From an uncultured Arenicella sp. (lineage in GTDB: Bacteria > Pseudomonadota > Gammaproteobacteria > Arenicellales > Arenicellaceae): a stretch of DNA of 39,659 bases. The stretch lies in contig CALIVT010000035.1 of the NCBI GenBank assembly GCA_938048185.1, forward strand, positions 1 through 39,659, in the 5' to 3' direction. Below are positions 1 to 39,659 of the stretch, one piece after another. The notes under the pieces were generated by a model. The model was not told where the DNA came from and made no database searches. It saw only the letters and a list, made by a program, of their open reading frames with translations. Numbering within the stretch: position 1 is the first letter of the stretch; each line of letters begins with the position of its first letter. A program made the position numbers and the translations under genes.

Positions 1-48
1 ATTTCAATGCTAAATAAAGCGGGCTATAAGATCGAGCAACTAGACTGA
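1..48 (+). CDS. C-terminal end of an upstream gene (partial)
   Basis: Frame 1 is open from the window edge and stops with TGA at 46-48. It gives a 15-residue tail (ISMLNKAGYKIEQLD) that looks like ordinary coding sequence and ends just before a convergent gene remnant. The tail is too short to assign to a family. This could equally be chance open frame. Confidence 0.3.
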   Translation: MSMLNKAGYKIEQLD

Positions 49-52
49 GCGC

Positions 53-200
53 CTACTCGCTCATTTGAGTTCGTAGCCAGGCCCGCGCTTTTTGAATTTG
101 GCGATTCACGCTGCGTGTTGATGAGTCGACAACCTCGGCAATTTCTTCAGACGATACCAGCGAAGAACTTAAGGTTCACTTTTAGTTGTCAAACCGAGCT
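53..200 (-). pseudogene. Decayed ECF sigma factor, region 4 remnant
   Basis: Read on the minus strand, 157-53 encodes a tail with SSEEIAEVVDSSTRSVNRQ followed by KARAWLRTQM and a TAG stop. This matches the sigma region 4 helix-turn-helix ending of ECF sigma factors that carry ArAWL at the C-terminus. The piece expected just before it (consensus VELRFFAGLS) appears as VNLKFFAG at 179-156, but in a different frame, so an indel near 153-158 breaks the gene. In-frame stops lie a few codons further upstream in both frames. I see the match directly; that it is a dead gene is inferred. A sequencing error at the junction could create the same picture, but the extra upstream stops argue for decay. Confidence 0.55.
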
Positions 201-367
201 TGGCGTCAGTCAACGCTTGTCCGCACCTTCTAAACCGTCGCCGGTTGCCGCTCGACCGAGAGCATTGACGCCTAGGTCTACCGGCGTGATTAAGGCCAGC
301 GGTAAATCGTTTTAATACGCCCTCGCTTAAATTGTGGTACTTAGTAAGTCGCCCTAAATTATTTGCA

Positions 368-383
368 TTAATAGTTTATCATT
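368..383. promoter_or_regulatory. Degenerate Fur-box-like half site upstream of the imelysin gene
   Basis: The minus strand reads AATGATAAACTATTAA. Its first half matches the Fur-box core AATGATAA but the second half is poor. It is about 170 bp upstream of the imelysin start, in an AT-rich stretch. The reason to record it is context: imelysin and di-haem oxidoreductase pairs are commonly iron-regulated. I see nothing else definite in the 201-549 gap. Confidence 0.22.
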
Positions 384-549
384 CTGCAGGGTTCGCTATG
401 TTTGTGGTATTAAAGTAAACTTTTTACGCTCAAATCAGTTCTAAATAAGGCGTATATTTAAAATTCGGTTATTCAGCTTGATCTTAATGAATGAGTTAAA
501 ATTAAGCGTTACGAGTGATAAGTATTTTTTCGCTATCTGGAGTTCAAGA

Positions 550-1878
550 ATGAACAAAGTTAAATTTTTCTCGGTAAGCGTGTTTTTTTGCCTATCCTTA
601 TTTAGTGAAAATATTAACGCTTATGATGAAGAAGGGATAGTTGAGAACTATGCGAACATTGCATTTGCTGTTTATGAAGACTCTCTTCTTGAGGCACTTA
701 AATTACAAAAAGAGGTTCGCCGTTTAATAAATAAACCGTCAGAAGAACAACTAACTAAAACTAAACAAGCGTGGATAGCCTCGAGAATTCCTTACTCCCA
801 AACTGAGGTCTTTAGGTTTGGCAATAAGTTAGTGGATGATTGGGAAGGTAAGGTGAACGCCTGGCCGCTTGATGAAGGGTTAATAGATTATATCATTGAT
901 GCTCCTGAAAGCGCTGGCAATGCTTTTGCGACTGCAAATGCAATAGCCAATGAGCAGATTGAATTGTCGGGTGTTAGCTTAAGCTTAAAGAAGCTGAATG
1001 TTGAGACGGTTAGCTCTTTGCATTCGGTTGGCGATATCGAAACTAACGTCTCTACCGGGTATCACGCCATAGAATTTTTACTCTGGGGCCAAGATTTAAA
1101 CGGTACGAAACACGGAAGTGGGGAGAGATCTTACAAGGACTTCGATCGAAAAAATTGCACCAATGGCAATTGTTTTAGACGAGGTCGCTTTCTTTTAGCG
1201 GTGACAGATCTTCTTGTTAAAGACCTTACGTGGATGACGAAGCAGTGGCAGCGCTCCGAGAAAGGTGAGAAATTTTTGTTCGTCCACGGAAAAGACACCG
1301 ATACTTTCAGTGTTGGCACTGCGCGTCATCAATTAGAAGATATGACTGAGTCTGAAGCACTGGCTGCAATCGTGATAGGCATGGGCAGTTTGACCTTTGG
1401 TGAGCTGGCTGGCGAACGTATAAAGTTAGGCTTGTTATTGTACGATCCTGAAGAGGAGCAGGATTGTTTTAGTGATAATACTCATAACTCTCATTTTAAT
1501 AATGTCGTCGGTGTTCGAAATATATACACTGGTGCTTACAAGCGTATAAATGGTGATATTGTCTCTGGTGCAAGCTTGTCGCAATGGCTAGCAAGTACAA
1601 ACAAAAAGCAGAGCATGGAATTGTCGTTAAAACTAGAACAAACAATCGAAACCGCGAAGCTTATCGTCGATAAGGCCGAAATAGATAATGTTCACTACGA
1701 CCAGCTTCTAGATAAAGATAACGTCGAAGGTCATGCCTTATTGCAAAAAATGGTAGACAAGCTATTGAGTTTAACTGTTTCACTGAGTTCAATGGCAAAA
1801 ACTCTGGAACTAGAGCATGTTGCATTTGAGGGCTCAGATTCGCTCGACAACGATAAAGAATCCGACTTCTTTAAATAG
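550..1878 (+). CDS. Imelysin (M75) family periplasmic protein
   Basis: The product is 442 residues. I chose ATG 550 because CTGGAG lies 7 bases upstream and the protein then begins with a clean Sec signal peptide (MNKVKFFSVSVFFCLSLFS, cleavage near NINA|YDE); the frame is open to a TTG at 478 but that start has no support. The family hallmark H-x-x-E is present as YHAIEFLLWGQD (H172, E175), and the upstream PYSQTEVFRFGN segment is also typical. Imelysins (IrpA/EfeO-like) are periplasmic or outer-membrane associated proteins tied to iron acquisition; peptidase activity is doubtful for the family. The stop overlaps the next start by one base, so the two are co-translated. Assignment to the family is firm; the iron role is inferred from family and neighbour. 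Confidence 0.93.
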   Translation: MNKVKFFSVSVFFCLSLFSENINAYDEEGIVENYANIAFAVYEDSLLEALKLQKEVRRLINKPSEEQLTKTKQAWIASRIPYSQTEVFRFGNKLVDDWEGKVNAWPLDEGLIDYIIDAPESAGNAFATANAIANEQIELSGVSLSLKKLNVETVSSLHSVGDIETNVSTGYHAIEFLLWGQDLNGTKHGSGERSYKDFDRKNCTNGNCFRRGRFLLAVTDLLVKDLTWMTKQWQRSEKGEKFLFVHGKDTDTFSVGTARHQLEDMTESEALAAIVIGMGSLTFGELAGERIKLGLLLYDPEEEQDCFSDNTHNSHFNNVVGVRNIYTGAYKRINGDIVSGASLSQWLASTNKKQSMELSLKLEQTIETAKLIVDKAEIDNVHYDQLLDKDNVEGHALLQKMVDKLLSLTVSLSSMAKTLELEHVAFEGSDSLDNDKESDFFK

Positions 1879-3296
1879 TGAGTCAGCGAATGTTTAGAGT
1901 ATTGTTTTTGGTGTTCGTTTTTTTATTATCGTCTAGCCCTGTCTCAGGTAGTAACGATGCTCAGATAGTCAAACATGCGACGGATTTTACTAAATCGGAG
2001 GTATACGAAGAGTATCCCGGGGGCAGTGCTACCCATCTTAAGTTGATAAATGAAGATGCGTTTTCATTTCCCTCAGCCAACATGAGTTTTACCCGCCAAT
2101 TGGATTTTGCTATAGGAAATCGCTTGTTTACGCGAAATTGGGCATCAATTGAGTCTGGCGCTAGAGGAATTGGCCCGCTTTTTAATGCTAGGTCTTGCCA
2201 AGCTTGTCATTTTAAAGACGGGCGAGGGCATCTGCCAACCTCAAGTCACGATGACGCAATATCTCTTATCATAAAATTAGGTAATGCCGAATTTGCTGCG
2301 GGTGACCCAGTTTATGGTGAACAGTTTCAAGATTTTTCCGTGGCAGGCATCAAATCTGAAGGTAGAGTGGCGGTGAGTTACTCCATATCTAACGTGAAGC
2401 TCGCGGATGGGTCGATTGTTGAGTTGAGAAAGCCTGAATTTAGTTTGACGAGCCTGGAATATGGAAAGCTTGCCCCCCAAACATACCTAAAGCCTCGCAT
2501 CGCCCCACCCATGATTGGTTTGGGGCTATTGCAGGCTATAAGCGCGGATGATATCCAGGGTAATGCCGACCCGACGGATGTAGACGGGGATGGTATTAGC
2601 GGCAGAGTTAGCTATGTTTCTTATGGGGCGAGTGAATTAATAGGCAGGTTTGGTTGGAAAGCTGAAACGCACACGATAAGGCAGCAAACTCAACTCGCCT
2701 TTTTCCATGACATGGGTTTGTCATCAGAAGGCTATTATGAAAACGCTGGCGGTTGCACCCCTCGACAACAAGAGTGTTTAAAATTAAGTGCTTCACAAGC
2801 GGTGCCGAGTGTAGAACTGGACTCGGAATTGCTCGACGCTATTACTTTTTACGCTAGTAATCTCTCGGTGCCAAAACGTCAGGGCGCAAATAATGCTCAA
2901 GTACTAGCCGGCAAAGAAATATTTTATGACATTGGTTGTGCATCGTGTCATCGGCCTAAGTACATAACAAAGCAAAGCGACACTCCCCCTGAGCAATCAA
3001 GGCAGTTGATATGGCCATATACCGACCTACTATTGCATGATATGGGGCCGCAGTTGGCAGACGCCGATCCAAAAAAATCAGCAAATGCTCGTGAATGGCG
3101 CACACCACCCTTATGGGGTATAGGTTTGACCAGTTTGGTTAATCAAGAGTATGGTTTTTTGCACGACGGTCGAGCAAGAACGATTATCGAGGCAATACTG
3201 TGGCATGGCGGAGAGGCGCAGCAAAGTAAGGAGAGAGTTGTTGAACTAAGTCAAAAGCAACGAACGCAGTTGATTAAATTTATAAATTCCTTGTAA
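1878..3296 (+). CDS. Di-haem oxidoreductase / DUF1111 (DHOR) family c-type cytochrome
   Basis: The product is 472 residues from GTG 1878 (or ATG 1890), with an N-terminal signal peptide (MFRVLFLVFVFLLSSS). There are two c-type haem sites: C107-QA-CH in the N-terminal half and C354-AS-CH in the C-terminal half. The C-terminal motif LHDGRARTIIEAILWHGGEA is diagnostic of the DUF1111/DHOR family, sometimes annotated as thiol oxidoreductase and related to MauG-type peroxidases. Members are usually encoded beside imelysins in iron-uptake operons, as here (1-bp overlap with the preceding gene). The enzyme is probably periplasmic and may change iron redox state during uptake; that role is inferred. 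The usual third and fourth members (second imelysin, DUF1513) are absent. Confidence 0.93.
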   Translation: MSQRMFRVLFLVFVFLLSSSPVSGSNDAQIVKHATDFTKSEVYEEYPGGSATHLKLINEDAFSFPSANMSFTRQLDFAIGNRLFTRNWASIESGARGIGPLFNARSCQACHFKDGRGHLPTSSHDDAISLIIKLGNAEFAAGDPVYGEQFQDFSVAGIKSEGRVAVSYSISNVKLADGSIVELRKPEFSLTSLEYGKLAPQTYLKPRIAPPMIGLGLLQAISADDIQGNADPTDVDGDGISGRVSYVSYGASELIGRFGWKAETHTIRQQTQLAFFHDMGLSSEGYYENAGGCTPRQQECLKLSASQAVPSVELDSELLDAITFYASNLSVPKRQGANNAQVLAGKEIFYDIGCASCHRPKYITKQSDTPPEQSRQLIWPYTDLLLHDMGPQLADADPKKSANAREWRTPPLWGIGLTSLVNQEYGFLHDGRARTIIEAILWHGGEAQQSKERVVELSQKQRTQLIKFINSL

Positions 3297-3348
3297 ATAC
3301 TCTGTTTATCTGACTGACTTAAGTGTTAATATTCTGTCACTCAAAAGA

Positions 3349-3367
3349 CACCTCTCACTAAGAGGTG
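3349..3367 (+). promoter_or_regulatory. Short stem-loop just ahead of the giant secreted protein
   Basis: CACCTCT (3349-3355) and AGAGGTG (3361-3367) form a perfect 7-bp stem with a 5-base loop, 24 bases before the preferred TTG start. There is no T-run after it, so it is not a classical terminator. It may tune translation or mark the end of the upstream operon. Confidence 0.35.
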
Positions 3368-3391
3368 CATGGCATATCAGGGTGGATTAAA

Positions 3392-6300
3392 TTGAATACC
3401 TTCTCACGTGTTTTAACAAACACAGTCTTGCTTATCTCTATGTTTTTTGTATCGATGCCGATATTGGCCGATACGGATCAAGCAAATACGTGGTTACTTC
3501 AGCAAATCGGCGTTAATGCTGATGTGTCTTCAGACACCGATATCACCTATGGTTTTCAAGCAAACTCTGAAGCCTTAATAACCTTAGAAACGTTGAATAT
3601 TGCGACATCCTCGCAATTACAAGCTCTAAGGGCTCGGTTAATAGGCTTAGACTTCACAACAACTGAAGAGCTTTCTCGCCAGCTTATTCATAGAGCATCT
3701 AGTCAAGAGCCCACCAGTGAACAAATAAGTGACTTGTTGCAGCGTGAGGCGATTTTAAATGGGCTATCTCTCTCTCAGGTTGGTGTTGGCACGTTCCCTT
3801 ATTACGATGACAACGCGCTTGAAACAGCGTTTGTGCTTCAAGCCATGTTTGCTAGCTCCTTTGCTAACTCACAAGTAGTTGATTTAATTACCTACCTTAA
3901 TAGTTTGCAGAACGCGGATGGTAGTTTCGGTGATTCGCAGCTGGCAAAAGATAATCTATATACCACCTATCAAGCGCTAAGTGCACTGCATAATTTTCGC
4001 TCGCAGTTTAATCTTGAAAATCAAATTAATAGCGCTGTAAGCTATATTAACTCTCTACGAAATCCGGCGGGTAATTGGGGCGGTTCATATGAGACCGCAG
4101 TTGCACTATTAGCGGTGATTCCTGCAACCGCAGATTTGGCTCAGTATCAGAATGCATTAAGCTCTCTAAGCGATAGCCAAATAAGTAATGGTAGCTGGCA
4201 AAATGACGCTTATATAACAGCGCTGGCAGCACGTGCGCTCTATATCTCAGAGAATGTTACTTCGCCTACGCCAATTACTGCAGGCAATGTCACAGGCCTA
4301 GTGGTAACAAGTCAAGGCGGGCAGATTCTTGACGGCGCATTGGTCGAGGTTGTTCTAAGTTCAAACAATAATATACGTCATCAAGCAATCACTAGCGATA
4401 CGGGCAGTTTTATTGTCTCCGGTATTGAAGCCGGTGAGTATTTTATAAATGTGAGTTTAGCTGGGTTTCAGGCATTTTCTGGTCAAATAGTCGTTACTGC
4501 GGGGGCTACTGGGAACCTTGGCCAGATCGCCTTGTCGCCATCAACCAGTGTGCCGGTTTTAGGCTCAGTGTTTGGCGTTGTGACTGATAGTGATTCTGGT
4601 GCACCTATTGCAAATGCAGCAATAAGTATTAGTGACGGAGTAAATGTTCAAAATGCGTTGACTAATGGCCTTGGCGAATATACTGCTACCGTAGCGCCGG
4701 GGGTAATTACCATCTCTGTAACGGCTGCCACCTACGATACAGCTCAGGGTTCAGGGCAACTCACTAGCGGCGGCACCCTTAGTTATTCGCCTCAGTTGTT
4801 TGCTACCGATACCACGCCAACTGACACGTCGTCAGATATTGTTGGTTTTGTTTTCAATCAAAACGACGATACACCTATCGCCGAGGCGGTAATAAGCATT
4901 GCTGGTACTGCGCCATTGTCGTCAGATACGCAAGGTGCGTTTGAAATTAGTGACGTCACCGAAACAGAGCTCATCATAGAGATCAGCCGAGAAGGCTTTT
5001 TAAGTCGCACTATCTCAGTAGCGGTACCCGCATCTAACGTCATTAATATAAATGTTGGTTTATTGCCGGAAGACACCGAACTGCCAAGTTCAAACATTTT
5101 AGGCCAAGTCCTTGATGGCGATTCCAACCTAGCTGTTGATAATGTGCAAGTCACACTGAGTAATGGTTCAGTGTTGTTGACCGACACCAACGGCGACTTT
5201 AGTTTTGCCGACGTCGATCAAGGCACTTATACCCTTACTCTTAGTAAAGCCGGTTATCTGTCGGTTGAGTATCAATTTAACCTCGGCTCAGGTGTTGATG
5301 CGCAATTGACCGATCTTTTGATTTTTGAAGACATTCAATTAACCGCTTCTAGTGTGAGCGGTGTCATTACCGATCAGACCACGGGTGACGCGATACCAGG
5401 TGCGGAGGTTTTAATTGCAGAGCTGAACCTACAAGCCACAGCTGACGCAACAGGGCGATATCAAATTGACAACATTTCGCTAACTTCCTTCAATATATCG
5501 GTTACGTCACCCGGTTATTTTGCGCGAAATAGTCGAGTTTCTTCAGACCGACACGCAAACATTAGTGGCGATGTCGCACTTCAAGCCGCAGTCGGGCTTT
5601 CAGACATCAGCATTAACAGTGTCGAAACCAATTTAGCGTCTTACCCTGCGTTTTCAGAAGTAGAACTCACAGCTTTTGTAGAAAATGCATCCGATGTTGA
5701 CGCGGATACACTTTTTTATATTCGCGTCACAAATAGCCAAAACCAAGTGGTTGAGGAACGTGCCGAAGTCACTATTCCATTGGGCGCTACTGCGTCCGAT
5801 GCCATTCGCACAATTGCTGCTGGGCAAGAAACAGCGTTTGAAATAAGTTGGTTCACCAATGCTCATCCGGCAGACGACTATGAAGTGACCGTCCAGGCCT
5901 TATCACCACAGGGCAATCAGTTATTAAGTCAGAACTCAGCCTCATTTACCATCGAAAGCACCAGCGCCATTAGTGGTTTGGCTGAATTTACCCCACCGCT
6001 AGCGCAACTAGCCGCACAAGAGCCAGTCGATATCACGGCAACCATCATGAATCGCGGCAATGTCGATCTAGAAGCAGGCACCGTAACTGCGACAGTCTCC
6101 ATAAGAAATCTCGGCGCTTCGCAAAATTCAGTATCTTCTAATGCAGTGCGTACTGGCGCGATTACAGACGTACAAACGCCATCTACAATGGTCTTAGATT
6201 CGCAGGGCAATACTTACGTACTCGATGCAGCTGAGGATTCTATAAGTAGAATTTCACCATCAGGTGAGGTCGAGCTTATTCTTACTGACCTTTTAGAGCC

Positions 6301-9300
6301 TATTGATATTGATATCGACGATGAAGGTGTATTGTATGTATTTAATCGCCGCAGCGAAGTGAACTTCAGCAACAGTAGCATTGATATTTTTGATGTTGAT
6401 CTAAGTAAAACAACGCTAGAACTTAATCACCCTTCAGTTAGGTCGACAGATAATATAGAAGTGACTGACTCCGGTGATATTTTCATCACCCAGTTCGACG
6501 ATGAAATTTTTCAGGTTCATGAAGACGGCGAAACCACTTTGATTGTCGGTTTAGGCTTAAACTCAGGCTATCGAGACGTTGTAAAAAATTCTCAAGGTGA
6601 TCTGTTTTTCTCGGAGACAAATCAAGATGGAATTTACCGTCTAAGAAATGACCAGTTAACGCGTTTTGCTGATGTAGAAGCGGCTCATGGTCTTGCTATT
6701 GATTCAGCTGATAATATTTACGTCACTAGTTACCTTTCTAATGGGGCGGGTGCGTTATCTAAAGTCAGTCCTAATGGTGATGTCAGTGAGATTACATCAG
6801 GCTTAAATTTGCCGTGGGATGTCGCGATAGAGCCTGGCGAGACGTCATTTATCGTAAGCAATAACGGCAGTGATGAAGTTGTGCGCGTCGACTCGTCCGG
6901 TACTACTGAGGTTCTTATTGCTTCGACTACGGTATCGTCAGAGTCTGTTGCTTATAACTCAGCATCAGAACTTTTCGTCGAAAGCAGTAGGTCTAACGAC
7001 ATTAGAAAATTTACGACACCGAATACAACAGATATAGTTGCTGGTAGTTTTGGGGGAGTCTCAGATCTTGAATTCTCTCAATCTGGAGAGCTTTTCGCAC
7101 TGCGGTTTAATGATGTTTTTATGATCAACCAGGTAGATGGAAGCAACACAAGGGTAGTCGACACTACCGGGTTTACTGTCCAAGATTTTGAGGTAACCGA
7201 CACTGGGTTTTTGTTAGCTGAAAATAGAAATGTTTATCAAAGTGATGCGGCCGGCGTGGTATCAAAAATTATTGAAAATCCATTCAATAATAGCGTTCCC
7301 ATAATTGATACGATGAGTGACGGTTCGCCAATTATTTATCGGTTTTCAACCACGAATACCCCTGCCGGATTAATTCACTACAATTCTACGGGTGAGATAA
7401 CAACAATCCCTGTTGATCTGGGCACTAATTTTATCACGGATATTGAAGTCAGCTCTTCGGATGACGTGTATTTGAGTAATCGTACAAACGATACTATTTA
7501 TATTGTTGATTCCAGTGGCGTTCTAACTGAATTAGTTAATCTAGATTTTGACCCTGGCGCATTAGCGCTTGATGAGACTAATAACCGTTTACTGGTCAGC
7601 GAGCTAAATAGAGTTGCAATTCATTCGATAGACCTAAACACTAACCAGGTGAGTTTATTTGTGGAGTTGCCACAAGCTATATTGTCAAGCTCGGCAAGCC
7701 TAGAGATAGATTCTACTGGAAATATCTGGTTGCTTAATTCAAGTGCCCGGTTAGTAAGAATTAGTAACGATGGCAGTCAAATAGATACCTTTACCGATTT
7801 GGGCACATTTTCGAGCATTCATTTTAGTAATGGTGATGTATATGCACATGGCCGATCTACTACCGTCAATACTATTTTTCGCATAGCGGCAGATGGTTCT
7901 AGCGCGACTGAGTTTAGTACTAGTGATGAATACAATAGTTTCCTTAGGGGCTTCGTGTTTGATTCATCAAACAACATCAATGCTGTAGCAAGGTCGTTTA
8001 TACGTATTATTAACCCATCTACTAACGCTATAGTTGACGAATACGCTGATATTTCTACCTTAAGAGATATCGTACAAAGTGATGTTGACGGCCAAATAAT
8101 TGGTGTAACTAGTTCAGGTATGGTAACACTGGTCCCCGGGCAAATGCCGCGAACACTCCAAGCGGTAAGGTCAATTAACGAGATAGAAGCCGATGCTAAT
8201 AACGGTCAATATATTTTACATAGCAGTAACTCAGTCTTTCGTTTCACTCGCAATACCGGTGATATTAGTGAGTTGGTTTCTGGGTTTTCAAATATTACCG
8301 ACATCGCTGTTGCTCCGAATGGAAATATTGCCATAACCGAATCGGCCTTAAACCGAACTACCGTTGTTGATAGTTCGGGCTCACCTGTCTCTGAGAACAT
8401 AGGCTTAGATCGACCTCAAGGCATAGCTGTCGCGCCGAGTGGTGATGTGATCGTGACCAACGAGGTACCAAACAATGTGTTCCAATATTCAATTGCCTCT
8501 AAAGCGTTTAGTCCGTTTTTTGATGACACGATTTTAACTGGTATCGACTTCATTAATTTAAGTGCGGATGGTAGCGCGCTGAATTTTGTTTCAAACTTTA
8601 CCTTTGGTACGACAGACCTCGCGACTAGAGAGCTGACAAGGCTTTCTGAAACCACCGAATTTGGTCAGAGTTTTTTCAATAACTTTATTGTTGAGGATGA
8701 TGTCGTCTATGGAATACGAAACGCTGCTAACGAATACGCGGTAATAGAGCTTGATCGAAGTACATTAGCGTTTGATGTTTTATCGGCTGGCTTGAGTAAT
8801 CTTACAGATATAGATTCATACCAAGATAACTTATATGTTTTGGACGGGAGTGCTAGCAGTGTAGATCAAGTTGGTTTAAATGGGTCGCTCACAAGAGTAC
8901 TGTCCGGTTTGGCGAGGCCGTCATCGTTCCAACTTGCTAGTAATGGCGACTTTCATGTTTCTTCACGTCAGTTATTAACCGTGTTTGATGGCTCAAACAG
9001 AGAGATAAATAACAGTTTTGATCTTTCTGGGTTATTTTTAAGCGGCCGCGCGTTTAGTGCGTTTAGTTTCAACCAAAGTAGATATTTGCTCGACTTAGAT
9101 GTTCTTAATTCTATCGAGATAGTAGATGTTGGGGGTAACGCTCTGTCAAGCGAATTTTCAATAGGCGATGTGCTATTCACCCAGACTCTGCCTATTGACG
9201 CGCTTTCAATAGATTCTGGAGCAATTAATTTAGATTTTGGTGATTGGTTGCCGCCTACCGATGGCGATTTTAGTCTAAATGTGAGTCATAGCACGGCAGA

Positions 9301-12211
9301 TAGTTCATTAACGAATGTGTTGCACGTTGGTGGTAGCGCGAATGGGGCTTTAACGGTTGCTACGCAAACTGTTTTTCCTGGTGACAGGTCTATCAATGGT
9401 GGTATCGATGTTGTAGGCGCCGACTTTACCACTATTTCCCAGATCAACACCGATGCGGTCACACTTGCCGCATCTACTGGTGCGAGCGGGCGCGCAGTAG
9501 CCGGCGATTCTCGCGGTAATATTTATGCAGCAAGCGGAACGCGAATTGTTAAGGTAGCTCCTGATGGAACGATTACTGATTTTGTGTCCGGCTTAGATAG
9601 TGCGATTGGAAATGGCCTTGCGGTTGATAGTCAAGACAACGTTTATGCTATTAGTGGTGTCGATATTTTAAAAATAACACCATTGGGCGAATTAAGTACT
9701 TTTACAACACTTCCGCTCAACGCCACTTTTGTTACGGTTGATGCAAGTGATAGAGTCTTTGCGTCAGAAAATACAAGGGTATACGAAATCAGTGCTTCGG
9801 GTGAGCAAACCGTAATTGCTTCTCTTAATGGCATACGCTCTATAGCAAGAGATAACTTTGACAATACTTATGTCTTATTAAGCAATAGCCGCATTGTAAG
9901 AATCCTACCCGATGGTTCAATTTCGAGTCATTATTCCGATGCACGTTTCGAGTTTGAAGGGGTCAATATGGTGACGGATTGTGCAAACAATATTCTCTAC
10001 GCACCCTTTAGTGATACAGGGATAGGGCGACCTGCCATAAAAGAAGAAGATGTTGTGGCACAAATTAATGGTACCACCGGTGAAGCAAGCCAGATTTTCT
10101 TTGGACCAACATTTGACCGTGCTCTGGCCGATATAGATGTGTTGTATTTTGACCGCATCAACCAACGACTATTGATGTTCACCGATATTAGTCAAGGCAA
10201 GGTATTTTCCTTTCCGGTTATTTGCGGCGGTATCGACGTAGACGTGGTTCTTGTTACTCGAGACGATGTAGATATCTCATCCGCGTCGCCTGCACCTACC
10301 CGTCAAACTGATATCGGTGATGGTCAAACTCGTTATTTCTGGGATTTATCTGAAGTGCCTAACAGCGGCACTAGCATTGACTTACGCTTTTTGTTCGACA
10401 ATCTAGTGGTTGATGAACAGCGCCCAGCGTTAGCCGAGGCTTACTTAGAGTTTACTAATTCGTTTACTCCTGAAGAGGTTATTCGAGTACCACTCGATAT
10501 TCCTAGCGTCAATGTAGAGCAACCGGTGGCGTTAAACGTCGCCTTAGACCGTTCTCAATATGTTGCGTTTGAAAACGTAGCCATCACCAACACGGTCGAA
10601 AACTTAAGCGACGCGCCTTACGATGGTCGTTTGGAATACCAAATAAAGGATGCTAACGGCGATGTTGTCACCACTTTTACAGAGCAACAAGTTGATGGCT
10701 TAGAGGGGTTTATCCAAGGTGCTTTCAATGATGAGTGGAACACCGGCGGCATTCTAGTTGGTGCTTACACTATTCAATCAACTTTGTTTGATCAGCGCGG
10801 TAACATTACCGCAACTGCGAGTGACGCCTTTGAAATTGTGGACGAGCTAGACGTAAGTAACACGCCGGGCGCTACCCTAAGCACGCGTGCCGATCGCAGC
10901 CTATACAATATTAACGATTCGGTCGAGATCAGTAACCTGCCAGCAAACATTTCACTTAACACCATCCTCGAAAATGTTCGATTAAACGTAGTGGTGATTA
11001 ATAGTCGTGACGAGCAGGTGCATCAGTTCAGTCGAGATTTCGTTCAGCTAATTCCAAATTTTAACCAGCATTATATTGATACCTATACTTTCGTCGACGC
11101 ACCTGAAGGTGAGTACCGCATTGTTGGGCAATTGCTGTCAGACACTGGCGAAATACTTGCACAAGATGTCGCTACGTACCAGGTGAGTTTTAATGCCATA
11201 GTCGACCTTATTGGAGATGTGTCGCTAGCAGTGCCGCTACTGATACCGGGTGACAGCCAGATTTGTACCGATACCATAGAAAATTCGAGCAATGTGGATA
11301 TAGGAGAGCAACGGTTCCGGCAACTATTGATTGACGCCACGCGCTCGGCCTTACTAATCGAACGTGAGTTTACCGAGAGCATTGAACAACAGGGCCGTAT
11401 TTTGCTAGCTCGAGGTGTTGATACCAGTGGGTTGGCATTGGGTGTGTACGCTTGCTCAATTCAAATGTTTGTTGGAGACACTTGGTCGACCTTGGACACT
11501 GAATATTTTGAAGTCGTGGCACCTCAGCCTATCTTAAGTGCTAACGACGACAGTTTGTTCCTGCGTCGTGGTTTATTCGGTACCTCGCAAGTGCTTACCA
11601 ACGACGTAATCGAAAATCTAGACGACGTCACAGTGAGCATTGTTGAGCAACCCGAGAACGGTACGTTAATCGATGCCGGTCAGGGTGTTTTCAATTATCG
11701 ATCGCAGTTGACATTTCTGGGTCAAGATGAATTTACCTACCAACTTGAAAGCCCAAGTACTGGCCTTCGAGATACCGCCAAGGTTGTGATTGACGTTGGT
11801 CCAGGCATTAGTTGTTCGGTTGTGCCGGATCATATAACACAATCGGATCAGCTCGTGAAGCTTCCCGAATGGGCAAGAACGCCTGGTGACACCATTCGCC
11901 CGTCCAGATATGCGATTGAAATTTTAAGCGTGTCTGACCCATCAGCGTTTGCCACCAACGGCATGCCGGTTATCGATCACCCAAGTTGCGATTTGAGTTA
12001 CACGCCTAAAGCAAACGTGAACCAAGTGGTTACCGTCACCTACCGAGTCACCGACGTAGCCACCAATGGCGCAGATTACACCTCATTAAATAGAACCTTT
12101 ACGCTCACCATAGACACTCGCGGAGAAGTTTCGCCGGGTGCTGTAATTGTTCCAATCTTAAAATTATTGTTGTTAGACGAACAAGAGCAAGCTCTACCAG
12201 AGGCTCCATAA
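3392..12211 (+). CDS. Giant secreted multidomain protein (carboxypeptidase-regulatory-like, NHL-type propeller, CARDB/Ig-like)
   Basis: About 2,939 residues. TTG 3392 is preferred: AGGGTGG lies 6 bases upstream and the product starts with a signal peptide (NTFSRVLTNTVLLISMFFV, cleavage near ILA|DTD). GTG 3365 is an in-frame alternative. Domain order, by position: an alpha/alpha-toroid-like region with NADGSFGDS-type turns (3,830-4,250) resembling prenyltransferase/squalene-cyclase repeats; five carboxypeptidase-regulatory/CnaB-like beta domains (4,280-5,600), each with a pattern like GxVxD...PIxxAxVxI...T...GxYxxxxxxPGxYxIxVxxxGY; CARDB-like modules (5,600-6,130); a very long run of NHL/SMP-30-like propeller repeats with the SPSGEVELI / DSQGNTYV style (6,170-10,240); Ig/CARDB-like modules (10,500-11,520); and a cadherin-like module with NDVIENLDD and PENGTLIDA (11,540-11,810). 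No catalytic residues are apparent. The C-terminus, PILKLLLLDEQ plus ten residues, matches tails of two other secreted proteins here. A surface adhesive or scaffold role is inferred. Confidence 0.85.
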   Translation: MNTFSRVLTNTVLLISMFFVSMPILADTDQANTWLLQQIGVNADVSSDTDITYGFQANSEALITLETLNIATSSQLQALRARLIGLDFTTTEELSRQLIHRASSQEPTSEQISDLLQREAILNGLSLSQVGVGTFPYYDDNALETAFVLQAMFASSFANSQVVDLITYLNSLQNADGSFGDSQLAKDNLYTTYQALSALHNFRSQFNLENQINSAVSYINSLRNPAGNWGGSYETAVALLAVIPATADLAQYQNALSSLSDSQISNGSWQNDAYITALAARALYISENVTSPTPITAGNVTGLVVTSQGGQILDGALVEVVLSSNNNIRHQAITSDTGSFIVSGIEAGEYFINVSLAGFQAFSGQIVVTAGATGNLGQIALSPSTSVPVLGSVFGVVTDSDSGAPIANAAISISDGVNVQNALTNGLGEYTATVAPGVITISVTAATYDTAQGSGQLTSGGTLSYSPQLFATDTTPTDTSSDIVGFVFNQNDDTPIAEAVISIAGTAPLSSDTQGAFEISDVTETELIIEISREGFLSRTISVAVPASNVININVGLLPEDTELPSSNILGQVLDGDSNLAVDNVQVTLSNGSVLLTDTNGDFSFADVDQGTYTLTLSKAGYLSVEYQFNLGSGVDAQLTDLLIFEDIQLTASSVSGVITDQTTGDAIPGAEVLIAELNLQATADATGRYQIDNISLTSFNISVTSPGYFARNSRVSSDRHANISGDVALQAAVGLSDISINSVETNLASYPAFSEVELTAFVENASDVDADTLFYIRVTNSQNQVVEERAEVTIPLGATASDAIRTIAAGQETAFEISWFTNAHPADDYEVTVQALSPQGNQLLSQNSASFTIESTSAISGLAEFTPPLAQLAAQEPVDITATIMNRGNVDLEAGTVTATVSIRNLGASQNSVSSNAVRTGAITDVQTPSTMVLDSQGNTYVLDAAEDSISRISPSGEVELILTDLLEPIDIDIDDEGVLYVFNRRSEVNFSNSSIDIFDVDLSKTTLELNHPSVRSTDNIEVTDSGDIFITQFDDEIFQVHEDGETTLIVGLGLNSGYRDVVKNSQGDLFFSETNQDGIYRLRNDQLTRFADVEAAHGLAIDSADNIYVTSYLSNGAGALSKVSPNGDVSEITSGLNLPWDVAIEPGETSFIVSNNGSDEVVRVDSSGTTEVLIASTTVSSESVAYNSASELFVESSRSNDIRKFTTPNTTDIVAGSFGGVSDLEFSQSGELFALRFNDVFMINQVDGSNTRVVDTTGFTVQDFEVTDTGFLLAENRNVYQSDAAGVVSKIIENPFNNSVPIIDTMSDGSPIIYRFSTTNTPAGLIHYNSTGEITTIPVDLGTNFITDIEVSSSDDVYLSNRTNDTIYIVDSSGVLTELVNLDFDPGALALDETNNRLLVSELNRVAIHSIDLNTNQVSLFVELPQAILSSSASLEIDSTGNIWLLNSSARLVRISNDGSQIDTFTDLGTFSSIHFSNGDVYAHGRSTTVNTIFRIAADGSSATEFSTSDEYNSFLRGFVFDSSNNINAVARSFIRIINPSTNAIVDEYADISTLRDIVQSDVDGQIIGVTSSGMVTLVPGQMPRTLQAVRSINEIEADANNGQYILHSSNSVFRFTRNTGDISELVSGFSNITDIAVAPNGNIAITESALNRTTVVDSSGSPVSENIGLDRPQGIAVAPSGDVIVTNEVPNNVFQYSIASKAFSPFFDDTILTGIDFINLSADGSALNFVSNFTFGTTDLATRELTRLSETTEFGQSFFNNFIVEDDVVYGIRNAANEYAVIELDRSTLAFDVLSAGLSNLTDIDSYQDNLYVLDGSASSVDQVGLNGSLTRVLSGLARPSSFQLASNGDFHVSSRQLLTVFDGSNREINNSFDLSGLFLSGRAFSAFSFNQSRYLLDLDVLNSIEIVDVGGNALSSEFSIGDVLFTQTLPIDALSIDSGAINLDFGDWLPPTDGDFSLNVSHSTADSSLTNVLHVGGSANGALTVATQTVFPGDRSINGGIDVVGADFTTISQINTDAVTLAASTGASGRAVAGDSRGNIYAASGTRIVKVAPDGTITDFVSGLDSAIGNGLAVDSQDNVYAISGVDILKITPLGELSTFTTLPLNATFVTVDASDRVFASENTRVYEISASGEQTVIASLNGIRSIARDNFDNTYVLLSNSRIVRILPDGSISSHYSDARFEFEGVNMVTDCANNILYAPFSDTGIGRPAIKEEDVVAQINGTTGEASQIFFGPTFDRALADIDVLYFDRINQRLLMFTDISQGKVFSFPVICGGIDVDVVLVTRDDVDISSASPAPTRQTDIGDGQTRYFWDLSEVPNSGTSIDLRFLFDNLVVDEQRPALAEAYLEFTNSFTPEEVIRVPLDIPSVNVEQPVALNVALDRSQYVAFENVAITNTVENLSDAPYDGRLEYQIKDANGDVVTTFTEQQVDGLEGFIQGAFNDEWNTGGILVGAYTIQSTLFDQRGNITATASDAFEIVDELDVSNTPGATLSTRADRSLYNINDSVEISNLPANISLNTILENVRLNVVVINSRDEQVHQFSRDFVQLIPNFNQHYIDTYTFVDAPEGEYRIVGQLLSDTGEILAQDVATYQVSFNAIVDLIGDVSLAVPLLIPGDSQICTDTIENSSNVDIGEQRFRQLLIDATRSALLIEREFTESIEQQGRILLARGVDTSGLALGVYACSIQMFVGDTWSTLDTEYFEVVAPQPILSANDDSLFLRRGLFGTSQVLTNDVIENLDDVTVSIVEQPENGTLIDAGQGVFNYRSQLTFLGQDEFTYQLESPSTGLRDTAKVVIDVGPGISCSVVPDHITQSDQLVKLPEWARTPGDTIRPSRYAIEILSVSDPSAFATNGMPVIDHPSCDLSYTPKANVNQVVTVTYRVTDVATNGADYTSLNRTFTLTIDTRGEVSPGAVIVPILKLLLLDEQEQALPEAP

Positions 12212-12849
12212 TGACTAAGCAAATAAAAAGCGCGTTAGACAAAGTTTCTAAAGAAATAAATGATGTGTCTGTTGAAAACACAGAGGCCAATACGGTGCTT
12301 ATTGAACAGAGTGAGGCGCCGTCTCGGCGTAAACTCATAACAGCCGTTGCTGGTTTAGGCCTGGTGTCGACCTTACCTAAAGAATGGTCAAAGCCACTCA
12401 TTAATTCGGTGTTAGTTCCTGCGCATGCTCAAACCTCTCCTGAAGTACCTGAAGTACCTGAAGTACCTGATGGGTGTTCAGGGTTTGAAACCGAGCCGAT
12501 TGCCGAGCCCATCGTGATTACCGTCTCAGCAACGCAAATTATTGGGCCAATTATTATTGAACGAACAGACCCGCTGGCATTTGACGGGTTTCAAGAATCA
12601 GAAACCACCACGTCTTGCTCTGCTACTGATAATTTTTCTGAGGAAATTACCTTTGACGGCACCATCGACAGTGCAAATAACGAGATCACCGGTAATTTTA
12701 TTTTACGCCAGTTTTGCGGAGACGCACTGGTGTGTGAGCAAATCACCACCTACACCGCCAGCCAAACGCCAGCGGTTGCAGGTGACGATTTAGGCACCTA
12801 CAACGGCACAGCAAGCGGAACCTTGCGATGTTGTATTGATTTTTTATAA
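12211..12849 (+). CDS. Secreted protein with twin-arginine-like N-terminus, unknown function
   Basis: The product is 212 residues. Its ATG overlaps the TAA of the giant gene by one base (TAATG), with AGAGG 7 bases upstream, so translation is coupled. The N-terminus carries SRRKLITAVAGLGL, a twin-arginine pair followed by a hydrophobic stretch, and then KEWSKPLINSVLVPAHAQTS. This WSKPxxxSVxxPAHAQTS ending recurs at the N-terminus of many otherwise unrelated gammaproteobacterial secreted proteins. After a (PEV)3 spacer comes a beta-rich region of about 130 residues with seven Cys, which could be a small lipocalin-like or immunoglobulin-like domain. I do not recognise the family. The tight coupling suggests it works with the giant protein. 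Confidence 0.75.
   Translation: MTKQIKSALDKVSKEINDVSVENTEANTVLIEQSEAPSRRKLITAVAGLGLVSTLPKEWSKPLINSVLVPAHAQTSPEVPEVPEVPDGCSGFETEPIAEPIVITVSATQIIGPIIIERTDPLAFDGFQESETTTSCSATDNFSEEITFDGTIDSANNEITGNFILRQFCGDALVCEQITTYTASQTPAVAGDDLGTYNGTASGTLRCCIDFL
12439..12468 (+). repeat. 9-bp tandem repeat encoding PEV units
   Basis: CCTGAAGTA is repeated three times exactly, followed by CCT. It encodes the short PEVPEVPEVP linker between the export signal and the globular part. The length may vary between strains by slippage. Confidence 0.85.
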
Positions 12850-12912
12850 GCAGTTAGCCTAATAAAAAATACCCAGTCAAAAACAATTAGAAAAGTAACA
12901 GGCCTTATCACT

Positions 12913-15900
12913 ATGCAAGCTTTTAGAAACCCAACAGGCATCATGCGAACACTCAATATTGCCGTGCTCGCGTTTTTTGTTATCGCGTTTTATGCACCGA
13001 GTGCACACGCCATTAAAGAAGCGGTTGAAGATCAAGTAGAGCAGAAGGAGCTGGAAGGCACGCTGCCACAAAATCAAGACGATACAGCACTCTATGCGTT
13101 TAAGCTCAAGCAAATGAAAGGGCATTTTGCAGAAGCAGAACGACTGTATATTGATAAGAAAAATAGCTTGATAGGTACAGTAACCGATATTGATAAGGCC
13201 ATCGATACCGGCGGGTCGTTGTTTAGTTATGACGAACGCTGGAAGACTGAGATGAACGCTGGCATGAAGTTGGCGATTGAAGCTATTGCGTTGAACAAAG
13301 TCGTCGACAAGGACTTTGCGTCCATCAAAGACTGGATTAAAGAAAAAGACTTACCGGAGTTATTCTTAGAACGTCATGCTGAAGCTTATGGAAAGTATGA
13401 AACACGCTATAACGACTTTCTTACAAAATTAGAGCCGCTTAAAAAAGCGAAGAACGAAGATGAAGAGATAGCCGCCCTTAAACAAATCAATAAATATTTG
13501 GCTGACCAACAATTTGGTCGTAAGCATCAAGCCTATGACCCTGAGCACTTAGGCCACAGCAAGCCAGCGTCTGCAGAAGGTAAGCCTGTATTAATCACCA
13601 AGTCAGATTATTTTCGTAACGGCATTGAAAGCAACCCCCAAGTCCAAGTGGCACAAGTTGGTGGCGGTTTTGACTTCTCGCAACTCCCTGGCGCGGATGA
13701 CCCTGCATTTCTAGCTGAAAGTGATGAAGTAGTCATTAGCCAAATGATCATTGATCAAGCCGCCGAGTTAGAAAATGATCCAGTAAAAATCTATCATTGG
13801 GTACGCAACAACATTGAGACTATTCCAGGGTGGGGTAGTTATCAGAATTCTGAGCTTACCTTAGGGGCTAGACGTGGTAACCCATTTGACGTTGCGTCAC
13901 TTACCATTGCCTTACTAAGAGCAGCTGGTATTCCATCTCGCTACGTTATGGGCGCGGTTGATATTGACCCAGAGCGTTACACCAATTGGATTGGTGATTT
14001 TGAGAATGCTGATATTGCTAGTGATTATGCAGTTGCTAACGGTATTGCTATTGCGGTTGTTACCAGTGGCGGACAAACTAGCCGCATTCGTACTCAGCAT
14101 ATTTGGGTACAGGCGGCGATTGATTATTTTCCAAGTCGTGGTGCTAAGAATAAGAGTGCGGATGCTTGGGTGGATTTGGATCCTAGTTTTAAGCAGTATG
14201 AGTATTTTGAGGGCTTGGATGTTGCGGAGTTCGCGGGAATTGATTTTGAGGGTTTGACTAATCGATTTGTAGACAGTGGTAACTCTGATGACGAAATTGG
14301 ATTTGTTCAAAATCTAGATATTACCGAGTACCGTTCTGCCCAAACCAATGCTCAACAAGCTATTCGAGATAATGTAGGTAATGTGTTAGATGATCCAATG
14401 CCTGTTAGTAGCGTTTATGGGAGTCGAAGAACAATCGTAAAAGAATACCCGACTCTCCCAAGTGGTTTACCATATAGCCGGTTTGGTGAAGACGTAACGT
14501 TTGGTTTAATACCAAATAACTTACAGAACACAGCTGCAATAGGTTTTGATGGTGAAAGGACAATCTTTCCTTTCGCTCAGGTTAATAACGAAAAGGTGAC
14601 GCTCCGATTCACACCTGCGACACGCGCTGATGAAGTTGCATTGTCTTCATTGCTGCCTGAGGGTGTTATTACTGACGTAAGTCAATTGCCTAGCAATATT
14701 CCTAGCTTCTTGATAAGTGTAGTTCCTGAGTTAACTCTTAATGGTGAGGTTTTTAGGAAGGGGAATTCGATGAAAATTGGAGAGGAAATTAATTTGAATT
14801 ACCAATTTTCTGGCCCATTAGCAACTTATGCCCCTTATAATTATAGTGTGATTGCTGGAAGTTATTTGAATGTGCCGTTAGTAGCCCAGAGTGTCTCGCC
14901 TTTACTTTTTGATAAGGTTCAAAACAAAATTGCCAATACAAAAGCCATATTACAGAGTGGTGATCAATCTCTAATACCGAGTTTAACTAGAGACGATCTA
15001 TATGGTGATTTTTTCTATGCTGGGGGATTAGGTTATTTTTCTCAGAGCATTAATTTTGGCGAGATTTCGAATCTCCAAAGCAGAGGTAGCACGAAACTAG
15101 AATTCGGTTATGGCAGTTATGGTTATGAGCCTGATTTAAATACATTTTTTGGAATTACCCGAGGTATAAAAGCTGGCGGTATCGGGGTGAATATGCTTTT
15201 TGCTATCTCAGCTGAAAGCCATAGTGGAGATATCCAACAACGAAATTTGTTAAGATTGCAAGCTGGATTGATTAGTAGTGCCCTTGAGCATGTAGTTCCC
15301 GAGCAAATGTTTAGTAGTCCTGATGCTCCTGTTCAAGGAATTAGTGCGGTTCGAGCTTTGGATCTAGCTTCTACTGAAGGACAAAGAATTTTTCGAATTG
15401 ATCAAGATAACCTTAACCAAGTTATGCCTATGTTGAATTTAGACTTTTCTGTAGAAGCTGAAATTCGAGACTCAGTTATGGCCGGACGATTCGTAATTGC
15501 CCATGAGGAGAATGTCGACGTTCCTGGGTTTAATGGTTCAGGATATTTAATTCTCGATCCTGAGACGCTCATTGGTAGTTATAAGATTAGTGGAGGCTCT
15601 AATGGGGGGTTTTATATTGGTCTGTTCAGTGGCCTTCTTGTTGCAGCAATATTTGTTGCAACAGCGGGTCCTGTGGTACTAAGTGGAGCAGCTTTGGTTA
15701 CTGCGAGTATTGGTGGCGTTTTTGCGTTAGGTATTTTACCAACAGCAATTTTGGCTTCGCTAATTATAGAAAATGACAATGGTGAGATATCTGTTGACTG
15801 TGTTGCTCTGGGGTTTGTTGCCGGGCTTCTTCTAGGTTTTGCGCTCATAGTAAATGGCCCAGCAGCACTAACTTTTGCGAGCAAAGGCTTTGTGCATTTT

Positions 15901-15990
15901 ATAAATTGGTTTGGGATAGCCGGCCTTATTGATCAATACTCCGGGAATAATCTAGGGATAGCTGATTTTTCTCAATGTGGTTTGCTTTAG
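12913..15990 (+). CDS. Transglutaminase-like fold protein lacking the catalytic Cys, hydrophobic C-terminus
   Basis: The product is 1,025 residues from ATG 12913; ATG 12943 is equally possible and gives a signal peptide MRTLNIAVLAFFVIAFYAPS cut after AHA. The N-terminal third is helical and charged. Residues about 280-430 match the transglutaminase/protease-like core: NDPVKIYHWVRNNIE, then RRGNPFDVASLTIALLRAAG, IPSRYVMG, HIWVQ (H396) and WVDLDPSF (D421/D423). The position of the nucleophilic Cys (GxC in active enzymes) is P324, so cross-linking or protease activity is unlikely. A beta-rich middle follows. The last 125 residues are strongly hydrophobic and Gly/Ala-rich (about 15,600-15,980). 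It sits 63 bp after the twin-arginine-like gene and is probably co-transcribed with it. Sequence from about 14.3 kb onward looks more AT-rich by eye, hinting at an exchanged C-terminal half. Confidence 0.8.
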   Translation: MQAFRNPTGIMRTLNIAVLAFFVIAFYAPSAHAIKEAVEDQVEQKELEGTLPQNQDDTALYAFKLKQMKGHFAEAERLYIDKKNSLIGTVTDIDKAIDTGGSLFSYDERWKTEMNAGMKLAIEAIALNKVVDKDFASIKDWIKEKDLPELFLERHAEAYGKYETRYNDFLTKLEPLKKAKNEDEEIAALKQINKYLADQQFGRKHQAYDPEHLGHSKPASAEGKPVLITKSDYFRNGIESNPQVQVAQVGGGFDFSQLPGADDPAFLAESDEVVISQMIIDQAAELENDPVKIYHWVRNNIETIPGWGSYQNSELTLGARRGNPFDVASLTIALLRAAGIPSRYVMGAVDIDPERYTNWIGDFENADIASDYAVANGIAIAVVTSGGQTSRIRTQHIWVQAAIDYFPSRGAKNKSADAWVDLDPSFKQYEYFEGLDVAEFAGIDFEGLTNRFVDSGNSDDEIGFVQNLDITEYRSAQTNAQQAIRDNVGNVLDDPMPVSSVYGSRRTIVKEYPTLPSGLPYSRFGEDVTFGLIPNNLQNTAAIGFDGERTIFPFAQVNNEKVTLRFTPATRADEVALSSLLPEGVITDVSQLPSNIPSFLISVVPELTLNGEVFRKGNSMKIGEEINLNYQFSGPLATYAPYNYSVIAGSYLNVPLVAQSVSPLLFDKVQNKIANTKAILQSGDQSLIPSLTRDDLYGDFFYAGGLGYFSQSINFGEISNLQSRGSTKLEFGYGSYGYEPDLNTFFGITRGIKAGGIGVNMLFAISAESHSGDIQQRNLLRLQAGLISSALEHVVPEQMFSSPDAPVQGISAVRALDLASTEGQRIFRIDQDNLNQVMPMLNLDFSVEAEIRDSVMAGRFVIAHEENVDVPGFNGSGYLILDPETLIGSYKISGGSNGGFYIGLFSGLLVAAIFVATAGPVVLSGAALVTASIGGVFALGILPTAILASLIIENDNGEISVDCVALGFVAGLLLGFALIVNGPAALTFASKGFVHFINWFGIAGLIDQYSGNNLGIADFSQCGLL

Positions 15991-16014
15991 TTATACGATA
16001 GAGGTCTTACCATA

Positions 16015-16242
16015 ATGATTGTTTTTTGGGTGTTGAGTGGTCTTGCGTACGGATGGGTTCTATATTTTTTAGATATAGGTAAGAGCTTTTTAGTCAGTAT
16101 CATTCGTATGGTGCCCATTGGGCTATTTTTTATGGCACTTTACCAAGTAAATAGTATTTATATTTTGTCTGCATGGATGATTTCACTCTCTATAGGGATC
16201 TATCTATGTTTTCGTCAATCCTCGCTTCAAAGGAATAGTTAA
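16015..16242 (+). CDS. Small membrane protein of unknown function
   Basis: The product is 75 residues, 24 bp after the transglutaminase-like gene on the same strand. It has two or three predicted membrane segments (VFWVLSGLAYGWVLYFL; MVPIGLFFMALYQV; YILSAWMISLSIGIYLCF). The ATG is preceded by AGAGGT at 15,999-16,004, about 10 bases upstream. I recognise no family. The arrangement, a tiny membrane protein after a large exported protein with a hydrophobic C-terminal tip, resembles a toxin/immunity pair, but that is inference only. Confidence 0.6.
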   Translation: MIVFWVLSGLAYGWVLYFLDIGKSFLVSIIRMVPIGLFFMALYQVNSIYILSAWMISLSIGIYLCFRQSSLQRNS

Positions 16243-16250
16243 AACATTTT

Positions 16251-16293
16251 GGGAAAAAATAATCAGGACAGGGGGAAAAAATAATCAGGACAG
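16251..16293. repeat. Two direct copies of a 21-bp sequence, 22-bp period
   Basis: The copies lie at 16251-16271 and 16273-16293 and are identical: GGGAAAAAA followed by TAATCAGGACAG. GCACT follows the second copy. They mark the left edge of a noncoding, hairpin-rich spacer and may be ends or relics of a small mobile or REP-like element. I cannot confirm that by eye. Confidence 0.75.
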
Positions 16294-16756
16294 GCACTAT
16301 AAGAGAAAGGTTGGAAGCTAGGAAGACCGATGTTTATCTTCATGATTCATTAGTCAGTATTTAACTAAAAATTTCGAGTGACCAACTGAAATGCGTAATT
16401 TCAGGCGAGTTTAATAGACTAGAGGCGAGCGGAGGCCTCGCCATTGGCGATAGACACAGTAGGAAGCTAATTATTCGCAGTTACAGCAAATTATTCGTCG
16501 AAGGTATTCGTTGATACATTAAAGTGATGTGGCTTATTGTTTTTAAATTGAAATAATAACTAAGACCCATTACTAGAAATAGAAAAAAGTTAGTCGGCTA
16601 AAGTTTGGTCAATTTATTGTTTTCGATTTGGCATGTCAGTCTCCTCAGAGTAAATGTGAGCAAGCTAGTGCAAGCGAGCTGAGAGAAGGCTGGCTAGAGG
16701 CTTCTCAGATTGAAGCTGTCTTAGTTTGACGGATGCTCTAATTGAGAGACTTATAA
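16294..16756. other. Noncoding spacer with several short hairpins
   Basis: No credible gene is visible. Perfect short stems occur at 16386-16392/16398-16404 (CTGAAAT/ATTTCAG), 16424-16429/16437-16442 (GGCGAG/CTCGCC) and 16679-16684/16703-16708 (CTGAGA/TCTCAG). Together with the adjacent 21-bp repeats this looks like degraded repetitive sequence rather than a promoter region. The neighbouring genes are convergent, so it is a plausible place for insertions. Confidence 0.45.
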
Positions 16757-16861
16757 GCCGCGGGGTTGAAGAAGAATAAAGCGTTTTTCGAGGGAGACCC
16801 AACACGGAGCGCCAACGATATTAAAGTGATCACTCGTTGGGCTGAGACGGTGGCGCAATAA
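16757..16861 (+). pseudogene. Short gene remnant (C-terminal fragment)
   Basis: After an in-frame stop at 16754-16756, 34 codons remain open and end in TAA at 16859-16861. The peptide ends DPTRSANDIKVITRWAETVAQ minus its first residue or two, and looks like real protein in composition. No start or ribosome site is evident. I take it as the tail of a gene whose front has been lost, consistent with the repeats upstream. The parent family is not recognised, and a chance open frame cannot be excluded. Confidence 0.3.
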
Positions 16862-16890
16862 GCACGCTGCCTGCATGTGCCTAGTATTTA

Positions 16891-17235
16891 TTATTCTTGC
16901 GCTAGGTCGTTGGTTTGCGCAGCGAGTTCCTGCTCTCGCTCTTTTTCTTTATTTAGTTTAGCTATTTCAGTTTTTTCAGCTCGGCGTTCTGAGCGTTGAC
17001 GCCGAATTTCTTCAGTTTCTTTACGTTGCGAGCCCTGTCGCGCATTAGCTTGTTGTTGCTTATTGACGAACTCGCCTAAGGCATCCTCGGCCCAGGCGTT
17101 GGCGTCGGCTTCACTTGAGAAGTCGCCTTGCTGTTTTGAAACGTGGGTTTTGTGTCTAGTCACTTGACGCACAATTTGCGCCGTCCAGTGGTCGCCATTT
17201 TGTTCTACGTGGGTGTGATATTTTTTGCTGCTCAT
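16891..17235 (-). CDS. DUF3622 family protein
   Basis: The product is 114 residues. The first 60 (KKYHTHVEQNGDHWTAQIVR, VTRHKTHVSKQQGDF, EADANAWAEDAL) match the DUF3622 pattern: a short beta-rich domain with WTAxIxRxVTxxKTxVSKxQxxF. The C-terminal half is a highly charged, helix-forming E/K/R/Q-rich extension. It lies 4 bp downstream of the ABC permease gene, so it belongs to the same transcript; AGAGTAG precedes the ATG. The function of the family is unknown and it is probably cytoplasmic. Confidence 0.75.
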   Translation of the reverse strand: MSSKKYHTHVEQNGDHWTAQIVRQVTRHKTHVSKQQGDFSSEADANAWAEDALGEFVNKQQQANARQGSQRKETEEIRRQRSERRAEKTEIAKLNKEKEREQELAAQTNDLAQE

Positions 17236-17239
17236 CGTT

Positions 17240-18001
17240 CTACTCTTTTAATTTGTAGCCGGTCTTAAATATCCAAGACACCACGATTAGGCAGACGGCT
17301 AGAAACACCAAAATCATTGATAAACTGACCCAGACATTAACGTCGGATACTTCGAAAAAACTCCAGCGAAACCCGCTAACCAAATACACTACCGGGTTGA
17401 ATAGCGACACAGTCTGCCAGAATGTCGGCAGCATGCTGATCGAATAGAAGCTGCCGCCCAGAAACACCAACGGCGTAATCACCAAAATTGGAATAATTTG
17501 AAGTTTCTCAAAACTGTCGGCCCATAGCCCAATTATAAAGCCGAACAGGCTGAAGGTAACACAAGTTAGTACTAAGAACGTTAGCATCCACACTGGGTGT
17601 TGAATTTGTAAATCCACAAACAGGTTTGCGGTGAGTAAAATAATTAGGCCAATGACAAACGACTTAGTTGCAGCGGCACCCACATAACCAATGAGCGCTT
17701 CGAAGAAGGAGAGTGGCGCTGATAAAATTTCATAAATTGTGCCGCTGAACTTTGGAAAGTAAATTCCAAAGCTGGCATTAGAGACGCTCTGCGTGAGTAT
17801 GGTTAACATGGTCAAGCCCGGCACAATAAATAAACCGTAACTGACGCCATCAATGCTCTCAATGCGCGAACCAATGGCGGAACCGAACACCACGAAGTAC
17901 AGCGATGTTGATATCACCGGCGACGCGACCGTTTGAAATAGGGTCTTAATTGCGCGTCGCATTTCGGCAACGTAGATGACTTTTATAGCGGAAATATTCA
18001 T
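17240..18001 (-). CDS. yadH: ABC-2 type transporter permease (YadH-like)
   Basis: The product is 253 residues with about six membrane segments, for example [60 protein letters not shown] and [19 protein letters not shown]. The ABC-2 family signature region ([20 protein letters not shown] followed by [12 protein letters not shown]) is present. It starts 4 bp after the ATPase gene, and together they form an ATPase plus permease exporter of the YadG/YadH kind. The substrate is unknown. The symbol is by similarity of the pair, not proof of orthology. Confidence 0.88.
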
Positions 18002-18005
18002 AAGG

Positions 18006-18941
18006 TTAAGCTTGCTGCGCGCTGGTTCGCACTAAATCCACGAAAATGTCTTCCAATGAACTTTGTGTGGTTTGAATCTCTTTAAGTTGCAAACCAGCCT
18101 CGCTAAGCAAGTTAAGCAAACGTGTGATGCCAGTTGCATCGGCGCTTGAGTCAAACGTGTAGGTCAGTATATTGCCGTTTTCATTCAAGCTAATGTCAAG
18201 ATGTGACAGCGAGTTCGGAATTCGATCCGTGCTTTGTTTTAACTCGACAATTAATTGTTTCTTACCAAGCTTTCGCATCAGCTCCGCTTTATCTTCAATG
18301 AGCAAAATTTCGCCGTTGTTGATTACCCCAATTCGATCGGCGATCTCTTCGGCCTCTTCAATATAGTGGGTGGTTAAGATAATCGTTACACCTGACTCAC
18401 GCAGTCTGTTGACGATACGCCACATATCTTTGCGCAGTTCTACGTCAACCCCGGCAGTGGGTTCGTCAAGAAAGAGAATTTTGGGTTTATGCGATAGGGC
18501 TTTGGCAATCAATACCCGTCGCTTCATTCCACCCGAGAGCATGCGTAATTGATTATCTTTCTTTTCAAACAACGACAAGTCTTTTAGCAGTTGTTCTAAA
18601 TAGGCATCGTCGGCTTTTTCGCCAAACAAACCTCGACTAAAACAAACCGTATTCCAAACTGTTTCGAACGCGCCGATGGTGAGTTCCTGAGGAACTAAGC
18701 CGATTAACTTGCGCGCTGCGCGATACTCACGAACATTGTCGTTGCCATCAACGATGATTGTGCCGCTGCTGGCCGATACAATGCCTGTAATGGTTGAGAT
18801 AAGCGTTGTTTTGCCGGCGCCATTTGGCCCCAACAGGGCTAAAATTTCACCGCGCTGTATGTCTAAATCGACGTTTTTAAGCGCTTTAAAGCCGTTGTCG
18901 TAAACTTTACTTAGGCCTTTGATTGATATGATCGGTTGCAT
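18006..18941 (-). CDS. yadG: ABC transporter ATP-binding protein (YadG-like)
   Basis: The product is 311 residues with a complete nucleotide-binding domain: Walker [10 protein letters not shown] (38-46), signature LSGGMKRR (135-142), Walker B ILFLDEP (155-161), D-loop region AGVD and switch H192 in [11 protein letters not shown]. The C-terminal 90 residues form the extension usual for DrrA/YadG-type exporters. It is first in a minus-strand operon with the permease and a DUF3622 gene. Its start abuts the divergently transcribed glutathione S-transferase gene, about 80 bp from that gene's start. Confidence 0.93.
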
Positions 18942-19019
18942 GTTAGTATTTTACGCTGCTTTAATGACGCCGTGTGGCGCATTTTAATTAAGACGCAAAA
19001 TAAGACCCAAAAAAAAATT

Positions 19020-19748
19020 ATGACCAAGGCTAAGCTCTACGTTTTCTCGATCTCACATTATTGTGAGAAAGCCAAATGGGCCTTAGAGGCTTGTGATATT
19101 GATTATGAGTTAAAAGTGCTAATACCAGCGACGTACGCCAAGACCGCTAAAACGTTAGGGGCAAGTGCGAATAGTGTGCCAATCTTCGAGGCGAGTGATG
19201 GCGCAATAGTGCAAGGTTCGGCAACTATTTCCGAGTGGGCAAATGCGCAAAACGAGGCACTACTTATAAACGACGAAAGCCGCGCGATCGAACAACGCCT
19301 AGACGATGTGCTGGGTGTTCATATTAGACGATGGTTTTACTCTGAAGCGTTGCTTGATGACCCTGCGCGGGTAAAGCCGGTGTTCGCTTTGGGTGCGTCT
19401 ATATTAGATAAAATACTTCTGCATATAGCGTGGCCCAAGGTCGTGCCGGTAATGATTAAGCGTATGGATTTGGGGCCAGCCCAAGAGCTTGAATCCAAAG
19501 CATTGGTTGAAACAGAGTTAGATTGGCTTGATCAACGCTTATCGGACGGGCGCCGGTATTTAGTCGGTGACCGTTTATCCAACGCAGACATTGCCGCAGC
19601 CAGCTTAATCGCCCCCGCGTTTGGCCCACCTCAACACCCGCTAGATTCGGTGTTTGAACTGCCACCACGCATCGCTGAAACGTCAAAATCATGGGGCAGT
19701 CGCCCGATTGCTCACTGGTTGATGGCGCTATACGAGAATCATCGTTAG
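19020..19748 (+). CDS. Glutathione S-transferase family protein
   Basis: The product is 242 residues from ATG 19020; the frame is open from 18936, but the upstream part overlaps the divergent ABC gene and has no family similarity. The N-terminal thioredoxin-fold domain begins KLYVFSISHYCEKAKWALEA, with the SxYCxKAxWAL motif of GST proteins, and contains a VPIFEASDGAIVQGSATI region matching the glutathione-binding VPxL...I.QSxAI segment. The C-terminal all-helical domain contains GDRLSNADIAAASLIAP, the conserved GxxxSxADIxxA motif. It is probably a cytoplasmic detoxification or redox enzyme; the substrate cannot be told. Confidence 0.88.
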   Translation: MTKAKLYVFSISHYCEKAKWALEACDIDYELKVLIPATYAKTAKTLGASANSVPIFEASDGAIVQGSATISEWANAQNEALLINDESRAIEQRLDDVLGVHIRRWFYSEALLDDPARVKPVFALGASILDKILLHIAWPKVVPVMIKRMDLGPAQELESKALVETELDWLDQRLSDGRRYLVGDRLSNADIAAASLIAPAFGPPQHPLDSVFELPPRIAETSKSWGSRPIAHWLMALYENHR

Positions 19749-19771
19749 CGATTGGCGGGCAGTGCTCCGAT

Positions 19772-19799
19772 AAAATGTAAAAAACTTAAAACTATTTTC
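19772..19799 (+). promoter_or_regulatory. Shared upstream element TGTAAA-N4-TTAAAACT, copy 1
   Basis: TGTAAA AAAC TTAAAACT (19776-19793) sits about 118 bp before the first repeat-protein gene. The same spaced sequence recurs before two other surface-protein genes (near 21752 and 29511) and I noticed no further full copy in the window. It is probably a binding site or upstream promoter element of a common regulator; that is inference. Confidence 0.5.
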
Positions 19800-19855
19800 A
19801 GTCTGACCCGTTAGTAGCATTGTAAGCCGCTCTTTATTCGTGGCGAGCAATTGTG

Positions 19856-19890
19856 TGATCAAAATCCTACTGCTTGATCAAAACCCTACT
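19856..19890. repeat. Direct repeat with 19-bp period upstream of the first repeat-protein gene
   Basis: TGATCAAAAYCCTACT occurs at 19856-19871 and 19875-19890 with one mismatch (T/C). The 19-bp spacing, close to two helix turns, and the place 20-55 bp before the start codon are those of a tandem operator. Confidence 0.55.
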
Positions 19891-19910
19891 AACCATACGG
19901 ATTAAAGACT

Positions 19911-21548
19911 ATGAACAGTAACAATTTGAAGAGTATGCGCAAGGTGGCGATATTCATCGCGCTTGCGATAGCCCCGGCATCTCAGTCCTTTGCCCAATCT
20001 ACTATTGGCGGCGATCTAAACACGGCCACTCAGATTAAAGGTGGCGTACTTAATGCTGCAATTGGCAACAGCGCAAATGCCAAAACCAAGATCAACTCGG
20101 TAAAAAACGCCAAGATTGGTGGTGATGCTGAGTTGGATTTAAATGTGACCGGTGGTGTGTTGAACGCCGCCATCGGTAAAAATGTCACTGCTAAAACAAA
20201 CCTCGGCAGTGTCGAGGGCTCTAAGGTTGGTCAGGATTTAAGCATTAAGACTGATGTTAAAGGCGGCGTTTTGAATGCCTCGATTGGATCTATGGGCATT
20301 GCCGAAACGAATGTAGGTTCAATCAAGGGCTCGAAAATAAATGGTTCGGCTGATATCGATACCAGCATTAAAGGCGGGGTGCTAAATGCGGGAATAGGCA
20401 AGGGCACATACGCAAAAACCAACGTTGGCTCAATCACTGGCAGTCAGGTTAAGGGCGATGTCGCCATTGCTACCGAGATCAAGGGCGGCGTTCTCAACGC
20501 GGCTATTGGTACCGGCACCTTTGCTGAGACCAATCTAGGGTCGGTTAAAAAGAGTAAGGTCGGTGGCGATGTTAATGTTGATACTAAGCTTGTTGGCGGT
20601 GTTCTTAATGCCGCGATCGGCACTGCGGGTTACGCTAAGGCCAGTGTTGGTTCCATAGAAGACTCTAAGATCAAAGGCGACGCCTTGATTAAAACCGATA
20701 TTAAAGGCGGTGTGCTTAACGCGGCAATTGGCACGGGCACTTATGCCAAGACCAACGTGGGGTCTGTCGCGGGCTCTAAGCTGGGCGGTGATCTTAATAT
20801 GCAAACCAAGGTTAAAGGCGGAATTGTTAACGCGGGGATAGGCTATGGCGCGGCGGCCACGACTAATGTCGGTTCCATCAATGGTTCCAAAATTGGTGGT
20901 GATGCAACGGTTAAAACTACGCTCAAGGGGGCAGTCGTTAACGCCGCTATCGGCGCGGGCACCTACGCAGCAACAAATCTAGGCTCGGTAAACAAATCTA
21001 AGGTTGGCGGCAATCTTGACTTAGATACTGAATTAAAAGGCGCCGTTGTTAATGCCGCGATTGGTGCTGCAGGCTATGCCAAGACCAACGTCGGTTCGCT
21101 AGATAAAGCTAAGATTGGTGGCGATGCAACGCTTAAAACGTCGGTAAAGGGCGCGGTGGTGAACGCAGCAATTGGGCTTGGGACCTTGGCCAAGACCAAT
21201 GTTGGCTCGGTTAGCAACTCTCGAATAGGCGGTAACTTAGATATGGACACCAGAATCAAAGGTGCGGTTGTAAACGCGGCTATTGGCGTGGGCAGTATGG
21301 CCAAAACGGATATCGGTTCAGTGAGTAATTCGAGAGTCGCCGGTAATGCAGATATTAGTACCAACGTTAACGGCGCGGTAGTGAACGCGGCCATTGGGCT
21401 AGGCACAAGAGCGAAAACCAAAATCGGTTCGGTGGTTAACACCACGGCGTCGAGTGTGACGATGAATACAAAATTGACGGGTGGCTCGGTTAATGCCGCA
21501 ATTGGGTTGGGTAGTTCCTCTTCTGTAAGTCACGGTTCTGTGGATTAG
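19911..21548 (+). CDS. Secreted 37-residue-repeat protein A (14 repeats), candidate fibre subunit
   Basis: The product is 545 residues. A Sec signal peptide (RKVAIFIALAIAPASQSFA, cleavage near FAQ|S) is followed directly by 14 repeats of 37 residues with no other domain. The consensus is about KIGGDxxxxTxIKGG, then VLNAAIGxGTxAKTNVGSV plus xxS. Copies 9-13 use GAVVNAAIG where earlier ones use GGVLNAAIG. The mature protein has no Cys and almost no aromatics, and is rich in G, N, A, T, S and V. Such regular short strands separated by GxxN/GS turns suggest a beta-solenoid or amyloid-like fibre subunit. It is not curlin (no QxGxxN pattern) and not RTX. The leader has CTAACCAT at 19889-19896. Neighbours downstream include a near-paralogue and a CsgG-like lipoprotein. 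A structural surface role is inferred. Confidence 0.85.
   Translation: MNSNNLKSMRKVAIFIALAIAPASQSFAQSTIGGDLNTATQIKGGVLNAAIGNSANAKTKINSVKNAKIGGDAELDLNVTGGVLNAAIGKNVTAKTNLGSVEGSKVGQDLSIKTDVKGGVLNASIGSMGIAETNVGSIKGSKINGSADIDTSIKGGVLNAGIGKGTYAKTNVGSITGSQVKGDVAIATEIKGGVLNAAIGTGTFAETNLGSVKKSKVGGDVNVDTKLVGGVLNAAIGTAGYAKASVGSIEDSKIKGDALIKTDIKGGVLNAAIGTGTYAKTNVGSVAGSKLGGDLNMQTKVKGGIVNAGIGYGAAATTNVGSINGSKIGGDATVKTTLKGAVVNAAIGAGTYAATNLGSVNKSKVGGNLDLDTELKGAVVNAAIGAAGYAKTNVGSLDKAKIGGDATLKTSVKGAVVNAAIGLGTLAKTNVGSVSNSRIGGNLDMDTRIKGAVVNAAIGVGSMAKTDIGSVSNSRVAGNADISTNVNGAVVNAAIGLGTRAKTKIGSVVNTTASSVTMNTKLTGGSVNAAIGLGSSSSVSHGSVD
20001..21545 (+). repeat. 111-bp coding tandem repeat array, 14 units
   Basis: Thirteen units of exactly 37 codons and a last one of 34 codons. 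At the second-strand position GGDL-type and GGDA-type units mostly alternate (L,A,L,A,V,V,A,L,A,L,A,L,A,V), giving a 222-bp super-period with a phase slip around units 5-7. The DNA copies have diverged far more than the protein, so selection keeps the repeat. Confidence 0.92.
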
Positions 21549-21679
21549 CTACGATGGTGACTGATTTTACAGTTGAGCGAACAGTCGTGTGACTAAGCCC
21601 AGAGCAGCGGCCGGTCTGGACATTAAAACTGGTCTCTAGCCCTTATTTATCATAGCCCTCATCTATCACGCGTTATGCG

Positions 21680-21718
21680 AAAAAGCGAATATCGAAAGAT
21701 ATTCGCTTTTTTTCTTTT
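21680..21718 (+). terminator. Strong intrinsic terminator after repeat protein A
   Basis: AAAAAGCGAATATC (21680-21693) pairs perfectly over 14 bp with GATATTCGCTTTTT (21698-21711) around a GAAA tetraloop, followed by TTTCTTTT. It ends the repeat-protein-A transcript, so repeat protein B has its own promoter. The A-rich 5' arm also allows it to work in the other direction. The rest of the 21,549-21,849 gap holds the shared element and inverted repeat listed separately. Confidence 0.9.
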
Positions 21719-21747
21719 AAAATCAAATGTTTAAATATTTTTTTACT

Positions 21748-21774
21748 AAATTGTAAATTTTTTAAAACTTTTTC
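21748..21774 (+). promoter_or_regulatory. Shared upstream element TGTAAA-N4-TTAAAACT, copy 2
   Basis: TGTAAA TTTT TTAAAACT begins at 21752 and ends at 21769, about 80 bp before the start of repeat protein B and just after the terminator. It has the same spacing as the copies near 19776 and 29511, and a TTTTC follows as in copy 1. Confidence 0.5.
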
Positions 21775-21794
21775 TAAGGTGCTCCGTTAATCAC

Positions 21795-21819
21795 TGTGTA
21801 ACCCCTAATTAGTTACACA
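21795..21819. promoter_or_regulatory. Inverted repeat TGTGTAAC-N9-GTTACACA
   Basis: A perfect 8-bp inverted repeat with a 9-base spacer, 30 bp before the start of repeat protein B. It could be an operator for a dimeric regulator or a stem-loop in the leader. ACCTAACCAT follows at 21824-21833 and then ACGGAG, the ribosome site. Confidence 0.55.
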
Positions 21820-21849
21820 AACTACCTAACCATATTACGGAGTGATCCA

Positions 21850-23256
21850 ATGAAATTATTTAAACTTACAGCAGTAGCCGCGCTTACGTGCTCAGCACTT
21901 TTTATCTCAAGCGCTAATGCTCAATCGGCAATTGGCGGCGACCTTGAACTTAGCTCTGACATCAAAGGTGGCGTGTTGAACGCGGCTATTGGTAAAGAAA
22001 ATACCGCGTCCACTAGCATTAACTCACTTAAAAATGTTGAAGTTGGTGGCAATGCAAAGGTCGACACAACACTTGAAGGTGGTGTGCTGAATGCCGCTAT
22101 TGGTAAAAAGAACACAGCGGTAACCAAGCTAGGCTCGGTTGAAGAAACTAAAGTTGGCGGTGATTTAGAAGTAGTGACCGATGTTAAGGGCGGAATTCTA
22201 AACGCAGCAATCGGTAAAGGTAATGAGGCGCGCACTACCGTTGGTTCGATAACTGGCAGCGACATTACCGGCAACGCAACGCTAGATACGACTATTAAAG
22301 GTGGTGTATTAAATGCTGCGATCGGTAAAAACAACAAAGCGAGTACAAGCATTGGCGCGGTAGCCGATTCGAAGGTCGGTGGTGACTTAGTGGTCGACAC
22401 AACGATCACGGGTGGCGTGCTGAATGCTGCGATTGGCAAGAACAATGAAGCGACCACTCGTGTAGGGTCGGTTGAAGGCAGTGATATTACCGGCAACGCA
22501 ACTATCGTAACTGACCTGAAAGGCGGCGTGTTAAACGCAGCGATTGGTAAAAACAACAAAGCCACTACTAACTTAGGCGCGGCAGTTGACGCAAATGTTG
22601 GTGGCGATCTTCAAATAGACACCAAAGTTACGGGTGGCATTTTGAACGCTGCAATCGGTAAAGGGAATGTTGCTGAGACTAACGTTGGCTCGTTGCTTGA
22701 TTCAACGGTTGGCGGCAATGCGGTAATCGAAACCGATGTCAAAGGTGGCATACTCAACGCCGCAATTGGTAAAGGAAACCGAGCGGTTACGAACGTCGGT
22801 TCAGTAAAGGGATCTGAAGTCGGCGGTAACCTTGCAATGACCACTATTATCAAAGGTGGTGTGCTAAATGCAGCGATTGGCAAATCGAATGTGGCCGAGA
22901 CGAATATCGGCTCAATGGTCGGTTCAAACGTGACCGGAAATGCCGATATAAATACCGTCATTAAAGGCGGAGTGTTGAACGCAGCGATCGGTAAAAGCAA
23001 TACGGCTGTGACGAACATCGGTTCGGTCATGGGCTCTGAAATTGGTGGAGATTTAAGCGTTGATACCAACATTAAAGGTGGCGTACTAACGGCTGCGATT
23101 GGTAAAGGAAATACTGCTAAAACCAGCATTGGTTCAATTGAGAACTCGAACATTACGGGCAGCGCAACGCTCAATACCAATATCACCGGCGGAGTGCTAA
23201 ACGCCGCAATTGGCAAAGGTAACAACTCAGAAGTAAGCATCGGGTCTGTTCAGTAG
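21850..23256 (+). CDS. Secreted 37-residue-repeat protein B (12 repeats), candidate fibre subunit
   Basis: The product is 468 residues. The signal peptide MKLFKLTAVAALTCSALFIS is cut near ANA|QS, then come 12 repeats of 37 residues (the last is 35). The consensus is about KVGGDLxxxTxIKGGVLNAA, then IGKGNxAxTNIGSVxGS. The repeats are more regular than in protein A: the block GG(V/I)LNAAIGK is almost invariant, the one exception being LTAAIGK in unit 11. The units alternate strictly between GGDL-type and (T/G)GNA/GSA-type, so the real building block is 74 residues. There is a good ribosome site (ACGGAG). It is clearly a paralogue of protein A, and the pair would fit a major/minor or nucleator/subunit arrangement as in CsgA/CsgB; that is inference. 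A large hairpin without a T-run follows the gene. Confidence 0.87.
   Translation: MKLFKLTAVAALTCSALFISSANAQSAIGGDLELSSDIKGGVLNAAIGKENTASTSINSLKNVEVGGNAKVDTTLEGGVLNAAIGKKNTAVTKLGSVEETKVGGDLEVVTDVKGGILNAAIGKGNEARTTVGSITGSDITGNATLDTTIKGGVLNAAIGKNNKASTSIGAVADSKVGGDLVVDTTITGGVLNAAIGKNNEATTRVGSVEGSDITGNATIVTDLKGGVLNAAIGKNNKATTNLGAAVDANVGGDLQIDTKVTGGILNAAIGKGNVAETNVGSLLDSTVGGNAVIETDVKGGILNAAIGKGNRAVTNVGSVKGSEVGGNLAMTTIIKGGVLNAAIGKSNVAETNIGSMVGSNVTGNADINTVIKGGVLNAAIGKSNTAVTNIGSVMGSEIGGDLSVDTNIKGGVLTAAIGKGNTAKTSIGSIENSNITGSATLNTNITGGVLNAAIGKGNNSEVSIGSVQ
21928..23253 (+). repeat. 111-bp coding tandem repeat array, 12 units, strict 222-bp super-period
   Basis: Eleven units of 37 codons and a last of 35. 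Odd units read (I/V)GGDL or GGNL and even units GNA or GSA, without exception, so duplication probably proceeded in two-unit steps or the fold needs alternating units. Confidence 0.93.
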
Positions 23257-23270
23257 TCGCTAGGGCAGAG

Positions 23271-23306
23271 TTTACAAGGGGTTGGCCCTACCCAACCCCT
23301 TGTAAA
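23271..23306 (+). promoter_or_regulatory. 15-bp perfect hairpin between repeat gene B and the downstream genes
   Basis: TTTACAAGGGGTTGG (23271-23285) pairs completely with CCAACCCCTTGTAAA (23292-23306) around a 6-base loop. No T-run follows. It could be a factor-dependent terminator, or an mRNA-stabilising or attenuating structure that keeps the abundant subunit transcript separate from lower expression of the secretion genes downstream. Confidence 0.7.
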
Positions 23307-23431
23307 TAGCGTCAAGCGAAGGCACTAGTCGCCAAAGTTTCGATGCTGCACCCTGGTTTTACCGATTATATAAGGCTGTATCGAATACCCCTGAAAGCTC
23401 TCCCCATACTTAACCTAACCGGAGCTCTACA

Positions 23432-23782
23432 ATGAAAGCACTTAATAAACTTGTTGTTGCATTTGTCGCCTGCTCATCACTCTCAGTGTTACTGCTTAGT
23501 GAAAAGAGCTTTGCTGGCGAGATCATCTTTGATGATCAAGCCAATATGAAAATCTCACGTTTGATCACCAAAGCGCGCGTACTAAAAAATACGCGTGGTA
23601 AAGACGTGGTCGAGAACGACCCGAGTGCGCAGGCAGAACAGGGTGTCGAAAGTATTGGGCAAGTGGGCTGTGGCGGCATTGACATCGCTAATCAAGCGCC
23701 ACCACGTCCAGGGCGAGCCCCACGCACGACAGAAGTTTTCATCTTAGGCGATGTTATCAACGCCAATAACAAGTGTAACTAG
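23432..23782 (+). CDS. Small secreted Cys-containing protein of the fibre locus
   Basis: The product is 116 residues with a signal peptide (NKLVVAFVACSSLSVLLLS, cleavage near SFA|GE). The ATG follows ACCTAACCGGAG, which contains both the recurring leader motif (23413-23420) and a GGAG ribosome site. The mature protein has an N-terminal charged half and a C-terminal part with VGCGGIDIAN and FILGDVINANNKC, two Cys-containing blocks near the end; the C-terminal Cys could form a disulfide with the first. I do not recognise a named family. Its place just before the CsgG-like gene suggests an accessory or chaperone role analogous to CsgE/CsgF or HfaA; that is inference. Confidence 0.65.
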   Translation: MKALNKLVVAFVACSSLSVLLLSEKSFAGEIIFDDQANMKISRLITKARVLKNTRGKDVVENDPSAQAEQGVESIGQVGCGGIDIANQAPPRPGRAPRTTEVFILGDVINANNKCN

Positions 23783-23815
23783 CCCGCACTCGGCGCAGCT
23801 AACGGACGAATAAAG

Positions 23816-25534
23816 ATGATCTACTTTCCTAAAAAAGCATTAGCGATCTGTTTGCTCACAAGCGTGCTGACGGCGTGTATCTCGACTCATGTAAATCAAG
23901 TTGAGAGTGACATCCAGATAGCACGCAAGGGGCCTAAGGAGCTGCCTAAACGTAATATCACTGATTTTTCGAAGGGCCTACGGTGCATGGACGACTTGTT
24001 CTTGGCGTTTGGAGCAACCCCTGAAGACTATCCAATTTTAATAGAAAATATTGATGATAAAACCACAAAGGTAAACGCCGGGACTCGGCAAATGATGATC
24101 AGCGCCATTAGTGATATGACGAAACGCAGTCGCGCAATAAAGTTGGTCGCGTTCGGCGCGGACACCGGCAACTTGGTGATGTTCCTTGGTGAGTCAGGCA
24201 ATAAAGGCGTTTATCAAGACATTCCGGCGTTTGATATTATTGGTGCTATCTCGCAGCTCGATGATGGACTGGTGAAGAAACAAGCCGACGTATCAGGCGA
24301 AACCGCAGGCACGTGGGACGGGCGCAACGTTGGCGGCGGTGGCGGCGCGTCGCAGAGCTTAGGTGCCACGGTTTTGGCTTTAGATTTAAGCATATTAACG
24401 TCGTACAACATGGCAATTTTACCTGGCGCGCACACGCGCAACTCGGTTGCTCTCTATACCGGTGGGCAATCGCAAAGTTATGACGCCGGCATTAATAAAA
24501 CGGGTGTTAGCTTTAGTATCTCTTCGAACCACAAAGACCCAACGGCGCAAGGTCTGCGTGCGTTGGTTGAACTCTCGTCCATTGAGTTGGTGGGTAAACT
24601 CGCGAAATTACCTTATTGGCAATGCTTAGGTATGGACCCAGAGCACGAGGAAATTCGAAATGAAATATCCGATTGGTACTTTCAGTTAAATCAGTCGAAT
24701 CTGCTGCACACAACGCTAAAGGTTCAGCTCTATCTGCGTGGCTACTATACCGGCGAGATTAATGAGGAGGTGACTGAAGACTACCTGCTTGCCGTTCTTC
24801 GTTATAAGCAGCGTTTGGGTTTGCCACTGCACGCGACGGTAGATAAAGCATTTTATGCGGCGTTTTTAAATGCCACGCCAACAACAATTGAACCTAGAAA
24901 AATGGCTTATATTGCGAAGACTAAGCACGGCTTATACGACGATGTTTTGGAGCTGACAGAACAGCGAAATCGTCAAATTCGCGAAGCACGTGAGGCGGAG
25001 CTTGAATCCGAGGTGTCGACAACACGCAAAGCGAAATCGCGACCGAGTAAAAGGTCAGGTAAAAAATCACGCAAGAAGAATAACGATGAATTGGCCGAGC
25101 AAGTTGCGCAAGTGCACAGCTCAATGCAACTGCACGTCAGCGATGCGCAGCGGCGGGATGTTTATCAGGTTGGTGACGAGATAGAGATGTTGATTTCGTC
25201 AAACACCAGCGGGTTTGTGAACTGCTACTTTCAACGCGGGGAAGAGTTTGTAAAAGTTTTTCCAAACCGCTTTTCGACTAATGGATTTATTGGCGGGGAA
25301 GGTGCAATCTTCATGCCTGATAGCACTGAATATTCTTTCATCGCCGAACAAGTCCAAGAAGAGTTGCTGTGCTATCTGACTAAGCGACCAGTCACCTCAG
25401 ACTTGCCGGCAGAGGTTGCGGTAGAAGATTTCTCAACCCTACAGGTGAGCAGCCAAGCAGAACTCGATCAGGCGTATCAACGCGCTAGCAATAATCGTTT
25501 CACCAAAGCAACGCATCAGATTTTAGTGCAGTGA
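23816..25534 (+). CDS. CsgG-like outer-membrane lipoprotein with peptidoglycan-binding and DUF4384 domains
   Basis: The product is 572 residues. A lipoprotein signal ends in LTAC with lipidated C21. Residues about 30-272 show the CsgG/HfaB pattern: a DIIGAISQLDDG strand, a Gly-rich segment (GGGGGASQSLG), LALDLSI and a final ALVELSSIELVGKLAKLPYW ending in QCL, which parallels the helix and tryptophan end of CsgG. Residues 290-353 are a PG_binding_1-like domain (LKVQLYLRGYYTGEINEEV). A very basic linker (K/R-rich, about 392-424) follows, then DUF4384 (about 440-530, with YQVGDEIEMLISSN and FPNRF). DUF4384 is often found with caspase-like proteins, and one is encoded in this cluster. I infer an outer-membrane secretion channel tethered to peptidoglycan. 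The CsgG assignment rests on pattern reading, not on a search. Confidence 0.75.
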   Translation: MIYFPKKALAICLLTSVLTACISTHVNQVESDIQIARKGPKELPKRNITDFSKGLRCMDDLFLAFGATPEDYPILIENIDDKTTKVNAGTRQMMISAISDMTKRSRAIKLVAFGADTGNLVMFLGESGNKGVYQDIPAFDIIGAISQLDDGLVKKQADVSGETAGTWDGRNVGGGGGASQSLGATVLALDLSILTSYNMAILPGAHTRNSVALYTGGQSQSYDAGINKTGVSFSISSNHKDPTAQGLRALVELSSIELVGKLAKLPYWQCLGMDPEHEEIRNEISDWYFQLNQSNLLHTTLKVQLYLRGYYTGEINEEVTEDYLLAVLRYKQRLGLPLHATVDKAFYAAFLNATPTTIEPRKMAYIAKTKHGLYDDVLELTEQRNRQIREAREAELESEVSTTRKAKSRPSKRSGKKSRKKNNDELAEQVAQVHSSMQLHVSDAQRRDVYQVGDEIEMLISSNTSGFVNCYFQRGEEFVKVFPNRFSTNGFIGGEGAIFMPDSTEYSFIAEQVQEELLCYLTKRPVTSDLPAEVAVEDFSTLQVSSQAELDQAYQRASNNRFTKATHQILVQ

Positions 25535-25599
25535 ATTACGCAGTCAGTAAAGAAGTAATGCAGCGAACTAAACTCGTTAACTTTTAAAGGCCTTAAAAA

Positions 25600-25989
25600 A
25601 TGAAATACGTCTGTTTTAATCTGATTTTAATTTTAGCGTGTGCTGATACTGCAAGCGCAGAGCTCGATCGTCCTGCGCCATCGCTTTTGATCGCAGATAA
25701 AAAGGTACCTGAAATCAAATCAGGCGGTAACTTGGCTGTGCCGCGTGTCAATAGCAATAGCGTAGTCGTTAAAAGTGTTAATGACGTTACTCCCGGTAAC
25801 ACAACCTTTAAAGACCATCAGTTCGACAAACGAAAACTTTTACGTTGTTGGCAATATGGGCAATTGATTGTCGCAGAGAATGGCTATCAATCGCCTGGCC
25901 CTAGTGGCCAAGTAATGCTCACCAAGGGCGCAGAACGCATGACGGGCTTCGACTTTGGTGATACATTTTGTCTTTACCTCGGTGGCTAA
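25600..25989 (+). CDS. Small secreted protein of the fibre locus, unknown function
   Basis: The product is 129 residues with a signal peptide (YVCFNLILILACADTASA, cut before ELD). AAAGG at 25,587-25,591 serves as ribosome site. The mature part has a proline-rich start (DRPAPSLLIADKKVPEIKSG) and a C-terminal domain with LLRCWQYGQLIVAENGYQSP and FDFGDTFCLYL, with two Cys likely paired. I do not recognise the family. Position between the CsgG-like and OmpA-like genes suggests an assembly or periplasmic accessory factor; that is inference. Confidence 0.65.
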   Translation: MKYVCFNLILILACADTASAELDRPAPSLLIADKKVPEIKSGGNLAVPRVNSNSVVVKSVNDVTPGNTTFKDHQFDKRKLLRCWQYGQLIVAENGYQSPGPSGQVMLTKGAERMTGFDFGDTFCLYLGG

Positions 25990-26035
25990 TCCTACTCAAG
26001 CCCCAGATAAACAAACCTAACCATAGAGAATTATC

Positions 26036-26584
26036 ATGAAAAAATTATCCGTTTTGATGGCAGGTGCTTTGTTTGCCTGCTCGGCCGTTGCGCAAGATCG
26101 CGTAACGCATCTAGGCGATGGAGTTGTCAGCGCTAAAACACTTATCGACGCGTTAACACCTAAGCCAAAATACAAAGTTCGCGGCATTCGATTTAACGCG
26201 CAAGACCAGGGCCCACCATCGGTTGCGCTAAGTGTGCATTTCGCACATGACTCGGCCGAGTTGTCCGAGCAAGCTTTAGCGCAGTTAAACCCCTTAGGTG
26301 AGGCGTTGAAGTCTGAGCAATTGGCCGCCTTTAGCTTCGCCATTGATGGCCATACCGACGCAAGTGGCAGTGAGCAATACAATATGACCTTGTCGCAACG
26401 CCGGGCCTTAGCGGTTGGCAATTATCTCTATGCCAACTATGGTGTGGATGCCACCCGACTGAATTTGACCGGTAAAGGCGAGAGCGAGTTGTACGACGCT
26501 GCACAGCCTAGGTCAGGCCTTAATCGACGCGTTCAAATCACCACTCTTGAAGCACCGCAACCGACTGACGCGCAGGAAGGCTAA
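26036..26584 (+). CDS. OmpA-family C-terminal domain protein
   Basis: The product is 182 residues. The signal peptide MKKLSVLMAGALFACSAVA is cut before QD. Residues about 60-175 are an OmpA/MotB peptidoglycan-binding domain: VHFAHDSAELSEQALAQLNP, IDGHTDASGSEQYNMTLSQR, RALAVGNYL, LTGKGESELY and GLNRRVQI, with the conserved Asp and Arg that bind diaminopimelate. There is no beta-barrel, so it is a periplasmic peptidoglycan anchor. The leader has ACCTAACCAT at 26015-26024. The next gene starts two bases after its stop. It probably anchors the cluster's envelope complex to the cell wall. Confidence 0.88.
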   Translation: MKKLSVLMAGALFACSAVAQDRVTHLGDGVVSAKTLIDALTPKPKYKVRGIRFNAQDQGPPSVALSVHFAHDSAELSEQALAQLNPLGEALKSEQLAAFSFAIDGHTDASGSEQYNMTLSQRRALAVGNYLYANYGVDATRLNLTGKGESELYDAAQPRSGLNRRVQITTLEAPQPTDAQEG

Positions 26585-26585
26585 A

Positions 26586-27383
26586 GTGAACATTATTGCT
26601 AAGGTCTTGTTTGCCGCTGTGATAGGGGTGGTTGGCGGTGTCGCCGTGGCTGAAACACCCAACCAGGTTAAGTATAAAAATGTCGTGATTGGCGAAGGTT
26701 GTGCGAGCACCTGTGTCGATGGAGTATGTGAAAAAGTTTGTAAAGGCGATGATGCTGGCGTGATCACTCGCACCGGGCAGGCGAGTAGCAACGCGACTAG
26801 TAATGCTAGACGGTACGGCTTCGAAGATTTTAACAATCTTGAAATTACGGGTTTCGATGCCGTGATCGAATACGCTGAAGAGTTCTCAGTGTCGGCGCAA
26901 AGTAACACCGATAACTTAGAGCGTTTGAATGTCGAGTTGCTTGTTGGTGTGGCCGGCGTTGCCACTCTAAAGGTATCCGTAGTGGGTGATGTGTCCTTAG
27001 GTGGGGCGATAACAATTCGGACCCCCGACTTGCAGAGTATTACGGTCAGTGGCGACGCGGATGTTAGCATCAGCGGCTTTGTTCAAGATCAGGTTTTGAT
27101 AAGCGCATTCGAAAACGCTGATGTAACGTTTAAGGACAATGCCTTTGGCGCACTGATACTAACTGTTAGTGGTAACGCAGACGTTAGCCTAGTCAAAAGT
27201 AAAGTGACCACTGCTGAAGTTTCATTAGACGGTAACTCGAACGCTGGTTTGAATTTTGTGGACAGCGGGGGAGAACTCACTGGGTCTGTGACTGGCAGTG
27301 CTGATCTTGAGTATTGCGGCAATCCTGAACGGCGCATAAGTGTTGCCGGCATGGCCGACTCAAATCAAGTAGAGTGCGACTAA
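26586..27383 (+). CDS. GIN/DUF2807 domain putative adhesin
   Basis: The product is 265 residues from GTG 26586, which has AGGAAGG five bases upstream and yields a signal peptide (IIAKVLFAAVIGVVGGVAVA, cut before ETP). A frame extension upstream inside the OmpA gene is not used. The mature protein begins with a four-Cys segment (GCASTCVDGVCEKVC), then residues about 80-255 have the GIN/DUF2807 look: FNNLEITGFDAVIEYA, followed by short repeated strands with SGDADVSI, SGNADVSL and GSADLEY, which predict a right-handed beta-helix of the head-domain type. Coupled to OmpA upstream and directly abutting the caspase-like gene. Surface or periplasmic location is inferred. Confidence 0.78.
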   Translation: MNIIAKVLFAAVIGVVGGVAVAETPNQVKYKNVVIGEGCASTCVDGVCEKVCKGDDAGVITRTGQASSNATSNARRYGFEDFNNLEITGFDAVIEYAEEFSVSAQSNTDNLERLNVELLVGVAGVATLKVSVVGDVSLGGAITIRTPDLQSITVSGDADVSISGFVQDQVLISAFENADVTFKDNAFGALILTVSGNADVSLVKSKVTTAEVSLDGNSNAGLNFVDSGGELTGSVTGSADLEYCGNPERRISVAGMADSNQVECD

Positions 27384-29390
27384 ATGCAACTTAGCCTGTG
27401 TTTTATGTCATTAATTAAGAAACTCGCTTTTTTATTCTTTGGTATCGCGTTGATGGTGCTTTTTAGCTCGGTGGCGATGCCTGCGCGCGCCAACACCTTG
27501 ACCGGAGAGCGTTCGCTAATTGTTGATTGCTTGTTACCCGGCAAGGTGCGTCAGCTTGGTATTAATCGCACTTATGTATCGCGCAAGCGGCCGACCAAAA
27601 CGTCGGCTAACGATTGCGAGATAAAGGGTGGTGACTACGTTAAATTTGATCGCGCGAGTATGGCGTCCTCTTTGAACGTATGGCAAGAGTCCGCGTCAAA
27701 GGGCGACGCGCAGGCGCAATTTTTCGTGGGTGAAATTTTTGAGAAAGGCATGGGCCAGGAGCCCGACTATGAGCTCGCGGTAACTTGGTATCGACGAGCT
27801 ATTAAGCAAGATTATGCGCCCGCTAAAATGAGTTTAGGACGCTTATACGAGCTCGGCTTAGGGGTCGAAAAAGACCTAGTGAAAGCGATGAATTTGTATC
27901 GACAAGCATCGGGCTTAGACCAAGATGAGATTGCTTATGCTTCCGTTTTCGAACGTATTCGCGATAATGATCAACTGCGCATCGCCGAGTTAAAAGTCGC
28001 ATTGGAGCAGCAACGCCGAAAAGCAAAATCGGCCGAACGTCAATCGCAAGTCTTAGAGTCTGATCTCAGTCGCGCTCAACATTCGCTAAACCAGCTTAGA
28101 TCAGAAATACAGCAACTCAAGCGCCAGTTGAATCAAGCAGGCGACGAGAAAGCAACTTTGATTAAGGCCCAATTAGACAACAAGCTTGCTGACGTATCGA
28201 ACCAAGTTGCGCGAACCGCAGCACTGGAGGAGCAGTTACGTGCCGCGCAAGAATTGCTCGAAACGGCTAACGCAAAGCTTGCCAATTTGACGCCCGATGG
28301 GGAGCCTAAGGTGTCGCTAAAATGGCCGACATTCAATCCGCTAGACGGTCTTCTAACAACCACGGTGTCGGCCGGTTCAATTGTGAATATCGTTGGCGCC
28401 ATAGAAAATTTTGCTAACGTTAAATCGTTTAGCATTAATGGTCAGGCTTACAGTCTAGATGCGAACGGGCTCTTTTTAAAATCGTTAGATGTGGGGCGTA
28501 AGACCGTCACACTGAGCTTAGAAGTGGTCGACCAATCTGACAAGAAAACGCTCACTAAGCTAGTGGTGGAGCCTTCGGACGACATCAACATAGTCCTTGC
28601 TGGGGCGGGCGCGTTAACGCGGGCTAAGTTTGATTTCGGCACTTACCATGCTCTGGTCATTGGCAATAATAGCTATGATTTAGATAAAGGTTGGGACCCG
28701 CTAGATACCGCGGTTAATGATGCGACCGAGGTCGCAAATGTGCTGCAAAATCAATACGGATTTGAGGTGAGACTCGAGTTGAATGCGGATCGCGATACGA
28801 TGTTGACCGCTCTAGAAGAGATGCGCAAAAAGCTTACTAACAAGGATAATTTACTGGTTTACTACGCTGGCCACGGGCTCGTAGACCCTGAAAACGATCA
28901 AGGTTATTGGGTGCCCGTCGATGGCTCGGCTGACAGCGCGGTACGTTGGGTTTCAAACGCAAGCATCACGGATCAAATTCGCGCGATGACGGCGCGTAAC
29001 GTTATGGTGATAGCCGATTCATGTTATTCCGGCTCTTTAATGCGTTCGGGTATTGTGACACTGCGAAGCGGTTTGTCTGCTGAGAAAAAAGCGTTGCGAT
29101 TAAACGAAGACGTTAGCTTGATGACGCGTGTGGCACTGTCATCGGGGGGATTACAACCGGTGATCGACTCGTTAGACAATAGTGAACACTCGGTTTTCGC
29201 TAATGCCTTGTTGAAAGTGCTAAAAGGCAATAGAGACTTGTTGGATGCAGATTCGTTAGCGACTCAGGTTGCGCACTCGGTTGCGATTGCGACTAAAGAC
29301 AATGTCCGGCAAGTCCCCCGCTATGCCCCGTTGGCGGCGGGTGGTCATCAGGGCGGAGAGTTTTATTTTACGCCTGTTAAAAAGCCGTAA
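27384..29390 (+). CDS. Caspase-like (peptidase C14) protein with Sel1 repeats and coiled coil
   Basis: The product is 668 residues; its ATG follows directly on the TAA of the GIN gene. The N-terminal hydrophobic segment (LAFLFFGIALMVLFSSVAMP) and PARA|N look like a signal peptide. Two Sel1-like repeats span about 106-175 (GDAQAQFFVGEIFEKGMG; APAKMSLGRLYELGLGV). A long coiled coil covers about 195-300. A beta-domain follows (about 305-405), then a C14 caspase fold (about 418-660) with YHALVIGNNSY, the catalytic pair H497 (YYAGHG) and C547 (ADSCYSG), and the later SSGGLQPVID segment. It appears catalytically intact. An exported caspase-like protease beside a DUF4384 lipoprotein suggests processing or surveillance of envelope or fibre components; that is inference. 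Confidence 0.88.
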   Translation: MQLSLCFMSLIKKLAFLFFGIALMVLFSSVAMPARANTLTGERSLIVDCLLPGKVRQLGINRTYVSRKRPTKTSANDCEIKGGDYVKFDRASMASSLNVWQESASKGDAQAQFFVGEIFEKGMGQEPDYELAVTWYRRAIKQDYAPAKMSLGRLYELGLGVEKDLVKAMNLYRQASGLDQDEIAYASVFERIRDNDQLRIAELKVALEQQRRKAKSAERQSQVLESDLSRAQHSLNQLRSEIQQLKRQLNQAGDEKATLIKAQLDNKLADVSNQVARTAALEEQLRAAQELLETANAKLANLTPDGEPKVSLKWPTFNPLDGLLTTTVSAGSIVNIVGAIENFANVKSFSINGQAYSLDANGLFLKSLDVGRKTVTLSLEVVDQSDKKTLTKLVVEPSDDINIVLAGAGALTRAKFDFGTYHALVIGNNSYDLDKGWDPLDTAVNDATEVANVLQNQYGFEVRLELNADRDTMLTALEEMRKKLTNKDNLLVYYAGHGLVDPENDQGYWVPVDGSADSAVRWVSNASITDQIRAMTARNVMVIADSCYSGSLMRSGIVTLRSGLSAEKKALRLNEDVSLMTRVALSSGGLQPVIDSLDNSEHSVFANALLKVLKGNRDLLDADSLATQVAHSVAIATKDNVRQVPRYAPLAAGGHQGGEFYFTPVKKP

Positions 29391-29506
29391 GCCGTCGGGC
29401 TCTGTTGGTGATTTTGCCTAGCTGCGATGCTTTTAGGGTGCTTATAGCGACATTTTATTAGTGTTCTCGACCACTACGCCAATGTGAAGAAAGCAAATTT
29501 TGCAAT

Positions 29507-29531
29507 AAATTGTAAAAAAGTTAAAACTTTT
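29507..29531 (+). promoter_or_regulatory. Shared upstream element TGTAAA-N4-TTAAAACT, copy 3
   Basis: TGTAAA AAAG TTAAAACT (29511-29528) lies in the 409-bp gap before the autotransporter gene, about 270 bp from its start. The gap also has a small palindrome TGAAAG-GGTA-CTTTCA (29651-29666) and a weak stem CGCTA/TAGCG (29684-29700) followed by ATTTTTGTTTT. Those could be an operator and a terminator respectively. No gene is visible in the gap. Confidence 0.5.
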
Positions 29532-29799
29532 GTATGTTTTAATCGTTATATATTGAAAGCGCTAGAGAGCACGACACTTTATTGGCGAATTCAGTTGTTT
29601 TACGGATGAGTGTCAACGCCCCTACAGCGTAGATATACGTTCAGATTAGTTGAAAGGGTACTTTCAGTTGATCGTTTAACCGTCGCTATGGGTAGTAGCG
29701 GTTATTTTTGTTTTAGAGCCGGCTTTGGGTGTCGAGCTTTAAGCATAGGTTCGTGATGTGGCAATGGGTTGTCGCAGCGCGAAATTTAGGAACCTAACC

Positions 29800-31821
29800 A
29801 TGACTCCTGCTACACACTTCGCTAGCTTACGAGCTAAGCGCTTGGTTTTCTCAGACAATTCAGCGGCCCCCAAATCCATTAGCACGCTTTTGATGGTGTT
29901 AGCTGCTATCGCTTTTACGCTTCAGACTACTACTACCTTGGCAATGGATACGACTGTTTGTCCGACGGGGTTCAGTGAATCAGGTCGAAGTGATACCGCT
30001 TTGACCTGCAATTACCTCGGAATGGTTACTGGCGATTTAGGGGGTACGCCACCCTCTCAAACTGAACAGGGGCGTCAACTAATCAACGACGCATCGCTTG
30101 AATGTCGACGTGTTGGCACCGTGGTGAGTGCCGGGTCAGTCGGAAGTAATGGCGTGACGCTCACCTGTAATGTGCCGTTGACGCCCGAAGAAATTGCTGA
30201 AATAGAGCGCGAGCGTGAAGAAGAAGCGGAGCGTGAGCGGGAACGCGAAGAAGAAGCAGAACGTGAACGAGAACGTGAAGAAGAAGCGGAACGTGAACGA
30301 GAACGCGAAGAAGAAGCGGAACGCGAGCGTGAAGAGGAAGCCGAGCGTGAACGTGAGCGTCAAGAAGAAGCTGAACGTGAGCGCGCACGCGAAGAGCGTG
30401 CTGAACGTGAACGGGTCAGAGAAGAGGAAGCGCAGCGAGAACGAGAGCGCCAAGAGGCAATTAGACTCGAAGAGGAAGCGCGTAGTGCTCCCTTTACATT
30501 CGATCAACCCGACGAAGTAAGTGGTCGACCTACTGAATTTTCCGTCGCGTCGGGTCTAGTCGCGACCTGTACGTCGTTAAGAACTGTCGAAAACCCTACG
30601 CCAGCGCAAACGGACCTACTAGAGCGCTGCATTGATATCAATCGCGAAGAGTCTAACTTAGTGAAAGCGTCCGTTTTAGGTCAAGTTGCGGCAAAACAAT
30701 ACGCGGACATTGGTCAGTCACTCACTTTCCTAAACATGATTCAAGTTGGAAATATCGGGGGCCGTTTAGCGGCGATTACTCCGACTTTGCGACAAAATTC
30801 GAAAGATGTAGCGTCGTCGGACTTAAGTCACCCAGATCAGGGTTTGCTCGCGAACTCTGTGAATCAAGGCGCCCAATACGGTGGTGCCGCAGGCGATGAG
30901 ACTTCCGGGCGTTTTGGTGTATTCGTGCTGGGTACCAAAGGCGATGGCGAAAAAGATGTTTCGTTGCTTTCAAACGGGTTCGACTATCGAAGCGAATCAA
31001 TGACTGTTGGTATCGACTATATGTTCAACGCCTCAACCGTGGTTGGCTTAGCGTACGGTTACGGTAAAACTGATTCGGAATTTACCGGACGTACCGGACG
31101 CATGGATATCGACAGCGAGACAGTCACATTGTACGGCGCGAAGGCGATTAGAAATAATCTCACCCTAGATGCGATTATCGGGATTGGAGACGTTACTACT
31201 GACAGTGAGCGGCGTATGGACTTTACCGCGCACGGTAAACGCGTTAATCAACTTGCGAACAGCACGATTGACTCAGATCAAAAGCTGCTTAGTCTAGGGC
31301 TGACCAAGAGCTACGAAACTTGGCTGAATATCGATGTTGGCGCGCGGTTCAACTACATTGAAACCGATATAAATCGTTTCTCCGAGACCATTGACGCCAG
31401 CGCTCCTGGCTTTGGCTTGGCCTTAGAAATTGACGACTACACAATGAAGTCATCCACCACAGACCTGAGTCTAAACCTGTCCAAGGCTTTTAGCTCTAGC
31501 TGGGGTGTGGTGATACCCCAAGCGCGTTTGAGCTGGGTGCACGAGTTCGAGAGTGGCGACCGTGTAATGCGCGGCCGTTTTCTCGCTGATACCTCAACGT
31601 TGGATTTTACCGACAGCGGCTTACAGATCTCAGCCGGTGGTGGCTCGACCTTGTTCAACGTTCCACTTGAACAGCTCGACGCGGACTACGGCAATTTACT
31701 GATTGGTGTAAACGCGTTGCTGCCAAATCAGTTCAGTTTGAATGCCAGCTTGAATCGAGTGCTTGGCATACAGGGCTTTGATCATACCTATTGGTCACTT
31801 TCAGCGCGTAAAGATTTTTGA
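29800..31821 (+). CDS. Autotransporter-like outer-membrane protein with E/R-rich helical stalk
   Basis: The product is 673 residues from ATG 29800, preceded by AGGAA eight bases upstream and by ACCTAACC ending at the ATG itself; the frame is open to GTG 29758. A long signal sequence (LLMVLAAIAFTLQTTTTLAM) is followed by a short Cys-containing region, an 87-residue E/R-rich repeat, a second short Cys region (ATCTSL, LERCIDIN), and a C-terminal barrel of about 290 residues. The barrel has alternating strands (SMTVGIDYMFNASTVVGLAY, GYGKTD, LGLTKSYETWLNIDVGARFN) and ends YWSLSARKDF, with the terminal Phe expected for BAM substrates. The barrel identity is firm in style; the passenger is unknown. 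The shared upstream elements place it in the regulon of the repeat proteins. Confidence 0.85.
   Translation: MTPATHFASLRAKRLVFSDNSAAPKSISTLLMVLAAIAFTLQTTTTLAMDTTVCPTGFSESGRSDTALTCNYLGMVTGDLGGTPPSQTEQGRQLINDASLECRRVGTVVSAGSVGSNGVTLTCNVPLTPEEIAEIEREREEEAEREREREEEAEREREREEEAEREREREEEAEREREEEAERERERQEEAERERAREERAERERVREEEAQRERERQEAIRLEEEARSAPFTFDQPDEVSGRPTEFSVASGLVATCTSLRTVENPTPAQTDLLERCIDINREESNLVKASVLGQVAAKQYADIGQSLTFLNMIQVGNIGGRLAAITPTLRQNSKDVASSDLSHPDQGLLANSVNQGAQYGGAAGDETSGRFGVFVLGTKGDGEKDVSLLSNGFDYRSESMTVGIDYMFNASTVVGLAYGYGKTDSEFTGRTGRMDIDSETVTLYGAKAIRNNLTLDAIIGIGDVTTDSERRMDFTAHGKRVNQLANSTIDSDQKLLSLGLTKSYETWLNIDVGARFNYIETDINRFSETIDASAPGFGLALEIDDYTMKSSTTDLSLNLSKAFSSSWGVVIPQARLSWVHEFESGDRVMRGRFLADTSTLDFTDSGLQISAGGGSTLFNVPLEQLDADYGNLLIGVNALLPNQFSLNASLNRVLGIQGFDHTYWSLSARKDF
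30199..30459 (+). repeat. E/R-rich 30-bp coding repeat (87 residues)
   Basis: Nine units of mostly 10 residues, consensus EREREREEEA, with one unit of 8 and the last of 9. The regular E/R i,i+4 spacing fits a stable single alpha-helix, a rigid spacer between the exported head and the barrel. The repeat is likely to vary in length. It creates long spurious open frames on the other strand and in the +2 frame. Confidence 0.9.
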
Positions 31822-31892
31822 AGGTTTTGACGACGTCAGAGCGTAATTAAAGTGAATTTTTATCAGACTCTTGCTATCGGCAGCACATCAAA

Positions 31893-33506
31893 ATGAAATT
31901 ATTTGTACTAACATTCTGTGTCTGTGCGTTATTGCAGACATCAACCGCTGCGTACGGCCAAGCCAATCTTACACTTGGGCCGATTAACAAAACTATTGAT
32001 CTCAGTTTTACGTCGATCTCGGCGACGGTTACTAATCGTGGTGACGCTAATAGTACTCGTTTCAGAATTCGTGTCTGGGCGTCTGTTGATCGGGTTATCG
32101 ACGCAAGCGATTTAGTCGAAACTTCGGCGGTTCTCGAGCCGCTACCGCCGTTTGTCCCGGGCCAAACGGGGCGTCAATCTGAGCGCCAGTCAATAAATTT
32201 CAGGTTTCCTTTACCACCAGAGCTAGATCAAAGCCCATTGCCTAGATTAACCGGAGATACGTTTACGCCGTCTGAGTGGATTGGTCGAGAGATGTTTGCT
32301 CGGGCTTGTATTTTAGATGAGTCTGGAGCGACCGAATTAGTCTGTACAAGCTTAGTGAGCGACGGTAACGCGGTGCTCGTGATGCCTCCCAGATTTGGAA
32401 TTGTCGGCGGTCAAGAAATAAAGTTTGTCGGTCCTGAGACAACTAGCAATGGTATTAGCTCGGAATTTATTGAGCTTACGTGGCGCATCCCCCCTTTGGA
32501 CAACGGCACTCTTCTGATTGACGAGTATCGCTTCAGTCAACTTGATTTTAACGGGGCTAGAAGTCAAATCACTGTGCCGATAAACGAGCTTGAGGTTTTT
32601 ACAAATAGTTCTGGTGTGCAGATGTATCGCTTGAGACTGCTAAATCGAGAGCCTGGTAAGCGATATGGCTATAGCGCTGCAAGGCAAGTTTGTTTGAATG
32701 GTCTGTGTTCTTTTCCGTCGACCACTGGCAACGAGGTTAATAATCATGTTGGCAACACGTTTGCAAACATTATCGCGTCGACCGATTTGGATGGAAAAGT
32801 AGCACTCAATTGGGAATCCTTTGCGGCAATAGTCGGTGGCTATGACGTGACTAGGTGCGAAGTCGACACACCTTCAAATTGCGTAAAGCTCGCGTCTCGT
32901 ATACAGGGCACCGCGTTTGAAGACACGTCACCAGAACGCGGTAAACGTTATATCTATCACGTTGAAGTGTGTGATCGAGAGTCACCTAGCAATTTCCGAC
33001 AATGTTCGACTGGCCCTGGCCCGCTCTTTAGAGTAGGCGTTTCCAATCCCGGTAGCAGCAGTCTGGTCGATGAGTTCGAAGACGATGACACACCTGGTCA
33101 GGCGACGTTAGTAAGCCGCGATGTTTCTCAGCTGCATAGCTTCGATTCACCCCTGGATGATGACTGGTTGAAGGTCTCACTAGTTAAGGCGGGAAGGCTG
33201 GTTATAGAAACAGCATCTTTTGGTGGTGAGTCGGTGGATACAGTCTTGACTCTTTATGACGCTCAGCAGGCGCTCATCGCGTTGAATGACGATAAAGACC
33301 CGGCTAATTCTCCGGGCAGTTTTTCGAAAATTGAGAGTGAATCCTTGTCGGCCGGAGACTACTTCGTCAAAGCGACGCACTACAAGCTGCCGGGCGGTGA
33401 ATTTCCTGCACCAACCGCAAATAATTACTTGCTGAGTGTGACGTTCGTGGGTGCGAGAGTCGATATCACTCCGATAATTCAATTGCTACTTTCAGATGAA
33501 CAGTGA
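31893..33506 (+). CDS. Secreted protein with PPC-like C-terminal domain, paralogue 1
   Basis: The product is 537 residues with a signal peptide (KLFVLTFCVCALLQTSTAA, cut near YGQ|AN). The N-terminal part resembles CARDB-type domains (ISATVTNRGDANSTRFRIRV). The middle has fibronectin-III-like strands. Residues about 390-525 match the bacterial pre-peptidase C-terminal (PPC) domain: DEFEDDDTPGQAT, HSFDSPLDDDWLKVSL, SVDTVLTLYDAQ and SLSAGDYFVKATHY. No protease domain is present, so the PPC domain is used here on its own. The C-terminus is ITPIIQLLLSDEQ. It is a tandem paralogue of the next gene. No good ribosome site is visible. Confidence 0.8.
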   Translation: MKLFVLTFCVCALLQTSTAAYGQANLTLGPINKTIDLSFTSISATVTNRGDANSTRFRIRVWASVDRVIDASDLVETSAVLEPLPPFVPGQTGRQSERQSINFRFPLPPELDQSPLPRLTGDTFTPSEWIGREMFARACILDESGATELVCTSLVSDGNAVLVMPPRFGIVGGQEIKFVGPETTSNGISSEFIELTWRIPPLDNGTLLIDEYRFSQLDFNGARSQITVPINELEVFTNSSGVQMYRLRLLNREPGKRYGYSAARQVCLNGLCSFPSTTGNEVNNHVGNTFANIIASTDLDGKVALNWESFAAIVGGYDVTRCEVDTPSNCVKLASRIQGTAFEDTSPERGKRYIYHVEVCDRESPSNFRQCSTGPGPLFRVGVSNPGSSSLVDEFEDDDTPGQATLVSRDVSQLHSFDSPLDDDWLKVSLVKAGRLVIETASFGGESVDTVLTLYDAQQALIALNDDKDPANSPGSFSKIESESLSAGDYFVKATHYKLPGGEFPAPTANNYLLSVTFVGARVDITPIIQLLLSDEQ

Positions 33507-33686
33507 CGCGAGCTGGCTAGTTCGAGCTTTGGTGATCTGTGGTCAAACGTTTTTTGGATCAGATGACGCTAGACAAAGGCGCAATTATGTTTTGACCGTT
33601 CAAGGCTGTCCTCACATATGCCCGTCACTTTACGCAGGCTCGGTTTTTATTTGAGGCGTATTTTATTTCTCCAAGAGGCTTATTGT

Positions 33687-35195
33687 ATGACACGTTTTTA
33701 TAAATTGTGGCTTTCGTTATTGATGCTAGTTAGTAGTCTAGATGCGGCTGCACAAATTGTTTTTTCTGGGAGTGGCGGCGGCCGACTACCTGTGCTCATG
33801 GCGCAGTCAGGGTATGGTCAAGATATTCAGAACGATGGCGCGACCACTAGCCCCGCGTACAAGATTAGAGCCTGGGCCTCAACCGACCGAGCATTTCAAG
33901 ATAACGAAGTAATATCGGATATCGACTACCCGGGACTCGGTCCGGGCGAAATGGTCCGTCGAAGCTATACGCACCCCACGCCACTGGTCACTGACAGTCG
34001 CTTGTTAAAAGACATAATTGGCGAGCCCTATTTCTTTCAAATGTGTATCGAAATAGTTGGCTCGGCGCCAACATGTCGTATCGACTCGCGAGCGGTAAAC
34101 ACGCCAGATCCTGGCGTAACCGCCGCGTCATCAGGCACCACGAATAACGGCGTCGAGATAGAGTATACGGTAGTCACTCGTAACGGTGAGACTCCATTTG
34201 ACTTTCTGCGGATAGGGTGGCGAGACCGTGCTTTAGATGGGGGTCCGGCTCAAGCTGAAACAGTGATTGACGTGCCCGCCGCCGCTTTGACGATTGTCGA
34301 AGACGGTCAAACCCGAAAACGTTATCGATTTGTGTACGAATCGACGCCGGGTGTTCCTGGAAATTTCAGGGTACGTCACTGCTATTCACTCCCTGTTGGG
34401 CCGACTTGTTTACTTACGCCACGCTCTTCAACCGAGCTTGGTTATCGAACTGCCAATGCCAGTGCGACCCAAGGAAGTTTTAACGACCAAGTTCAAGTTG
34501 AATGGCCGCGCTTTGCTTTCGCTGAAGGCTTCGATGCATATCAGATTACCCGCTGCCGAGAGGGCGCTCCGCAAGACTGTGTGCTAAGTAGGGTAGCGTC
34601 GATAGGCCCGTTAGAACGCTTTGTTGATACGGCACCGGTGCGAGGTGAACGCTATATCTATACCATTGATGCGTGCATTGGGACTAGTCTCAATAGCTGC
34701 GACCCTGAAATTTATATGAACATCGCCGTTTCACAAATCGGTTTTGTTGGCCTGGTCGACGAATTCGAGGAAGATGACACCGCTGCTCAAGCTACTTTTG
34801 TTGACAAAGATGTTTCTCAAGTACACAGTTTTGATACGCCTATTGATGATGATTGGTTGAGAATTTCTTTAGACAGACCCGGACGCATTGCGATTGAAAC
34901 CGCTGCGTTTAACGCTGAATCGGTGGATACCATTCTTACCTTGTTTGACGCTCAGCAAGTTGCGCTGGATGAAAATGACGACAAAGACCCGGCTAACGCG
35001 CCAGGCAGCTTTTCAAGAATTGAAACGGAGAGGTTAGATGCCGGAGAGTATTTTATCAAAGCGACCCATTACAAGCTGCCGGGCGGAGAGTTTCCGGCGC
35101 CTACGGCGAACAACTATGTGCTTAGTGTGGCGTTTTTAGACGCGAAAGCAGATCTTTCTCCAATAATTCAGTTGTTACTATTGGATGACGAATAG
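33687..35195 (+). CDS. Secreted protein with PPC-like C-terminal domain, paralogue 2
   Basis: The product is 502 residues from ATG 33687, chosen because CCAAGAGG lies 7 bases upstream and a signal peptide follows (TRFYKLWLSLLMLVSSLDAAAQ less two residues). The open frame runs back to 33618 without support. The layout is the same as paralogue 1, with the strongest similarity in the last 140 residues: DEFEEDDTAAQAT, HSFDTPIDDDWLRISL, ESVDTILTLFDAQQ, and KLPGGEFPAPTANNY, which is identical in both. It ends LSPIIQLLLLDDE. The 180-bp gap before it shows nothing definite. Confidence 0.8.
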   Translation: MTRFYKLWLSLLMLVSSLDAAAQIVFSGSGGGRLPVLMAQSGYGQDIQNDGATTSPAYKIRAWASTDRAFQDNEVISDIDYPGLGPGEMVRRSYTHPTPLVTDSRLLKDIIGEPYFFQMCIEIVGSAPTCRIDSRAVNTPDPGVTAASSGTTNNGVEIEYTVVTRNGETPFDFLRIGWRDRALDGGPAQAETVIDVPAAALTIVEDGQTRKRYRFVYESTPGVPGNFRVRHCYSLPVGPTCLLTPRSSTELGYRTANASATQGSFNDQVQVEWPRFAFAEGFDAYQITRCREGAPQDCVLSRVASIGPLERFVDTAPVRGERYIYTIDACIGTSLNSCDPEIYMNIAVSQIGFVGLVDEFEEDDTAAQATFVDKDVSQVHSFDTPIDDDWLRISLDRPGRIAIETAAFNAESVDTILTLFDAQQVALDENDDKDPANAPGSFSRIETERLDAGEYFIKATHYKLPGGEFPAPTANNYVLSVAFLDAKADLSPIIQLLLLDDE

Positions 35196-35225
35196 CGGCT
35201 TAGATGAGCAATAATCGCTAATGCG

Positions 35226-36035
35226 TCACTCTAGTTGTTCTAAGATGCCTGGCCATATTTTTTCCCAGCAACAGTTGTGCGTGAAGTCGGGGAAGATATT
35301 CACCGTGCTAGCCTGAGGCTTGGCTACTTTCGCTTGCCAAGCGTCATAAGGAATATTCTTGTCGTTTGCGCCCACTAAATGAAGTTGTTTAATATCTGCC
35401 ACCGGCGCTAGCTGATCAATCGGGTTTAGAGAGCCGAAAAGAGGGGTGTATGCGTGTTGTTTCGTCCAAGCTCGGACATCAAGGTTGCCGCTAATTGTGA
35501 CGACGCTAGCCACGCCCGCGAGTCTATTCGCCAGCAACATAGCCAGCGCTCCACCGCCACTGTGACCGATTAGCACGACTCGCTGTTGTTCTTGATTTAA
35601 CTGCATCACGGCCTCAGCCATGGCATCGATAACGTCTTGACCATAGCGATGACTGGTCCACCATTTATTGCTGTCGCAACCGCGAGAGTCTACTTGATTA
35701 TAATATTGGTGATAGCAGGGGCGGCCAAGAAGTAACGCTGGGTTTGAGTCTTTCGCTAAGAGCTTGAGCGCCACTGCACGTCGTGACGTTGGGTCTTTAT
35801 TGATATAACGTCCGCGTATAAATGGTTGTCCGTCGCCTTCGATATAAATATGCAGTGCTTGATCACGACTCACACTTTTCTGATTACTAAAAACCGTAAG
35901 ATCGAATGATTTAGTCGAGACCAAAGAGTGAGCGAGCCCGAGTTTCTCGGCCGTAGCTTGATAGACTTTTGCCGGCGAGTTGGCGCAAGCCGAAATTAGC
36001 AGCGCAAGGCAGGCGAATGCCGGTAGCTTTATCAA
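35226..36035 (-). CDS. Alpha/beta hydrolase lipoprotein
   Basis: The product is 269 residues. A lipoprotein signal (FACLALLISAC) puts it in the envelope. The nucleophile motif GHSGGG carries S159. The acid is probably the Asp in LVGANDKNIPYD, and the His is in DFTHNCCW. The oxyanion region with IYIEGDGQPFIRGRY is typical of this hydrolase group. Its start overlaps the sigma-factor stop by four bases, so the two are translationally coupled; this is an unusual partner for a sigma factor. The substrate is unknown. It is convergent with paralogue 2 with only about 30 bp between. Confidence 0.85.
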   Translation of the reverse strand: MIKLPAFACLALLISACANSPAKVYQATAEKLGLAHSLVSTKSFDLTVFSNQKSVSRDQALHIYIEGDGQPFIRGRYINKDPTSRRAVALKLLAKDSNPALLLGRPCYHQYYNQVDSRGCDSNKWWTSHRYGQDVIDAMAEAVMQLNQEQQRVVLIGHSGGGALAMLLANRLAGVASVVTISGNLDVRAWTKQHAYTPLFGSLNPIDQLAPVADIKQLHLVGANDKNIPYDAWQAKVAKPQASTVNIFPDFTHNCCWEKIWPGILEQLE

Positions 36036-36874
36036 TTGGGTTTAACCACCTGTTTGCGCCATTTTTCTAAACCGGATGACAGTTCGGATAGTGCAGCCCG
36101 GTAGCGTGTCTTAAATGTATTAAGCGGAATATCTAGCAGTGAGGCTAGATAGGTTTCGGTTTGCTTGGCCGCTTTGTCATATCGGTGCGCTTGCGTCCAG
36201 GTAATAAAAATCAGTCGATTTTCATCGCTTAACGCTTCTACGTCATTGTCCGCATTAAGAAGGTGATCTCGGGCGCAGGTGAAGCCGTCACTCGCAGCCT
36301 GAGTTGTCATGTCATTGAGTTCAGCCAAGTGCTGCCACTGAAATGGCTGCTTATCATCCCAATATTCCGATTCATGTCGTAATAAAAACACAGCCCGTAA
36401 CTTAACCGCCAAGTTTGGAATAAGGTGCTTTACTAGGTACTCGATTTCATGTCGGTCAGCAATTCGTTCGGGCATATCATCTTCATCCAACAGTAAGGCT
36501 TGTCCACTGCCTGCCTCTAACATTTCGTCGAGCGAAGATTGCTGACGTACGCCAGATTTACGCCATTCATCTTTAAGTAGGTTGCTGGCAATTGTATTGA
36601 GGAAGTTCGGAAACTTCTGCGAGTCGTTATAACCTGCCAAGTTTTCGATTACCCGCATCCATAATTTTTGGCTTAGGTCGTCAGCGTCGGCGTGATTTTG
36701 CGTTAATCGCAATAAACGTTTATGCACAGCGTTGTAGTGTCGCCTAAGCAGCGTTTCGAATGCGGTGTTCGATTTGTGCTCGTTATATTGGCGTATTAGC
36801 TCTGCGTCGCTTACTTGTGTCGCCGCCGAAGGTTCTTCTCTTGTGAGGGCTTGATTGGCTAAACTGGTTTCCAT
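36032..36874 (-). CDS. ECF-like RNA polymerase sigma factor
   Basis: The product is 280 residues. Region 2 lies at about 30-110 (AFETLLRRHYNAVHKRLLRL; DADDLSQKLWMRVIENL; FPNFLNTIASNLLKDEWRK), including the DADDLxQ core-binding motif. A long acidic insertion follows, and the C-terminal region 4 (about 235-275) contains SLLDIPLNTFKTRYRAALSE, a helix-turn-helix. It is larger than typical ECF factors (about 180-200 residues) because of the insertion and a C-terminal extension. It lies between a membrane protein that may be its anti-sigma factor and an overlapping hydrolase gene. Its targets are not known. Confidence 0.85.
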   Translation of the reverse strand: METSLANQALTREEPSAATQVSDAELIRQYNEHKSNTAFETLLRRHYNAVHKRLLRLTQNHADADDLSQKLWMRVIENLAGYNDSQKFPNFLNTIASNLLKDEWRKSGVRQQSSLDEMLEAGSGQALLLDEDDMPERIADRHEIEYLVKHLIPNLAVKLRAVFLLRHESEYWDDKQPFQWQHLAELNDMTTQAASDGFTCARDHLLNADNDVEALSDENRLIFITWTQAHRYDKAAKQTETYLASLLDIPLNTFKTRYRAALSELSSGLEKWRKQVVKPN

Positions 36875-36987
36875 GCTTGTGCGTTAGTAGGGATTTGCGC
36901 AAGCATTGATGCTAATGGCTGTGCGGCTTTAACACAAGACCATACTCGTAGGATTAAGGATTCGCGTGGAGACGCAAATCGCGTGAG

Positions 36988-37911
36988 CTAACCGCCTAGA
37001 GACGCGCTCACAGCTTCAATGGCGGTGATCAAGGCTTGGTCTACTACCTTTTCGCCCATATACGGGCGCAGTTCGCTGAGGCGACGTTTCTGGTTTAAAC
37101 TGAGGTCGCTAAGGCTTTCTAAGGCGATCACAGCGCGCGTGATACTCGGTTTTAAGCCATCTATTTTATTTGTGTCGAGCGCGCGACGTGCGAAAATGTT
37201 GGCGACGAATAGTGCTTCGCTGGCGTGGAACACACCTTTGTCAGAAGCGGCTTCTGTGAGCAATTCGTCGAGCTTGGATAGGCTCGGTATCGCTGATTGT
37301 CTAAGCGCAATTAAATCGGGCGAGAGCGCGCTGGTTGGTAGTTTGCCTAAATCATTGATTGTTAGATTCAAGGCCCTATTGGGGTCTCTTGCGGCGAGCA
37401 CTTTCAACTTGCCGCTTAGCTTGCCGAGCCGTGCCGCCTGCCTTAGTTGAGCATCGATGCCGCGGGCGTTCACGCCGCGAGTAATCACTGATGCGTTGGC
37501 TATATAACCATCGCATTCGAGACAATCGTTTAAGTGTGCTGTCGCTGCGTAATTCGTAGTGGTATTGTCAAAATTAACGTTCAACGGCAAAATTACGGCC
37601 GCGACCGCGAGGCACGCAAAGGCCATACCCAATTGTGGTGCATACCGAGGAGAGAGCCGGGAAGTGGCTCGTGAAAATTTAGAAATAATGCCCTCAAACC
37701 AGGCAGGTTTTGACTTCTTTGGAGCTGTTTTCCCATCGCCGCTATTTGCGGTTTTCGCCATTTGCGTAATGGTATGAATTGCGTTCTCGTGATGCGCGAA
37801 TTCGGCTTTATCGCACAACGCTTTCAGAACGGGTAGGGGAATATTGTCTCGAGCTTCTTGATAGCGTCGATACAACTGCCCAGGGTCATGTTTATCGTCT
37901 AATTTAGTCAT
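36988..37911 (-). CDS. Single-span membrane protein, possible anti-sigma factor
   Basis: The product is 307 residues with one clear membrane segment at about 92-113 (QLGMAFACLAVAAVILPLNV). The N-terminal cytoplasmic part is about 90 residues (DPGQLYRRYQEARDNIPLPV), and the periplasmic part is helical with a CLEC motif just after the membrane. AGGGGTGA precedes the ATG. Size, topology and position directly upstream of a sigma-factor gene fit an anti-sigma regulator, but no known anti-sigma motif is visible. The gap to the sigma gene is 113 bp and shows nothing definite. Confidence 0.7.
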   Translation of the reverse strand: MTKLDDKHDPGQLYRRYQEARDNIPLPVLKALCDKAEFAHHENAIHTITQMAKTANSGDGKTAPKKSKPAWFEGIISKFSRATSRLSPRYAPQLGMAFACLAVAAVILPLNVNFDNTTTNYAATAHLNDCLECDGYIANASVITRGVNARGIDAQLRQAARLGKLSGKLKVLAARDPNRALNLTINDLGKLPTSALSPDLIALRQSAIPSLSKLDELLTEAASDKGVFHASEALFVANIFARRALDTNKIDGLKPSITRAVIALESLSDLSLNQKRRLSELRPYMGEKVVDQALITAIEAVSASLGG

Positions 37912-37969
37912 TGTTTGTTCACCCCTACAGTAAAACCCAATTTAGCTACAAATTTTCGTTGGTAACACG

Positions 37970-37997
37970 TTTATTCGTACTACTTTATTCGTACTAC
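37970..37997. repeat. Exact 14-bp tandem duplication in the divergent promoter region
   Basis: TTTATTCGTACTAC is present twice back to back (37970-37983, 37984-37997), 59 bp upstream of the minus-strand membrane-protein start and in the gap shared with the flavoprotein gene. It may be a tandem operator for the sigma operon or a recent slippage event. Confidence 0.7.
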
Positions 37998-38059
37998 AAA
38001 GCGTATAACGCGCGAATCGTGAAATAGTTTTGTAAAAAAACGGTTTTTAAAGCATGGCA

Positions 38060-38079
38060 ATCGATGCCTTGCCATCGAT
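38060..38079. promoter_or_regulatory. Inverted repeat ATCGATG-N6-CATCGAT
   Basis: A perfect 7-bp inverted repeat with a 6-base spacer about 75 bp before the flavoprotein start. GGTATAAT follows at 38,083-38,090, a good -10 box, so the repeat would overlap the promoter and could be an operator. Confidence 0.5.
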
Positions 38080-38151
38080 AAAGGTATAATTAAAGTCTAA
38101 CGCGAATCAGCGCGGTCTGCCATACACCCCCAACCGTCGTAATATTTATTT

Positions 38152-39348
38152 ATGTTTGAAAGCTCGCAATTTGATGTCGTTGTTCTTGGCGGCGGGGCCG
38201 CTGGGTTGATGGCGGCGTTTACGGCGGCTAGGCGTGGTAAACGAGTGCTGGTGTTAGAGGTTTCGAATAAACTCGGTAAGAAAATTCTGATGTCGGGTGG
38301 TGGGCGCTGTAATTTTACAAACCTTGAGATTGAGGCAGATAACTTTATTTGTCCGAACCGCCATTTCGTAAAGTCGGCCCTCGCGCAGTATTCGCAATGG
38401 GATTTTATTAGCCTGGTTACAAAACACGGTGTGGCGTATCACGAGAAAGGTCACGGTCAGCTCTTTTGCGACAAGAGCGCCAAAGATATTCTCAAAATAT
38501 TGACCGATGAATGCGATGCGGCCGGCGTTGATTTACGCTTGAACTGTGATGTCATTGGGGTCGATGTTGACGGCGACTACAAACTGCAAACGAGTCATGG
38601 CAATTTTAGCGCACCAAGCTTGATTGTTGCCACCGGCGGTTTATCGATTCCAACGTTAGGCGGCGCTACGGGTTTAGGCTATCGGCTGGCCGAGCAATTT
38701 GGTTTGAGTGTGAATGCGACTGACGCCGCGTTAGTGCCGATGACTCTCAGTGGTAAATGGCATGTGTTTGCGGCGGCGTTATCTGGCGTGTCGCTGCCAA
38801 TCTATGTGTCGGTTCCGGGTCAAGGTTTTGCAGAAAGCCTTTTGTTTACGCACCGGGGGATTAGTGGGCCTGCAATCTTGCAAATTTCGAATTACTGGCA
38901 TTTAGGTGAAAGTATTGAGGTCGATTTATTGCCGGGCGAACGAGTGGCTGACCTATTACTTGCCGCGAAAGCAAAATCGCCAAACAAAACGCTTGGCGCG
39001 AGCTTAACGGGCTATTTTCCAAAGTCGCTAATTGGCGCGTTGCAGCAACAATGGTGGCCAGATTTATCGACCAAGACTCTGCAAGAAATTAAAAGCGATA
39101 CACTCGTTGGCATTGGACAGCATATCAACGCATGGCAACTAACACCCAGCGGTACCGAGGGCTACCGCACCGCTGAGGTGACACGGGGCGGAGTGGTGGT
39201 TGATGAAATTTCTTCCAAAACCATGCAAGTAGCGCACCAGCCTGGTTTGTTCTTTGTTGGTGAGGCGTTGGATGTGGCCGGCCATCTTGGCGGCTACAAC
39301 TTCCAGTGGGCGTGGTCGTCCGGCTATGTGGCTGGTATTAATGCGTAG
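38152..39348 (+). CDS. yhiN: HI0933/YhiN-family NAD(P)/FAD-dependent oxidoreductase
   Basis: The product is 398 residues. The N-terminal dinucleotide-binding motif VVVLGGGAAGLMAAFTAARR (GxGxxG type) is followed by the acidic end of the strand in VLVLEVS. Then come the family-specific KILMSGGGRCNFTN and the C-terminal GEALDVAGHLGGYNFQWAWS plus SGYVAG. TRGGVVVDEISSKTMQ is also conserved in this family, which is often annotated as aminoacetone oxidase or BaiN-like. The physiological substrate is unknown. It is full length, in a monocistronic position, with a TATAAT promoter upstream. Confidence 0.92.
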   Translation: MFESSQFDVVVLGGGAAGLMAAFTAARRGKRVLVLEVSNKLGKKILMSGGGRCNFTNLEIEADNFICPNRHFVKSALAQYSQWDFISLVTKHGVAYHEKGHGQLFCDKSAKDILKILTDECDAAGVDLRLNCDVIGVDVDGDYKLQTSHGNFSAPSLIVATGGLSIPTLGGATGLGYRLAEQFGLSVNATDAALVPMTLSGKWHVFAAALSGVSLPIYVSVPGQGFAESLLFTHRGISGPAILQISNYWHLGESIEVDLLPGERVADLLLAAKAKSPNKTLGASLTGYFPKSLIGALQQQWWPDLSTKTLQEIKSDTLVGIGQHINAWQLTPSGTEGYRTAEVTRGGVVVDEISSKTMQVAHQPGLFFVGEALDVAGHLGGYNFQWAWSSGYVAGINA

Positions 39349-39355
39349 CGAAGGC

Positions 39356-39659
39356 TCAGCCTTTGTCTAGCAATACATAGACCGCGCCTGTGCCGCCGTC
39401 GTTAGCGGGTGTAGAAACCACCGCAACCACGTGCTTGTTCTTGCTTAGCCAGCCAATCAGCATGTTTTTTAACACCGGCATTCGGCCTGCTGAGTTGCGG
39501 CCTTTACCGTGCACAATGCGCACGGCGCGCACATTGTCGCGGGCGCATTCGTTCACAAACGCGTGAGTGTCTTGTTTTGCTTCGCTGACGATAAGCCCAT
39601 GCAGATCGAGCTCATCTTGAATGGCGTAGTCGCCGCGCCGAAGTTTTTTTAACAGTCGA
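39356..39659 (-). CDS. Smr-domain protein, C-terminal part (runs off the window)
   Basis: The minus-strand frame is open from the window end to the stop at 39,356-39,358, about 100 codons. It contains the Smr hallmarks in order: RRGDYAIQDELDLHGLIVSE with the LDLHG motif, an AFVNECARDNVRAVRIVHGK helix and strand ending HGKG, and the tail TPANDGGTGAVYVLLDKG. Smr domains nick or cleave DNA or RNA and are found in MutS2 and in stand-alone proteins such as SmrA/YdaL. The N-terminus lies outside, so stand-alone or fused cannot be decided; the ending matches the stand-alone type. Confidence 0.9.
   Translation of the reverse strand, partial: RLLKKLRRGDYAIQDELDLHGLIVSEAKQDTHAFVNECARDNVRAVRIVHGKGRNSAGRMPVLKNMLIGWLSKNKHVVAVVSTPANDGGTGAVYVLLDKG

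What the first reader, a model, noticed from the sequence alone, without database searches (positions are those of the whole stretch)
19911..29390. Candidate undescribed CsgG-type fibre system built on 37-residue repeats
Two secreted proteins made only of GG(V/I)LNAAIG repeats stand ahead of, and on the same strand as, a CsgG-like lipoprotein fused to peptidoglycan-binding and DUF4384 domains. With them are two small secreted Cys proteins, an OmpA-type anchor, a GIN-domain protein and an exported caspase-like protease. Curli (csgBA with CsgG/E/F) and holdfast anchoring (HfaA/B/D) have the same logic of channel, subunits and small helpers, but the subunit here is not curlin. The layout is seen; the CsgG relation comes from family pattern; the system is inferred.
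Basis: partly seen in the sequence, partly recalled or inferred. Interest (0 to 1): 0.88.

Follow-up and report, generated by a model that had tools for sequence, protein, structure and literature searches.

The report
CsgG-type surface-fibre secretion system
A marine bacterium carries a gene cluster that looks like a relative of the curli-fibre export machine, but with a different repeat-built subunit and a probably exported caspase-like protease beside it, and similar clusters turn up in distantly related bacteria.

Summary
Observation confirmed. rep1 and rep2 are repeat proteins of 14 and 12 units, 37 residues apart with one exception. The lipoprotein's N-terminal domain is CsgG-type: the 25 best PDB matches of its model come from CsgG or curli-complex entries, 15 of 47 aligned rows hit Pfam CsgG, not the window's own, and hhalign gives 91.8%.

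The system is wider than the window. Lipoprotein and repeat gene occur in the same 5 of 41 genomes. Of 79 lipoprotein loci, 37 carry smA; 28 of those have a repeat gene of period 31-39 (or double) upstream, against 2 of 42 without smA. A caspase-domain gene lies within 8 kb in 53 of 79. AlphaFold2 makes rep2 a confident all-beta repeat fold, read as beta-solenoid.

Not curli: no curlin, CsgE or CsgF match in the window's genome. Best reading: a wall-anchored CsgG-type channel exporting beta-solenoid subunits to the surface. Export and fibre formation are inferred. No paper listed by nine searches describes it.

The parts
19911..21548 (+). rep1: repeat subunit with leader, 545 aa, 14 units of 37 aa
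   Evidence: no Pfam family at E<=1
21679..21712 (+). terminator-like site between rep1 and rep2
   Evidence: 15-pair stem and T tract
21850..23256 (+). rep2: repeat subunit with leader, 468 aa, 12 units of 37 aa, predicted all-beta repeat fold (beta-solenoid)
   Evidence: AF2 pLDDT 92.3, pTM 0.87
23432..23782 (+). smA: small secreted protein with a two-Cys C-terminal motif (C..(V/I)xIGNV ... GDVIN..C in the family); abuts the lipoprotein gene in most loci where found
   Evidence: no Pfam family for the window member
23816..25534 (+). lipoprotein: CsgG-type domain (about 40-272), PG-binding-like stretch (about 296-350), DUF4384 (449-525)
25600..25989 (+). smB: small secreted protein with two Cys beyond the leader
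   Evidence: relatives in L034, L035, L038, weakly L047
26036..26584 (+). OmpA-type protein with leader
   Evidence: Pfam PF00691 1.3e-18
26547..27383 (+). GIN-domain (DUF2807) protein with leader; start uncertain
   Evidence: Pfam PF10988 2.7e-7
27384..29390 (+). Sel1 + coiled-coil + caspase (C14) protein with leader; YYAGHG and DSCYSG motifs
   Evidence: linkage
29758..31821 (+). autotransporter-barrel protein, possible accessory: relatives near the lipoprotein in L050, L051, L071, L072
   Evidence: Pfam PF03797 8.4e-34

Best explanation
A CsgG-type secretion and assembly system for surface beta-solenoid filaments. Steps: (1) rep1, rep2, smA, smB, OmpA, GIN and caspase proteins have leader-like N-termini and the CsgG-like protein has a lipobox Cys (read from sequence). 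(2) Its CsgG domain forms a ring channel in the outer membrane, held to the cell wall by its own PG-binding domain and by the neighbouring OmpA protein (fold predicted; membrane, oligomer and anchoring inferred). (3) rep1 and rep2, with no Cys or Pro and few or no aromatic residues, cross the channel unfolded and fold outside into stacked beta-solenoids (all-beta fold of rep2 predicted; export inferred from linkage). (4) smA, the small protein most tightly linked to the channel gene, is channel partner or nucleator, in the place that CsgF and CsgB hold in curli (inferred). (5) The caspase-like protease trims or clears subunits, or senses blocked export (linkage shown; role inferred).
For: CsgG fold. 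Lipoprotein and repeat gene in the same 5 of 41 genomes. smA in 37 of 79 loci (window included); 33 of 38 smA ORFs abut the lipoprotein upstream on its strand. Repeat gene within 2.7 kb upstream in 28 of 37 smA+ and 2 of 42 smA- loci; downstream 5 and 2. In those 30 loci the best period is 31-40 (74 for rep2) although sequence is not kept (GGVLNAAIG, QGGAFNMAAAQ, QxNxGxxN, IQGNTxIN). All-beta repeat model of rep2. Caspase-domain gene within 8 kb in 53 of 79 loci, while ten host genomes hold 24 such matches in about 39 Mb, the one in the window's genome being this gene. The smA label needs 4 changes on the 47-row lipoprotein tree against 12.2 in shuffles.
Against: No direct evidence of export, oligomer or fibre. 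The window lipoprotein alone does not reach Pfam CsgG. TM-scores to CsgG chains are modest (TMt 0.40-0.55) with rmsd 7-14; other proteins of partly similar fold (FlgT, HpaA, PelC) follow from E 4e-4 on; residues 156-179 have pLDDT mostly under 50. The rep2 model has no confident PDB match, I read the fold from the strand pattern without coordinates, and repeat proteins readily give confident models; no control was run. 9 of 37 smA+ loci have no upstream repeat gene by the rule: two have period 63 (L075, L076), four have smA at a contig end (L070, L092, L095, L104), L081 and L086 have one far away, L089 none seen. In the class survey 4 of 7 genomes with the CsgG-like part (G076, G245, G288, G218) give no smA match. 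G008 has a caspase relative but no lipoprotein match. Many loci are near relatives (Azospirillum above all), so counts are not independent; GIN is in 19 of 79 only, and no background rate was taken for OmpA.
Confidence: 0.66

Rival explanations
1. The CsgG-like protein is mainly an anchor, as proposed for HfaB: a cell-wall-bound ring that tethers surface beta-solenoid proteins or a polysaccharide, with little transport of its own.
For: PG_binding_1 in 42 of 47 rows and an OmpA gene within 8 kb in 61 of 79 loci stress anchoring. [quoted passage not shown]
Against: By eye no holdfast synthesis gene stands among the listed ORFs of the window (no search was run). Subunit genes sit beside the channel gene as in curli. 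HfaA and HfaD need HfaB to reach the outer membrane (same passages), so anchor and channel need not exclude each other.
Confidence: 0.17
2. The repeat proteins are beta-solenoids (adhesin, ice- or ligand-binding) that never polymerise; the channel only exports them.
For: Low-ranking Foldseek matches include a bacterial antifreeze protein and adhesins, none confident. rep1 and rep2 have about 1% Gln, unlike the Gln- and Asn-conserving curli repeats (PMC3521004, passages).
Against: In rep1 and rep2 the units run from the leader to the C-terminus with no other domain, and relatives such as those in L047 and L051 have only two units, which suits stacking.
Confidence: 0.15
3. Stress or immunity island: the caspase-like protease and DUF4384 are the core, and the CsgG-like protein is a pore that kills or signals.
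For: Caspase linkage. PADLOC models match the caspase domain (1.6e-11) and the OmpA domain as ZorB (3.4e-11). DUF4384 occurs in cyanobacterial orthocaspases (PMC7475262, passages).
Against: PADLOC gives nothing at E<=0.01 for the lipoprotein, rep1, smA, smB, GIN or autotransporter, and only a marginal match (0.0098) for rep2; OmpA and caspase matches are expected of such common domains. The parts have leaders, so they should act outside the cytoplasm.
Confidence: 0.07

Closest known systems
Curli (CsgBAC/CsgDEFG, nucleation-precipitation pathway)
   Same: CsgG-type lipoprotein linked to secreted repeat subunits and small helpers; beta-solenoid subunit (curli: PMC10192328, passages)
   Different: No curlin, CsgE or CsgF match in the window's genome; 37-residue period; lipoprotein also carries PG-binding and DUF4384 domains; OmpA, GIN and caspase genes added
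Caulobacter holdfast anchor HfaABD
   Same: CsgG-like HfaB with surface partners, one amyloid-like (PMC6707917, passages)
   Different: No caspase, DUF4384 or tandem-repeat genes are mentioned in the passages seen. HfaA and HfaD were not compared by sequence here
Fap (Pseudomonas)
   Same: Imperfect repeats; each FapC layer has five short strands (PMC12392863, passages); the rep2 model shows five strand stretches per unit in its last repeats, two of them two residues long
   Different: FapC leaves through FapF (PMC5137466, abstract start in a listing); FapC has three repeats parted by linkers, here 12-14 without linkers. That FapF is unrelated to CsgG is recalled
Orthocaspases with DUF4384
   Same: C14 and DUF4384 go together in cyanobacteria (PMC7475262, passages)
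   Different: Here DUF4384 sits on the CsgG-like lipoprotein and the caspase is a separate protein

Membership tests
CsgG family (lipoprotein N-terminal domain) | Sequence profile match to PF03783 | tested here: inconclusive
   Window protein none at E<=1; 15 of 47 rows, best 2.2e-5; hhalign 91.8%
CsgG family (lipoprotein N-terminal domain) | CsgG fold | tested here: met
   25 best Foldseek PDB matches are chains of CsgG or curli-complex entries, best E 1.4e-6; predicted model, TMt 0.40-0.55
CsgG family (lipoprotein N-terminal domain) | Lipobox Cys | tested here: met
   Cys21 invariant in the 9-row alignment
CsgG family (lipoprotein N-terminal domain) | Nonameric ring with a beta-barrel | not testable with these tools
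   Only single-chain prediction available
Curli system | Subunit with curlin repeats (PF07012) | tested here: not met
   0 matches in G000, 1 of 10 host genomes (G156, another contig); motif QxGxxN absent from rep1 and rep2
Curli system | CsgF (PF10614) | tested here: not met
   0 of 10 host genomes, E. coli control positive
Curli system | CsgE (PF10627) | tested here: not met
   0 of 10 host genomes, E. coli control positive
Curli system | Amyloid fibre on the cell surface | not testable with these tools
   Needs microscopy and dye binding
HfaABD holdfast anchor | HfaA and HfaD homologues | not tested
   No HfaA or HfaD sequence was used
HfaABD holdfast anchor | Holdfast polysaccharide genes | not tested
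   None recognised by eye among listed ORFs; no search
Fap system | FapF-type exporter | not tested
   No FapF search was run
Caspase-like protease (C14) | C14 domain with His and Cys motifs | tested here: met
   PF00656 1.6e-26; YYAGHG at 493, DSCYSG at 545; activity not shown

The most novel reading that the evidence does not exclude
A widespread branch of CsgG-type secretion, found in gamma-, beta- and alphaproteobacterial and Magnetococcales records, that builds surface filaments from 37-residue beta-solenoid units unlike curlin in sequence, through a channel welded to the cell wall, with a dedicated exported caspase that processes or polices the fibre: a bacterial caspase with a place in surface-fibre assembly.
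Probability: 0.35. Interest if true: 0.88.

Novelty: new variant of a known kind. Interest (0 to 1): 0.76.

Why it matters
CsgG-type export is known mainly from curli and the holdfast anchor. A further branch with another subunit, a cell-wall-anchored channel and a linked caspase would widen what the pathway can secrete, give new fibre-forming repeats and pores (CsgG serves in nanopore sequencing; recalled), and offer a testable job for bacterial caspases, whose functions are mostly unknown (recalled).

Tried and rejected
Growing the smB profile drifted (10, 17, 48, 95, 97 hits), so no smB count is used beyond the first comparison. A scan of viral contigs confirmed 0 of 19 pattern matches. The first genome-contig scan, with the window protein alone, confirmed 0 of 15; the alignment query gave 73 loci from 123 pattern matches. 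A profile of 15 repeat proteins against PDB sequences gave nothing good (best E 0.24). Of 120 repetitive leader-bearing ORFs found by the scan many are antisense ORFs, Sel1 or caspase proteins; I picked 55 as subunits by eye, and the motif counts rest on that choice; the counts do not. The idea that the Lys before GG in many units is a caspase site was dropped: units in L034 lack it. The smA- label is a lower bound: Azospirillum lipoferum 4B plasmid AZO_p4 (L174) and L051 have, by eye, diverged two-unit repeat proteins and a Cys-bearing small protein upstream of the lipoprotein. In one search, 117 of 369 genomes match the lipoprotein profile, but listed matches mostly cover PG-binding or DUF4384 alone; seven genomes show most of the CsgG-like part and one (G233) a short weak piece; the tool cut the list.
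Full report
Observation. rep1 has 14 and rep2 12 units, spaced by 37 residues with one spacing of 36; self-match scores exceed the best of ten shuffles more than twenty-fold. Pfam and NCBIfam show nothing better than weak, sub-cut-off matches for the two repeat proteins. Pfam confirms DUF4384, OmpA, DUF2807 and C14 with Sel1. A 15-pair terminator-like site lies between rep1 and rep2.

CsgG relation. The window lipoprotein does not match PF03783 at E<=1. Relatives do: 3 of 9 rows (best 0.0016) and 15 of 47 (best 2.2e-5, limit E<=1). PG_binding_1 matches 42 and DUF4384 46 of the 47. hhalign of the first 275 residues of the 47-row alignment against ten CsgG-family proteins (of 17 matches listed; two were taken with untrimmed starts) gives 91.8%, P 7e-7; five controls (C-terminal part against CsgG; N-terminal part against OmpA, caspase, GIN and smA alignments) give 0.8% or less. 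The AlphaFold2 model (pLDDT 81.0) has 25 chains of eight CsgG or curli-complex entries as its best PDB matches, best E 1.4e-6; FlgT, HpaA and PelC follow from 4e-4 on. TM-scores are modest and residues 156-179 poorly predicted.

Linkage. Among the own genome and 40 relatives, the lipoprotein is in 5 and the repeat protein in the same 5, on the same contigs. Only 3 of 18 same-genus genomes carry it. In the class, the single sequence finds the lipoprotein in 6 of 369 genomes; a smA profile hits 3 of 369, all three lipoprotein genomes, two of them of one genus, while four other genomes with the CsgG-like part give no smA match. The genome-contig scan gave 73 loci whose titles name Arenicella, Noviherbaspirillum, Thiodiazotropha, Magnetococcales, Azospirillum, Rodentibacter, rhodobacters and others; MAG names may be wrong. 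With five further loci and the window, after leaving out four duplicates, 79 were compared. smA is found in 37; 33 of 38 smA ORFs abut the lipoprotein upstream on the same strand. A leader-bearing repeat gene lies within 2.7 kb upstream in 28 of 37 smA+ and 2 of 42 smA- loci; downstream 5 and 2, further off 6 and 2. A caspase-domain gene lies within 8 kb in 53 of 79 (22 of 37 smA+, 31 of 42 smA-), OmpA in 61, GIN in 19. Ten host genomes hold 24 Pfam C14 matches in about 39 Mb; the window's genome has one, this gene; the 53 were counted with a profile grown from the window's domain, so the two figures are not strictly alike. In the genus, 69-100% identical near-full-length matches to the caspase protein lie in the three lipoprotein genomes; G008 has a 39-40% relative and no lipoprotein match. 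Many of the 79 loci are Azospirillum, so they are not independent.

Subunits. Sequence differs between lineages: GGVLNAAIG in the window, QGGAFNMAAAQ (L034), QxNxGxxN (L038), IQGNTxIN (L047), while the period stays at 31-40 in the 30 loci counted, rep2 scoring best at twice 37. In 55 subunits picked by eye, GxxNxA occurs 109 times against a shuffled mean of 24, and QxGxxN, the core of the minimal curli repeat (PMC3521004, passages), in 9 of 55 but not in rep1 or rep2. Ten relatives' subunits have no curlin match in Pfam. AlphaFold2 gives rep2 regularly repeating short strands, no helix, pLDDT 92.3, pTM 0.87, from 15 sequences; I read this as a beta-solenoid without seeing coordinates. The best Foldseek E is 6.4e-4 at probability 0.15; the highest probability among the 50 listed is 0.21; a Pontibacter CsgA is eighth (E 0.11).

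Not curli. Curlin, CsgF and CsgE models match nothing in the window's genome and 1, 0 and 0 of ten host genomes; the E. coli control rings each time. Two other CsgG-family genes lie elsewhere in the genome.

Literature. Nine searches were answered: 20 of 288 listed; 12 of 12; 5 of 5; 20 of 69; 10 of 36; 8 of 11; 2 of 2; 0; 0. By title and abstract start no listed paper describes this cluster. I saw passages of six papers and read none in full. The library is open-access, so absence is weak evidence.

Verdict. A conserved CsgG-type system distinct from curli; transport and fibre are inferences. On checking, the main confidence was lowered from 0.68 to 0.66 because the smA-lacking genomes of the class survey and the unseen coordinates of the rep2 model had been under-weighted; the island rival rose from 0.06 to 0.07.

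Noticed in passing
window 36032-37911 (-): Sigma-factor-like gene and a partner that by eye could be an anti-sigma protein; relatives of the sigma gene lie near the lipoprotein in L072, L082 and L086 and weakly in L087. Possible regulator.
   Followed up: partly
window 29758-31821: Autotransporter-barrel protein with a long Glu/Arg repeat; relatives near the lipoprotein in L050, L051, L071, L072.
   Followed up: partly
window 31893-35195: Two neighbouring proteins that look like paralogues, the first with a near-cut-off pre-peptidase C-terminal (PPC) match; both match one protein in L035/L072.
   Followed up: no
G000:C18:77418-77990 and G000:C13:120506-120997 (L001, L002): Two other CsgG-family genes in the same genome.
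   Followed up: no
L174 (Azospirillum lipoferum 4B plasmid AZO_p4): By eye a diverged copy of the system (two-unit repeat protein, smA-like protein, lipoprotein, OmpA) next to FHA and PP2C genes.
   Followed up: partly
L111: Two smA genes, one on each strand, about 2 kb apart.
   Followed up: no
window 3365-12211: A single 2948-residue protein with many repeated-looking stretches by eye.
   Followed up: no
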